Assembly: GCA_028716165.1 (NCBI GenBank)
Contig: JAQUQI010000009.1
Coordinates: 1 to 49,249, forward strand
Direction of reading: 5' to 3'
From: Candidatus Omnitrophota bacterium
Lineage (GTDB): Bacteria; Omnitrophota; Gorgyraeia; JABMRG01
DNA length: 49,249 nucleotides
Program-made: the position numbers and the translations under genes
The notes under the pieces: model-generated
What the model was told of the DNA's origin: nothing
Databases searched by the model: none
Seen by the model: only the letters and a program-made list of their open reading frames with translations
Shown: piece after piece, positions 1-49,249 of the stretch
Layout of the letters: every line of letters begins with the position of its first letter
How positions within the stretch are numbered: the first letter of the stretch is position 1

Positions 1-143
1 AGAGTGTTCTCATGCTTTAGCAACAAGCAAAGCTGCGAACGGATAATTTATGCTATTTTTACACACTTAAACAACCAATGGAAGGTTAAGCCCTTAAAAG
101 AATTTACAGAATTTTGTTGACGTAACCCTTCGCGTAAAAACAC

Positions 144-173
144 TTGACATATATAGTGCATTTGTGATAAAAT
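144..173 (+). promoter_or_regulatory. sigma70-type promoter of rplM-rpsI
   Basis: TTGACA at 144-149 and TAAAAT at 168-173 are separated by 18 bases. Transcription would start near 180, leaving a leader of about 17 nt with AGGAG at 187-191 before the ATG at 197. I see no room for a ribosomal-protein leader structure. Bases 1-143 contain no convincing gene. Confidence 0.75.
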
Positions 174-196
174 CTGATTTCTTTTAGGAGCCTTAT

Positions 197-628
197 ATGA
201 AAAAGACATTTGTTGCCAGGAAAAAAGATATTAAAAGACAGTGGGTTATTGTTGATGCGCAGGATAAGGTCCTCGGCAGGCTTGCAACGCGCATAGCCAT
301 TATATTGCGCGGTAAGCATAAGCCTGAATATACTCCTCATATTGATTGCGGTGACGGGGTCGTTGTTATAAATGCGGAAAAAATAAAAGTGACCGGAAAA
401 AAGATGCGCGAAAAAGAGTATATTACATATTCAGGTTATCCCGGAGGCCAAAAAAGGACCGTATTGGCCGAGGTAATGAAAAAAGACCCGCGAAGGGTTA
501 TCAGACAGGCGGTAAAAAGGATGCTCTCTGATACTCCGCTGGGAAGGGATATGTTTAAAAAACTCAAGGTCTATACGGGTGCCGAGCACCCGCATAAGGC
601 CCAGGGGCCGCAGGAATTGAAGTTTTAA
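197..628 (+). CDS. rplM: 50S ribosomal protein L13
   Basis: Ribosomal protein L13, an early-assembly protein of the large subunit that binds 23S rRNA. The 143-residue length is normal. Family hallmarks are visible: W-x-V-D-A near the start (WVIVDA), the LGRLAT segment, the LRGK-KPEYTPH block, and the C-terminal [11 protein letters not shown] motif. The ATG has AGGAG six bases upstream. The gene is followed after 17 nt by rpsI, the classic L13-S9 pair conserved across bacteria. It is driven by the promoter at 144-173. Confidence 0.98.
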
Positions 629-645
629 TCAGGAGATATTATTTC

Positions 646-1041
646 ATGGCAGACCAATTGCTGTTAAGAGCTACAGGCAGAAGAAAAGAAGCCTCGGCAA
701 GGGTGGTATTGAAGCCGGGCACAGGCATAATTAAAGTCAATAAGCGTTCAATTGAGGATTATTTTCCGCGCGAAACGCTTAGGATGATTATACAGCAGCC
801 TTTTGAGGTATGTAATCTTATCGGTAAATATGACACTACCGTGATAGTTAACGGCGGAGGCACTTCCGCGCAGGCGGGCGCTATACGCCACGGCATAGCG
901 AGGTCCTTAATAGTTCTTGATGAAACCCTGAAAAAGAAGCTTAAGAAGGCAGGATTTGTTACAAGAGATCCTCGCATGAAAGAGCGCAAGAAGTACGGCC
1001 AGAAGGGCGCCAGGAAGAGGTTCCAGTTCTCTAAGCGTTAA
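646..1041 (+). CDS. rpsI: 30S ribosomal protein S9
   Basis: Ribosomal protein S9, whose C-terminal tail reaches the P-site tRNA in the small subunit. The protein has 131 residues, as expected, with the [12 protein letters not shown] start block, the central [18 protein letters not shown] segment and the canonical C-terminus ending in [17 protein letters not shown], where the last KR is the functionally conserved tail. It is preceded by an AGGAG-type ribosome-binding site and shares an operon with rplM. A terminator follows at 1104-1137. Confidence 0.98.
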
Positions 1042-1103
1042 TTTTTAGAAAATGCTTGCCCTTACCCGGCGCCGGGCGGCAGGCTTATAATTTAATTTTA
1101 TTT

Positions 1104-1137
1104 AAACCCCGCCTTTGCGATAAAAGCGGGGTTTTTT
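1104..1137 (+). terminator. intrinsic terminator after rpsI
   Basis: A 9-bp perfect stem (AAACCCCGC at 1104-1112 with GCGGGGTTT at 1126-1134), a 13-nt loop and a T run form a standard rho-independent terminator closing the L13-S9 operon. The gap 1042-1369 (328 nt) holds this terminator, the arg promoter and two dyads; I see no gene in it. Confidence 0.9.
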
Positions 1138-1242
1138 GTTTTTGCTGTTTTTGCAAGGTGTTTTTGTATGATATCTACGCGCGAGAAAGGCCTGATACCA
1201 AGGTTTGCCGGTCAGATTTTTATAGCTCCGGCCATATATAGA

Positions 1243-1272
1243 TTGACAAAACTATGTGCTTTGTTTTATAAT
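1243..1272 (+). promoter_or_regulatory. strong sigma70 promoter of the arg-dap-pan-nad run
   Basis: TTGACA at 1243-1248 and TATAAT at 1267-1272, both perfect consensus boxes, are separated by 18 bases. The predicted start near 1279 gives a leader of about 90 nt before argC. No equally good promoter was found between here and 18231, so it may drive the whole biosynthetic run, though weaker internal promoters cannot be excluded. Confidence 0.85.
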
Positions 1273-1282
1273 CAGTATCCAC

Positions 1283-1353
1283 ATATACTAAAAATAAGTA
1301 TATATAAGGCCTGCCGTATTTAACACCAATGCCTTATCATATCTTAATGATAA
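1283..1353 (+). promoter_or_regulatory. two perfect dyads in the argC leader, possible operators
   Basis: Dyad 1 is ATATACT (1283-1289), a 7-nt spacer, then AGTATAT (1297-1303). Dyad 2 is TTATCAT (1334-1340), a 6-nt spacer, then ATGATAA (1347-1353). The first lies at the predicted transcription start and the second just upstream of the argC ribosome-binding site. AT-rich dyads of this kind downstream of a strong promoter resemble repressor sites such as ArgR boxes, but the bases do not match a textbook ARG box closely. The role is inferred. Confidence 0.4.
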
Positions 1354-1369
1354 ATATCGGAGAACAATT

Positions 1370-2395
1370 ATGATCAATGTTGCGATTTGCGGTATAACAG
1401 GTTATACCGGTTTAGAGCTTATCAGGATATTATTAAGGCATCCGAAAGCCGCTATCAAGGTATTAACGGCAAGGTTTGACAAACCTGTCAAGATATCGGA
1501 TGTATATCCCGAATTTAGAGGCAGGCTGGATATCACCTGCCAGGCTCTTGACTCTGCCGCCCTGTTTAAAAAGGGCATAGATATTATATTTCTGGCTCTG
1601 CCGCATAAGGTGTCTATGGAATATGTCCCCGGTTTTATAGACAAAGGCAAGAAGGTGATTGACTTAAGCGCGGATTTCAGGATCAAAGATGCCGGCATAT
1701 ATGAAAAATATTATGGGATAAGGCATATTGCTCCCCAATATATTAAAGACAGCGTTTACGGCCTGCCGGAGTTAAACAAAGCCGAAATCAGGCATGCCTG
1801 TCTTTTGGCAAACCCCGGTTGTTATCCCACAGGCTCTATTCTGGCAGTGGCGCCTCTAATCGCGAAAAATTTAACATCAAAGGATGCAATTATCCTTAAT
1901 GCCGTTAGCGGAGTCACCGGCGCGGGCAAAAAGCCTGATACAGGCTTGATCTTTGCCGAGGTTTCGGAAAACGCGAAGGCGTATAAGGTTGGTTCGCACC
2001 AGCACGTACCGGAGATGGAACAAGAGCTTGCGCGGATATCTTCAAGCAAGGTCAATATTATATTTACCCCGCATTTGATACCGGTTAGAAGGGGGATACT
2101 GACAACAGCCTATGTTAGTTTGAAAAAAGATCAGACTCTTGACAGCCTGATCGCTTGTTATAGGCAGTTTTATAAAAATGCTCCATTTGTCAATGTTTAT
2201 GATGCCAATGTCTTGCCTCAAATCAAGGATGTTGTAAACACAAACACCTGCGCTATCGGTATGGCGGTTTCCTCTGACCGGTCAAAGGCGATAATAGTAA
2301 CGGCAATAGATAATTTGCAAAAAGGCGCTTCAGGCCAGGCTGTTCAGAATATGAATATCATGTTCGGTTTACCCGAGACTATGGGTTTGGTATAG
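1370..2395 (+). CDS. argC: N-acetyl-gamma-glutamyl-phosphate reductase
   Basis: Third step of arginine synthesis: NADPH-dependent reduction of N-acetylglutamyl phosphate to the semialdehyde. The protein has 341 residues. The N-terminal Rossmann motif GITGYTG is at residues 8-14. The catalytic cysteine is C151 in NPGCYPTG, and a substrate-loop histidine lies in the GSHQHVPE segment. The ATG follows the leader with GGAGA eight bases upstream. It is the first gene of the arginine set, and argJ follows 41 nt later. Confidence 0.97.
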   Translation: MINVAICGITGYTGLELIRILLRHPKAAIKVLTARFDKPVKISDVYPEFRGRLDITCQALDSAALFKKGIDIIFLALPHKVSMEYVPGFIDKGKKVIDLSADFRIKDAGIYEKYYGIRHIAPQYIKDSVYGLPELNKAEIRHACLLANPGCYPTGSILAVAPLIAKNLTSKDAIILNAVSGVTGAGKKPDTGLIFAEVSENAKAYKVGSHQHVPEMEQELARISSSKVNIIFTPHLIPVRRGILTTAYVSLKKDQTLDSLIACYRQFYKNAPFVNVYDANVLPQIKDVVNTNTCAIGMAVSSDRSKAIIVTAIDNLQKGASGQAVQNMNIMFGLPETMGLV

Positions 2396-2436
2396 ATTTT
2401 ATAAAAGGCCGCGGCATATTTTAGGGAGATAAAAAT

Positions 2437-3624
2437 TTGAAAAGGATATCCGGAGGCATAACAAGGCCCGTGGGCTGGCTTCAGTCTGGCATACCTGCCG
2501 GCATAAAAAAGAAAGGCGCTGACATGGCGCTGATTATATCGCGGGCGCCTGCTACGGCATGCGGGGTTTTTACAAAAAACACTTTTAAGGCCGCGCCGGT
2601 TATGATTACAAAAAAACATCTCCGATGCGGCAGGCATTTTGGCGTTATCATTAATTCAGGCAATGCCAATTGCCTGACCGGGGCGCAAGGCATATCGGAC
2701 GCGCTTTCCGTGCTTAATAAACTGGCCCTGCTGGCGGATTGCAAAAAAGAACAACTTCTTGTCTGCTCCACGGGTATTATTGGCAAGAGGCTTCCTTTGG
2801 CGAAGATGCAAAATGCCATGGATAGATTATTTTTGTCATTGCACAGCCATGATTCAAAATCAGCGGCCCGGGCCATTATGACAACCGATACGTTTGAAAA
2901 AGAGAGGGCCTATAGCATAGATATCGCTAATAAGAAAGTCAGGCTGGCAGGCATAGCAAAAGGCGCTGGCATGATATCTCCTGATATGGCCACCATGATA
3001 GCGGTTATAACCACGGACGCGGATATAAGCAAAGCTGTTTTGAAGCAGGCGCTTAAGGAATCGGTTGAGGATTCATTTAACAGCATTACGGTAGACGGAG
3101 ATATGAGCACGAATGATACCGTATTAATTCTGGCAAACGGATTATCAGGGGTCACGATAAAGCCGTCCACGCCCTCCTACGTCAAATTTGTTTCAGCTCT
3201 TAAGCTGTTGTGCCTTGACCTGGCGCGGATGATTGTCAGCGACGCTGAAGGCGCGACCAAGTTTATACAAATTGACGTCAACTCGGCCAAAAGCGCCGGG
3301 CAGGCCAGGGCGATAGGCCTTAAAGTCGCTAATTCTCCATTGTTTAAAACAATGTGTTATGGAAATAATCCCAATTTCGGAAGGATCGCCTCCGCCTGCG
3401 GCAGTATCGGCCAAAGCGTAAAAGCCGGCCGCGTGGATATATATATTAATGGGGTTATGGCCGTTAAATCAGGCATTGCTTGCCAAAGCCCTTTGCCAAA
3501 GGACTTACTTGCCGGCAAAAGAATAGATATAAAGATACAACTTCATTCGGGAAGGGTCTGTAAAAGGATTTACACATCCGACCTAAGCCCTGAATATATC
3601 AGGATAAACGCGGCATACAGCTAA
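2437..3624 (+). CDS. argJ: glutamate N-acetyltransferase / ornithine acetyltransferase ArgJ
   Basis: ArgJ transfers the acetyl group from N-acetylornithine to glutamate, recycling acetyl in arginine synthesis. Many members are bifunctional and also use acetyl-CoA, which would explain why no argA is seen here. The 395-residue proenzyme contains KGAGMI-PDMATM, where Thr (about residue 186) is the self-cleavage site and nucleophile of the beta chain. The start is TTG at 2437, supported by AGGGAG at 2423-2428; the sequence opens directly with the expected GGIT/P segment. It lies between argC and argB. Confidence 0.96.
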   Translation: MKRISGGITRPVGWLQSGIPAGIKKKGADMALIISRAPATACGVFTKNTFKAAPVMITKKHLRCGRHFGVIINSGNANCLTGAQGISDALSVLNKLALLADCKKEQLLVCSTGIIGKRLPLAKMQNAMDRLFLSLHSHDSKSAARAIMTTDTFEKERAYSIDIANKKVRLAGIAKGAGMISPDMATMIAVITTDADISKAVLKQALKESVEDSFNSITVDGDMSTNDTVLILANGLSGVTIKPSTPSYVKFVSALKLLCLDLARMIVSDAEGATKFIQIDVNSAKSAGQARAIGLKVANSPLFKTMCYGNNPNFGRIASACGSIGQSVKAGRVDIYINGVMAVKSGIACQSPLPKDLLAGKRIDIKIQLHSGRVCKRIYTSDLSPEYIRINAAYS

Positions 3625-3665
3625 ACATGAAAAGATTTATATAGAAAAGCGGGCCTGGTGCGCAG

Positions 3666-4505
3666 ATGAGAGAACGTATATTGGATGGCGCGTCAAAGTA
3701 TATAAAAATATTCAAAGGCAAAGCCTTTGTTATTAAATATGGCGGCAGTATGCTTGAGAATAAGGCCCTTTCAGATTCCGTTCTTGACGATATCGTCTCT
3801 TTTCATAATAAAGGGATAAATGCCGTGATAGTTCACGGGGGAGGCGCAAGGATAAACGCCTTGATGGCCCAACGCGGTAAAAGCGCTGTTTTTGTTGACG
3901 GACTGCGCATTACCGATGAAGAGACCGCCGGCATCGTGGATGAGGCACTTTCTTTGGTTAACAATGATCTTGTCAGGCGCGTAACCGAACGCGGCGCCCG
4001 CGCGCGCGGGCTTTTAAGCAGAGACACGGGCCTTATAAGCGCCAGAAAAAGAAGGACGGCTGTGGCAGAAGATTTTTTGGGTGATATCAGCGCTGTTAAT
4101 ACGGATATAATAAAGAGCGTTTTAGATGATGGCGCTATACCGATAATTTCCCCGGTTGGCATAGGCAGTGACAAAAAGCTTTATAATATAAATGCGGATA
4201 TAGCGGCATCAGAGATAGCCTCTGCCATGCAATCCGAGAAATTGATACTTTTGACAAACGTTAAAGGCGTTATGATGGACAAGGACGACGATAAAAGCCT
4301 CATCTCGCATATAGATGAAGCGCATGCGCTGGAATTAATAGGCAAGGGTGTGATCTCTTCGGGTATGATACCAAAGGTAAAAGCTGGCATCAAGGCCCTT
4401 GACAGCGGCGTGAAAAAAGTCCATATAATAAACGGCACGATACCGCACTCGCTTCTATTAGAGGTTTTTACAGATGACGGGATCGGGACGGAGATAATAA
4501 AATAG
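3666..4505 (+). CDS. argB: N-acetylglutamate kinase
   Basis: Phosphorylates N-acetylglutamate, the second step of arginine synthesis and usually the point of arginine feedback control. The protein has 279 residues with amino-acid-kinase motifs: K24-Y-GGS near the N-terminus for phosphate binding, VHGGGARIN at about 57-65, and NINAD plus a late KVKAG lysine for ATP. The stretch before the first strand is short, so whether the N-terminal helix of the arginine-sensitive type is complete is unclear. The next gene, argD, starts about 52 nt downstream. Confidence 0.97.
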   Translation: MRERILDGASKYIKIFKGKAFVIKYGGSMLENKALSDSVLDDIVSFHNKGINAVIVHGGGARINALMAQRGKSAVFVDGLRITDEETAGIVDEALSLVNNDLVRRVTERGARARGLLSRDTGLISARKRRTAVAEDFLGDISAVNTDIIKSVLDDGAIPIISPVGIGSDKKLYNINADIAASEIASAMQSEKLILLTNVKGVMMDKDDDKSLISHIDEAHALELIGKGVISSGMIPKVKAGIKALDSGVKKVHIINGTIPHSLLLEVFTDDGIGTEIIK

Positions 4506-4557
4506 ACGCGATTACCCGCGGCCGGATATTTTGTTAACATTAACTGAAGAGGAAAAT

Positions 4558-5745
4558 ATGCCTAACGCGCAAGAAATCATTAATTTGGCCAATTCATACA
4601 TATTAAACACCTATAAGAGGGTTCCGGTCGTTTTTGTAAAGGGCAGGGGTTCATATGTATGGGATCAAGACGGCAAAAAATATCTTGATTTTTTCCCTGG
4701 CTGGGCTGTAAGCGGACTGGGTCATTGCCACAAGTCTGTGGTAAGCTCCGTTATCAGGCAATTGAAAGAGATTATACATGTTTCTAATAATTATTACAGT
4801 TATCCCCAGGCAGTCCTTGCGCAGAAATTATCGGCAAGCGCTTTCGGCGGTAAGGTGTTTTTCTGCAATTCCGGGGCTGAAGCAAATGAGGCGGCTATAA
4901 AGCTGGCAAGGGCCTATGGCAGCAGGGATGGAAGATACAAAATCATCACGATGGAAAAATCTTTTCACGGCCGGACAATGGCTACCCTGACAGCCACGGG
5001 CCAGGAAAAGGTCAAAACCGGTTTTTATCCTTTGCTTGAGGGCTTTACCCATGTTCCTTTCAATAACATTGATGCCGTAAGAAATGCTGTTGATGAGCTT
5101 ACGGTAGCTGTTATGATAGAGCCTATACAGGGCGAAGGCGGAATTAATATAGCAGGCCAGGAGTATATGAAAGAACTTAGGGCCCTATGCAAGGCAAAGG
5201 ACCTACTGCTCATATTGGATGAGGTGCAGACAGGCATGGGCAGGACTGGAAAGCTTTTTTGTTACCAGCATTATGGAATATTGCCTGATATTATGACATT
5301 GGCGAAATCACTCGGCGCCGGTCTTCCTATCGCGGCCATGATGGCTTCCGACAGGCTTGTTGACGTGCTCAAACCGGGCATGCATGCTTCTACATTCGGA
5401 GGAAGCCCTGTGGTTTGTGCCGCCTCTATCGCCGCTTTGGAAGCTATTAACAGGGACAGGCTTTTGGCCAATGCTGACAGGATGGGAGATTATATCGTCA
5501 GGGGTATCCAAAAACTCAAGAAGCGTTTCCCTGCTGTCATAAGCAGTGTAAGGCATAAAGGCCTGATGATAGGGGTTGAGTTAAACATAGATGGCCAAAA
5601 AATAATTGAGCAATGCTTTAATATGGGACTGCTTATTAACTGCACACAGTCTAATATATTAAGGATTATGCCGCCTATTACAGTCAGAAGGTCTGAAGCG
5701 GCCAGGGCCTTAAAAATATTAGCCAATGTTATGGTGTCATTATGA
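4558..5745 (+). CDS. argD: acetylornithine aminotransferase
   Basis: PLP-dependent class III aminotransferase converting N-acetylglutamate semialdehyde to N-acetylornithine. The ATG at 4558 is preferred over an in-frame TTG at 4531, because GAAGAGG at 4546-4552 sits five bases ahead of it and the extra nine residues match nothing in the family. The protein has 395 residues. FFCNSGAEANEAAIKLAR binds the cofactor phosphate, LDEVQTGMGRTG carries the PLP-contacting Asp, and K250 in LAKSLGAG is the Schiff-base lysine. The stop overlaps the argF start by 4 nt (ATGA), so the two are translationally coupled. ArgD homologs often also act on succinyl-DAP, but the DapL route here makes that unnecessary. 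Confidence 0.96.
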   Translation: MPNAQEIINLANSYILNTYKRVPVVFVKGRGSYVWDQDGKKYLDFFPGWAVSGLGHCHKSVVSSVIRQLKEIIHVSNNYYSYPQAVLAQKLSASAFGGKVFFCNSGAEANEAAIKLARAYGSRDGRYKIITMEKSFHGRTMATLTATGQEKVKTGFYPLLEGFTHVPFNNIDAVRNAVDELTVAVMIEPIQGEGGINIAGQEYMKELRALCKAKDLLLILDEVQTGMGRTGKLFCYQHYGILPDIMTLAKSLGAGLPIAAMMASDRLVDVLKPGMHASTFGGSPVVCAASIAALEAINRDRLLANADRMGDYIVRGIQKLKKRFPAVISSVRHKGLMIGVELNIDGQKIIEQCFNMGLLINCTQSNILRIMPPITVRRSEAARALKILANVMVSL

Positions 5746-6659
5746 AAAAAGACCTTATATCCATAAAAGACCTTTCCAAAGCCCATATAGATGAATTGCT
5801 TGAACTTGCGCAGTCTCTTAAGTCTGATCCGTCGGCTTATTACGATAAATTAAAAGGCAGATCCCTCGGCTTGATTTTTCAGAAGCCTTCAAACAGGACC
5901 AGGGCTTCTTTTGAGGTGGGGATGTATCAGCTTGGCGGGCACACATTATATCTTGGCCCGGATGATATTAAACTCGGCACAAGAGAGTCTGCCAAGGACA
6001 TAGCGCAGACGCTTTCAAGATATCTTGACATAATAGTAGCCAGAACATTTTCCCATAAAGAGGTCCTTGATTTGGCTGAAAACGCGACAATACCAGTTGT
6101 TAACGGTTTAAGCGATCTTTCGCATCCGTGCCAGGCTTTGGCCGATATGTTTACGATAAAAGAGAAATTTGGCCAGCTTGAAGGGCTTAATATGGCGTAT
6201 ATAGGCGATGGTAATAATGTTCTTCACTCACTGCTCTACGCCGGTTCAAAGGCCGGTATAAATATCAGGGTGGCTGTCCCGAAAGGTTATGAGCCTGATA
6301 AGGCCATACTATCGCAGTCAAAGGATATGGCAAAGTCGGCGGGCTCCTCAATAGAGATATTTTATGACAAAAAGTCTGCCGCCCGGTGTGCTGATATATT
6401 GTATACCGATGTCTGGGTTTCCATGGGCCAGGAGGCTGATAAACAAAAACGCCTTAATGATTTTAAAGATTTTCAACTGGACAAGGAATTATTGAGTATG
6501 GCTAAAAATGAATGTGTCGTTATGCATTGCCTTCCGGCCCATCGCGGAGAAGAGATAACGGGCGAGGTCCTGGACGGGCCGCATTCAATAGTTTTTGACC
6601 AGGCGGAGAACAGACTGCACATGCAAAAGGCTATATTGCTTACATTGCTGAATTATTAG
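5742..6659 (+). CDS. argF: ornithine carbamoyltransferase
   Basis: Makes citrulline from ornithine and carbamoyl phosphate. The 305-residue protein carries the carbamoyl-phosphate motif in the form SNRTR (usual S-x-R-T-R), HPCQALAD, the ornithine-side DVWVSMGQE segment, and the catalytic HCLPAHRGEE motif. It overlaps argD by 4 nt. Carbamoyl phosphate synthetase genes are not in the window. Confidence 0.97.
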   Translation: MKKDLISIKDLSKAHIDELLELAQSLKSDPSAYYDKLKGRSLGLIFQKPSNRTRASFEVGMYQLGGHTLYLGPDDIKLGTRESAKDIAQTLSRYLDIIVARTFSHKEVLDLAENATIPVVNGLSDLSHPCQALADMFTIKEKFGQLEGLNMAYIGDGNNVLHSLLYAGSKAGINIRVAVPKGYEPDKAILSQSKDMAKSAGSSIEIFYDKKSAARCADILYTDVWVSMGQEADKQKRLNDFKDFQLDKELLSMAKNECVVMHCLPAHRGEEITGEVLDGPHSIVFDQAENRLHMQKAILLTLLNY

Positions 6660-6727
6660 CGGGCTGTTTTTGTCTGTTGCTTTTTAATACGGATAATAAG
6701 GTTGATTGCCGAAAGAAGGGAGTTTAG

Positions 6728-7897
6728 ATGAAAAAAATAGTTTTAGCGTATTCCGGCGGCCTTGATACTTCAGTTGCCATCAGATGGCTGAAAGACCGGG
6801 GTTTTGATGTTATCGCCTGCCTTGTTAACGTAGGCCAAAAAGGAGATTTTAAAAAGGCCAGAGAGAAGGCATTAAAGATAGGCGCCGGAAAAGTCTATAT
6901 AGTAGATGCCAAAGATGAATTTGTTAAAAATTTTATATTCCCGGCGCTTAAAGCGGGCGCTGTTTACGAAGGCAAGTATTTTCTTGCAACAGCACTTTCA
7001 AGGCCGTTAATAGCAAAGGTTCTGGCAGAGACGGCCGGCAAGGAAAAGGCGAAATTTGTAGGGCACGGATGCACGGGAAAAGGCAATGACCAGGTGAGGA
7101 TAGAAGTTTCTCTGGCCGCGCTTGCAAAGGGCCTTGAGATTGTAGCCCCTGTCAGAGTATGGGATTTTGCCTCAAGGCAGGCCCAGATAGAGTATGCCAA
7201 TGAGAACGGCATACCGGTGCCGGTGACTAAGAAAAGCCCTTACAGCCTTGATGAAAATCTATGGGGCATAAGCATTGAATGCGGGGTATTAGAAAACCCC
7301 GCTATAGAGCCGCCTGAAGACGCGTATCAGATTACCAGGCCGGTTTCGCAGGCGCCTGATAAGCCTGCTTATGTAAGGATTGGTTTTGAAAAAGGCGAGC
7401 CTGTATCAATAGACGGCAGGGCCTGCGGGCCTGTTGAGCTTATTCAAAAACTTAGTTCGCTCGGAGCATTGCACGGAGTAGGCAGAAGCGATATGGTAGA
7501 GAACCGACTTGTAGGGATAAAATCCCGTGAGATATACGAGGCTCCGGCCGCTTTGATATTGCATACAGCGCACAAAGAGCTTGAGGCCCTGGTGCTTGAC
7601 AGGGAGTTATTGCATTTTAAAGAGGTCATAGCGCAGAAGTATGCCGAGCTTATTTATTATGGTTTATGGTATAGCCGCCTAAGGCAGGCATTGGATGGTT
7701 TCACGCTTACTACTCAGCAGAATGTTACAGGCGAGGTCAGGTTGAAATTATATAAAGGCAACCTGATTCTGGCAGGCAGGCAGTCAAAACATTCGCTTTA
7801 CGATGAAGGCCTTGCTACATATTCATCAAAGGACAGCTTTGATCATAAGGCGGCGGAAGGTTTTATCAAAATATGGGGGCTTCCGTATAAAAAATAG
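6728..7897 (+). CDS. argG: argininosuccinate synthase
   Basis: Joins citrulline and aspartate using ATP. The 389-residue protein opens with the ATP-pyrophosphatase P-loop SGGLDTS (residues 9-15), followed by GHGCTGKGNDQVR and the SPYSLDENLWG-S-ECG block typical of the family. A GAAGGGAG ribosome-binding site precedes the ATG. It sits directly upstream of argH, which completes arginine. Confidence 0.98.
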   Translation: MKKIVLAYSGGLDTSVAIRWLKDRGFDVIACLVNVGQKGDFKKAREKALKIGAGKVYIVDAKDEFVKNFIFPALKAGAVYEGKYFLATALSRPLIAKVLAETAGKEKAKFVGHGCTGKGNDQVRIEVSLAALAKGLEIVAPVRVWDFASRQAQIEYANENGIPVPVTKKSPYSLDENLWGISIECGVLENPAIEPPEDAYQITRPVSQAPDKPAYVRIGFEKGEPVSIDGRACGPVELIQKLSSLGALHGVGRSDMVENRLVGIKSREIYEAPAALILHTAHKELEALVLDRELLHFKEVIAQKYAELIYYGLWYSRLRQALDGFTLTTQQNVTGEVRLKLYKGNLILAGRQSKHSLYDEGLATYSSKDSFDHKAAEGFIKIWGLPYKK

Positions 7898-7964
7898 CCG
7901 GTATGCCTGACGGAACGCATTGTCAGAATCTTTTTAGGGCGCTGTTAAATACAAGGGTATGGCC

Positions 7965-9362
7965 ATGGACAAAAAGTTATGGGGAGGCAGATTTATCAGT
8001 AAGCAGGATGAGACATTCTGGAGATTCCAGTGTTCTATTGATTATGACAAGGAATTGGCGCTATACGATGTGATGGGCAGTATAGCTCATGCCAGGATGC
8101 TGTCTAAGCGTGGTATCATAGCGAGGAACAAGTCCCGTATGATAATAAAGGGGCTTGATAAGATAAAAAGCCAGCTCCAAAAAGGTATTTTCAGGATAGA
8201 TAAGTCCGCCGAAGATATACACAGCGCTGTCTATATCGCGCTCAAGGATGATATTGGTTCTTGCGCGGATTATTTGCACACTGCCAGGTCTAGAAATGAC
8301 CAGATTTCTCTTGATATGAGGATGTATGTCAAGGACAAAGCGTGCCTATTAACGGGCATGGTAAAACAACTGCAGTCCGGCCTTGTCGCGCTGGCGAAAC
8401 AGTACCGGGATATTATTATGCCCGGCCTGACGCATACCCAGCATGCCATGCCTGTTTTGCTGGCGCATCAGTTATTGGCATATGTGGAAATGCTGCAAAG
8501 AGACAGGGCCCGGCTTGAGGCGGTATATAATATGGCCGATGAAATGCCGCTTGGCTCGTGCGCGATGGCAGGGACATCGTTTAATATAGACAGGCAATAC
8601 ACGGCAGAATTACTTGGTTTTTCAAGGGTGAGTTCTAACAGCATAGACGCGGTTAGCGACAGGGATTTTATTCTGGATATGCTGTATGCCATATCATTAT
8701 TATTTATGCATCTTTCAAGGTTTTGCGAAGATATGATATTATTGTCAACCCCGGAATTCGGCCTGCTGGATATACCGGAACAATATTGCACGGGTTCGTC
8801 CATTATGCCGCAGAAAAAAAATCCCGACGCGCTTGAGCTGTTGAGAGGAACAGCCGGATACGCGTACGCGAACCTATATTCCGTCATGGTTCTGATGAAG
8901 GGCCTGCCCCTGTCTTATAACAGGGACATGCAGTTGGACAAGAAACCATTGTTTGATTCCGTCTTGCAGGCGCAGGACGCGCTTACTATAGCGGCGGGTA
9001 TTGTAAAGGGCATAAAGCCCGCCAAAGGTTACGGCCCGCGTTCCGGTTTTGCCGGCGATGATTGTCTTTACGCCTTGGACATGGCCGAGTATCTGGTAAA
9101 AAAAGGCCTTGCCTTTAAACAGGCCCATGATATTATAGGCAGAATAGTTGTTTACTGTTTGGATAAAGGGATTAGGATGTCCGCTCTGCCTATGGAAAAA
9201 TACAAGCAGATGTCCGATAGCTTTGATAGCGGTATATATCATATATTTTCTTTGAAAAAATCAGTCGGGTCAAAGATCTCCGCCGGAGGGACCAGCCCAA
9301 GGCTTGTAAACGAGCAAATCAGAAAGTGGCAAAAGAGACTGGCCGGTAAGCGGGCCTCTTAA
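7965..9362 (+). CDS. argH: argininosuccinate lyase
   Basis: Cleaves argininosuccinate to arginine and fumarate in the last step of the pathway. The fumarase/aspartase superfamily signature GSSIMPQKKNPD is present, as are the HTARSRNDQ and THTQHAMP segments. An in-frame ATG at 7959 exists, but 7965 gives the standard MDKKLWGGRF start and better spacing from AAGGG at 7953-7957. It has 465 residues. The lysine pathway begins about 40 nt downstream. Confidence 0.97.
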   Translation: MDKKLWGGRFISKQDETFWRFQCSIDYDKELALYDVMGSIAHARMLSKRGIIARNKSRMIIKGLDKIKSQLQKGIFRIDKSAEDIHSAVYIALKDDIGSCADYLHTARSRNDQISLDMRMYVKDKACLLTGMVKQLQSGLVALAKQYRDIIMPGLTHTQHAMPVLLAHQLLAYVEMLQRDRARLEAVYNMADEMPLGSCAMAGTSFNIDRQYTAELLGFSRVSSNSIDAVSDRDFILDMLYAISLLFMHLSRFCEDMILLSTPEFGLLDIPEQYCTGSSIMPQKKNPDALELLRGTAGYAYANLYSVMVLMKGLPLSYNRDMQLDKKPLFDSVLQAQDALTIAAGIVKGIKPAKGYGPRSGFAGDDCLYALDMAEYLVKKGLAFKQAHDIIGRIVVYCLDKGIRMSALPMEKYKQMSDSFDSGIYHIFSLKKSVGSKISAGGTSPRLVNEQIRKWQKRLAGKRAS

Positions 9363-9403
9363 GCCCTTTAACAGTTCTTGATCACAAGAAGGCTAAAAAA
9401 AGC

Positions 9404-10675
9404 ATGCATTATTTTCATTACCTGCGCAAGAGTTTATATTGCGAATCTGTTCAGATACAAAGGATCGCGCAAAACATAGCAACGCCTTTCTATCTTTACA
9501 GCTATAAGACCCTAATAAGCCATTACGATAAGATCCGCGAGGCTTTTAAAAGCCTGGATCCGCTTATATGCTTTTCCATGAAATCAAATTCCAATCTTTC
9601 TATAGTCAGGTCTCTGGTCGGCGCGGGCGCCGGGCTTGATATTGTTTCCGGCGGCGAATTGTTTAAAGCCAAAAAGGCTGGTGCCGATATGTCCAAGATA
9701 GTATATGCCGGGGCGGGCAAAACCCCGCTTGAGATAGAAGACGCTATTCGTTCCGGAATACTGCTTTTTAACGTTGAATCATTGCCGGAACTTGTTCTGA
9801 TAAATAAGCTGTGTTCGCGCCTGCGTAAAAAGGTCAAAGCCGCCATTAGGGTCAATCCGGGTGTTAGAGCCGGGACGCACAAATATATTACCACAGGCGC
9901 CAAGGGAAATAAATTCGGCATAGATGAAGACACGCTTTTAGACATCTTTAATCAGAGCCGGAAATTTCCAAACGTGGAGATTTCAGGCATACATATGCAC
10001 ATAGGCTCGCAGATAACGCAGGCAGGGCCTTTTGTCAGGGCTGTAAAAAAAATATCGTCTCTTATCGCCCGCTTAAGAAGCGCGGGGCATAAGGTTGATT
10101 ACCTTAACATAGGAGGCGGCCTTGGCATTGTTTATGGCAATGAAAAGCCGCAGACGGCGCGGGATTTCGCAAACTCTATTGTCCCCATGGTATCTAAACT
10201 GAATGTAAAACTGATACTTGAGCCGGGCAGGTTTATTTCCGGTAACAGCGGTGTCCTGGTATCAAAGGTACTATATGTTAAGAAGTCGTTCGGGAAGAAT
10301 TTTATTATCGTGGATGCTGGCATGAATGATCTTGTCAGGCCCAGCCTGTACGGAGCTTTTCACGATATATTACCGCTAAGAAAGGCGACTGCCGGTGCAA
10401 GATACGAAAAATCAGATGTGGTAGGGCCTGTATGTGAAAGCGGGGACTTTATCGCCAAAGATAGAAACCTGCCCTCTCTGAAGCAGGGCGATTTTATAGC
10501 CGTGATGGGTGCCGGGGCGTACGGGTTTTCCATGTCAAGTAATTATAATGCCAGGCCGAGGGCGGCCGAGATCATGGTTATTGACGGGTCCTATCATACG
10601 GTGCGCAAAAGAGAATGTTATCAGGACCTTATCAGGGGCGAAATAATACCAAAGCGATTGTATAAGCGGGTTTAA
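9404..10675 (+). CDS. lysA: diaminopimelate decarboxylase
   Basis: PLP fold-type III enzyme turning meso-diaminopimelate into lysine. The 423-residue protein has the PLP lysine K60 in FSMKSNSN, the HMHIGSQI motif, the GGGLGI phosphate-binding glycines, the EPGRF segment, and GPVCESGDF with the Cys that contributes to the partner active site of the dimer. The N-terminal 20 residues are poorly conserved and a later start is possible. It heads a five-gene lysine/DAP block placed out of pathway order. Confidence 0.96.
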   Translation: MHYFHYLRKSLYCESVQIQRIAQNIATPFYLYSYKTLISHYDKIREAFKSLDPLICFSMKSNSNLSIVRSLVGAGAGLDIVSGGELFKAKKAGADMSKIVYAGAGKTPLEIEDAIRSGILLFNVESLPELVLINKLCSRLRKKVKAAIRVNPGVRAGTHKYITTGAKGNKFGIDEDTLLDIFNQSRKFPNVEISGIHMHIGSQITQAGPFVRAVKKISSLIARLRSAGHKVDYLNIGGGLGIVYGNEKPQTARDFANSIVPMVSKLNVKLILEPGRFISGNSGVLVSKVLYVKKSFGKNFIIVDAGMNDLVRPSLYGAFHDILPLRKATAGARYEKSDVVGPVCESGDFIAKDRNLPSLKQGDFIAVMGAGAYGFSMSSNYNARPRAAEIMVIDGSYHTVRKRECYQDLIRGEIIPKRLYKRV

Positions 10676-10698
10676 AAGAAATCGCGCATAAATGTAAT

Positions 10699-11499
10699 AT
10701 GATAAATTTCAGCAAGATGGTTGCCACAGGAAATGATTTTATAGTCATAGACAACAGGCTTTCTGTATTGGGCCAGCGCCTCTCTTCTGTGGCAAAGAGG
10801 CTTTGCGACAGGAAAACCGGTATCGGCGCTGACGGATTTTTAGTGGTGGAGCGGTCAAGGTCCGCGGACTTCAGGATGAGGATATTTAATCCCGATGGTT
10901 CCGAACCTGATATGTGCGGAAACGGCTCTCGTTGTATAGCATTGTATGCGCGTGACAGGCAGATTGCGGCAAGCTCTATGGTTATACAAACCGGCGCGGG
11001 GCTTTTACGCGCCTCTGTCCGCCCAGCGGGGGTGCGTATCAACACCACACAGCCTTATGATTTGAAAATGTCGCTTACCGTAAAACATTCCGGTAAGCCG
11101 TATACCTTGCATCATATTAATACCGGGGTCCCGCACGCCGTCTGTTTTGCCGATGATGTAGATGGAATGGATATGATTTCCTTTGGGCGCAGTATAAGAT
11201 ATAATAATATTTTTTTACCTGACGGCGTCAATGTCAACGCGGCCAGGGTCAAGAGAGGGCCTTCTTTACAGGTCAGGACTTATGAGAGAGGGGTTGAATC
11301 GGAAACCCGCGCCTGCGGGACAGGCTCCATTGCCTGCGCCCTTATTGCCAGCCTCGTGAAAAAGCTTAAATCCCCTGTCAGGATATATACCAGAGGGGGG
11401 GAGTTAACGGTATATTTTAAATACCGGGATAATAAATTTTATGATGTTTTTTTAGAAGGCCCGGCCGAAGAAGTTTTTACAGGCAGGATAAAACTCTAA
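10699..11499 (+). CDS. dapF: diaminopimelate epimerase
   Basis: Cofactor-independent racemisation of LL-DAP to meso-DAP, needed for both lysine and peptidoglycan. Both catalytic cysteines are visible: C73 in MCGNGSRC and C206 in ACGTGS. The 266-residue length is typical. The start motif MINFSKMVATGNDFIVID matches the family (usually K-M-x-G-x-G-N-D-F), so the ATG at 10699 is right. A 132-nt gap to dapA follows with no convincing gene or promoter. Confidence 0.97.
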   Translation: MINFSKMVATGNDFIVIDNRLSVLGQRLSSVAKRLCDRKTGIGADGFLVVERSRSADFRMRIFNPDGSEPDMCGNGSRCIALYARDRQIAASSMVIQTGAGLLRASVRPAGVRINTTQPYDLKMSLTVKHSGKPYTLHHINTGVPHAVCFADDVDGMDMISFGRSIRYNNIFLPDGVNVNAARVKRGPSLQVRTYERGVESETRACGTGSIACALIASLVKKLKSPVRIYTRGGELTVYFKYRDNKFYDVFLEGPAEEVFTGRIKL

Positions 11500-11631
11500 T
11501 TATTATCCTGGCAGATATCAATATGCGCGAGCGGATTTTTGGCCAGCAGAAGGTTTTGGCCGCGGGATTGAGATGAACCGGTTTAAAAATTGAAATGTTT
11601 TTATTAAATATTTTACAAAACAGGAGAACTT

Positions 11632-12510
11632 ATGTTTAAAGGGTCAATGGTGGCAATAGTAACGCCTTTTAAGAAAAAGGCGAAGGAGATTGATGAAGAC
11701 AGTCTCAAGGACCTCGTTGAATTTCAGGTAAAAAACGGCACATCTGTTATTGTTCCGTGCGGCACAACAGGCGAGTCGGCCACCCTTTCCATGGAGGAGC
11801 ATGAAAGGGTAATAGACGTAGTGATAGCGGCCGCCAAAGGCCGGGTAAAGGTCATGGCAGGGACCGGTTCCAATAGCACATCCGAAGCCATAGAGCTTAC
11901 AAGGCACGCGAAAATCGCGGGCGCTGACGCGGCCTTGATAATTACACCGTATTATAATAAACCGACACAGGAGGGTGTCTACCAGCATTTTAAGGCTTTG
12001 TCCGATGAAGTGGATATACCGCTGGTAGTCTATAATATAGCGTCAAGGACAGGAGTTAATATAACTGCTGATACAATGAAAAGGCTTGCCGCGCTCAAAA
12101 ATGTGGTAGGCGTAAAAGAAGCCAGCGGTGATCTCAACCAGATGTCCGAGATACGCAGTCTGTGCGGCAAAGATTTTGACCTTATATCAGGCGATGATTC
12201 TCTGACACTGCCCATTCTTTCCATAGGCGGCTGCGGAGTAATTTCAGTAGTGGCCAATATTATACCGAAAGATGTTTCAGATATGGTAAGCGCGTTTGAA
12301 AAAAACGATATTGAAACCGCGAGGGCCCTTCACTATAAGATGCTGCCTGTTGTCAAGGCCATGTTCATTGAGACAAACCCTATACCTGTTAAGACTGCCA
12401 TGAGCATGATGGGTATGATAGAACCGGGGCTTAGGCTTCCTATGTGTGATATGTCAAAAACAAATAAGGACAGACTGTCCGCGGTTTTGAAAAATTATGA
12501 ATTGATTTAA
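11632..12510 (+). CDS. dapA: 4-hydroxy-tetrahydrodipicolinate synthase
   Basis: First committed step to DAP: condensation of pyruvate and aspartate semialdehyde. The 292-residue TIM-barrel protein has GTTGESATL, the YYNKPTQEG segment with the catalytic Tyr, and the Schiff-base lysine K162 in VGVKEASGD. The ATG has CAGGAGAAC just upstream. dapB follows within 20 nt. Confidence 0.98.
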   Translation: MFKGSMVAIVTPFKKKAKEIDEDSLKDLVEFQVKNGTSVIVPCGTTGESATLSMEEHERVIDVVIAAAKGRVKVMAGTGSNSTSEAIELTRHAKIAGADAALIITPYYNKPTQEGVYQHFKALSDEVDIPLVVYNIASRTGVNITADTMKRLAALKNVVGVKEASGDLNQMSEIRSLCGKDFDLISGDDSLTLPILSIGGCGVISVVANIIPKDVSDMVSAFEKNDIETARALHYKMLPVVKAMFIETNPIPVKTAMSMMGMIEPGLRLPMCDMSKTNKDRLSAVLKNYELI

Positions 12511-12527
12511 AAGATTTGGGGGCGATT

Positions 12528-13334
12528 ATGGTTAAGAGGATACTTATTGCCGGTTCTTGCGGCAGGATGGGTAAGCGAATAGCGCATTACGCTTGCAAGG
12601 AAAACGATCTTGAGATAACCGCGGCTGTAGAGGCCGCGGGCCATCCTGATATCGGTAAAAATTATGGCAGCTTGGTTGGTGAAGACGGGTTTTGCGTCCA
12701 GGTCACCGGTGATTTGTCTTCATGCGTTAAAAATTGCGATGTTATTATTGATTTTACAAGCCCCTCGGCCATGCTGTCAAGCCTTAAGGCCGCGCGGGAA
12801 ACCGGCCTGCCTATCGTAATAGGCGTTACCGGCATTACGGATGAGGAATATAAGGTCATTGAGTCTAGTTCAAAAAAGATACCGGTTTTCTTTTCTTCAA
12901 ACATGTCTATAGCGGTCAATGTGATGTATGACATTGCCTGCGAAGCTGCTGCCGCTCTCGGGGATGGCTATGATATAGAAATTGTGGAGGCGCATCACAA
13001 GATGAAAAAGGACGCGCCCAGCGGAACCGCGAAGACGCTGTTGGAAAAAATAGCGCAGGCTAAAGGTTTGAAGGCCAGGGACATAGCTATATACGGCAGG
13101 TCTGGGAATACCGGCGCCCGGCCTAAAGGCCAAATATGCGTTCATGCCGTGCGGGGCGGGACTATTACCGGCGAACACACCGTTATATTTGCCGGTGAGG
13201 ATGAAGTTATTGAGATAACCCACCGCGCGTCAAGCCGGGACATATTTGCCAGAGGCGCTATAAGGGCGGCTAAATATATCGTTGATAAATCGCCCGGATT
13301 GTATAATATGCAAAACGTGATACAAGGAGTATAA
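12528..13334 (+). CDS. dapB: 4-hydroxy-tetrahydrodipicolinate reductase
   Basis: Reduces the DapA product with NAD(P)H. ATG 12528 is chosen over an in-frame TTG at 12516, because the G-rich ribosome-binding site (12518-12522) lies between them and the protein then begins MVKRILIAG. The dinucleotide motif is GSCGRMGKRI, and the catalytic block EAHHKMKKDAPSGTA holds the conserved His pair and Lys. The protein has 268 residues. The product feeds DapL directly. Confidence 0.97.
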   Translation: MVKRILIAGSCGRMGKRIAHYACKENDLEITAAVEAAGHPDIGKNYGSLVGEDGFCVQVTGDLSSCVKNCDVIIDFTSPSAMLSSLKAARETGLPIVIGVTGITDEEYKVIESSSKKIPVFFSSNMSIAVNVMYDIACEAAAALGDGYDIEIVEAHHKMKKDAPSGTAKTLLEKIAQAKGLKARDIAIYGRSGNTGARPKGQICVHAVRGGTITGEHTVIFAGEDEVIEITHRASSRDIFARGAIRAAKYIVDKSPGLYNMQNVIQGV

Positions 13335-13337
13335 ATT

Positions 13338-14507
13338 ATGCCAAAGATTGAACAGGCAAGCAGGTTAAAGAAGCTGCCGCCTTATCTTTTTGCCGAGATA
13401 GATAGGATAAAGAAAAAGGCGGTTAGTGACGGCAGGGACATAATAGACTTAGGAATCGGTGATCCTGACAGGCCGACGCCGGTGCATATAATAGAGAAGT
13501 TATATGAGGCGGCCAAGGACCCCGAGAATCACCGCTATGCCCTTGACGCGGGCCTTCCCAAACTGCGCCAGAGCATAGCCGGCTGGTACAAAAAGCGTTT
13601 TAATGTTGAACTGGATCCTGATACAGAGGTACTGCCTTTGATAGGTTCCAAAGAAGGCATCGCTCATATACCTTTGGCTTTTGTTGACCATGGAGATACC
13701 GTGCTCGTGCCTGATCCCTGCTACCCGCCGTATAAATCGGGAACAATATTAGCGGGCGGCGTCCCCTATCTCATGCCTCTTATACCGCAGAACGACTTTT
13801 TGCCCGATTTTGACGCTATAGATTATCAGGTTGCCAAGATAGCAAAACTGATGTTTTTAAATTATCCTAATAATCCTACCGGAAAGACGGCGACCAAAGA
13901 TTTTTATGTTAAGGCGATAGACTTTGCCAATGAAAATAATATAATCATATGCCATGACGCCGCGTATTCCGAGATGTCATACGATGGCTACAGGCCCATA
14001 AGTTTTCTTGAGGTAAAGGGCGCTAAAAATGCCGGCATTGAATTCCATTCCCTGTCAAAGACCTATAATATGACCGGATGGAGGCTTGGTTTTGCCTGCG
14101 GGAATTCTGAAGTGATAGCGGCCCTTAGGGCTGTAAAGTCAAACATAGATTCCGGCATATTTCAGGCAGTGCAATTTGCCGGTATAATGGCGCTTGAGAC
14201 AGGCCAGGAGCATATAGATGAATTGAACCGTGTTTATCAGAGAAGAAGGGACATTCTTGTAGACGGCTTAAACAGCCTTGGCTGGAAGGTTGAAAAACCA
14301 AAGGCGACATTTTATGTATGGATACCGGTTCCTCCGGGATATACGTCCAATGAACTGACAAAGTCGCTTCTTCAAAGAGCTGATATAGTGACAACTCCGG
14401 GTATAGGGTTTGGCCCTAACGGTGAGGGCTTTATAAGAATGGCACTGACTGTTTCCGAAGACCGGCTCAAAGAGGCGGTTGACAGAATAAAGAGGCTTCA
14501 CAGATGA
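13338..14507 (+). CDS. dapL: LL-diaminopimelate aminotransferase
   Basis: Class I/II PLP aminotransferase that makes LL-DAP from tetrahydrodipicolinate in one step, bypassing the succinylase or acetylase routes. Its place directly after dapB, the 389-residue length and the N-terminal PPYLFAEID segment support DapL over a general aspartate transaminase. YPNNPTG, the SLSKTYNMTGWRLG lysine motif (K241) and a late FIRMAL arginine are visible. No dapD or dapE is present, which fits. Known DapL users include chlamydiae, plants and many anaerobes. It overlaps folK by 4 nt. Confidence 0.93.
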   Translation: MPKIEQASRLKKLPPYLFAEIDRIKKKAVSDGRDIIDLGIGDPDRPTPVHIIEKLYEAAKDPENHRYALDAGLPKLRQSIAGWYKKRFNVELDPDTEVLPLIGSKEGIAHIPLAFVDHGDTVLVPDPCYPPYKSGTILAGGVPYLMPLIPQNDFLPDFDAIDYQVAKIAKLMFLNYPNNPTGKTATKDFYVKAIDFANENNIIICHDAAYSEMSYDGYRPISFLEVKGAKNAGIEFHSLSKTYNMTGWRLGFACGNSEVIAALRAVKSNIDSGIFQAVQFAGIMALETGQEHIDELNRVYQRRRDILVDGLNSLGWKVEKPKATFYVWIPVPPGYTSNELTKSLLQRADIVTTPGIGFGPNGEGFIRMALTVSEDRLKEAVDRIKRLHR

Positions 14508-15091
14508 GCATTGTTTATATAGGCATAGGGTCTAATTTAGGGGACAGGCGCGCCAACATTGAAAGGTCTCTTGAAAAATTAAAAGCCAGAAAGGACATTG
14601 AGTTCAAGAGCGTGTCATCAGTTATTGAAACAGAAGCTGTCGGCGGCCCGGGCCAGCCGATGTATCTTAACGCCTGTTGCTGTATTGGCACAACACTGTA
14701 TCCTGACGAGGTTTTGGCTGCTTTGAAGACTATAGAGCGCGAGATGGGGAGATTCAAAGACAGCGCGCCGAAAAAATTAAGCGCGCAGGAACAATTAAAG
14801 GCCCTGGATGAAGGCAGAATGCCATCGTGTTATCGTGATCCTGATTCTGATAGCGCCGCCGCCAACAGATGGGCGCCAAGGGTAATAGACCTGGATATAC
14901 TTTTGTATGATGATATTATTATGAAAGGCAATAATCTGATAATTCCGCATAGCCGGATGCATGAGCGTTATTTTGTGCTTAAGCCGCTCTCCGAAATAGC
15001 CCCTGATGTAATTCATCCGGTTTTAAAGAAAAGCATTAAAGATTTATTATCCGACGTTGATCGGCAGTGTTTACCCGCGCAAGAAGGCTAA
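14504..15091 (+). CDS. folK: HPPK (folate pathway pyrophosphokinase) with an insertion
   Basis: Transfers pyrophosphate from ATP to 6-hydroxymethyl-dihydropterin in folate synthesis. The opening YIGIGSNLGDR and the signature RWAPRVIDLDILLY are clear, with PHSRMHERYFVLKPL after them. At 195 residues it is about 35 longer than usual. The extra material lies at about residues 84-120, between the GR of EREMGRF and the RW of the signature, where the flexible substrate loop sits. The reading frame is intact and the gene is coupled to dapL by ATGA. Confidence 0.92.
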   Translation: MSIVYIGIGSNLGDRRANIERSLEKLKARKDIEFKSVSSVIETEAVGGPGQPMYLNACCCIGTTLYPDEVLAALKTIEREMGRFKDSAPKKLSAQEQLKALDEGRMPSCYRDPDSDSAAANRWAPRVIDLDILLYDDIIMKGNNLIIPHSRMHERYFVLKPLSEIAPDVIHPVLKKSIKDLLSDVDRQCLPAQEG

Positions 15092-15122
15092 AAAAATACG
15101 CAAGCAAAGAGAGCAGTCAAAT

Positions 15123-15968
15123 ATGAGAATAGTTAAAGACCCCAGGGCCATGAGGCGCGCTTCGCAAGCTCTATTCGCGGCCGGTAAACAAATAGGTTTT
15201 GTCCCTACTATGGGCGCTTTGCACGAAGGCCATTTATCGCTTATAAAAAAAGCGCGCAAGGAAAATGACGCGGTGGTAGTCAGCGTGTTCGTTAACCCGG
15301 CGCAATTTTCCGCCGGCGAGGATTATGAAAAATATCCGCGCAGTATAAAAAATGACGCTATCCTGGCCCAAAAAGCCGGTTGCGATATACTTTTTTATCC
15401 GGCATCCAAGGCCTTATATCCGGAAGGTTTTTCCTGCTCTGTTCACACAGGCCGGATATCGGAGGTTTTGTGCGGCGCGTCAAGGCCGGGGCATTTTTCG
15501 GGTGTTGCCACAATATGCCTGAAACTTTTTAATATCATAATGCCGCATAAGGTATACATGGGCCGTAAAGATTATCAGCAGGTGGCCATAATAAAAAAAA
15601 TGGTCGCGGATCTCAATATTAACACCCAAATAAAAGCCTTGCCTACGGTAAGAGAGGCCTCGGGCCTTGCCATGAGTTCCCGCAATAATTATCTTGGCCC
15701 GCGCGGGCGCGAGTTCGCCGCTGTTATTTATCGGTCGTTAAAAGAGGCCGCGGGCCTGATAAGAGAAGGTGAATCAAGCCCTGGCAGGATAAAATCGTTT
15801 ATTCAAAGCATGCTTCGCGGCCGGGGCGTTGATGTGGAATATATAGCTATCGTTTGTCCGCGCACCTTAGATGAAATTAAACGCGTAGGATGCAGTGTTC
15901 TGATAGCTATTGCGGTAAGGATAGACCAAACGCGATTGATTGATAATATGCTGGTAAGCAGGAGATAA
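15123..15968 (+). CDS. panC: pantothenate synthetase
   Basis: ATP-dependent joining of pantoate and beta-alanine. Motifs: PTMGALHEGHLSL (HIGH-type nucleotide site), VFVNPAQF, MGRKDYQQ and the GLAMSSRN motif. The in-frame extension to TTG 15057 overlaps folK and looks unlike the family, so ATG 15123 (MRIVKDP) is taken, with AGAGAG about ten bases upstream. It has 281 residues. panD follows 40 nt later and supplies the beta-alanine. Confidence 0.96.
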   Translation: MRIVKDPRAMRRASQALFAAGKQIGFVPTMGALHEGHLSLIKKARKENDAVVVSVFVNPAQFSAGEDYEKYPRSIKNDAILAQKAGCDILFYPASKALYPEGFSCSVHTGRISEVLCGASRPGHFSGVATICLKLFNIIMPHKVYMGRKDYQQVAIIKKMVADLNINTQIKALPTVREASGLAMSSRNNYLGPRGREFAAVIYRSLKEAAGLIREGESSPGRIKSFIQSMLRGRGVDVEYIAIVCPRTLDEIKRVGCSVLIAIAVRIDQTRLIDNMLVSRR

Positions 15969-16008
15969 AGGGTCGCTATTTGCCCAATAAACATAAGGAG
16001 TAAGACAT

Positions 16009-16389
16009 ATGTTTAGAATAATTTATAAGTCCAAGATACATAATGCCACCGTAACCGAATCAAATTTGAACTATACGGGAAGTATCACGATAGACACCGA
16101 TTTATTGAAATCCGCCGATATATTTCCCGGGGAGAAGGTGCAGATAGTCAACCTTAATAACGGGACAAGGGTGGAGACATATGCTATTGACGGACAGCCT
16201 GGCAGTGGAGTAATATGCATGAACGGCGCGGCCGCCAGATGGGCCCAAAAAGGCGACCGTGTCATTATAATATCCTATTGCATTTTAGAATCAAAAGAGG
16301 CGTCAACGTTTAAACAAAAAGCCATATTTCTTAATGAAGATAACAGGATAAAAGACGGTGATACAAAAATACACAGAAAAAACAAATAA
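16009..16389 (+). CDS. panD: aspartate 1-decarboxylase (pyruvoyl proenzyme)
   Basis: Makes beta-alanine for pantothenate. The proenzyme cleaves itself between G24 and S25 (seen as YTGSIT) to make the pyruvoyl group. The IHNATVTE segment with Lys and His near the N-terminus, and NNGTRVETYAI and GAAARW, are typical. At 126 residues it is normal. The 3' end overlaps nadA by 32 nt. Confidence 0.97.
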   Translation: MFRIIYKSKIHNATVTESNLNYTGSITIDTDLLKSADIFPGEKVQIVNLNNGTRVETYAIDGQPGSGVICMNGAAARWAQKGDRVIIISYCILESKEASTFKQKAIFLNEDNRIKDGDTKIHRKNK

Positions 16390-17335
16390 AAAATACTCCG
16401 AAAAACTGAAGAAGCGGATAGCCCAGCTTAAGAAGAAGCGGAACGCGATTATCATTGTCCATAATTACCAAAGGGATGAAGTCCAGGATATCGCCGATAT
16501 AACCGGAGACTCATTGGGTTTGAGCAGGGCCGCTATCAAGATAGACGCCGACATTATAGTTTTCTGCGGGGTGCATTTTATGGCCGAGACAGCTTATATC
16601 CTTAATTCCAACAAGACTGTTCTGCTTCCGGTCAAAGAAGCCGGATGCCCCATGGCCGATATGATAACGCCCGAGGCTTTACGAATCAAAAAACAGGAAT
16701 ACCCGGGCATACCGGTTGTCTGCTATGTAAACACATCCGCTGATATAAAGGCTGAAAGCGACGTATGCTGCACCTCCCAGAATGCTGTTGAAGTGGTAAA
16801 CTCTCTTAAAGATAAAAGAGTGTTGTTCGTGCCTGATAGAAATTTAGGCGCTTACGTGCAATCGTGTTTGCCCGATAAGGAGATAATTCTATGGGAGGGA
16901 TTTTGCCCGACGCACGTGAGTGTTCTGCCGGACCAGATCAACGCGTCCAAGAGGCTTTACCCGGAGGCTGAATTTATTGCTCATCCGGAATGCGATCCGG
17001 CAGTGCTTAAACTGGCAGATCACGTAGCGTCAACCGGAGGGATGATAAAGTATGTTAAACAGGCAAAATGCAAAGAATTTATTATAGGCACAGAGTTAGG
17101 CATGCTTTACAGGTTAAGGCAGGACAATCCCGATAAAAAATTTTATTTACCAACAGAACATCTTTTGTGCGCTAATATGAAACTTACTACTCTGGGATGG
17201 ATAGTTAACTCTCTTGAGCTCATGGTGCATAAGATCACCGTGCCTGAACATATCCGCGGACGGGCTTATTATGCCGTTGACAGGATGTTGAAGATATCAG
17301 GCGAAAAAAAATGGGTGTCGGTTTCAGGCGCATGA
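16358..17335 (+). CDS. nadA: quinolinate synthase A
   Basis: A [4Fe-4S] enzyme condensing iminoaspartate with DHAP to quinolinate for NAD. The three cluster cysteines are seen in VFCGVHFMAE, FCPTH/HPECDP and HLLCANMK contexts, and the VHNYQRDEVQDIAD motif is diagnostic. The start is GTG 16358, with AGGAT eight bases upstream, inside the end of panD; no better start lies downstream before the conserved region. nadX next door supplies iminoaspartate. Confidence 0.96.
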   Translation: MIQKYTEKTNKKYSEKLKKRIAQLKKKRNAIIIVHNYQRDEVQDIADITGDSLGLSRAAIKIDADIIVFCGVHFMAETAYILNSNKTVLLPVKEAGCPMADMITPEALRIKKQEYPGIPVVCYVNTSADIKAESDVCCTSQNAVEVVNSLKDKRVLFVPDRNLGAYVQSCLPDKEIILWEGFCPTHVSVLPDQINASKRLYPEAEFIAHPECDPAVLKLADHVASTGGMIKYVKQAKCKEFIIGTELGMLYRLRQDNPDKKFYLPTEHLLCANMKLTTLGWIVNSLELMVHKITVPEHIRGRAYYAVDRMLKISGEKKWVSVSGA

Positions 17336-17412
17336 GACGCGTGCTTGATGTTTCTTAAAAAGATATAACGAATATTTTTTAAAACGCCCCTTATTACAGG
17401 CGGCCGAATATT

Positions 17413-18231
17413 ATGGTTAAAAAAAAGATAGGTATAGCCGGATGCGGCGCGATAGGTTCATTTTTGGCAGAGCGTATCTCTTCTGATTTAAAGGACCGCG
17501 CGAGATTATCGGCGTTGTGCGATAAGGACAATAAAAAGGCTCTTGATCTTTCCACGCGCCTGGACCCCAGGCCCGCGGTTGTTTGTTTTGACAAACTTGT
17601 TGATGCCTGCGATATAGTGATAGAGTCGGCCTGCGCCGAGGTATCTTTTGCCTTTGCCCAAAAAGCGCTTAAAAAGAAAAAAGATATTATGGTGATGAGC
17701 GTCGGAGGCATACTGGATAAAAGCGGCAGGCTTTTTGACCTTGCCAGGAAAAATAAGGCGAGAATTATCCTGCCAAGCGGGGCTGTGTGCGGATTGGACG
17801 CGCTTAAAAGCGCTATGATAGGAGACATCAAGAGATTATCGTTAACTACCAGAAAACCCCCCGCCGGGTTAAAAGGCGCGCCGTTTATACAATCCCATAA
17901 CATAGATCTTGACGCGATTACCGGTGAGACTGTTATTTTTGACGGGCCGGCAAGCCTGGCGGTGCGCGCTTTTCCGAAAAATATAAATATTTCAGCTCTG
18001 TTGAGTATAGCCGGTTTGGGGGCGGAAAAAACGTTTGTCAAGATTATTACTTCGCCTGAATATACGGTAAATTCACACGAGGTCCTGATAGAAGGTGATT
18101 TTGGAAAGATTACCTGCGTTTGCGAAAATACGCCTTGCGCTAACAATCCCAAGACAAGTTTTTTTGCCTGCCTGTCGGCTTTTTCCGCGCTCAAACAAAC
18201 GCTTGATAATTACGTGAAGATTGGTTCTTGA
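17413..18231 (+). CDS. nadX: L-aspartate dehydrogenase (NadX type)
   Basis: NAD(P)-dependent oxidation of aspartate to iminoaspartate, taking the place of the flavoprotein NadB. The Rossmann motif GCGAIG is at residues 9-14, with an IIESACAEV-type segment, LPSGAVCGLDAL and the NSHEV histidine near the C-terminus. It has 272 residues and begins MVKKKIGIAG. Its place after nadA supports the call. Homoserine-dehydrogenase-like proteins share the fold, but the size and context fit NadX better. Confidence 0.88.
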   Translation: MVKKKIGIAGCGAIGSFLAERISSDLKDRARLSALCDKDNKKALDLSTRLDPRPAVVCFDKLVDACDIVIESACAEVSFAFAQKALKKKKDIMVMSVGGILDKSGRLFDLARKNKARIILPSGAVCGLDALKSAMIGDIKRLSLTTRKPPAGLKGAPFIQSHNIDLDAITGETVIFDGPASLAVRAFPKNINISALLSIAGLGAEKTFVKIITSPEYTVNSHEVLIEGDFGKITCVCENTPCANNPKTSFFACLSAFSALKQTLDNYVKIGS

Positions 18232-18251
18232 ATTTATTGACATAATTTTTT

Positions 18252-18382
18252 AAATCCCCGGCATTCCTTTATTTTTGTCTCGGTGTTGTTTTTTTGTAAA
18301 GACGAAAGAAGGAATAATCAGCCACGTGCCTTGTTCTCATAGCTGCTGTGGTAAGGCGCGTGTTTGATCCGGGGATTTTTTG
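18252..18382 (+). ncRNA. candidate three-stem structured RNA
   Basis: The gap 18232-18550 is not coding. Hand folding gives a three-way junction. P1 is a perfect 10-bp stem (AAATCCCCGG 18252-18261 with CCGGGGATTT 18369-18378). P2 is ATTCCTT 18263-18269 with AAGGAAT 18309-18315, continuing to GTCT/AGAC. P3 is CACGTGCCTT 18323-18332 with AAGGCGCGTG 18353-18362 (10 bp, one wobble). A T run follows P1, so the 3' end looks like an intrinsic terminator. A CATAAT box at 18241-18246 could be a -10. It matches no RNA class I can name; it could also be an elaborate terminator of the nad genes. Confidence 0.5.
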
Positions 18383-18478
18383 TCCCAATGCGGAGCGTGA
18401 CAATGCGGATAAAAAAAGAAATGATCATTTATCGTCAAAAAAATAATTTTATTTTTTTTTCAAAAAGAAAAAAAATAC

Positions 18479-18507
18479 TTGCGTGCGTCTGATAAATAGC
18501 GTAAAAT
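18479..18507 (+). promoter_or_regulatory. promoter of the lysine-rich small-protein unit
   Basis: TTGCGT at 18479-18484 and TAAAAT at 18502-18507 are separated by 17 bases. Long A and T tracts lie directly upstream (18440-18476), which may act as an UP element. The transcript would start near 18514 and carry an almost perfect Shine-Dalgarno (AGGGAGGTGA) before the ATG at 18551. Confidence 0.7.
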
Positions 18508-18550
18508 AAAATCAATAGAAAATATTTTACGAAGGGAGGTGAAAAAATAA

Positions 18551-18805
18551 ATGGCAACCAAAGTTTTAAAATGCGGGATTAAGAGGGAAAAAGGATATTT
18601 ATATTATTTGGATAAAAAAGGAAATGTATCAAAGGCCAAGATGGCCCGCGGCAAGAAAAAAGGCGGAAGTCCGCAGGTAATTGTCAAGGCCGGCATAAAG
18701 AGGCAAAAAGGATATCTTTACTTTATTGATAAACAGGGTGACGTGGCAATGGCCAAGATGGCCCGCGGAGGAAAAAAGAAATCCGCGAAAAAGAAAAAGA
18801 AGTAA
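18551..18805 (+). CDS. small basic two-repeat protein, function unknown
   Basis: An 84-residue, very lysine-rich protein made of two copies of a unit of about 33 residues. Each copy contains GIKR(E/Q)KGYLY, an (L/I)DK-x-G(N/D)V segment and AKMARG, followed by a Lys/Gly linker; the first unit has Cys before GIKR and the second Ala. The C-terminus ends in a lysine tail. No catalytic motif, signal peptide or membrane segment is seen. The composition suggests nucleic-acid binding, as in histone-like tails of PVC bacteria, but this is inference. The strong promoter and near-perfect Shine-Dalgarno suggest high expression. The gene is real: codons are ordinary and the repeats are conserved at protein level. 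Confidence 0.8.
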   Translation: MATKVLKCGIKREKGYLYYLDKKGNVSKAKMARGKKKGGSPQVIVKAGIKRQKGYLYFIDKQGDVAMAKMARGGKKKSAKKKKK

Positions 18806-18853
18806 ATGATATTTTTTGTCTCTGTTTTTTAACCTAAAAAGGAGGGTAAAACC

Positions 18854-18913
18854 ATGGCAGCGAAGAAAAAAGCTAAAAAGGCAAAAAAGACAGCGAAGAA
18901 AAAGAAGAAATAA
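18854..18913 (+). CDS. 19-residue lysine-rich microprotein
   Basis: A 19-codon frame (MAAKKKAKKAKKTAKKKKK) with 12 lysines, preceded by AAGGAGGG at 18838-18845, and followed within 30 nt by a strong terminator. It resembles the lysine tail of the 84-residue protein just upstream and sits in the same transcript. Only lysine, alanine, one threonine and the start Met are used, as in histone H1-type tails. It is too short for homology arguments; the Shine-Dalgarno and placement are the evidence. Confidence 0.55.
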   Translation: MAAKKKAKKAKKTAKKKKK

Positions 18914-18940
18914 CATAAAGTAATACAGTAGTTATCAAGG

Positions 18941-18994
18941 AAAACCCCTTTTAACAAATGAATATTAGAAATGCTTTGTTAAAAAGGGGTTTTT
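18941..18994 (+). terminator. intrinsic terminator of the lysine-rich unit
   Basis: A long stem pairs AAAACCCC-TT-TTAACAAA (18941-18958) with TTTGTTAA-AAA-GGGGTTTT (18975-18993), with one bulged A and a 16-nt loop, ending in a T run. Its 3' arm contains TTGTTA (18976-18981), which with TATTAT (19000-19005) could be a weak promoter for uvrA. Confidence 0.88.
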
Positions 18995-19051
18995 CATGTT
19001 ATTATATAGGGCGCGGTTGAGAAAGGCCCTGTTGCGGCAAAAGAGATGCTT

Positions 19052-21853
19052 ATGGAAAACAAGTATATAATCATAAAAGGCGCCAGAGAGCATAACCTGA
19101 AATCAATAGATTTAAAATTGCCGAGAAACCAATTGATTGTTATTACCGGTTTATCAGGTTCCGGTAAATCGTCTCTGGCCTTTGATACCATTTATGCCCA
19201 GGGCCAGATGAAATACGTTGAAAGCCTTTCCGCCTATGCCCGGCAATTCCTTGAACAGATGCAGAAGCCCGATGTGGACCATATTGAAGGATTATCTCCC
19301 AGCATATCCATACAGCAGAGAATGCCCGGCGTCAATCCGCGTTCAACGGTAGGAACCGTAACCGAGATATATGATTATTTAAGGCTTCTTTTTTCCAAGA
19401 TTGGCGAAGCCTATTGTTACAAGTGTTCAAGGCCCATAAGCCGGCAGAGCCCCCAGCAGGTCATAGAATCTGCCAATAGATATCCTTCCGGTACGCCCGT
19501 CAATATCCTGGCGCCGCTGGTCAGAGGCAAAAAGGGCCGGCATAAAGAGCTTTTGCTTAAGTACAGAAAACAGGGTTTTATAAGGTTTCGTATTGATGGC
19601 CATATTTTTGGGCCAGACAGCAAGATAGATTTAGACAAGAACATTAAGCATACCATTGACATAGTCATTGACAGGTTAAGCGTAAAAGACGAAAACAAGA
19701 AAAGGCTCGCGGATTCCATTGAAACCGCTCTGGGCATAGGAGACGGGATGGTGATTATAACATCACCGGCCCAGCCGGAAGGCATTTTATACAGCTGTAA
19801 AAATGCCTGCGTAAAATGCGGCATAAGTTATCAGGATTTTGAGCCCAGGCATTTTTCGTTCAATTCCCCGTTCGGCGCGTGCCCGGCCTGCGACGGGCTT
19901 GGACATAAGCTTGAGATAGACCCCGACCTTGTAGTAAAAGACCCGTCAAGATCCATCAAAGCCGGCGCGATAGAACCCTGGCGCAAGGGCGGTAAATCGC
20001 TTTTTCTCTATTATAACCGGCTATTGGTTAATCTTGCCGGCGATCATGGCTTCAGCCCAGACGCGCCTTTTGCCAAGCTTGGCAAAAAAGCGCGGGAGCT
20101 TATTTTTTACGGCACTAAAAGCGAGAAATATTCGCAGGGATATTTTGAAGGCGTTATACCAAATCTTGAGCGCCGCTTCCGGGAAACGGACAGTGATTAT
20201 ATGAGAGATTTTATACATGGTTACATGTCAATACAACCCTGTCCGGGATGCGGGGGCATGAGGCTGAAGAAAGAATCGCTGTCGGTAAAAATATCCGGAA
20301 AAAATATTGCCCAGGTATGTAAACTTTCAGCCGCCCAGGCGGTTAATTTTTTTGACGGGCTTGATATGGATGAAGAAAAGAAAAAAATATCCGCCTTAAT
20401 ATTAAAAGAAGTCAGGGCCAGGCTTATGTTTTTATGCGATGTGGGCTTGAATTATATCACCCTTGACCGCGTGAGCTCAACGTTATCAGGCGGAGAGGCC
20501 CAGCGTATCAGGCTTGCCACGCAGATAGGGTCAGGGCTTACGGGCGTTCTCTATGTCCTGGATGAACCCAGTATAGGCCTTCACCAAAGAGACAATGAAA
20601 AATTGCTGGCAACCCTCAAGTCTCTGCGCGATATGGGCAATACCGTGATCGTCGTTGAACACGACGAGGCTATTATGAGAAGCGCTGACCATATAGTTGA
20701 TTTAGGCCCCGGCGCGGGCAAAGACGGCGGAAAGCTTATATACAGCGGTAATGTGCAAGGGCTTCTTGATGATAAATCGTCCCTTACCGCGCTTTATCTC
20801 AACGGGGACATGTCTGTTTCTGACAGAAGGCAAAGAAGAGACTACAAGAGATGTAAAAAACTTGTAATTAAGGGCGCGTCCGAACACAATTTGAAGAATA
20901 TTGACGTAGACATACCCTTAGGGCTCTTTAATTGCGTGACAGGGGTATCGGGTTCCGGCAAATCTACATTAATCAACGAGATATTGTATAAAGCTCTTGC
21001 GAGAAAATTTTATCGCGCGACAGATAGGCCCGGGAGGCATAACAGCATTATTGGAATTGAGAATATTGATAAAGTAATAGTAATTGACCAGTCGCCCATA
21101 GGGCGCACGCCGCGGTCTAATCCCGCGACGTATACGGGCGTGTTCACACATATAAGGGATCTATTCTCAAAATTGCCGGAATCCAGGATAAGAGGATATA
21201 AGCCCGGACGTTTTAGTTTTAATGTTAAGGGCGGCAGATGCCAGGCCTGCGAGGGGGATGGTGTTAAAAAAATTGAGATGCATTTTCTTCCGGATATTTA
21301 TGTGCAGTGTCAGGTATGCGGCGGAAAACGTTTTAACCAGCAAACGCTTGAGGTAAAATATAAGGGGAAGTCCATTACCGACGTCCTGCAGATGCCATTG
21401 AGCGAGGCACTGCGCTTGTTCGGCAATATACCGTCAATACGCGATAAGATAAGCACGCTGGAGGATGTTGGTTTAGGATACATAGAATTAGGCCAGCAGG
21501 CTACCACGCTTTCGGGAGGGGAAGCTCAAAGGGTCAAGCTGGCCAGTGAGCTTTGCAAAAAAGCCACGGGCAGGACGCTTTACATACTTGACGAGCCCAC
21601 AACCGGCTTGCACTTTGCCGATATCAGCAAACTCTTGTCGGTTTTGCACGACCTGGTAGATAATGGGAATACCGTTTTAGTGATAGAACATAATCTGGAC
21701 GTTATCAACAGCGCGGATTATATTATGGATCTCGGGCCTGAAGGCGGCGATGCCGGCGGCCGCGTTATTGCCTGCGGCAGTCCGGAAGAGATCGCCAAAA
21801 TAAAGGCTTCTTACACCGGCCATTATATTAGTTTGAGCTCGCGTGGTGCTTAA
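19052..21853 (+). CDS. uvrA: excinuclease ABC subunit A
   Basis: Damage-sensing ATPase of nucleotide excision repair, working as a dimer with UvrB. It carries two ABC modules: Walker A GLSGSGKSSLAFDT near residue 30 and GVSGSGKSTL near 630, signatures TLSGGEAQRI and TLSGGEAQRV, and Walker B segments ending in DEP. Zinc-binding pairs CVKC/CPAC and CQAC/CQVC are present. The 933-residue length is normal. ATG 19052 is preferred over 19046, because the purine-rich GAG then has usable spacing. It appears to be a single-gene unit between two terminator/promoter regions. Confidence 0.97.
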   Translation: MENKYIIIKGAREHNLKSIDLKLPRNQLIVITGLSGSGKSSLAFDTIYAQGQMKYVESLSAYARQFLEQMQKPDVDHIEGLSPSISIQQRMPGVNPRSTVGTVTEIYDYLRLLFSKIGEAYCYKCSRPISRQSPQQVIESANRYPSGTPVNILAPLVRGKKGRHKELLLKYRKQGFIRFRIDGHIFGPDSKIDLDKNIKHTIDIVIDRLSVKDENKKRLADSIETALGIGDGMVIITSPAQPEGILYSCKNACVKCGISYQDFEPRHFSFNSPFGACPACDGLGHKLEIDPDLVVKDPSRSIKAGAIEPWRKGGKSLFLYYNRLLVNLAGDHGFSPDAPFAKLGKKARELIFYGTKSEKYSQGYFEGVIPNLERRFRETDSDYMRDFIHGYMSIQPCPGCGGMRLKKESLSVKISGKNIAQVCKLSAAQAVNFFDGLDMDEEKKKISALILKEVRARLMFLCDVGLNYITLDRVSSTLSGGEAQRIRLATQIGSGLTGVLYVLDEPSIGLHQRDNEKLLATLKSLRDMGNTVIVVEHDEAIMRSADHIVDLGPGAGKDGGKLIYSGNVQGLLDDKSSLTALYLNGDMSVSDRRQRRDYKRCKKLVIKGASEHNLKNIDVDIPLGLFNCVTGVSGSGKSTLINEILYKALARKFYRATDRPGRHNSIIGIENIDKVIVIDQSPIGRTPRSNPATYTGVFTHIRDLFSKLPESRIRGYKPGRFSFNVKGGRCQACEGDGVKKIEMHFLPDIYVQCQVCGGKRFNQQTLEVKYKGKSITDVLQMPLSEALRLFGNIPSIRDKISTLEDVGLGYIELGQQATTLSGGEAQRVKLASELCKKATGRTLYILDEPTTGLHFADISKLLSVLHDLVDNGNTVLVIEHNLDVINSADYIMDLGPEGGDAGGRVIACGSPEEIAKIKASYTGHYISLSSRGA

Positions 21854-21932
21854 AAAACGGGCCCCAAAAATCCTGCCTGATTGTTTTTATTGATTTACAT
21901 GATATGCGCAACAATATACGTTTAATTATTAC

Positions 21933-21961
21933 TTGAATATATATATACTAAGTGATATACT
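21933..21961 (+). promoter_or_regulatory. sigma70 promoter placed to give a leaderless TPR-gene mRNA
   Basis: TTGAAT at 21933-21938 and TATACT at 21956-21961 with an exact 17-base spacer. The start codon is at 21971, only 9 bases after the -10 box, so the predicted mRNA begins about 2-4 nt before the ATG. No Shine-Dalgarno is present. Confidence 0.7.
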
Positions 21962-21970
21962 CAACCAGTC

Positions 21971-24433
21971 ATGAAAATAAATAATAAATTTTTTTTATCT
22001 CTTGTTATGTTATTTGTTTTATGCCTTAACGGTATTGCCCGTGCCGACACAAAGGCCCAGGCCTCATCTGTGGCTGATTTGAAAGAGCTGTTCGCGAAGT
22101 CCCTTTACGATACCGCTATAGAGGAATCAGACAGAATACTTGAGGCCCAGCCTGAACACGCGCAAAGGGATGAGGTTTACGCGCTTTTGGGCATGTCATA
22201 TTTTTACAAGGGTTCTTATAAAAAAGCGCTTTATTTTTTTGAAGAAATTTTTAAAATTGACCAGTCGAATTTAAAGGATGCCGCGCTTTATTGGTGCGGA
22301 GAGTGTAACTTCAGTATGAATAATTTTGACACCGCCATATCGTATTATCAGAAGCTTGTTGAGGCTTATCCTTTATCATCGTATCTGGCTGACGCCTATT
22401 ACTCAAGGGGCTGTTCGCATTATAATAAGCGTGAATACAAAGAGGCGCTTGAGGATTTCCAGAAGATAGCCTCGGCGTATCCGGATTCAAAGGTCTATCC
22501 TTCGGCGCTGTATAAAATCGCCGGCACTTATTATGAGCTTTCCCGCCTGGATGAAGCCCGGGCATCTATAGACACGTATATTGAAAAATTCCCGCTGGCG
22601 ACAGAGGCAAAAGACGCGCTTTTTTTGAAAGGCGAGATAATGTACCAGCTTGGTAGATTTGAAGAAGCCGTATCGTCGTACAGATATTCATTAAAACTTA
22701 CCGGTATCAGGCCCTGGCAGCCTTACGCGCATTTGGCCATAGCATGGTCAATGTTTAATATGGGTGATTATGTTTCTGCCGCGGATGCCTTTGAAGCGGT
22801 TTTGAAAGAAGATTATGCTCCTGACCATAAGGCGAACGCGATCTTTGGAACAGGACTTTGCTATGCGGCGCAGGGTAGATACGAAGAGGCCATTGACGCT
22901 TATGAGAAATTAATTAACGATACGAGGTTTTCGCGCTATCTTGAGGAGGCTTATTTCAGGAAGGCCGAGTCATTGTTTCATCTGTCCAGATTTCAGGAAG
23001 CCGCTCTGCAATACGAATATCTGCTGGATAGTTTTCCTGACGGCAGGTTTTCTGCCAAATCGTATTATAACCTGGCATTGTCACTGCTTAAGACCAAAGC
23101 TTATTCGCGCGCTATCGCCTGCTTTGAAAAAGCCGCTCTTATGAACACGGACCCGAATCTAAAGGCTGATATCGCCTGCCGGATAGCGGACGCTTATCTG
23201 GCAATAGGTGATTATAAGAATTCAAAGAAGTATTATGATGAAGTCTTGAGCCATTATTCTGACAGCACTTATGTTGATTACGCGCAGTACCATCTGGGGC
23301 TGATTTTTATCAACCTGAAAGAGTTTGACTCGGCTGTAATAACACTGAACAGCCTGATAAGCAATTTCCCGGAAAGCGAGCTTTTTGGCCAGGCGGTCCT
23401 TGAACTGGCTAACGCCTATTACGCGCAGCGTAACTATGAATTGGCGCTTGAGGGTTATTACAGAGTCCTTGACAGCACGAAAGACACGTCTCTGGCTGAC
23501 AAAGCGAAGTATCAGATAGGAGTATACTATTATAATAAAGGCGATTATGCCGACGCGGTCAAGGTTTTTGAAGACTTGGTTGATGCGGTAACTGATGCCG
23601 AAATAGAGCGCCTATCCAGATATGAACTGGCATGGTGTTATTACCGCATGGATGAAGAGGCCAAGGCGCTTAAGGCCTTTGATGATTATATTACCCGCTA
23701 TCCTGACAGTGATCTGACTGCCGACGTTATATATTGGTTTGCCCAATATTATTATAATAAAGGTTCTTACGGCAGGGTCAGGATAAGCTTAAACAGGATA
23801 TCCCAGGGTTTTCCTGACAGCGGTTTCAACGATAAGGTTGACTATCTTATGGCCTGGACATTATACCGTGAAGGCAAACCAAGCCAGGCGCTGGCCCAGT
23901 TTGAGTCTATAATATCCAGATATCGCGATACCGATGTTGCCGATGATTCCATAATATCATTAGGCGATATATTCGTTGAACTCGGCAGATATAATGACGG
24001 GATCAGGGTCCTTAACGGATTTCTAAAACAGACGGATTCGCAAAGGCTGAAAAAGACTATTAATAAGAAAATAGGCCTCATGTATCAGGCCGAGGGTTTT
24101 TACAATCTGGCCATCAGTTATTACCAGGAGGCCATTACGAACGAGAACAATGATTTTAACGCTGAATTGCAATTCAAGATAGCCCAATGCCTGGAGGATG
24201 AGTCTAATTTTGATAACGCGATATCCGAATACCGTAAGGTGGAATACATATATCCTAACAGCAGGCCGTGGGTTGTTAAGTCCAGGCTGCGCGTGGCTCA
24301 TATATTGGAATCCCAGGCCAGGTGGAATGAAGCTAAAAAGATTTACGAACAGATATCGCTGGAAAATATTGAAGAAGCGAAGTATGCCCAGGAACGTTTG
24401 TTATGGATGGAAAGACACAGATACGAATTGTAA
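21971..24433 (+). CDS. exported tetratricopeptide-repeat protein
   Basis: An 820-residue protein with a Sec signal peptide (about residues 1-25, cleavage after GIARA) followed almost entirely by TPR units spaced 34-38 residues apart, many with the A-x-x-x-Y-Q-x-(L/I)-(L/I)-x-x-(Y/F)-P-D/S pattern of BamD/YbgF-like repeats. It is probably a periplasmic or outer-membrane-associated scaffold. It lies directly upstream of exbB-exbD-tonB-like genes, a known arrangement of TPR proteins with energised TonB/Tol modules. No enzyme motif is seen. The true partner is unknown. Confidence 0.85.
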   Translation: MKINNKFFLSLVMLFVLCLNGIARADTKAQASSVADLKELFAKSLYDTAIEESDRILEAQPEHAQRDEVYALLGMSYFYKGSYKKALYFFEEIFKIDQSNLKDAALYWCGECNFSMNNFDTAISYYQKLVEAYPLSSYLADAYYSRGCSHYNKREYKEALEDFQKIASAYPDSKVYPSALYKIAGTYYELSRLDEARASIDTYIEKFPLATEAKDALFLKGEIMYQLGRFEEAVSSYRYSLKLTGIRPWQPYAHLAIAWSMFNMGDYVSAADAFEAVLKEDYAPDHKANAIFGTGLCYAAQGRYEEAIDAYEKLINDTRFSRYLEEAYFRKAESLFHLSRFQEAALQYEYLLDSFPDGRFSAKSYYNLALSLLKTKAYSRAIACFEKAALMNTDPNLKADIACRIADAYLAIGDYKNSKKYYDEVLSHYSDSTYVDYAQYHLGLIFINLKEFDSAVITLNSLISNFPESELFGQAVLELANAYYAQRNYELALEGYYRVLDSTKDTSLADKAKYQIGVYYYNKGDYADAVKVFEDLVDAVTDAEIERLSRYELAWCYYRMDEEAKALKAFDDYITRYPDSDLTADVIYWFAQYYYNKGSYGRVRISLNRISQGFPDSGFNDKVDYLMAWTLYREGKPSQALAQFESIISRYRDTDVADDSIISLGDIFVELGRYNDGIRVLNGFLKQTDSQRLKKTINKKIGLMYQAEGFYNLAISYYQEAITNENNDFNAELQFKIAQCLEDESNFDNAISEYRKVEYIYPNSRPWVVKSRLRVAHILESQARWNEAKKIYEQISLENIEEAKYAQERLLWMERHRYEL

Positions 24434-24536
24434 TAGCCTGTTTGCGGCTGGCGGGATCTTTTGTTTGTAAAATAAGAAACGGTATATAAAAACAAGGCAA
24501 TAAGCCTGATGGTTAAGTAAAAAATAGGAGGCATTT

Positions 24537-25169
24537 ATGTTGGATTTTGTCATAAAAGGCGGGCCGTTGATGTATCCGATAATATTATGTTCTATTATAG
24601 CCATGGCGATAATAATAGAAAGAGTTTATCACCTGTACAGGGCCCGGATAGATACGCGCAAGTTTATGGATGAGATTTCCAATGTCCTGCGCCGGAATAA
24701 AATAATTGAGGCTATTGAAATATGCGACAAGACCCCCGGACCGATAGCCCATATCTTAAAAGCGGGTATATTAAAACATGACAGGCCTAGGCAGGAGATA
24801 AGAGAGGCCATAGAAGAAGCTGCCTTGTATGAAGTCCCCAGAATGGAAAAGAACCTTACGGCCCTTTCCACCATAGCGCATATCTCACCGCTATTGGGGC
24901 TTTTAGGCACGGTAGTGGGTATGGTAAGCTGTTTCCAGGTTATACAGCAAAAATCCACCTCGCTGAATCCTGTTTCTCCCGGAGATTTGGCCGGCGGTAT
25001 CTGGCAGGCCCTTATCACAACAGTGGCGGGCCTTACCGTGGCGATACCGGTTTATGTTGCTTGTAATTACTTAATCAGCAGGGTAAATTATTTTGTGATT
25101 GATATGGAGAGAAGCGCCACCGACCTTATAAATATACTCGCCCAGAGGGGCAAAGACCATGAAGTTTAA
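24537..25169 (+). CDS. exbB: MotA/TolQ/ExbB-family proton channel protein
   Basis: Inner-membrane channel subunit that uses proton flow to energise TonB- or Tol-type proteins. It has 210 residues with three membrane segments at about 10-30, 113-135 and 158-182, and the family signature around SPLLGLLGTVVGM and GGIWQALITTVAGLTVAIP. AGGAGG precedes the ATG. ExbB and TolQ cannot be separated by eye; the TonB-like gene two places down favours ExbB. It overlaps exbD by 11 nt. Confidence 0.92.
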   Translation: MLDFVIKGGPLMYPIILCSIIAMAIIIERVYHLYRARIDTRKFMDEISNVLRRNKIIEAIEICDKTPGPIAHILKAGILKHDRPRQEIREAIEEAALYEVPRMEKNLTALSTIAHISPLLGLLGTVVGMVSCFQVIQQKSTSLNPVSPGDLAGGIWQALITTVAGLTVAIPVYVACNYLISRVNYFVIDMERSATDLINILAQRGKDHEV

Positions 25170-25566
25170 AAGGCATATCAAGCTGGAGAGGACACTAAAG
25201 ACCATAGATATCGCCCCGTTAATAGATGTCGTGTTCTTGCTTTTGATATTTTTTATGCTGACGTCCAGTTTTATATTCCAGCCCGGTATAAAGGTTAACC
25301 TGCCGCGCGCGATAACATCGGAGATGTTAAGCGAAGACAATGCCGTTATTAATATTACATCCGAAAACCTTATTTATTACAATCAAAAGCTGGTTACATT
25401 AAGAGAGCTTAATTCGCTGCTAAAGGATGTGGCTTCTTCCAGGCTGTCTGTTCTCATAAGGTCAGACAGGAGGGCTTCCTTAGGCAGGATAGTTGAGGTT
25501 TGGGACATGTGCAGACAGGAGGGCATCAGGCAGGTTAATATCGCCACAACCCAAACCGCAAATTAG
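25159..25566 (+). CDS. exbD: ExbD/TolR-family protein
   Basis: Single-span partner of ExbB/TolQ. The 135-residue protein has the conserved proton-path Asp D23 in APLIDVVFLLLIFFML (membrane segment about 17-38), then a periplasmic domain with the expected VNLP and VLIRSDRRASLGRIVEV segments. The start lies inside the end of exbB. Confidence 0.92.
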   Translation: MKFKRHIKLERTLKTIDIAPLIDVVFLLLIFFMLTSSFIFQPGIKVNLPRAITSEMLSEDNAVINITSENLIYYNQKLVTLRELNSLLKDVASSRLSVLIRSDRRASLGRIVEVWDMCRQEGIRQVNIATTQTAN

Positions 25567-25581
25567 AGGTTTATTTTTTAT

Positions 25582-26283
25582 ATGGATGTTAAAATAAATA
25601 TTTTCCGCGCCTTCGCGCTGTCGTTTCTCTGGCATTTGTTGTGTTTTTTTATGGTCACTATCATAATTACGCCCGTTGGCATCAGCAGTAAGAAGCTCTC
25701 GGACGTATATTTTATCGGCTCATTCGTTGATAAAGGTTCAGCCGGACGCGGATTAAAGGAGATGGACGGGTTTTCCGGTATACCGAGGCCCCTGCCGGCC
25801 GCCAGGCCAAATTATGATTCCGATATTAAGGATATCCAGCCTGCCCGACTTGCCGGAGGTGATAACTTTATAGGCAGAAAAAGGCATTATGATTTTAAAC
25901 CCGGACAGAACGTAAGCACGCAAGACTCAGGCGGTGAAAGTAAAGGGCATGATTCCAGGCCGAGGCCTTATATCATTATGTCCGATCTCTTAGGCAGGCC
26001 AGTTTCGCCTGATATTATCTTCATGCCGGATCTGGGCGCTCTTATCGGGGAATTGTCCAGGTCGTCGGGCAGTTTTGGCACAATATCGTTTTACGAGGCT
26101 GATATACTTTTATCAATAGATCGTGACGGACGCATAGAATCAGCCGGTATAATTAAAAGTGCCGGCCCTCCCGCTCTGGACGTGATAATTACCGGTTATA
26201 TAAAAGAGTGCAGGTTTAAGGCTTCCGGCGATTCCGTAAGCGGCCGGGAGGAACTGACTATTCGCGTAAAACTTGTCTTATAA
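25582..26283 (+). CDS. TonB-like protein
   Basis: A 233-residue protein with an N-terminal membrane anchor (about 9-32), a Gly/Pro/Lys-containing linker, and a C-terminal domain from about residue 165 (ISFYEADILLSIDRDGRIESAGIIKSAG...) with the strand order and D-G-x-(I/V) turn of TonB C-terminal domains. It lacks the long proline-rich region of classic TonB. Its position 15 nt after exbD makes it the likely third subunit. Similarity is visible but weak. Confidence 0.7.
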   Translation: MDVKINIFRAFALSFLWHLLCFFMVTIIITPVGISSKKLSDVYFIGSFVDKGSAGRGLKEMDGFSGIPRPLPAARPNYDSDIKDIQPARLAGGDNFIGRKRHYDFKPGQNVSTQDSGGESKGHDSRPRPYIIMSDLLGRPVSPDIIFMPDLGALIGELSRSSGSFGTISFYEADILLSIDRDGRIESAGIIKSAGPPALDVIITGYIKECRFKASGDSVSGREELTIRVKLVL

Positions 26284-26307
26284 CGGAAAAAAACAAAACT
26301 CTGACTT

Positions 26308-26547
26308 ATGATTGAACTTGACATTTCCATCGCGGTTGCGTTATATTTGTTGGTAACAGTAGTGCTTGTGCTGTTGATTTGGTTTTTTTCCGATAAAAAT
26401 ACAAGGCCTAAACAGTATGCCTCTGAAAAAAGGCATATCTGGCAATGTGAGGTTTGTTTTTTTTCATATGTGGACAGCAGGCATGATATAATATCTATGT
26501 GCCCGCGGTGTGGTAGTTTCAACAAACGAAAAGCGCAAGATGCCTGA
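26308..26547 (+). CDS. small membrane-anchored zinc-ribbon protein
   Basis: A 79-residue protein not assigned to a named family. One membrane segment (about residues 8-28) is followed by a cytoplasmic-looking basic stretch and a zinc ribbon with WQCEVC and MCPRCGS cysteine pairs 19-20 residues apart. It ends the TPR-exbB-exbD-tonB cluster, 24 nt after the TonB-like gene. It could be a rubredoxin-like or rubrerythrin-type metal site; the function is unknown. Confidence 0.7.
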   Translation: MIELDISIAVALYLLVTVVLVLLIWFFSDKNTRPKQYASEKRHIWQCEVCFFSYVDSRHDIISMCPRCGSFNKRKAQDA

Positions 26548-26685
26548 TACCGTGGATTGCTGCGCGTGTGTAATATTTGGAATATATTTATATTATGAGG
26601 CCGTATTTCTAAAGGCGCAAGGTCTTGATAAAGAAAACGCTATTATGTGATTGCGGGTTCCAATCGGTTTTTATCACTGTCTTTA

Positions 26686-26761
26686 GGGGATGTAGCTCAG
26701 TTGGGAGAGCGCCTCGTTCGCAACGAGGAGGCCGTGGGTTCAACTCCCATCATCTCCACCA
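26686..26761 (+). tRNA. tRNA-Ala (anticodon CGC)
   Basis: A full 76-nt cloverleaf with encoded CCA. The acceptor stem GGGGATG pairs with CATCTCC and includes the G3-U70 alanine identity pair. D arm GCTC/GAGC, anticodon stem CCTCG/CGAGG with loop TTCGCAA, anticodon CGC at 26719-26721 reading GCG, T arm GTGGG/CCCAT with TTCAACT. It stands between two protein genes in a region otherwise without coding sequence (26548-26936). Confidence 0.97.
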
Positions 26762-26936
26762 ATCTTTATTATCTTTATTACAGTATATTCTGTATATAAA
26801 AATCATTTTATTCCCTTCCCGTGTATTGATTCTCAATTATAATTAAGGCATATTTATTGTGAAGAAGGAGGTGTAGTGGTTTTTTTTAGATAACTTATTA
26901 CATAAATTGAAAAAGCTTTTAATAAAAGAGGCATTT

Positions 26937-27623
26937 ATGCGGTTATCTGGTCATTGTGCCCGTATTATTATATTGGTAATGTTTGTGTTTGAGTCAGGCA
27001 TCTGCCGTTGTAATATTAATGCCGCTATTGTCAATAACTATTGTTTCACTTTTGAACAGGAGTCCAATTACTATAAACATGACAGCCGGATACGAGGTAT
27101 TATAGATATGGTTTTTCCTGATTCGCCGTGTGAGGAAAAGTATTCATGGAGGATGCTATTGCTTGGAACGGTCGCGGTAGAATCCAATTTTTTAGATAGA
27201 TATGCCGGTAAGTCCCAAAACGGAAACGGGCCTTACCAGATTATTGCTGATACTGTTTACGGCGTTATTCACAGATATATTACATATCCTGTCAAAGACA
27301 ACCCTCGCATGGCAGTTCGTAACGGCCTTATCCCCCTGTTTGAAAGGGCGACAGGCGGAAGAGTGAAATGGGATATATTATTTCAAATGAGCAAAGCAGG
27401 CCTGATTGAATTATGCGTAAATGATCATGATTTTGCCGCGTTGATATCTTTACTGGTGTATAAGGACGCCTTTGAACGCGATCGCGTCGCAGTGATTCCG
27501 CGGGATATAGCCGCGCTTGCCTGTCTGTGGAAGAAATATTACAATACCGATTCCGGTATGGGAAGATGCCGGTACTTTATTGATCGTTTTTTGCCTATAT
27601 ACTGCTATTTAACTCCAGGATGA
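26937..27623 (+). CDS. exported lysozyme-like protein, putative
   Basis: A 228-residue protein from ATG 26937, with AAAAGAGG just upstream; an in-frame TTG at 26907 would add ten residues. The hydrophobic N-terminus (about 8-20) looks like a signal peptide or anchor. VAVESNFLDRYAG holds a Glu (E82) in the position of the catalytic acid of lytic transglycosylases, followed by GNGPYQI (97-102), like the G-x-Q-I motif of that fold. The rest matches no family I recognise. Several cysteines suggest an oxidised, exported protein. A peptidoglycan-cleaving role is plausible but not shown. Confidence 0.55.
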   Translation: MRLSGHCARIIILVMFVFESGICRCNINAAIVNNYCFTFEQESNYYKHDSRIRGIIDMVFPDSPCEEKYSWRMLLLGTVAVESNFLDRYAGKSQNGNGPYQIIADTVYGVIHRYITYPVKDNPRMAVRNGLIPLFERATGGRVKWDILFQMSKAGLIELCVNDHDFAALISLLVYKDAFERDRVAVIPRDIAALACLWKKYYNTDSGMGRCRYFIDRFLPIYCYLTPG

Positions 27624-27681
27624 CGGGCTCTTTTGCCTGTTTCTTATGTTTTTACGCAGTATTCCTTTGTACAATTTTTGT

Positions 27682-27709
27682 TTTACTTGAATAAGTGAAG
27701 TAGTATAAT
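27682..27709 (+). promoter_or_regulatory. promoter of the AmmeMemoRadiSam set
   Basis: TATAAT at 27704-27709 is perfect, with TTTACT at 27682-27687 and a 16-base spacer. The ATG at 27720 is 11 bases after the -10, so the mRNA would have a leader of only about 3-4 nt and no ribosome-binding site. Confidence 0.55.
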
Positions 27710-27719
27710 ATATGGCGTA

Positions 27720-28874
27720 ATGAAGCCCATTAGATTGTTTTTATTACTCAATACGGTTTTGATCCTGGCCCAGGCTGCGCCCTGTGGCGCTGGCATCTTT
27801 TCTGAACAAGCCCGGGATACGGACAGGCGCCAGGAAGCGCTTTATTATAATAAGCTTGATAATGGCAGCATCCTATGCGCTTTATGCCCGCGCGGGTGCG
27901 TGATAAACGAAGGCAAGAGAGGTTTTTGCCGTGTCAGGCAGAATACCGGCGGTACTCTTTACAGCTTAGTCTATGCCAGGCCATGCGCTGTCCACGTTGA
28001 TCCGATTGAAAAAAAACCGTTATTTCATGTCTTGCCCGGAGCGAAGTCTTTTTCTATAGCGACCGCGGGATGCAACCTGTCATGCGGGTTTTGCCAGAAT
28101 TGGCACATATCCCAGGTAAGCCCTGAAGATATAAGGTCTGATTATATTGAACCAGCGGAGATAGTACGTTTAGCTATTTCTTCCAATGCGCCGGTCATTG
28201 CTTACACGTATACTGAACCCACGGTTTTTTATGAATATATGCTAAACACGGCAATGATTGCCAAAGAGGCTGGTATTTTGAACGTCATGCATTCATCGGG
28301 CTTTATAAATGAAGCCCCGTTGAGGAGGTTATGCAAATACCTTGACGCGGCGAATATTGATCTTAAGGGTAGTGAAAAGTTTTATCTTGACCTTTGCCAG
28401 GGCAGGCGCGAAGATGTCCTGCGAAGCTTGAAGATACTTAGGGAGGAAGGGGTATGGGTTGAGATAACCTATCTGTTGATACCGACTTTAAATGACAGCG
28501 ATGAATATATAAAACAGACATGCCGGTGGATAAAGGAAAATCTCGGAGTTGATACGCCTTTGCATATATCCAGGTTCTGGCCTATGCATAAAATAAGAAA
28601 TCTGCCTCCCACGCCAATGGAGTCGCTTTATAAAGCTTATGATATAGCCCGTGCCGCGGGCCTGCGTTATGTGTATATCGGAAATGTTTTGGGTGTAAGC
28701 GAACAATCCACGTTTTGTCCGTTTTGCCGCGGTTTATTGATACAAAGGTCCGGTTACGATATCGCAGGTAACAATATAGTTGACGGGAAATGCAAATTTT
28801 GCAAGAATGTCATTGCCGGTCTATGGCAGTCCGGGCCCAAAGGCGGAAAGAAGGGTGAAGCCAGTGCGCTTTAA
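27720..28874 (+). CDS. amrS: AmmeMemoRadiSam radical SAM enzyme with signal peptide
   Basis: Radical SAM protein of the AmmeMemoRadiSam set, whose chemistry is not settled. The 384-residue protein has an N-terminal Cys cluster (C53, C56, C60, C70 in CALCPRGC...RGFC), the HVDPIEKKPLFHVLPG segment, the radical SAM motif C118-x3-C122-x2-C125 (CNLSCGFCQNW) and a C-terminal zinc-ribbon-like CPFC...CKFC. Unusually, about 38 residues precede the normal start, beginning MKPIRLFLLLNTVLIL, which reads as a Sec signal peptide or anchor. There is no twin-arginine motif and no lipobox. It is followed by the overlapping MEMO-AMMECR1 gene. Confidence 0.88.
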   Translation: MKPIRLFLLLNTVLILAQAAPCGAGIFSEQARDTDRRQEALYYNKLDNGSILCALCPRGCVINEGKRGFCRVRQNTGGTLYSLVYARPCAVHVDPIEKKPLFHVLPGAKSFSIATAGCNLSCGFCQNWHISQVSPEDIRSDYIEPAEIVRLAISSNAPVIAYTYTEPTVFYEYMLNTAMIAKEAGILNVMHSSGFINEAPLRRLCKYLDAANIDLKGSEKFYLDLCQGRREDVLRSLKILREEGVWVEITYLLIPTLNDSDEYIKQTCRWIKENLGVDTPLHISRFWPMHKIRNLPPTPMESLYKAYDIARAAGLRYVYIGNVLGVSEQSTFCPFCRGLLIQRSGYDIAGNNIVDGKCKFCKNVIAGLWQSGPKGGKKGEASAL

Positions 28875-30384
28875 AAGGTTGGTTTTTTTAAACGTTATTT
28901 TTTTGTCTCTCATACTGTTGCCAAACGCCGTCTCTTATGCGCAGAGCGTTCAGGCATCGTCTCTTGACGGCACATTTTATCCCAAAGATAAGGACGAGCT
29001 TGAGAGCATGTTAGAGAGGTTTTTTAGCTCTGCCTTTGTACCGGAGATAAAATCGGAAATCATAGCCGTTATCGTCCCGCACGCCGGATATGTATATTCC
29101 GGCGAGGTCGCCTCTTGCGCGTTTAAGGCGCTGATTGACAAAGGATATAATACGGTTGTCGTGCTGGGCATAAGCCACAGACATTATTTTAAAGGTGTTT
29201 CTGTTCTTGATAAAGACGCCTATATTACGCCGCTTGGCAGTTGTCAAATAGACAGAGATTTTTCGCAAAAGCTTATCGGATTTGATGAAGGCATATATTT
29301 TCTTGAAAAACCATTTAATGGAGAAAATTCCATAGAGACCCAGATACCTTTTATACAATACGCCCTGCCCAAAGCCAGGATAGCGGCTGTTCTTATCGGC
29401 GACAGCTCTTACCAGACATGCCTGCTTTTACAAAAAGCTCTCTGCGAAGCGATAGGCAGAAGAAAGGACGTGGTAATTGTTATAAGCACGGACATGTCGC
29501 ATTTTTTACCGGATAAAAAGGCGCGCGCAATAGACAGCCTGGTGATATCCAGGCTTGAGGCGTTTGACCCGCAAACGCTTTATTCATTTCTTTTTAATAT
29601 GAACGATACTAACAGGCCGTGCGGTTCATCGGCTATAGTCTCCGGCATGTTAACGGCATCGGAATTAGGCGCGGGCGTGGTGAATATACTCCGATACGCT
29701 AATTCGGGGCAGGTATCAGGCGATTATGACTCGGTTGTAGGTTATGTGTCGGCCGTTATATTAAGGGCAAAAGAGCAATCAAACGGCAAAATGCAGGATA
29801 ACGAAGAGGGGTATGCCATGGAAGGATTTTTGAACTTGTCACAGAAGAAGCGTTTACTCCAGATTGCCAGAAGCTCAATAAAGGATTATATAGAGGGTGC
29901 TGGCAGTAAAAAATTGCCCGAAGATGAAGACAAAGTGCTTAACAGCCAGATGGGGGCCTTTGTCAGCCTGCATAAGGCAGGCAGGCTTAGGGGTTGCATA
30001 GGTAATATTGAAGGCAGGGGCCGATTATGCCAGACCGTGGCTGATATGGCTGTCCAGTCTGCCGTAGGGGACCCGAGATTTAATCCGGTTACGGCGGATG
30101 AATTGGATGATATTGATATAGAGATATCAGTTCTTTCCCCGCTTAAAAGGATTAATGACCCTGATGAGATTATCATGGGAAAGCATGGCGTCCTGGTCAG
30201 GGATGGCTTCAGGACAGGCGTATATCTGCCTCAAGTTGCCGTTGAGACAGGATGGAGCAGAGAGCAGTTTATGCGTTCACTATGTTCCCAGAAGGCGGGC
30301 ATTCATCCGGACGCGTGGAAGACGGGCGCCTGCCAGATTTATGTTTTTACGGCCGAGGTTTTTGGAGAGAAGGAAAACAATTAA
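28864..30384 (+). CDS. exported MEMO-AMMECR1 fusion (AmmeMemoRadiSam proteins B and A)
   Basis: A 506-residue two-domain protein. After a signal peptide (about 1-26, ending in SYAQ) comes a MEMO domain: DGTFYP, IVPHAGYVYSG, GISHRHYF, NGENSIETQIPF, DMSHFL and CGSSAI, which hold its metal-site His and Cys residues. The AMMECR1 domain follows from about residue 320, with LRGCIGNIEGRG and the AVGDPRF and GWSREQFM segments. GTG 28864 (AAGGG eight bases upstream) or GTG 28855 are the likely starts; both overlap the upstream gene. Both fusion and export are visible in the sequence; the substrate is unknown. Confidence 0.88.
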   Translation: MRFKRLVFLNVIFLSLILLPNAVSYAQSVQASSLDGTFYPKDKDELESMLERFFSSAFVPEIKSEIIAVIVPHAGYVYSGEVASCAFKALIDKGYNTVVVLGISHRHYFKGVSVLDKDAYITPLGSCQIDRDFSQKLIGFDEGIYFLEKPFNGENSIETQIPFIQYALPKARIAAVLIGDSSYQTCLLLQKALCEAIGRRKDVVIVISTDMSHFLPDKKARAIDSLVISRLEAFDPQTLYSFLFNMNDTNRPCGSSAIVSGMLTASELGAGVVNILRYANSGQVSGDYDSVVGYVSAVILRAKEQSNGKMQDNEEGYAMEGFLNLSQKKRLLQIARSSIKDYIEGAGSKKLPEDEDKVLNSQMGAFVSLHKAGRLRGCIGNIEGRGRLCQTVADMAVQSAVGDPRFNPVTADELDDIDIEISVLSPLKRINDPDEIIMGKHGVLVRDGFRTGVYLPQVAVETGWSREQFMRSLCSQKAGIHPDAWKTGACQIYVFTAEVFGEKENN

Positions 30385-30396
30385 GGATTTATCCTA

Positions 30397-31080
30397 ATGT
30401 CTCTTGTGACTATGTGCTCAAGTTTTTTCCTGACAGGATTGGCAATGGGTTCAGGGCCGTGCCTTTTAACGTGCGGGCCTGTCTTGCTAAGTTATATCAC
30501 GGGCACGAAAAGTTCCGGCGCGCGGGCTCTGGCATGCTGGTTTGTATTTTCAATGGGCAGGCTGGTATCGGTTGTATTTCTATCTTTTTTGGCCGGCTGC
30601 GCGGGCTCTCTCTTATTTAAGTATTTTTATTGGAAAATGACAGGTTATATTCTGTGGACAGTTACAGGCGTATTTATATGTTTTTTGGGTTTTATGGTAT
30701 TTAGCGGAAGATATGATAAGGCCTCAACGCACGGCGCAAAGGCCTGCTGTCCGGCCGGGCGGCAGACAAAGGATTTGGCCTTATTAGGGGTATTAACAGG
30801 CATGATGCCTTGCATGCCTCTTGCCGGCGTATTGTCTTACATATCAATGGTGTCCACCCGGTTTACGCATGGTATCTTTCTGGGGCTTTCTTTCGGCATA
30901 GGTGTTTTGATTTCTCCTTTGATATTAATGTCAATATTGGCAGGGTTTATTCCGAGGCTTGGCTGTTTTAATCCAGGGTCCGCCGGCATAATACTGCACA
31001 GGCTATGCGGTACCATTATCATGGTTATGGGTTTTCACATATTAATAAAGATTTTTAGGGAGCTTGCGTTAACAATATGA
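30397..31080 (+). CDS. CcdA/DsbD-like or SafE-type membrane protein
   Basis: A 227-residue protein with about six membrane segments and an internal repeat: GSGPCLLTCGPVLLSYI in the first half and GMMPCMPLAGVLSYI in the second. The G-x-P-C-x-P-type cysteines resemble the CcdA/DsbD transmembrane domain that carries reducing power across the membrane. It lies 12 nt after the exported MEMO-AMMECR1 gene and overlaps rsmE by 4 nt. It could instead be a sulfite-exporter/UreH-type protein of the same broad family. Confidence 0.7.
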   Translation: MSLVTMCSSFFLTGLAMGSGPCLLTCGPVLLSYITGTKSSGARALACWFVFSMGRLVSVVFLSFLAGCAGSLLFKYFYWKMTGYILWTVTGVFICFLGFMVFSGRYDKASTHGAKACCPAGRQTKDLALLGVLTGMMPCMPLAGVLSYISMVSTRFTHGIFLGLSFGIGVLISPLILMSILAGFIPRLGCFNPGSAGIILHRLCGTIIMVMGFHILIKIFRELALTI

Positions 31081-31811
31081 GAAGGTTCTTTATTGACGAA
31101 CGGCGTATAAACGGCAATGAGGTTATCCTGTCCGGGCAGGAGGCCCGCCATATAACTAATGTTATCAGGTTAAGGCCCGGCGATAGATTTACAGGTATTG
31201 ACGGCAAAGGCAGGCTCTACACGCTTCGCGTGGAGACAACAGGCAGGGATGTTTGCGCGTGTATAGAAAAGATTTCCTCGCAACCTGCCGTAAGCGCGGA
31301 TATTGTCCTGGCGTGCGCTATTCCGAAAAAATTCGGGATGGATGATATAGTTGAAAAAGCGACGCAGTTGGGCGTAAGCGGCATTATCCCAATGATCACG
31401 GAAAGGACTATTGTTAGGCCCGCCGCAAAGGCGATACCCCTAAAACGCGAACGATGGAAGAGGATAGCGGTTGAGGCGTGCAAACAATCGCAAAGAGCGA
31501 CATTGCCTGAAATATATGATATAATGGATTTACCCCGGGCCCTGGATAAGGTAGAGTCTTTGGGGTGTGTTAACAGGATAATGCCTTTTGTCGCGGAAGG
31601 CCTTGCCCATATCAGCGATATTCCCATGCGTAATAAGAAATCCGCGGCGGTTTTTATAGGCCCTGAAGGCGACTTTACCGGTGAAGAGATAGATCTTGCG
31701 ATAAAGCTTGGTTTTAATCCTGTTTCGCTTGGCAGTCTGGTGTTGAAAGTTGATACGGCCTGCTATTATTCTTTATCGGTTATTTCATCAAGGCTTTTGA
31801 ACGTGAAATAA
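31077..31811 (+). CDS. rsmE: 16S rRNA (uracil1498-N3)-methyltransferase
   Basis: SPOUT-class enzyme methylating U1498 of 16S rRNA. The 244-residue protein starts MRRFFID with the PUA-like segment (LSGQEARHITNVIRLRPGD) and ends with the knot motifs FIGPEGDFTGEE and LGSLVLKVDTA. The latter is usually LG-x-x-(I/V)-LR-x-ETA; here K-V-D replaces the R-x-E, a mild departure. It is coupled to the upstream membrane gene by ATGA. Confidence 0.93.
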   Translation: MRRFFIDERRINGNEVILSGQEARHITNVIRLRPGDRFTGIDGKGRLYTLRVETTGRDVCACIEKISSQPAVSADIVLACAIPKKFGMDDIVEKATQLGVSGIIPMITERTIVRPAAKAIPLKRERWKRIAVEACKQSQRATLPEIYDIMDLPRALDKVESLGCVNRIMPFVAEGLAHISDIPMRNKKSAAVFIGPEGDFTGEEIDLAIKLGFNPVSLGSLVLKVDTACYYSLSVISSRLLNVK

Positions 31812-31814
31812 TAT

Positions 31815-31889
31815 GTCCCCGTAGCCTAATGGATAGGGCACCGGCCTCCGGAGCCGGCCGTGGCAGTTCAAATCTGCCCGGGGACACCA
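31815..31889 (+). tRNA. tRNA-Arg (anticodon CCG)
   Basis: A 75-nt cloverleaf with encoded CCA: acceptor GTCCCCG/CGGGGAC, D arm GCCT/GGGC, anticodon stem CCGGC/GCCGG with loop CTCCGGA, anticodon CCG at 31848-31850 reading CGG, T arm GGCAG/CTGCC with TTCAAAT. It begins 3 nt after the rsmE stop codon and ends 47 nt before mtaB, so it is probably cut out of a protein-coding transcript. Confidence 0.97.
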
Positions 31890-31936
31890 TTGCCATAGCC
31901 TCGCACTATCAATCCTTTACCAGAGAGAGGTCCTCG

Positions 31937-33148
31937 TTGAAATTCTATCTAAAGACCCTTGGCTGTAAGGTCAATCAATATGAGAGCCAGGTTATCAGAG
32001 AAAGATTACTGCGCCAAGGTTATGAAGAAACTTTGGATATGTCCGCGGCGCAGTTATGCTTTGTCAATACGTGCACTGTTACCGCCAAGGCGGATAGAGA
32101 GTGCAGAGAGGTATTGCGCAGGATAAGTAAGGCCAATTCCAAAGCGAGGATTATCGCCGCGGGCTGTTATGCCGTATCAGGATATGATGCCATCAAGGCC
32201 ATTGATGGCAGGATAGAGGTTTTGGATAATGCCGGGAAAATGGAATTATTTTACTTAAACGGTGAGCCCGACGGTATAAGCATGTTCCATGACCGCACCA
32301 GGGCATTTATTAAGGTCCAGGACGGTTGCGATAATTTTTGTTCATATTGCAGGATACCTTATGTAAGAGGCCGATCCCGCAGCAGAAATGCCGAGAGCAT
32401 ATTAGAAGAGGCGGCAGGGCTTGTCGGTAAAGGTTATAGAGAGATTGTGCTGACAGGCATATGCCTGGGAGATTTTAGCAGGCAAGGCGGCAGCTGCGGG
32501 CTTGCCTGCCTGATAAGGCGCATATCCGGCATAGACGGGGATTTCAGGGTAAGGCTTAGTTCAATAGAATTGGCCGATATAAATGACGATATATTAAACG
32601 AGATTAGCCTGTCAAAAAAAATTTGCCATCACCTGCATATACCATTGCAAAGCGGGGACGATGAGATATTAAAAAAAATGAACCGCAGGTATACTGCCGG
32701 CCAATTCATATCCAGGGTCGCGTCTATCCGCAGCAGGATACCGGATATCGGAATTACAACGGATATTATCGTAGGCTTTCCGGGTGAGAAGGAGGCAAAT
32801 TTCAAAAATAGCATCATAACGATGCAGGCTATCAAGCCGTCAAGGACGCATGTGTTCACGTTTAGCCCGAGGCAGGGCACAAAGGCCTTTGACATGGGAC
32901 AGGATATCAGCGGCCGGGAAAAAAAAGAAAGAGCCTGTGTATTGAAAAAAGCGGCGGAGCATTTTAGCCGTGAATTTAATGCCGGCCTTTGCCGGAAAGA
33001 ACAAAGGATACTGGTTGAGGGCCGCAGAGACCGCGCGACAGGCATGTTATGCGGTTATACGGATAATTATGCCAGGGTTTTAATAGACGGTAATGATGAC
33101 CTTATGGGCCATTTGGTATGGCGCAGGTGCGAGGATTGGAGCTATTAG
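31937..33148 (+). CDS. mtaB: tRNA t6A37 methylthiotransferase (MtaB type)
   Basis: Radical SAM enzyme adding methylthio to t6A37 in ANN-decoding tRNAs. The N-terminal cluster cysteines are in TLGCKVNQYES, VNTCTVT and AAGCYA; the radical SAM motif is CDNFCSYC followed by RIPYVRGRSRSR; TDIIVGFPGE and a C-terminal TRAM-like domain follow. The 403-residue product starts at TTG 31937, with GAGAGAGG six bases upstream. Longer frames run into the tRNA and are rejected. The KVNQYES form favours MtaB over MiaB. Confidence 0.93.
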   Translation: MKFYLKTLGCKVNQYESQVIRERLLRQGYEETLDMSAAQLCFVNTCTVTAKADRECREVLRRISKANSKARIIAAGCYAVSGYDAIKAIDGRIEVLDNAGKMELFYLNGEPDGISMFHDRTRAFIKVQDGCDNFCSYCRIPYVRGRSRSRNAESILEEAAGLVGKGYREIVLTGICLGDFSRQGGSCGLACLIRRISGIDGDFRVRLSSIELADINDDILNEISLSKKICHHLHIPLQSGDDEILKKMNRRYTAGQFISRVASIRSRIPDIGITTDIIVGFPGEKEANFKNSIITMQAIKPSRTHVFTFSPRQGTKAFDMGQDISGREKKERACVLKKAAEHFSREFNAGLCRKEQRILVEGRRDRATGMLCGYTDNYARVLIDGNDDLMGHLVWRRCEDWSY

Positions 33149-33283
33149 TAACCGGCGCATATTTTTTCATAAGGATATTTACGCGTGTATCGGGCTGTTA
33201 TTTGCCGGCCCTTTTGTTCTAAAACCGGCCGGATTGTATCGCGCTATACCATAAGGCATAAAACAACACTATCTCAAATATGG

Positions 33284-33312
33284 TTGCATACAGATTATCT
33301 TTATGTTATATT
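33284..33312 (+). promoter_or_regulatory. promoter of the first T2SS unit
   Basis: TTGCAT at 33284-33289 and TATATT at 33307-33312 with an exact 17-base spacer, leaving a short leader of about 17 nt with AGGAT before gspE at 33336. Confidence 0.7.
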
Positions 33313-33335
33313 AAATTATATACATAGGATTTATT

Positions 33336-35036
33336 ATGAAAAAGAAAGATGTGAAATTAGGCCAGATGCTTTTAAACGACGGGATCATTACTAGTGAACA
33401 GCTGGATGCGGCCCTCATAGAGCATAAAAAAACAGGCCAGCTTATAGGCGATGTGATTGTCGCTTTAGGTTTTGCTACCGACGAACAGGTGCTTTTGGCT
33501 CTTTCCCATCAGATAGGCGTATTGTATATAAGGCTTAAGGAATTTGATATCAGCCCGGGAATTATTGAAAAGGTCTCTGCCAAATTCGCCTGCTATTATA
33601 AGATAATGCCTGTAGACATGTCCGGCCGCAGGCTGCGCATAGCAGTGACAAACCCGCTTGACCTTGCCGTTCTTGACGAGATACGATTGGTCCTTAAGTG
33701 CGACTTAGACCCCGTGCTCGCGGGGGAAAAAGATATCCTTGACGCGATCAAAAAATATTATGGCGTGGGCGCTGATACAATAGATAAAATAATAGGCAAG
33801 GCTTACACGCAGGATGACGTTCCGACCCAGGCGGAGCAATCCGGCAATATTGATGATATCGCCGACGACGCTTCAATTATAAAATTCGTAAACCAGCTCT
33901 TGCAGCAGGCTGTTTCCGAGAGGGCCACCGATATCCATATAGAGCCTTTTGAAGGCGAGCTTAGGATACGTTACCGCGTTGACGGTATCCTTTCCAGCGC
34001 GAATATACCGCCTAATATTAAATACCTGTACCAGGCCATAGTCTCGCGCATCAAGATAATGTCGGCCTTGAATATCGCTGAAAGGCGCCTGCCGCAGGAC
34101 GGCAGAATAAAGATTAACGTTGCCAATACAGATCTTGACCTAAGGGTTTCCGTGATACCGACATCATACGGGGAGAGTGTTCATATAAGGATACTAAGCG
34201 CTAATGTTCTTCTCGGCCTTGAAAGCCTCGGCCTGCTTAAAGACGATCTTGATGTGGTTGATAAAATGATAAAAAAACCTCACGGTATATTGTTTGTAAC
34301 AGGGCCTACCGGCAGCGGCAAGACAACGACTCTATACGCGTGCCTGAACAGGGTAAATGACGAGGGCAAAAACATAATTACAATTGAAGATCCTATTGAA
34401 TATCAGTTGAGAGGCATTACGCAGATACAGGTTAATACCAAGGTGGGCCTTACCTTCGCCGCGGGGCTAAGGTCCATGTTAAGGCATGATCCGGACATCA
34501 TGATGGTTGGAGAGGTAAGAGACCTTGAAACCGCAGAGATAGCTATAAGGGTGGCCCTTACCGGACATCTCGTCTTTTCAACACTGCATACCAATGATTC
34601 CACGGGGGCGGTCACAAGGCTTCTTGACATGGGTATTGAACCTTACCTTGTTTCAAGTTCCATTGAGGCTGTTATCGCGCAGAGGCTTGTCAGGGTGATA
34701 TGCGATAAATGCAGGAGAGAGATTTTACCTGATGAAGGGCTGATAAAGGAATTAAATCTTGATACGCCCGGCAGTATAAAATTCTATGAAGGCAAGGGAT
34801 GCCCTTTTTGTAAGTTTACCGGATTCATGGGCAGGACGGCCATATATGAAATACTTGTCCTGGATGATGAAATAAGAGAACTTATTGTCAGAAGGGTGCC
34901 GTCTAACGAGATCAAGGCGCTGGCATTGAAAAAAGGCATGAGGACACTATTTAATGACGGCATGATTAAAGTAGGCCGCGGCATTACTACCATTAAAGAG
35001 GTCTTGCGTGTCACTGAAATTGAAGCGGAAGAGTAG
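33336..35036 (+). CDS. gspE: type II secretion ATPase GspE
   Basis: Cytoplasmic hexameric ATPase driving pseudopilus assembly. The 566-residue protein starts with an MshEN-type N-terminal domain (KLGQMLLNDGIIT, about 6-150). The ATPase domain follows, with Walker A GPTGSGKTTT, the Asp box and Walker B in MMVGEVRDLETAEIA, the His box TGHLVFSTLHTND and a zinc module CDKC...CPFC. PilB of type IV pili looks similar; the downstream gspG-K set decides for T2SS. Confidence 0.93.
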   Translation: MKKKDVKLGQMLLNDGIITSEQLDAALIEHKKTGQLIGDVIVALGFATDEQVLLALSHQIGVLYIRLKEFDISPGIIEKVSAKFACYYKIMPVDMSGRRLRIAVTNPLDLAVLDEIRLVLKCDLDPVLAGEKDILDAIKKYYGVGADTIDKIIGKAYTQDDVPTQAEQSGNIDDIADDASIIKFVNQLLQQAVSERATDIHIEPFEGELRIRYRVDGILSSANIPPNIKYLYQAIVSRIKIMSALNIAERRLPQDGRIKINVANTDLDLRVSVIPTSYGESVHIRILSANVLLGLESLGLLKDDLDVVDKMIKKPHGILFVTGPTGSGKTTTLYACLNRVNDEGKNIITIEDPIEYQLRGITQIQVNTKVGLTFAAGLRSMLRHDPDIMMVGEVRDLETAEIAIRVALTGHLVFSTLHTNDSTGAVTRLLDMGIEPYLVSSSIEAVIAQRLVRVICDKCRREILPDEGLIKELNLDTPGSIKFYEGKGCPFCKFTGFMGRTAIYEILVLDDEIRELIVRRVPSNEIKALALKKGMRTLFNDGMIKVGRGITTIKEVLRVTEIEAEE

Positions 35037-35038
35037 GC

Positions 35039-36256
35039 ATGCCGAAATTTGTTTATGAGGCAAAGTCCAGTCCCGTTGAAGTCAGGAAGGGTTTTATTGA
35101 AGCCGAGAATGCCTCGCAGGCCGCTTTAAAACTGGCGAAAATGGGGCTTTTTGTATTATCAATAGAGGAAGAAACAGCCGACTTTGTTAAAAGGTCCAAG
35201 ATCGGGTTTTTTTCTTTCAGCCCTTCACCCGCGCGTTCTTTAAGCTATTTTACAAGGCAGCTTTCAAGCCTGCTGGATTCAGGCCTTACTATAATCAAGG
35301 CCTTGAGCGTGCTTGAAGAGCAAACTGAAAATATTAGTTTGCGCCATATTATAAGCGGGATCAGGGCCGACATAAAGAACGGTTCCACGTTTTCATCGGC
35401 CCTGTTGAAATACCCTAAGGTTTTTTCAGACCTGTATATTAATATGGTTTCTTCAGGCGAGGCAAGCGGTAATCTTGAGCATGTCCTTGAACGTTTAAGC
35501 GGATTTTTGGAAAAAGACGAAGAGAATATATCCAAGATTAAATCGGCCATGGCATATCCTGCCTTAATGGCTGTGGTTGGTTGCGCGACCATATTTGTTT
35601 TACTGACATTTGTCGCCCCAAGGCTTACCGGGATTTTTAATGATCTTGGACAGGCCCTGCCGCTTCCGACAAAGATGCTTATATGGGTTAGTTCGTTTTT
35701 CGCGACGTTTTGGCCCGTGATTATTTTTGGCTTTATTTTTGGCGCTTTTACCTTTAATAGATGGTCCAGGACGCCGGAAGGCAAGGCTGTAATGGATGGA
35801 TTAAAGGTAAAAACCCCCGCTATACGCGTATTTGTTCAAAAAGTGGAGATATCAAGATTTTCCAGGACATTAGCAACGCTGATAGGTAACGGTGTGCCGG
35901 TGATCAGGGCATTGTCAATAGCCTCCGGGACCATAGATAATATTCCAATGAGGCAGGATATAGAGCAGGCCAGGAGGGATGTTGAGGAAGGCCAGACCCT
36001 ATCGGCCGCGATAAGAAAAAGCAGATACTTTCCTGCGGCAGTTACCAATATGATTGCAATAGGTGAAGAGGGCGGCACGCTTGAAAAGTCTCTGTCCAAG
36101 ATAGCGGATTCTTATGATTCCGAGACCGACCGGGCCGTCAAGATGATCATGTCTTTGCTTGAGCCGGGACTTATCCTCTTTATGGGGATTATTGTCGGCT
36201 TTATCGTTATTTCAATGCTATTGCCCATATTCCAGTTGAATCTTATGATAAGATAG
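35039..36256 (+). CDS. gspF: type II secretion inner-membrane protein GspF
   Basis: Polytopic platform protein of the T2SS. The 405-residue protein has the internal repeat of two T2SSF domains: FTRQLSSLLDSGLTIIKAL and ISRFSRTLATLIGNGVPVIRAL, each followed by a G-E-x-(S/G)-G-x-L segment (SSGEASGNLE, AIGEEGGTLE). Three membrane segments are visible. It starts 2 nt after the gspE stop. Confidence 0.94.
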   Translation: MPKFVYEAKSSPVEVRKGFIEAENASQAALKLAKMGLFVLSIEEETADFVKRSKIGFFSFSPSPARSLSYFTRQLSSLLDSGLTIIKALSVLEEQTENISLRHIISGIRADIKNGSTFSSALLKYPKVFSDLYINMVSSGEASGNLEHVLERLSGFLEKDEENISKIKSAMAYPALMAVVGCATIFVLLTFVAPRLTGIFNDLGQALPLPTKMLIWVSSFFATFWPVIIFGFIFGAFTFNRWSRTPEGKAVMDGLKVKTPAIRVFVQKVEISRFSRTLATLIGNGVPVIRALSIASGTIDNIPMRQDIEQARRDVEEGQTLSAAIRKSRYFPAAVTNMIAIGEEGGTLEKSLSKIADSYDSETDRAVKMIMSLLEPGLILFMGIIVGFIVISMLLPIFQLNLMIR

Positions 36257-36307
36257 GTTGGTATTACCGGTATAGTGTTAACTGAATGAAAATCGGAGGA
36301 TAGACAG

Positions 36308-37312
36308 GTGAGAATAAGCCAAATAGCAAAACAGGCCAACGTATCATCTATGATTGTTTCAAGGGTGATGCACGGTTCGCCGAACGTCAAGCCGCAGGAT
36401 AGAAAAAGGGTCCAGGATGCTGTCAAAAGTCTGAAGCTCAACGCCTTTGTGGGGTCCGGTATAAGAAAGAAGTCGGGCAAGGTTTTTGGGCTGATAGTCC
36501 CAAGGTTTGAGGATATATTCCATTCATTTTATGCCACCGAGATTATAAAAGGCGTTGTCCTTGCCGCCAGCAGGCTTAAAATTGACGTTATGATTCATAT
36601 AAGCGACAGCAAGAATCACGAGGATTGGCTTACAAGCAACGCCTTGAGCCCGGATTATATAGACGGTATATTGTTCGCCGACATAAACAGCGATAAAAGC
36701 CAGCTTCGGAAGGTGCTTGCCAGAAAAACGCCGTGTATGGTATTAAATAATTCGTTTGAAAAAGAGGACATTAATTCCATTGCTATTGATAATGAGCATG
36801 CCGCGATAGCGGCCACGGAATATCTTTTCCGGTTAGGGCATAGAAACATTGCCACTATCGCGGGCGAGCTCTCAACAGAGTCGGGCAGGATGAGGCTTGA
36901 AGGGTTTAAATCATTTATGAAATTACATAATTTAAGATTGAGCCCAAGGTATATTACCGTCGGACATTATTTACGCTCGCCTGCCAGAAAGGCGGCCGAA
37001 GCCCTGATAGCTCTTACCGAGCGGCCTACCGCCATATTCTGCGCCAGCGACGTAATGGCTATGGAGGCGATAGATGTTATCAAGCGCAAAGGCCTAAGGG
37101 TGCCTGAAGATATATCCATAGTTGGTTTTGATGATAATCCCCTGTGCGCTTATTCGCCTGTGCCCCTTACTACGGTTTGGCAGCCTATTGTTGAAATGGG
37201 CAGGTTAGGCGTGGAACTTCTTTACCAGATTGTGACAGGTGTAAAAAAACAGCCTGTCAAGACGCTGTTAAAGACTAAACTTATAGAGCGCGCTTCATGC
37301 GCCAAGATATAA
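36308..37312 (+). CDS. LacI-family transcriptional regulator
   Basis: A 334-residue regulator with an N-terminal helix-turn-helix and hinge (ISQIAKQANVSSMIVSRVMHGSPNVK) and a full periplasmic-binding-type sensor domain (GLIVPRF..., DGILFADI, FRLGHRNIA, RPTAIFCASDVMAMEAI, ISIVGFDDNP). GTG 36308 is supported by GGAGGA at 36295-36300. Members usually bind a sugar and repress genes for its use. Here it lies between gspF and gspG, in the same direction, which suggests control of secretion by a sugar signal. The effector cannot be read from the sequence. Confidence 0.9.
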   Translation: MRISQIAKQANVSSMIVSRVMHGSPNVKPQDRKRVQDAVKSLKLNAFVGSGIRKKSGKVFGLIVPRFEDIFHSFYATEIIKGVVLAASRLKIDVMIHISDSKNHEDWLTSNALSPDYIDGILFADINSDKSQLRKVLARKTPCMVLNNSFEKEDINSIAIDNEHAAIAATEYLFRLGHRNIATIAGELSTESGRMRLEGFKSFMKLHNLRLSPRYITVGHYLRSPARKAAEALIALTERPTAIFCASDVMAMEAIDVIKRKGLRVPEDISIVGFDDNPLCAYSPVPLTTVWQPIVEMGRLGVELLYQIVTGVKKQPVKTLLKTKLIERASCAKI

Positions 37313-37330
37313 ATACCCGGGGAGAGGCAT

Positions 37331-37759
37331 ATGAAGAATAAGGCGTTTACACTTATAGAATTGATGCTCGTGGTTATAATCATAAGCGTTCTTGTGGCTA
37401 TGGTAGTCCCCAGGCTTGTGGGCAGGTCTCAACAGGCAAGGGCCGCGGCAGCGCAGGCGCAGATAGAGGCGCATTTGGCCACCGCCCTGGACCTCTATGA
37501 GCTTGATAACGGCATGTACCCTGTTACCGAGCAGGGTATAGACGCGTTGATATATAAACCGTCTTCCGCGCCTGTGCCGCCCAATTGGAAAGGGCCATAT
37601 ATAAAAAAGACGCCTCTTGACCCGTGGGGCAACCCCTATATTTATGTGTGTCCGGGTATACATAATACAGGCGATTATGACCTGTCTTCGCACGGGCCAG
37701 ACGGTATTGAAAGCGCTGATGACATCATTAATTGGCAATCCCCAAAAGAGTCAGCCTGA
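37331..37759 (+). CDS. gspG: major pseudopilin GspG
   Basis: Main subunit of the T2SS pseudopilus. The 142-residue prepilin has a five-residue leader, predicted cleavage between A5 and F6 of FTLIELMLVV, Glu at mature position 5, and the C-terminal DPWGNPYIY and SSHGPDGIES-DDI blocks that bind calcium in GspG. The -1 residue is Ala rather than the usual Gly. GGGGAGAGG precedes the ATG. Confidence 0.95.
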   Translation: MKNKAFTLIELMLVVIIISVLVAMVVPRLVGRSQQARAAAAQAQIEAHLATALDLYELDNGMYPVTEQGIDALIYKPSSAPVPPNWKGPYIKKTPLDPWGNPYIYVCPGIHNTGDYDLSSHGPDGIESADDIINWQSPKESA

Positions 37760-38225
37760 TCCGGCCCCTGCCATAAGAGCTTTTACCCTTATTGAGCTGG
37801 CGCTTGTTACCGTGATCATGCTTATTATGATCTCATTATCAACGCCTATCTTTAGCAGGACATATGACGACTTAAGTATTTTTTCGTGCGCGAGAGCGGT
37901 ATCTCAAATGATTTATCTGGCCCGCCAGCGGTCTATTTTTGAAAGAAAATATTACAGAATCGTTTTTGACATTGGCAGTAATACCTGCCAGATAATGGCA
38001 GGACTGCCAGACGGCAGTTATGAGGATTTGCCTGAGAGGTGGGGCAGGATATTTCGCGCGCCTTCCGGTTTGGATATCCATGCTGATAGAGAATATGTAG
38101 ATTTTTCACCCGGCGGCTTCTGCGACCCCGCGGTTATAAATATCGTCAACAAAAAGAATAAATGTCTTTCGGTAAAACTGGATCATATTACCGGTACGGT
38201 GGATATCCATGAGAAGAAAGAATAG
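37719..38225 (+). CDS. gspH: minor pseudopilin GspH-like
   Basis: A 168-residue prepilin from ATG 37719, which overlaps the gspG end by 41 nt. The leader of about 21 residues ends in Ala, followed by FTLIELALVTVIMLI. The variable C-terminal part (R-x-Y-Y-R-I-V-F, CQIMAG, FSPGG, TG-VDI) fits GspH/FimT. Starts further upstream overlap gspG deeply and are unlikely. gspI begins inside its last 17 bases. Confidence 0.78.
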   Translation: MTSLIGNPQKSQPDPAPAIRAFTLIELALVTVIMLIMISLSTPIFSRTYDDLSIFSCARAVSQMIYLARQRSIFERKYYRIVFDIGSNTCQIMAGLPDGSYEDLPERWGRIFRAPSGLDIHADREYVDFSPGGFCDPAVINIVNKKNKCLSVKLDHITGTVDIHEKKE

Positions 38226-38628
38226 GGCTTTTTTGCTGATAGAAACTCTGATTGCCGTCGCGCTTGTATCGTCTTCTGTTATACTCATAAATCACGCCTT
38301 TTCCTCTTCATTGAAGGCTGTATCGCTGGCAAACAGCTATTATGAAGCAGCCATGTTTTTAGACGAGAGAATATTTGACATGGATTTAAAACTCTACACG
38401 CAGGACTCTCTGGATATCGAGCAGGAAGAAGTGTTTTTACAGACGGCATTTATATTCCGCAGCCAGGTTATGGCGCTTGAAAAAGATGATTTAGATTATG
38501 GCCATAGCGCGCAGGATACTGCTATAAAAAGGTTATGCTGTGAATTGGACTGGTCAAAGGACGGCGACAGAAGAATTGGGCTTGTTTCTTATGTCCCCGC
38601 CGAAGGCGGCGAGGGATTCTCTTACTGA
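38209..38628 (+). CDS. gspI: minor pseudopilin GspI-like
   Basis: A 139-residue prepilin with a short leader and predicted cleavage after Ala in KNRA-FLLIETLIAVALV. The Glu at mature position 5 is kept. The remainder is poorly conserved; the assignment to GspI comes from its place between gspH and gspJ and the small size. An 89-nt gap to gspJ holds nothing recognisable. Confidence 0.75.
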   Translation: MRRKNRAFLLIETLIAVALVSSSVILINHAFSSSLKAVSLANSYYEAAMFLDERIFDMDLKLYTQDSLDIEQEEVFLQTAFIFRSQVMALEKDDLDYGHSAQDTAIKRLCCELDWSKDGDRRIGLVSYVPAEGGEGFSY

Positions 38629-38717
38629 TACTGTCGTGTTTGCCGCAATAGTACCCGGCGGCCTGTCCTTGAATTTATACCGCGCAATGCAAAATCAGTG
38701 AAGGCGGGCATTGTTTT

Positions 38718-39416
38718 ATGAAAAAGGCCTTAAAAGGTTTTACGCTTATTGAACTATTAATATCGGTTTCCATTTTTTCGTTGATTGCGGTTGTCATGTA
38801 CGCTTGTTTTGGTTCAGGCATAACTGCTTATAAACGCATATTGCAAGAGGCCGCTTTTGGGCAGAAATTGAGATTTGCCCTGTCTGTGATAGATAAGGAT
38901 TTCAGAAATGCCTGTTTTTCAAAAAGTATTGATTTCAGAGGAGATGAAAAGAGGCTGTCGTTGGCAAGCCTGGCTGATGACGGCGGCGGAACCAACTTTG
39001 GTGTGGCCAGGATCAGCTATGGTGTTGAAGGTTCAGGCAATGAGTTCTCGCTTGTAAGAAGAATAGAGCCTTTACGGCAGGCCGCCTCCGCTGTCCTGGC
39101 TGAAAAAATTTCCGGCAAAGAAGCCTTAGGCGGCAGGCAGGATGGCTACGAAGTACTCTTGGACAGTATTCTGGATATAAAATTCTCGTATCTTTATTTG
39201 AATGAGGGGCAAGCTTCCGCCGATAGCGCGGGAAATCCTAATGATGGACGTTCGTCGTACGAATGGGTTGCATTGTGGCAGGAGGATGCCCTGCCTATTG
39301 CCGTAAGCATGGAGATTGTTTATCTAAATCCCAATAGTCTTAAAACGCACAAGATTATTAAGCGTGTAAAGGTGCCTGTGGCAGGGCCTTTGCATTCAGG
39401 CATAGTGGAGGTTTAA
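38718..39416 (+). CDS. gspJ: minor pseudopilin GspJ-like
   Basis: A 232-residue prepilin with cleavage after Gly in KALKG-FTLIELLISVSIFSLI and the large C-terminal domain of GspJ (RFALSVIDKDFRNA, later YEVLLDSILDIKFSYL). GspJ, GspI and GspK form the pseudopilus tip. gspK starts at the next base after its stop. Confidence 0.85.
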   Translation: MKKALKGFTLIELLISVSIFSLIAVVMYACFGSGITAYKRILQEAAFGQKLRFALSVIDKDFRNACFSKSIDFRGDEKRLSLASLADDGGGTNFGVARISYGVEGSGNEFSLVRRIEPLRQAASAVLAEKISGKEALGGRQDGYEVLLDSILDIKFSYLYLNEGQASADSAGNPNDGRSSYEWVALWQEDALPIAVSMEIVYLNPNSLKTHKIIKRVKVPVAGPLHSGIVEV

Positions 39417-40526
39417 TTGTCCCAGCCAAACGATAAAGGCGTAATACTCATAACATCCCTGTGGATAGTGGCCATACTTTCCCTGTTTGCCGTTACTGTA
39501 GGCAGACAGGCTTCAATCTCATTGAAATTGGCATCTTATGAAACAGATAAACGCAAGGCGTTTTTTACGGCGCGTGCCGGTATCATGCGCGCGCTGGCGG
39601 AAAAAAGAATGGAATATGTTTTGGGCATGTCAGCCGGCATAGATGCTTTAAGCCAGGCTTGGGCGAATAATGAATCTCTTTTTCGCGCTCATGCCTTTGG
39701 CCCCGGGTATTATACTGTTAGTTACGAATATCCAGGACTTGACGCGGATGGGAAAAAACCAGCCACCCTTTATGGCCTGATGGATGAGCAGTCAAAGATA
39801 AACATAAACACCGCTGTTGAAGATACCTTGCGCGGACTGTTCATGTCTTTTATCGTTGATGAAGAAAAGGCCTTGTCTCTGGCAGGTTCTATAATAGATT
39901 GGAGGGACGCGGACAGCATAACCGCTTCATCCGAGAAAGGCCTGCTGTATGGAGCGGAAAACGAGTATTATACCGGGCTTAATCCGCCGTATGAGTGTAA
40001 AAACGCGGCATTTGACAGCATATATGAGCTTCTGCTTGTAAGAGGCATGGACGATAAAATATTTCGTATGATAAAGCCGTATATAACCGTTTACGGAAAC
40101 GGGATGGTAAACATCAATACGGCAGGCGAGAGGGTGCTGTCAGCTTTAATAGGAGAGGATTTCCCGGAGCTCGCCTCCAAAATAAACCGTTATAGGCAGG
40201 GTGAAGACGGCATAATCGGCACAAAGGACGATGCCTGGTTCGGTTTTGGCCCGGAGGTAGTGGATAGGCGGGAAGATGGATTGGTTGAAATTAAGAATTT
40301 ACAAGACCCTGACTGGTATGCTAATATTTATAGCATAACAACGGATGAGTATAATCGTATAAGAGAATTATTGTCTATCGGCGCCGCGCAGATATGCGTC
40401 GCCTCTGACGTTTATCGCGTCAGTGCCGTAGCGGATGTTGACGGCGTGAAATCACGCCTTGAGGCCGTTTATATGTTTTCGGATAAAAAGAATTTTCCAA
40501 CAGCTGTATTTTGGTATCAGGAGTAG
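39417..40526 (+). CDS. gspK: pseudopilin-tip protein GspK
   Basis: Large minor pseudopilin capping the T2SS pseudopilus. The 369-residue protein has a class III-type leader ending in KG followed by VILITSLWIVAILSLFAVTVG; as usual for GspK, mature position 5 is not Glu. Two helix-hairpin-helix-like segments occur (KININTA, VNINTA), with IIDWRDADS between them. TTG 39417 directly follows the gspJ stop and has GGAGG at 39407-39411. Confidence 0.9.
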   Translation: MSQPNDKGVILITSLWIVAILSLFAVTVGRQASISLKLASYETDKRKAFFTARAGIMRALAEKRMEYVLGMSAGIDALSQAWANNESLFRAHAFGPGYYTVSYEYPGLDADGKKPATLYGLMDEQSKININTAVEDTLRGLFMSFIVDEEKALSLAGSIIDWRDADSITASSEKGLLYGAENEYYTGLNPPYECKNAAFDSIYELLLVRGMDDKIFRMIKPYITVYGNGMVNINTAGERVLSALIGEDFPELASKINRYRQGEDGIIGTKDDAWFGFGPEVVDRREDGLVEIKNLQDPDWYANIYSITTDEYNRIRELLSIGAAQICVASDVYRVSAVADVDGVKSRLEAVYMFSDKKNFPTAVFWYQE

Positions 40527-40530
40527 CGCA

Positions 40531-42006
40531 TTGAGACTAATGTCTTTCTTCCACGCGAATAATAACCTCTTTGTCCAGGCTGATGAGAAATATCTCAAAC
40601 TTGCCCAGTTTTCCTCAACCGGCAAGGCCTGCCAGGCCATGCGGCTTATCGTAAAACCGGTATCGGGACTCTCTGAAGCGGATATGCCGCGCGCTTTTGC
40701 CGAAGCCGTTGCCTCAAGCGCCATCAATTTTAACTGCATAACAGCCGTTATCCCAAGACAGAAAGTTATAACAAGGCACATCAAACTACCCGCTGTTAAC
40801 AGGGTTGAAATTGATAAGATGCTGTCGTTTGAGATTGCCAAACAGACGCCTTATTCGCAGGAGGATATAATATCCGACTACAGAATAATTGGAACAGACG
40901 AACAGGGCTATTCAAGGATATTACTGGTAATATCCTTGAAATCAGAACTGACGAGGATTGATTCCCTGTTGGGCGCGTATTCATCAAGGCTTAAACAGGT
41001 CTATTTCAGTTCAGAAGCTGATGCGGGCTGGCTTGATAAGGCGGGCCTTGGCCCCGGGGCGGAAGAGAGTACCTGCCTTGTAAATGTTGACGCGGACAGG
41101 ACCGAGATAGCGGTTGTTTCGTCTTCCGGCCTTTGCTTCAGCAGGTCAATTACCCTGGGAGCTGATGACCTGCTGGGCCCTAAAACAACCGCCGTAACAC
41201 CCCAGGCCAGACTGCTTGATGAAATAAAACAGTCCATGGCCTTATGCCTTAAAGAAAAGGAAGGCCAGGGCAATGGAATTACGAAAATTATTCTTACGGG
41301 TGCCGCTGTTGCCGGCGAGGTTTTTCTGGATTGCCTGAAAGCGGACATCAACATCTCCTCGTCGTATTTTAATTCATTATATGGTGTACGGTTATCTGAT
41401 AATGCTTTAAGCGAATCCGGCATACCTGAAAATGCCTCGGTCTGTTCTGTATGCGGAGCGGCCTGTATGGGTTTTGGCATCAATCTGATGCCGCAATCGC
41501 GCAAACAGATAAACAGGAAGAGGTCTTTATTCAAAAAACTTGTCGCAGGGTTTTCTCTTTTGTTTTTTGCCTGCGTGGTTTTTTTTACCGTTTATTTTGT
41601 AAGGATCGACCGGATGGAAAGGACGCTGGAAGACCTTGAAGCATTGTACAGCCGGATTGACAAGACGTCCGATCTTTTAGAGATTAAGCTCAAAAGACTG
41701 CAAGGTATAAAATCATACCTGGCCCAGGGTGAATCCTCCCTTGACGTAATATATAATCTTTACTATTTGATCCCTGAAGGCATATCTTTAGCCGATTTTG
41801 ACTATGAAGACGAATCAAAGATACTGCGCTTCAGCGGTAAGGCATCAAAAATGTCGGATGTTTTCGGCCTCGTTTCTTTAATGGAGTCTTCGGAGGTATT
41901 CAGTAATGTCCAGACAGGCTCGGTAATACAGAGGCAGACAAAAGATGGCGTGTCGGTTGATTTTCAGTTGAGATGCAATTTTAAGGCAGTGCCGGAACGC
42001 GAATAA
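40531..42006 (+). CDS. gspL: T2SS platform protein GspL / PilM-PilN-like
   Basis: A 491-residue protein combining an actin-like cytoplasmic PilM/GspL domain (SFEIAKQTPYSQEDIISDY, NVDADRTEIAVV), one membrane span (about residues 335-358) and a PilN-like periplasmic domain. It recruits GspE to the membrane. TTG 40531 follows CAGGAG at 40518-40523; a nearby ATG at 40540 is possible. The longer frame overlaps gspK and is rejected. Confidence 0.85.
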   Translation: MRLMSFFHANNNLFVQADEKYLKLAQFSSTGKACQAMRLIVKPVSGLSEADMPRAFAEAVASSAINFNCITAVIPRQKVITRHIKLPAVNRVEIDKMLSFEIAKQTPYSQEDIISDYRIIGTDEQGYSRILLVISLKSELTRIDSLLGAYSSRLKQVYFSSEADAGWLDKAGLGPGAEESTCLVNVDADRTEIAVVSSSGLCFSRSITLGADDLLGPKTTAVTPQARLLDEIKQSMALCLKEKEGQGNGITKIILTGAAVAGEVFLDCLKADINISSSYFNSLYGVRLSDNALSESGIPENASVCSVCGAACMGFGINLMPQSRKQINRKRSLFKKLVAGFSLLFFACVVFFTVYFVRIDRMERTLEDLEALYSRIDKTSDLLEIKLKRLQGIKSYLAQGESSLDVIYNLYYLIPEGISLADFDYEDESKILRFSGKASKMSDVFGLVSLMESSEVFSNVQTGSVIQRQTKDGVSVDFQLRCNFKAVPERE

Positions 42007-42038
42007 CCACGCGCGGGGCATTAAATAAGGATAGGTTT

Positions 42039-42572
42039 ATGCTAAAAAAGCTTTCATCACGGGAAAAATACATATTGGCCGCGGTGATATTCGTGATACT
42101 GCTGTCATTGCTATATACTGTATTGATAGAGCCGATGATGGCGCGCAGACGTGATATGAACAACAGGATCGGAATTGTTAAGGCGAAACTTCGCAAATCC
42201 CTCGCCCTGATGAAAGATAAGTCCGGCATAGAACAGGAATACGATCATTTTACAAGCCGGCTGAAACAGGCTGTTAACGATGAACAGGTTGTTACCGTTG
42301 TCCTTGATGAGCTTGAAAAAGCTGCCCAGAGAACAGGGGTAAGCATAACAAGCATGCGGCCCAAACCTGCCAAGCAAAAGCAGTATTTCAGGCAGTTTGA
42401 AGTAGAGGTAGAAACGGAATCGGACATGGCAGGCTTAATGAAGTTTATTTTTGAGATCAAAAATTCCCCCCAGCTTATCAAGATAGACAAATTAAACCTT
42501 AATACAAAAGGCGGCCAGCAGGCTGTATTAATCAGGGCTTTTATGCTTGTTTCAAAGATATCCATTGGATAA
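42039..42572 (+). CDS. gspM: T2SS platform protein GspM / PilO-like
   Basis: A 177-residue bitopic protein: a short cytoplasmic part, a membrane span (about 11-30), a coiled-coil-like stretch (MARRRDMNNRIGIVKAKL onward), then a ferredoxin-like domain. Position after gspL and this layout fit GspM or PilO. It is the last gene of unit 1. A 10-bp perfect hairpin (42558-42567 with 42596-42605) spans its stop codon. Confidence 0.78.
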   Translation: MLKKLSSREKYILAAVIFVILLSLLYTVLIEPMMARRRDMNNRIGIVKAKLRKSLALMKDKSGIEQEYDHFTSRLKQAVNDEQVVTVVLDELEKAAQRTGVSITSMRPKPAKQKQYFRQFEVEVETESDMAGLMKFIFEIKNSPQLIKIDKLNLNTKGGQQAVLIRAFMLVSKISIG

Positions 42573-42605
42573 TTGGCATGAATTTGTTTTTTATTCAATG
42601 GATAT
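42558..42605 (+). other. hairpin spanning the gspM stop codon
   Basis: ATATCCATTG (42558-42567) pairs perfectly with CAATGGATAT (42596-42605) around a 28-nt loop holding the gspM stop. A second weak hairpin, TGCTCC/GGAGCA (42619-42624, 42638-42643), follows with a T-rich stretch. Together they may end or slow transcription of unit 1. No strong T run follows the first. Confidence 0.45.
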
Positions 42606-42679
42606 TAAGTTGCTCTAATGCTCCGCTCACCAGGTATGGAGCACATTTTATAATATTTCAGTTTTTTTCCTAAAAACTG

Positions 42680-42708
42680 TTGACATAATTAATTAGCTAT
42701 AGTAAACT
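42680..42708 (+). promoter_or_regulatory. promoter of the second T2SS unit
   Basis: TTGACA at 42680-42685 and TAAACT at 42703-42708 with a 17-base spacer. The predicted start is near 42715, about the foot of the leader hairpin at 42713. Confidence 0.75.
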
Positions 42709-42712
42709 ACTC

Positions 42713-42797
42713 TACAAGTAGGGAGAAGGTGGGCTCTCTGCTTGTAAATATTGGTAATTTGTGTAATATCCAGCTCACTGCTGGATTTTTTATTTTT
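42713..42797 (+). promoter_or_regulatory. attenuator-like leader before merR-like-gspA-gspC-gspD
   Basis: Hairpin 1 pairs 42713-42725 with 42734-42746 (13 bp including wobbles, 8-nt loop AAGGTGGG). Hairpin 2 is a classic intrinsic terminator: ATCCAGC 42768-42774, loop TCACT, GCTGGAT 42780-42786, then T-rich to 42797, only 12 nt before the ATG at 42810. GGTGGGCT (42728-42735) can pair with AGCTCACT (42772-42779), which would break the terminator stem or form a kissing loop. This layout fits regulated termination such as a riboswitch or protein-controlled attenuator. No known riboswitch consensus is recognised. Confidence 0.65.
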
Positions 42798-42809
42798 GAG
42801 GAAAATATT

Positions 42810-43052
42810 ATGCCGAATATATATTTGCTTAAGGACCTTTCGCATGTAACAGGACATTCTGTAGACACCCTAAAGTTCTACCTTAAAATAGGGCTCATAA
42901 AAGAAATCGCCAGAGGCCCGGAGACGAATTTTAGATTTTTTGACGATACAACGGTAAACTCGCTTAAGGATATACGAGAACTTAGAAAAAACGGAGTGCC
43001 TTTAAGCAAGATAAAGGACAATATCCCAAGGTACAAAAAGAGGCAGGGATGA
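42810..43052 (+). CDS. small MerR-like DNA-binding protein
   Basis: An 80-residue protein consisting of only the MerR-type winged helix (LKDLSHVTGHSVDTLKFYLKIGLI, then NFRFFDDTTVNSLKDIRELRKNGVPLSKI). No effector domain or dimer coiled coil follows, so it is a stand-alone HTH. ATG 42810 has GAGG at 42798-42801; upstream starts would lie inside the terminator leader. It overlaps gspA by 4 nt (ATGA), so it is translated with the T2SS genes and may control them. Confidence 0.8.
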   Translation: MPNIYLLKDLSHVTGHSVDTLKFYLKIGLIKEIARGPETNFRFFDDTTVNSLKDIRELRKNGVPLSKIKDNIPRYKKRQG

Positions 43053-43867
43053 GTTATTACGAAGCGTTAAATCTCAAATCAGAACCTTTTTCAACGAGCC
43101 CTGACCCGTATTTTTTTTATCCGTCTTCTTCGCATGATTCAGCCCTTAAAAGGCTTGAGATTGCCATAAGGCTGCGCAGAGGGCTTAATGTCATCTTAGG
43201 AGATGTGGGAACAGGCAAGACCACGTTAAGCAGGATGCTTATCCAGCTGTTCAAGGATGAGCCTGATTTTATTTTTCACATGATTCTTGACCCGAGTTAT
43301 AAAACGGAGTTCCAGTTTCTTTCAAGCCTTGCCAAGATGTTTGGGGTAAACCCCGCTTTTCGCTCAACGCTTGATTACAAAGACGCCCTTGAAAAATACC
43401 TGTTTCAAAAAGGTGTTGACGAAAAAAAGACCATCGTTCTTCTTATAGATGAAGGTCAGAAACTTACCCCCAGCCAGGTGGAGATTTTAAGGACATTGCT
43501 AAATTATGAGACGAACGAATTCAAGCTGTTACAGCTGGTTATATTGTCACAGATTGAGCTTTTGCCCAAGATACGCAGGATAAGAAATTTCATGGACAGG
43601 ATAAATTTAAAATATATTATTAATCCTCTGGACGAGTCCGAGACACGCGCCCTCATCCACTTCAGGCTGAAACAGGCGGGTTATGATGCCTCGGGCCAGG
43701 AGTTGTTTACCGACAGCGCCATAAGGCATATATATGAATATACACAGGGTTATCCGAGAAAGATTTCAATGTTTTGCCATGACGCCCTTGAGGTATTGAT
43801 CATGCGTAATAAAAAGTTTGTTGACCAGGATATAATAGAAGAAATAATGACGCGTGAGGTACGGTAG
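43049..43867 (+). CDS. gspA: ExeA/GspA-type AAA ATPase
   Basis: A 272-residue AAA ATPase starting MSYYEALNLKSEPFSTSPDP-FFY, the standard opening of the ExeA/GspA group. Walker A is GDVGTGKTTLS, Walker B VLLIDEGQ, with a sensor-type segment and YTQGYPRKIS near the end. In known systems GspA with GspB helps place the secretin through peptidoglycan. The peptidoglycan-binding C-terminus of full-length ExeA is absent here, so this is the short form. Confidence 0.88.
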   Translation: MSYYEALNLKSEPFSTSPDPYFFYPSSSHDSALKRLEIAIRLRRGLNVILGDVGTGKTTLSRMLIQLFKDEPDFIFHMILDPSYKTEFQFLSSLAKMFGVNPAFRSTLDYKDALEKYLFQKGVDEKKTIVLLIDEGQKLTPSQVEILRTLLNYETNEFKLLQLVILSQIELLPKIRRIRNFMDRINLKYIINPLDESETRALIHFRLKQAGYDASGQELFTDSAIRHIYEYTQGYPRKISMFCHDALEVLIMRNKKFVDQDIIEEIMTREVR

Positions 43868-43868
43868 C

Positions 43869-44642
43869 ATGGATAGAGAGATTTCGCCGGAAGAAAGGCT
43901 TTTGCGTTTGATAAAAGGCAAAAATCGGCCGCTATCAGCAGAGAGGGCCAATATCCAAACCGCGGCAGGCGAGACGGGCCAGCCGATACCGGCATCTGTC
44001 CCGGCCGCTTCTTCTGGCAGATCAGGCGCCGTTTTAAAGCCAGACGGGCAAAAGATGCCGCTTCTTAAAGCAAAAGTTTCCGGCGCTGCGGATAGTATGC
44101 CAAAGGTCAAAATGCCGGCGGGCTTTAATCCTTATTATTTGATTGCCGGTTTTTTTGTTCTTTTACTGATTGCGGGATTATATTTTTTAATAAGTGCCTC
44201 CGGCACTAAAGAAGACCAGGATGTGGCTAATCTCAAACAGCTGGTCGCGGTTATATCAAGCCAGGCCCCCGCGGAAAATGCGCAGGCAAAACCCGCCCAG
44301 AATATTACCAGTGAAGCTCAAGGCTCTGGTGCCACAGGCAGAGGCTCATTTGATGATTATCAAAAACTTATCGGCAATAAAGCCGTATTCGTGCCGGCAG
44401 CGGTTGAAAAGAAGAAAACGCAGGCACAGGAACCCGCAAAACTGAACGAACTTTTAAAGGACCTCAAACTGGTCGGCGTGATTCCCGGAGACGTGCCGCA
44501 GGCCATTATTGAAGATAAAAAGAACAACCAGACGCTTTTTCTAAGAGAAGGAGAACTGGTTAACGGTATAGAGATAAAGAGCGTATCTGCCGGCAGGGTT
44601 GTCTTAAATTACGGTGAAGAAACCATGACCCTGTCACTATGA
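43869..44642 (+). CDS. GspC/GspB-like inner-membrane T2SS protein
   Basis: A 257-residue bitopic protein: basic cytoplasmic N-terminus, low-complexity Ala/Pro region, membrane span at about 89-109, Gln/Ala-rich periplasmic linker, and a C-terminal domain from about 192 (LKLVGVI-GDVPQAIIEDKKNN...LREGELVNGIEIKSV...VVLNYGEE). That domain resembles the GspC homology region and the related GspB and PilP folds that touch the secretin. Position after gspA suggests GspB, the HR-like pattern suggests GspC. ATG 43869 has GAGGT at 43856-43860. It overlaps the longer gspD frame but not the preferred gspD start. Confidence 0.7.
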   Translation: MDREISPEERLLRLIKGKNRPLSAERANIQTAAGETGQPIPASVPAASSGRSGAVLKPDGQKMPLLKAKVSGAADSMPKVKMPAGFNPYYLIAGFFVLLLIAGLYFLISASGTKEDQDVANLKQLVAVISSQAPAENAQAKPAQNITSEAQGSGATGRGSFDDYQKLIGNKAVFVPAAVEKKKTQAQEPAKLNELLKDLKLVGVIPGDVPQAIIEDKKNNQTLFLREGELVNGIEIKSVSAGRVVLNYGEETMTLSL

Positions 44643-44659
44643 TACGAGGGGGGCGCGTT

Positions 44660-46540
44660 ATGAAGGCGTTATTGACATTATTTTTGGCATTTATAATATG
44701 TATTAATCCGTGTAGAACTGCTTATGCGCAGAACTTCGGCCGTCCCCAGGACCAGCCGGAAGAAAAACTATCTCTTGACATCAAAGGTATGGATATACTG
44801 GACGTTTTCAGGTTATTATCCATGAAGGGCGGGATTAATATTATAGCAGGCAAAAATGTCACCGGCAAGGTCACGCTCTTTCTAAAAGGGGTTGATATAT
44901 GGGATGCGTTTGAAATAATAATAGCAGCCAATGGGTTAGCGTATGAGAATCGCAATAATATCATATACGTGATGACCGAACGCGATTATGAGCTTATGTA
45001 CGGAAAGAAGTACGAAGACAGGAGGATAGTCAAATCCGTAAAATTGCATAATGTTACGGCGGCAGAGGTGCTCAAATCAGTATCACAGCTTAAGACTAAT
45101 ATAGGCAAGGTTGTCTCTGACGATGTCTCGGAAACAATAGTCCTTATGGATATACCTGAAACTGTGGCTGAAATGGAAAACGTCATAGAGGTCCTTGACG
45201 TGCCCCTTACGACAAAGGTTTATAATCTCCAGTACGCCAAGGCCAATGATCTCAAGGATAGGCTTAGCGAGATATTAACCAAGAATACGGGTAGTATCCA
45301 TATTGACGAGCGCACAAACAAAATAGCGGTGACTGACCTCAAAAACCAGATACCTGTTTTTGATAAGCTGATAGAGGCCTTTGATGAAAAGCATAAAGAG
45401 GTCATCATTGAAGCCAAGGTTTTGCAGATTACATTAAATGACGACTATAATACCGGTATAAACTGGGACGCGGTCTTTACAAAGATGCAGAGTAAACTGC
45501 ACCAGGTTGCCACCCTCGGTGTAAGCTTAAGATACGGCGACCAGCAACAGGTCATACCCACTGTCGCGACCACGGCCAACGGCGGGGCCCTGCAGATAGG
45601 TAATCTCGCCACCGAGGGTTATCAGGCTGTTATACAGGCATTAAGGGAGTATGGTAAGACCAACCTTCTTTCATCACCCCGTATTGTGGCGTTAAATAAC
45701 GAAGAAGCCAGCATACTTGTGGGGACGAACCAGCCGTATGCTACCCGCACCATTAGCCAGGGAAGCGGTGGTACGGGCAATATAGAAGCTGAAAACGTGA
45801 CATTTATAGACCTTGGAATAAAGCTAATAGTAACGCCTACAATTAACGATGAAAATTACATTACAATGAAGATCAAGCCCGAAGTAAGCTCCAAGATAGG
45901 GGATTTCCAGATTACCAGCAGCGGTAATGTAATACCTATTGTAAAGACAACCACTACGGAAACGACCGTGATGGTCAAGAACGGCTCAACGGTCCTTATC
46001 GGCGGGCTCATGGAAGAGAATATAAGGGAAAGCCTAAGAGAGGTTCCGGGGCTTGCTAATATTCCTCTGCTTGGCAATTTGTTCAGGACAAGGACGATCG
46101 GCAGCGGCGATAGCACTAATCCCGAAAAGACGGAGCTTGTCATATTTCTTACCCCCCATATTATATCAGGGTATGAAGCCAATGATCTGCTTACTGTAAA
46201 CAAGGTCGCGCAGGAAAAGGCCGTAGACAATATTAGCGCGCGCCGCGGCATGACTAATGATATGGATGCCGATGAATATTACGGCCTCATAGCTTCAATA
46301 ATCAATAAGAAGGTTGAACAAGAGAAGCCTGGCGAGAGCCTGCACGGAGAGGTTTTTATATCTTTTGAAATCAATTCCAAGGGCGAGCTTGTTTCCAAAC
46401 CGGTTATATCAAAAGGGGATAACCCGGGGTTATCGCAATTAGGCATAAAAAGCGTAACGGAAGCGGCCCCTTTTCCGCCTTTCCCAAAGAGGATAACCAG
46501 CGATAAGGAAACACTGCAGATAGCCATAAGTTATCAATAG
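44660..46540 (+). CDS. gspD: secretin GspD with C-terminal TonB-like domain
   Basis: Outer-membrane secretin channel, 626 residues. ATG 44660 follows GAGGGGGG at 44646-44653 and starts a signal peptide (about 1-23, ending in AYAQ). N-domains (LSLDIKGMDILDVFRLLS, VYNLQYAKANDLKDRLSEIL) are followed by the secretin core: LLSSPRIVALNNEEASI, VGTNQPY, NVTFIDLGIKLIVTP and VLIGGLMEENIRES-VPGLANIPLLGNLF, ending TELVIFLTPHIIS. It has fewer N-domains than classical GspD, nearer PilQ. After a linker, residues 563-626 form what reads as a TonB-family C-terminal domain (VFISFEINSKGELV, then AAPFPPFPKR and a last strand). I know of no standard secretin with this tail. Confidence 0.92.
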   Translation: MKALLTLFLAFIICINPCRTAYAQNFGRPQDQPEEKLSLDIKGMDILDVFRLLSMKGGINIIAGKNVTGKVTLFLKGVDIWDAFEIIIAANGLAYENRNNIIYVMTERDYELMYGKKYEDRRIVKSVKLHNVTAAEVLKSVSQLKTNIGKVVSDDVSETIVLMDIPETVAEMENVIEVLDVPLTTKVYNLQYAKANDLKDRLSEILTKNTGSIHIDERTNKIAVTDLKNQIPVFDKLIEAFDEKHKEVIIEAKVLQITLNDDYNTGINWDAVFTKMQSKLHQVATLGVSLRYGDQQQVIPTVATTANGGALQIGNLATEGYQAVIQALREYGKTNLLSSPRIVALNNEEASILVGTNQPYATRTISQGSGGTGNIEAENVTFIDLGIKLIVTPTINDENYITMKIKPEVSSKIGDFQITSSGNVIPIVKTTTTETTVMVKNGSTVLIGGLMEENIRESLREVPGLANIPLLGNLFRTRTIGSGDSTNPEKTELVIFLTPHIISGYEANDLLTVNKVAQEKAVDNISARRGMTNDMDADEYYGLIASIINKKVEQEKPGESLHGEVFISFEINSKGELVSKPVISKGDNPGLSQLGIKSVTEAAPFPPFPKRITSDKETLQIAISYQ

Positions 46541-46543
46541 CAT

Positions 46544-46617
46544 ACCGCCAGGCGGTGGTAAAAAGCGCGGGCGCTGAAAGCGCTCCCGTCACAGACGCGC
46601 CTTCTCCGGCGGTTTTT
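46544..46617 (+). terminator. branched intrinsic terminator after gspD, probable
   Basis: ACCGCC (46544-46549) pairs with GGCGGT (46608-46613), followed by a T run; GG 46551-46552 with CC 46606-46607 extends it past one bulge. Inside lies a GCGCT-GAA-AGCGC hairpin. A branched stem followed by Ts at the end of the T2SS cluster is best read as a terminator. Confidence 0.5.
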
Positions 46618-46633
46618 GAAAAATCCAAATGTC

Positions 46634-46662
46634 TTGACTAAGAAATTATGCTGTGTTACAAT
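46634..46662 (+). promoter_or_regulatory. promoter of the DUF5679 gene
   Basis: TTGACT at 46634-46639 and TACAAT at 46657-46662 with an exact 17-base spacer, followed by an AGGAGG Shine-Dalgarno near 46680 and the ATG at 46688. It may also serve rsfS and argS. Confidence 0.75.
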
Positions 46663-46687
46663 ACCCCAAAACAAAAAAGGAGGAAGT

Positions 46688-46831
46688 ATGGCAGAGGCCT
46701 ATTGCGTTAAATGTAAATCAAAAAAAGAGATTAAGGATGCGAAAGAGGTTTCTATGAAAAACGGCCGTAAGGCCATGAAAGGCAAGTGCCCTGATTGCGG
46801 TACAGGCATGTACAGGATAATGGGTAAATAA
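46688..46831 (+). CDS. DUF5679-type zinc-ribbon protein
   Basis: A 47-residue protein: YCVKCKSKKEIKDAKEV, then MKNGRKAMKGKCPDCGTGMYRI. Two CxxC pairs form a small zinc ribbon matching the DUF5679 pattern seen in many bacteria; no function is established. The strong promoter and near-consensus Shine-Dalgarno suggest good expression. Confidence 0.85.
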   Translation: MAEAYCVKCKSKKEIKDAKEVSMKNGRKAMKGKCPDCGTGMYRIMGK

Positions 46832-46870
46832 GCCGGTTTTTTTGATACGGCATACGCGTTTGAGGTATTC

Positions 46871-47290
46871 ATGGCCGGGGTGAAGAAGGACGGCAGGCGG
46901 AAGTCCCGTCCGGGAGGGTTTGTCTGTTTAAGAGATAAGGTTTTGGCGGCCGCTCATTATGCTTTGGAGAAAAAGGCGGATTGTGTCAGGGTCTTGGATA
47001 TGAGCGGTATTGCCTGTTTTTGTGATTATTTTGTTGTGGCAGAGGCAGAGTCTTCCACAAAGGTCATAGCAATTGCCGAGCATATAATAGATAGTTTGGC
47101 TTGTTTCGGAATAAGGCCTTTGCGCAGAGAAGGTTTCAGAGACGGGCAATGGATTGTTTTGGATTATGTTGATGTTGTTGTCCATGTTTTTCAGCATCAG
47201 GCAAGGCGGTTTTATGATCTGGAAAGACTGTGGGGCGACGCGAAAATTATAGAGATAAATGATGATAAACAGGGGCATCTCGGCCGTTAA
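46871..47290 (+). CDS. rsfS: ribosomal silencing factor RsfS
   Basis: Binds L14 on the large subunit and blocks subunit joining when nutrients are scarce. The 139-residue protein has the VLDMSGIACFCDYFVVAEAESSTKV segment, then the REGFRDGQWIVLDYVDVVVHVF block with W and H typical of RsfS, and FYDLERLWGDA. About 18 basic residues precede the usual start; ATG 46871 has TGAGGT five bases upstream. The stop codon lies in the loop of a 20-bp perfect hairpin. Confidence 0.94.
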   Translation: MAGVKKDGRRKSRPGGFVCLRDKVLAAAHYALEKKADCVRVLDMSGIACFCDYFVVAEAESSTKVIAIAEHIIDSLACFGIRPLRREGFRDGQWIVLDYVDVVVHVFQHQARRFYDLERLWGDAKIIEINDDKQGHLGR

Positions 47291-47316
47291 GGTAAAGAGA
47301 TGCCCCTGTTTATCAT
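47262..47316 (+). repeat. 20-bp perfect inverted repeat over the rsfS stop codon
   Basis: The arm at 47262-47281 is an exact reverse complement of 47297-47316, with a 15-nt loop (47282-47296) that contains the rsfS TAA. The last codons of rsfS (DDKQGHL) form the left arm. The hairpin ends 18 nt before the argS ATG. No long T run follows, so it is either a weak terminator or an RNA structure affecting argS. Confidence 0.85.
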
Positions 47317-47334
47317 AGCGGGTATTTTGATACG

Positions 47335-49014
47335 ATGAGAGCAAAGCTTTCGGATTACATAGAATCTATTATAAAACCGATATCCGGCAAATGGGGCCTG
47401 AATGCCTTGCCTAAGGTTGTCTGCGAAAAGCCCAAGCACTACAGCCTGGGAGATCTGTCTACCAATATTGCCATGCAGATATGCAAATCAGCCGAAGGAC
47501 TTGACCTATTGCATACGGCGGAAGATATAGCGGATTTGTTGAGGAAGGGGCTCAAGGATTCAGGGTTTAGTGATTTAATATCCAGGGTAGAGGTCAAGCG
47601 CCCGGGTTTTATAAATTTTTATTTTTCGCGGGACTATTTACGTTCGGTGATAAGTGAAATATCTTCCATGTCCGGTGATTTTGGCAGGCCCGAAGGCGTA
47701 AAGCCCAAAAAGATATTGATTGAATTTGTCAGCGCCAATCCTACCGGCCCGTTAAGCGTTGCGCATGGCCGGCAGGCTGCCATAGGCGATGTGCTGGCTA
47801 ATATATTGGATTTTGCCGGCCACAAAGTAACCAGGGAATATTATCTCAATGATGACGGTAACCAGATAATGGTTCTTGGCAAATCCATCCACGCCAGATA
47901 TTGCCAGCTTGTCGGTAAGCCATGCGCTTTTCCTGACGACGGCTATAAGGGTGGATATATATACGATATCGCCAGATTGTTTATTGATAAATACGGCCGT
48001 GACATGTTTGAACCTGGCGAAAAAAACATAAGCGTTTTCTGCGATTTCGGCATACGGCACATTATGGAGGGTATCAGGAAAGATCTTGGCGATTTCAGGG
48101 TCAGGTTTGATAATTACTATTCCCAACGGGAGTTGGGCGGTTCGGGTAAGGTAGAGGATGCGCTCCAGGAGCTTGGGCAAAAAGGTTTACTATATGAAAA
48201 AGACTCCGCTCTGTGGTTTTCATCAACCAGGTTTGGGGACGATAAGGACAGGGTCTTGCGTAAAAGTGATGGAAGTTATACTTACATAACCCCTGACATA
48301 GCGTATCATAAAGACAAATTTCAAAGAGGTTATGATTTGCTCATAGACCTTTTGGGCCCGGACCATCACGGCTATATAAGCAGGATGAAAGCCGCCTGCC
48401 AGGCTATTGGCAAAGACCCTGATGCCTTATCCATACTCATTATCCAGCTTGTTACCCTGTCAAGATCCGGGGCACCGGTACGAATGTCTACAAGAGAGGG
48501 CGAGTTTATATCATTGCGCGAGGTTATGGATGAGGCCGGTTGCGATGTGACAAGGTTCTTTTTTTTGACGCGCCGCCGAGACAGCCATCTGGATTTTGAT
48601 TTTGAACTGGCAAAAAAGCAATCCATGGAGAACCCTGTTTACTATATCCAGTATGCGCACGCAAGGATATGCGGCATACTTAATAACAAGGCTAAGGCAG
48701 CAGGCTCCGCCAGAGTTGATGACAGAGGCCGTTTGCTTTCCCTGCTTGATTCGGAAGAGGAATTTGATATAATGCGCCTGTTAAGGGAATTTCCCCAAAT
48801 AATAAAATCCTGCGCGGCAACCCTTGAACCGCACTTACTTATAACGTATTTAATGGAACTTGCGTCGGGTTTTCATAGTTTTTATGCCAAGCACCGCGTT
48901 GTAAGTGATGATGTTGATCTTAGTCTTGCCCGGCTTATGCTGATAGAATCCCTTAAAAAGGTATTTTCAACGGCCCTTGCCTTATTGGGCGTTTCCATCC
49001 CCGATAGAATGTAA
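47335..49014 (+). CDS. argS: arginyl-tRNA synthetase
   Basis: Class I synthetase charging tRNA-Arg. The 559-residue protein has the ArgRS N-terminal domain, the HIGH-type motif SANPTGPLSVAHGRQAAIGD, YLNDDGNQI, LGPDHHGYISRMKA, and a degenerate KMSKS region (PVRMSTREGEFISL) as is usual for ArgRS, then an anticodon-binding DALR domain. The ribosome-binding site is weak, and a strong hairpin sits directly upstream, so translation may be structure-controlled. Confidence 0.97.
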   Translation: MRAKLSDYIESIIKPISGKWGLNALPKVVCEKPKHYSLGDLSTNIAMQICKSAEGLDLLHTAEDIADLLRKGLKDSGFSDLISRVEVKRPGFINFYFSRDYLRSVISEISSMSGDFGRPEGVKPKKILIEFVSANPTGPLSVAHGRQAAIGDVLANILDFAGHKVTREYYLNDDGNQIMVLGKSIHARYCQLVGKPCAFPDDGYKGGYIYDIARLFIDKYGRDMFEPGEKNISVFCDFGIRHIMEGIRKDLGDFRVRFDNYYSQRELGGSGKVEDALQELGQKGLLYEKDSALWFSSTRFGDDKDRVLRKSDGSYTYITPDIAYHKDKFQRGYDLLIDLLGPDHHGYISRMKAACQAIGKDPDALSILIIQLVTLSRSGAPVRMSTREGEFISLREVMDEAGCDVTRFFFLTRRRDSHLDFDFELAKKQSMENPVYYIQYAHARICGILNNKAKAAGSARVDDRGRLLSLLDSEEEFDIMRLLREFPQIIKSCAATLEPHLLITYLMELASGFHSFYAKHRVVSDDVDLSLARLMLIESLKKVFSTALALLGVSIPDRM

Positions 49015-49018
49015 ATGA

Positions 49019-49249
49019 GCACATAAGTTACGCGACCGCAAGGGAGCGTAACTTATAAGTGCGCATTTATCCTGATAATGCGACCAACGGGAGCATTAGA
49101 AGGATCTAAGCACCATACAGTATACGCGACCGCAAGGGAGCGTAACTTATAAGTGCGCATTTATCCTGATAATGCGACCAACGGGAGCATTAGAAGGATC
49201 TAAGCACCATACAGTATACGCGACCGCAAGGGAGCGTAACTTATAAGTG
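49019..49249 (+). repeat. 94-bp tandem repeat of two hairpin modules
   Basis: Copies at 49031-49124 and 49125-49218 are identical, and 49219-49249 is the first 31 bases of a third, cut by the window end. Each unit holds two hairpins. In A (49023-49056 in the first copy) an 11-bp stem leads to a tandem GA/GA mismatch, CC/GG and a GCAA loop. In B (49069-49105) ATCCT, GA, TAATGC, GA, CC pair with the mirrored side around AAC. In copies 2 and 3 the left arm of A is changed, leaving TACGC/GCGTA. No coding frame is evident. Confidence 0.93.

Follow-up and report, generated by a model that had tools for sequence, protein, structure and literature searches.

A promoter palindrome conserved at secretin operons of Omnitrophota and its very probable role as binding site of a small MerR-type autorepressor

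Introduction

Some MerR-family proteins activate transcription, and the classical activators of this family bind an operator located inside an overlong -35/-10 spacer of 19-20 nt. GlnR and TnrA recognise the palindromic box TGTNAN7TNACA, and in the autoregulated glnRA operon the regulator gene comes first. CvkR, the MerR-type repressor of type V-K CRISPR-associated transposons, is linked to a conserved promoter palindrome and has dimerisation and C-terminal domains of its own, with evidence against autoregulation (PMC9938897). BldC is a MerR-like protein of very short length, with neither coiled-coil nor effector domain, and its binding sites are direct repeats arranged head to tail (PMC5859096).

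The window analysed here, a stretch of 49,249 nucleotides from a Candidatus Omnitrophota bacterium, carries an operon of merR, gspA, gspC and the secretin gene gspD, whose first gene encodes a MerR-like protein of 80 residues. Like GlnR and TnrA, this protein has a small MerR wHTH without a large effector domain, matches them in fold, has a probable operator that is palindromic and is encoded by the first gene of the operon that it probably controls. It differs from them in this probable operator (ACTCTCT-N4-AGAGAGT rather than the GlnR/TnrA box) and in its predicted target, a secretin operon, and no link to glutamine synthetase was seen here. Unlike the classical activators, the 80-residue protein has neither a long dimerisation helix at its C-terminus nor an effector part, and the promoters here (48 loci) have spacers of 16-17 nt with the operator on the -10 box or downstream of it. 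CvkR provides a precedent for a MerR-type repressor acting through a conserved promoter palindrome, though its motif is different and the autorepression predicted here sets the two apart. BldC shares the very short architecture, whereas the conserved sites described below are palindromes and not direct repeats. In the literature searched, no relevant description of MerR control of type II secretion, or of secretion in Omnitrophota, was found.

The region was originally predicted to contain a leader RNA, possibly a new riboswitch or attenuator, in front of the secretin operon. Its hairpin and terminator resemble those of terminator-type leader attenuators and riboswitches, which likewise lie between the promoter and the first gene; unlike in such systems, no conserved aptamer or recognised leader peptide was seen, the candidate antiterminator pairing keeps no fixed register between genomes, and the arrangement is restricted to one family. 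The conserved element is instead a DNA operator, very probably that of a small MerR-type autorepressor. For the secretin genes of the T2SS, a specific regulator and its candidate operator can in this way be read from sequence across a largely uncultured phylum, and the pair is simple enough to be tested in vitro, as a single small protein and a short piece of DNA would suffice.

The leader and the genes behind it

A sigma-70-type promoter is located at 42680-42708 on the + strand (TTGACA at 42680-42685, a 17-nt spacer, TAAACT at 42703-42708), with 10 of 12 consensus bases and a layout common to 48 of 55 merR loci. Behind it, the transcript would form hairpin 1 (42713-42746, + strand), in which 42713-42725 pair with 42734-42746 over 13 bp around the loop AAGGUGGG; the same hairpin was found in the three family relatives G001, G002 and G003. 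An intrinsic terminator follows at 42768-42797 (+ strand; ATCCAGC-TCACT-GCTGGAT), its stem formed by 42768-42774 with 42780-42786 and its U-run covering 42786-42797, and the ATG of merR is at 42810, 12 nt past the U-run. Promoter, hairpin and terminator are thus all present where they had originally been predicted. The predicted fold of the leader reaches -31.1 kcal/mol, a z-score of -4.05, and none of 200 shuffles folded equally well. Terminator-like sites are not rare in themselves around the leader, with 7 against an expected 3.3 +/- 2.0 within 3 kb, but the leader terminator has been kept in two other genera. An alternative GTG start at 42729, in the loop of hairpin 1 and in frame with merR, was rejected, as G003 has no conserved extension.

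The MerR-type regulator, a probable autorepressor, is encoded at 42810-43052 (+ strand). Its Pfam MerR_1 match (47.1 bits, cut-off 21.6; E 2.7e-12) places it in the MerR superfamily (wHTH), and profile and fold matches pointed to BmrR, CueR, CadR and GlnR. The predicted model (pLDDT 87) resembles the DNA-binding domains of MerR and GlnR proteins and shows a MerR wHTH without the long dimerisation helix, with only a low-confidence helix at residues 74-79. The second gene of the operon, at 43049-43867 (+ strand), encodes a gspA-like AAA ATPase (Pfam AAA_22), and the later genes, at 43854-46540 (+ strand), are a gspC-like gene (Pfam T2SSC, just under the cut-off) and the secretin gene gspD (Pfam Secretin).

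A palindrome accompanies merR across Omnitrophota

The regions upstream of merR-gspA were gathered from relatives of the same class, and nearly all of them contained a palindrome overlapping or following the -10 box. This palindrome, ACTCTCT-N4-AGAGAGT, sits on the -10 box of the merR-like–gspA promoter, or immediately downstream of it, across Omnitrophota. Site matches from 147 genomes were set against the positions of merR. Every one of the 11 exact matches to the 20-bp site lay upstream of merR, as did 27 of 34 sites with one mismatch allowed, against 2 for the reversed control pattern. In 12 genomes scanned one by one, the best site was at the merR-gspA promoter in every case. A global regulon was rejected, as each genome has essentially just one such site.

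Among the gspA loci, merR and a good site were both present at 45 and both absent at 61, with 9 and 4 exceptions. Of the 9 loci where merR has a weaker site, four belong to the genomes of the window's family, three carry a CTCCCT-AGGGAG variant, and two are distant and bear the label Neomarinimicrobiota/Marinimicrobia. At the other four, a site occurs without an adjacent merR. In two of these, judging from a site distance of 239 nt, merR appears to lie somewhat further from gspA; in the remaining two, G116 and G128, merR has been relocated to a separate secretin operon, and each of the two operons has a site, which scores 17.0 and 20.0 bits at the one that holds merR. In G085 merR is absent from the genome and the site is absent too.

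A strong promoter with a spacer of 16-17 nt could be placed at 48 of the 55 merR loci. Its -10 box starts 3, 6 or 7 nt ahead of the operator core at 35 of these 48 and 10-28 nt ahead at the others; a site in such a place is in the position expected of a repressor. The palindrome might alternatively be bound by a regulator encoded elsewhere, or the MerR-like protein might activate, and an additional upstream site in the window (op0, below) could permit looping or activation. This is unlikely, given that merR and the site are present or absent together and remain co-resident when merR moves, and that the site does not precede the -10 box and the spacers are of normal length, in contrast to the long ones of classical activators. 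We therefore regard the palindrome as very probably the operator of the 80-residue protein, which would act as an autorepressor.

In one family (L055, L060, L085, L093, L096 and L097), the second of the tandem operators has diverged towards a CTATCT/AGATAG-like sequence and keeps a constant spacing of 26 bp from the first. Genomes labelled Neomarinimicrobiota/Marinimicrobia (L119:3781-4011 and L138:1664-1894) encode a related merR-gspA pair of about 40-45% identity. L138 has a different palindrome-like site, ACTCACTAACCATTGAGT, so that regulator and site may have diverged together.

The window's own operators and the origin of hairpin 1

A matrix of 56 operator sites, all from outside the window's family, was scanned over the 49-kb window. 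The best site, op1 (CTACTCTACAAGTAGGGAGAAG; 42707-42728, core 42709-42726), lies directly behind the -10 box with 14.7 bits, a score equalled in none of 3000 simulated intergenic regions, and is expected to cover the transcription start. The second-best site, op0 (42623-42644), is a degenerate CCGCTCACCAGGTATGGAGCAC of 9.2 bits located 84 bp upstream of op1. A remnant, op2 (GCTCTCTGCTTGTAAATA; 42733-42750), has kept its left half and lost its right half (-13.5 bits); it is 24 bp from op1, the position of op2 in G001, G002 and G003. These operators are given without strand. The family relatives share one spacing of the three sites, with 86-87 bp between op0 and op1 and 24 bp between op1 and op2. 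The window's own genome was searched by pattern, the matrix being applied to the window only, and the op1-derived pattern had no second match with up to 3 mismatches (reversed control, 11). Because op1 is degenerate, with 10 of 14 core matches, a level that several sites in the 49 kb also reach, and op2 is decayed, the motif is not detectable from the window alone.

The window's hairpin also forms from the op1-spacer-op2 block of G001, G002 and G003, in which both operators can be read. Hairpin 1 is the right half of op1 paired with the left half of the tandem op2. Tandem palindromes necessarily yield an inverted repeat in the transcript, so that hairpin 1 can be explained without an RNA function, and tandem protein-binding palindromes can pass for RNA leader structure. 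In the window, the hairpin is still perfect despite the loss of the right half of op2, with one two-sided change, and the spacer between op1 and op2 (GGTGGGCTC; 42726-42736) is invariant in all four family genomes. The perfect hairpin and the invariant GGTGGG are not required by the operators alone and leave room for an RNA role, which three or four sequences do not decide. Covariation was rejected as proof of RNA function, as a single double change in three sequences was matched by 176 of 500 shuffles.

A terminator confined to one family

The terminator is present at the same place in G003, in G001 and in the window, and has been lost in G002, i.e. it is kept in three of the four family genomes; that of G001 was missed by the automatic scan and read directly from the sequence. 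None of 49 loci outside the window's family has a terminator between operator and merR, and there merR follows the last operator at a median of 13 nt. In the window, the leader terminator is the only terminator-like site that the scan gave on the + strand from gspM to merR. In G001 (L072:4146-4396), an inserted repeat separates the conserved terminator from merR; it has many partial copies in G001, G002 and G003 and carries promoter-like sequence without an operator.

A covariance model of the leader, a check proposed with the original prediction, matched only the four family genomes among 147, three of which had trained it. A leader RNA as a general feature was accordingly rejected, the other 143 genomes giving no match. 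Rfam returned no usable match to the leader at gathering or permissive thresholds, in agreement with the earlier statement that no known riboswitch class is recognisable. The best permissive match, with 17.5 bits and E 5, was to the trpB motif, whose gathering score is 59, and was dismissed as a chance resemblance, two hairpins and a U-run. With hairpin 1 explained by tandem operators and the linker between hairpin 1 and terminator conserved neither in sequence nor in length, nothing points to a new riboswitch, and one is unlikely.

The part of the original interpretation that survives is the terminator, since its retention in three of four family genomes makes attenuation or insulation plausible. 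The terminator could be opened by the hairpin 1 loop (GGUGGGCU), in which case a ligand, a protein or the folding of the RNA would control read-through into merR-gspACD. The 8 pairs proposed for this, 42728-42735 with 42772-42779, do exist, two of them G-U (duplex -11.2 kcal/mol), and are better than expected from shuffles of the downstream stretch (p 0.021). Complementarity was found in all four family genomes, with a combined p of 0.012, or 0.029 for the three with a terminator, in a test chosen after the pairing had been noticed; the invariant spacer and the retention of the terminator in three genera also fit. The paired positions shift from genome to genome, however, and the complementarity is not significant in G003 (p 0.32) or G001 (p 0.13) alone, with 0.063 in G002, which has the hairpin but no terminator. 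Some complementarity thus holds up, barely above shuffles and in no fixed register. As there is also no conserved linker or aptamer, no Rfam match and no covariation above that of shuffles, a regulated attenuator seems improbable. We also think it quite unlikely that the tandem operators of this one family do double duty, as DNA half-sites for initiation and as an RNA hairpin whose GGUGGG loop pairs with the terminator for read-through.

The other reading, a stand-alone small RNA of about 80 nt running from promoter to terminator, could account for G001 keeping the old promoter, operators and terminator even though the inserted repeat, with its promoter-like sequence, separates them from merR. 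It is very unlikely, given that the leader occurs in four genomes of one family only, that its conserved part is the operator block, and that loci of other families leave too little space for an RNA of this kind. Judged from sequence, the terminator is a real, family-limited addition in uncultured Omnitrophota, probably a simple attenuating terminator specific to the family. Most likely it would reduce basal output and end transcripts arriving from the upstream T2SS unit, without a ligand. Taken together, the original observation was confirmed and its interpretation was partly supported.

A model of the operon

Based on genome comparison, we put the probability at about 0.8 that this is an autoregulated operon in which a MerR-type autorepressor acts at the palindrome, hairpin 1 is a tandem operator junction and the terminator was gained within the family. 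We infer that a homodimer of the 80-residue protein would bind op1 and thereby cover the transcription start behind the -10 box; binding, dimer state and repression are all part of this prediction. Bound op1 would block RNA polymerase, so that merR, gspA, gspC and the secretin gene gspD would be limited together. Further sites would be available at op0, 84 bp upstream, and formerly at the now decayed op2, 24 bp downstream of op1. Hairpin 1 would be the transcribed junction of two tandem operators and not a sensor, and the family-gained terminator between the operators and merR would reduce basal expression and block transcripts from unit 1, with no ligand involved.

Two further features of the secretion genes were observed. 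A gene for a LacI-family regulator lies at 36308-37312, between the gspF-like and gspG-like genes of T2SS unit 1, and the secretin (44639-46540) has a C-terminal TonB_2 match at residues 545-626, behind the secretin domain.

Follow-up and report, generated by a model that had tools for sequence, protein, structure and literature searches.

The type II secretion system (T2SS) secretin encoded in the stretch of Omnitrophota DNA analysed here (the window, 49,249 nucleotides) ends in a domain of the TonB/TolA C-terminal type, and the same join recurs across this little-known phylum, whose members have yet to be cultured. The architecture, sequence family, predicted fold, conservation and common operon of these proteins are described from direct observation, and an early single gain of the domain is suggested by trees. 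It is proposed, tentatively and at somewhat under an even chance, that a T2SS secretin gained a TonB-type domain early in the phylum and that this domain most likely acts as a passive docking or anchoring module. The secretin gene is the last open reading frame (ORF) of a T2SS operon with the following features:

33336-40526, + strand: gspE (33336), gspF (35039), a LacI-type regulator (36308), gspG (37331), gspH (37617), gspI (38209), gspJ (38718) and gspK (39417), named by sequence reading and synteny
40459-42006, + strand: PilM-PilN-like fused protein, the GspL counterpart (PilN, 29.8 bits; PilM_2, 22 bits, below the cut-off)
42039-42572, + strand: GspM/PilO (T2SSM_b, 37.7 bits; PilO, 26.4 bits)
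42729-43052, + strand: small MerR-like DNA-binding protein, named by sequence reading
43049-43867, + strand: ExeA/GspA-like AAA ATPase of 272 aa, without the periplasmic peptidoglycan-binding part
43854-44642, + strand: GspC-like inner-membrane protein with an HR-type domain (PF11356 and NCBIfam GspC matches below the cut-off), directly upstream of the secretin
44660-46540, + strand: gspD-type secretin with a C-terminal TonB-like domain (626 aa; 633 aa from the upstream ATG at 44639)
46169-46264, + strand: linker from the secretin core to the tail domain (GYEANDLLTVNKVAQEKAVDNISARRGMTNDM; ~30 residues), variable in length and sequence among relatives and of low pLDDT
46265-46537, + strand: TonB/TolA-type C-terminal domain (residues 536-626, 91 aa), with a helix, two strands, a helix, AAPFPPFP and the last strand TLQIAISYQ

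The reading frame is open from 44639 or 44660 to 46540, and its product consists of a signal-peptide-like segment, an STN/N0-like domain, Secretin_N domains, the secretin core, the linker and the TonB-like domain. A preliminary description of this DNA had taken the core to be complete and to end at TELVIFLTPHIIS, in agreement with a PF00263 match of 150.8 bits over residues 334-509 of the 633-aa reading; PF00263 and Secretin_N (PF03958, 65 bits) both score above their cut-offs. Because it reaches 234 bits against TIGR02517 (GspD), for which the equivalog cut-off is 351, the protein is regarded as GspD-like and outside that equivalog; the PilQ model (TIGR02515) gives 243 bits, below its cut-off of 284. 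With the GspD/PilQ secretins (TIGR02517, TIGR02515, PF00263) it has in common the core, the Secretin_N and N0-like domains and a gene that comes last in the gsp operon, after gspC. It differs from them in the C-terminal TonB-type domain and in the S-domain, for which Pfam and NCBIfam profile scans of the secretin gave no match, the region being taken up by the linker and the TonB-type domain.

The tail domain starts at about 46265 with DADEYYGLIASIINKKVEQ..., so that the interval first proposed for it (46346-46540, residues 563-626) does lie inside the domain but omits its first helix. Its membership of the TonB/TolA type, which the preliminary description had claimed, is settled by three kinds of result. 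PF13103 (TonB_2) scores 28.0 bits in the whole protein (E 2.4e-6) and 33.1 bits for the 91-aa domain (E 6e-8), above the curated cut-off of 22; PF03544 (TonB_C, 17-22 bits) and TIGR01352 (16-21 bits) also match the tail but stay below their cut-offs of 24.6 and 27.1. When 35 tails were scanned, matches at E <= 0.01 were obtained for TonB_C in 32, for TIGR01352 in 29 and for TonB_2 in 27, and a profile of the 35 tails searched against all PDB sequences had H. pylori TonB as its top match (E 1.1e-6), with HasB matching weakly (E 0.07). The fold predicted for the tail by AlphaFold2 (three sequences) has the TonB/TolA topology, alpha-beta-beta-alpha-beta (helix 39-56, strands 65-74 and 84-87, helix 91-104, strand 118-127), block pLDDT values across the domain being mostly 79-92. 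In a Foldseek search against the PDB, the first 14 matches are all C-terminal domains of TonB, TolA, HasB or FusB (best E 1.1e-3, probability 1.00). When the full-length protein was modelled with AlphaFold2 (three sequences; mean pLDDT 48), the barrel was unusable, and the tail folded as before, with block pLDDT mostly 82-88. None of the outcomes named beforehand as contrary, namely a tail unlike TonB models, another fold or a match to the S-domain, was encountered.

The sequence profile and fold are thus those of TonB/TolA C-terminal domains (PF03544, PF13103, TIGR01352; PDB 5lw8 and 6sly, H. pylori TonB; 2x9a and 3qdr, TolA). Unlike these, the tail sits on an outer-membrane pore, without inner-membrane helix and long linker, and has a signature proline, a two-residue deletion and altered polar residues. 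The N-terminal inner-membrane helix by which TonB proteins contact ExbB is absent, the domain being fused after a complete secretin. Weak matches to the AgmX/PglI C-terminal domain (NCBIfam NF033768), a family named for other proteins, were found in 3 of the 35 tails; we know of no description of that domain on secretins.

A phylum-wide search of 384 Omnitrophota genomes with the tail profile matched 284 of them and returned two classes of ORFs, one of about 200-290 aa (free TonB) and one of about 600-740 aa. Loci were retrieved for the long class and their secretin frames were then checked for the tail, which is present in 65 frames besides that of the window (66 genomes in all), from 26 family groups and two classes (G008 being in the second class). 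Throughout the 66 genomes the domain is C-terminal and follows a variable linker; in the same-family orthologues L042 and L043, operon and tail are both kept, the domain is 50-56% identical and the linker before it differs in length. Conservation of the join of secretin and TonB-type domain in at least 26 families of the phylum shows it to be genuine and not due to chance, and the tail is probably a docking one. Among the secretin frames examined, 13 have no tail. Untailed secretins are found as paralogues in other operons (two in L044, and in L045, L178, L179 and L183) and also at the same operon position (L173, L176, L181 and others), while those of L175 and L182 end within the linker, as expected of tail loss. 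The two untailed secretins of L044 (L044:5286-9630, genome G000, contig C7) stand in tandem after an exeA and a gspC of their own, and the second, of 947 aa, has a long C-terminal extension.

Like the window's secretin, the tailed secretins are encoded with other gsp genes. Where the contig is long enough, the gene order of tailed loci is gspE-F-G-(H)-I-J-K-pilM-pilO-(merR)-(exeA)-gspC-gspD, and a GspC gene precedes the tailed secretin in 60 of 65 loci. The LacI-type regulator (36308-37312) between gspF and gspG and the MerR-like gene between gspM and exeA are unusual inside such an operon; relatives of the latter occur in 22 of the 65 tailed loci. Relatives of the single ORF that unites PilM-like and PilN-like parts occur in most tailed loci. 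Elsewhere in the window, a radical SAM gene followed by a Memo-AMMECR1 fusion-like ORF (27720-30384) looks, on sequence reading, like a putative AmmeMemoRadiSam set.

The history of the tail was read from two trees. On the tree of secretin cores, eight changes of tail state are needed, and these are best read as one early gain in the phylum followed by several losses. In a tree of 66 tails and 40 free TonBs, 65 of the tails lie on one side of a branch with 100/99 support; phylogenetically, the tails are a clade of their own, distinct from free TonB proteins encoded in the same genomes. The latter (e.g., L038:4551-5318, adjoining a TonB-dependent receptor) are the closest free relatives of the tail, with about 26-33% identity, but they are proteins of 225-260 aa with an N-terminal hydrophobic segment and form a separate clade. 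Tyr, Phe, Gly and PF..FP at positions of the fold core are common to tails and free TonBs. A proline near the second strand, present in 98% of tails, is not among the common residues of free TonBs; the tails do without the two-residue insertion typical of free TonBs and stop directly after the last strand. Polar residues differ as well: an Arg in helix 1 is found in 90% of free TonBs vs. 32% of tails, a Ser in helix 2 in 97 vs. 21% and an Asn in the last strand in 80 vs. 21%, and a last-strand Ser conserved in free TonBs is not conserved in tails. Retention of the core, together with the signature proline and the loss of polar residues, suggests that the tail is under a constraint of its own and that its surface has changed.

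One tail departs from this pattern. That of the G132 secretin (L085:4262-6232) shares 52% identity with free TonBs from its family and has the insertion typical of TonBs; on the core tree, the G132 secretin is placed with two untailed secretins. These three observations (identity, insertion and core tree) make it probable that the tail was lost and a TonB domain then acquired a second time. A single origin of all tails including that of G132 was not rejected by the AU test (p 0.088 with 40 TonBs; 0.53 after adding 27 TonBs of relatives), because the long branch of the main tail group can attach next to the G132 tail. In another genome of the same order (G004), a 201-aa ORF (L076:3586-4191, - strand) begins like a GspG-type pseudopilin (PF07963, 27.8 bits) and continues into the last strand of a secretin with its TonB-like tail, which the tail profile matches at E 1.2e-25. 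Its neighbour is a LacI-type regulator resembling that which immediately precedes gspG in the window, so this ORF seems to be the remnant of an internal deletion of the T2SS operon, and in effect a new TonB-like protein made of a membrane helix and a TonB domain.

As to function, the chain would return to the periplasm after the barrel, at the point occupied by the S-domain in secretins of other bacteria, and the flexible linker would hang the TonB-type domain there in its place. The periplasmic location given in the preliminary description agrees, by analogy, with the periplasmic chain end of solved secretins. Known T2SS secretins have 15 subunits per pore, a stoichiometry from which a ring of about 15 tail domains would be expected under the outer membrane of an assembled pore. 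TonB and TolA domains bind their partners via a strand and a helix surface; the tail would hold the exposed beta-strand or a surface patch of a partner, which may be an inner-membrane platform protein, a lipoprotein, the cell wall or another tail. Such docking would stabilize the pore in the envelope and aid its assembly, a job done elsewhere by the S-domain with its pilotin and by GspA/GspB. The S-domain resembles the tail in its C-terminal place, and it and the GspA/GspB anchors may share a job with the tail, but the folds of both are unrelated to it. Lacking an inner-membrane helix and placed on the outer-membrane side, the tail would not itself be a force transducer like TonB, and docking or anchoring is favoured for that reason. 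The tail is dispensable in some lineages, since same-position secretins exist without it (e.g., L173, L176, L181).

A narrower role, in which the TonB-type domain is a peptidoglycan anchor only and holds the pore in the cell wall in place of GspA/GspB or AMIN domains, is unlikely. Anchoring of secretins by GspA/GspB is documented (PMC9239104), and the GspA-like ATPases of tailed operons (~270-290 aa) are without a periplasmic peptidoglycan-binding part, so the GspA-type anchor is missing from these operons; in addition, TonB C-terminal domains have been proposed to bind peptidoglycan (PMC9022066), although such binding is itself not firmly established for TonB. However, ExeA is just as short in operons without the tail, so that the anchoring idea receives no support from co-occurrence of tail and short GspA, and no peptidoglycan-binding motif was found.

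It is quite unlikely that the domain is an outer-membrane targeting tail, substituting for the S-domain and bound by a lipoprotein that acts as pilotin. The S-domain is the chain that follows the barrel in solved secretins, and pilotins bind it on the periplasmic side (PMC6532946); the tail occupies this very place, and its failure to match the S-domain fits a substitution. Yet a separately folded domain on a linker of variable length is unlike an S-domain packed on the barrel, and no candidate pilotin was seen after the secretin in the window, where RsfS and ArgS genes follow.

Roles that draw on energy were considered with reference to another part of the window:

24537-26283, + strand: ExbB (24537), ExbD (25159) and a marginally TonB-like ORF (25582-26283)

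This module is located upstream of the T2SS operon, some 7 kb from gspE and some 18 kb from the secretin. Together with a TPR protein of 820 aa, the same genes make up a segment (21971-26283) that is possibly a divergent Tol/Ton module. The tie between secretin and module hinted at in the preliminary description did not gain support. The TonB_C similarity of the TonB-like ORF is marginal (16.4 bits), with no Pfam match at E 0.05, and the tail's nearest free relative in the same genome is a TonB adjoining a TonB-dependent receptor on another contig. Further evidence against it is that polar residues conserved in TonBs (helix 1, last strand) are not kept in the tails and that the receptor plug domain was not found in 8 of 52 near-complete tailed genomes. 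On these comparisons, a functional link of the tail to ExbBD or to the in-window TonB is somewhat disfavoured.

The residue and plug observations also weigh on any energy-linked role of the tail through ExbD or TonB, which is judged quite improbable. Of 64 tailed genomes, 62 have ExbD, but this count covers tailed genomes only and nearly all members of the phylum may have ExbD; neither its presence nor that of the plug in tailed genomes discriminates between mechanisms. Dimers of TonB C-terminal domains and ExbD-TonB contacts have been reported (PMC9022066), the tail of G132 differs little from an ordinary TonB domain, and L077 and L140 each have a TonB gene at most a few kilobases from their tailed secretin, although these are only 2 of 65 tailed loci. 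A bolder form is very doubtful. In it, the T2SS pore would be linked to the proton motive force: the secretin's ring of TonB-type domains would pair with TonB or ExbD, and the Ton motor would thereby assemble, gate or clear the secretin. If true, this type II system would receive energy at the outer membrane.

Finally, an annotation or assembly artefact, by which a TonB gene was wrongly joined to a secretin, is ruled out for practical purposes by the intact ORF in 66 separately assembled genomes. Nothing of weight speaks for it, although two MAGs have an in-frame stop within the domain. In these (L121 near 9056, L132 near 4777), a TAA falls in the first helix of the domain, whose remainder is intact downstream, compatible with sequencing error, early decay or readthrough.

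Secretins and TonB domains are both well-known families; what appears to be new is their combination, a T2SS secretin with a repurposed TonB-type domain. Among the papers searched for secretins with a TonB-type domain, none described this combination, its phylum-wide conservation or its operon context, and the text of the main Omnitrophota genome paper mentions neither secretins nor TonB; automatic domain databases may already list the architecture of a secretin with TonB_C or TonB_2. The anchoring, assembly and gating of secretins are hardly known outside proteobacteria, and retention of a TonB-type domain on the pore throughout a phylum would represent a different way of tying the pore to the envelope. 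It also widens the range of uses known for the TonB fold, from the inner-membrane transducer to an outer-membrane pore, and the 91-residue fragment offers a concrete handle for a search for its partner in bacteria that are still uncultured.
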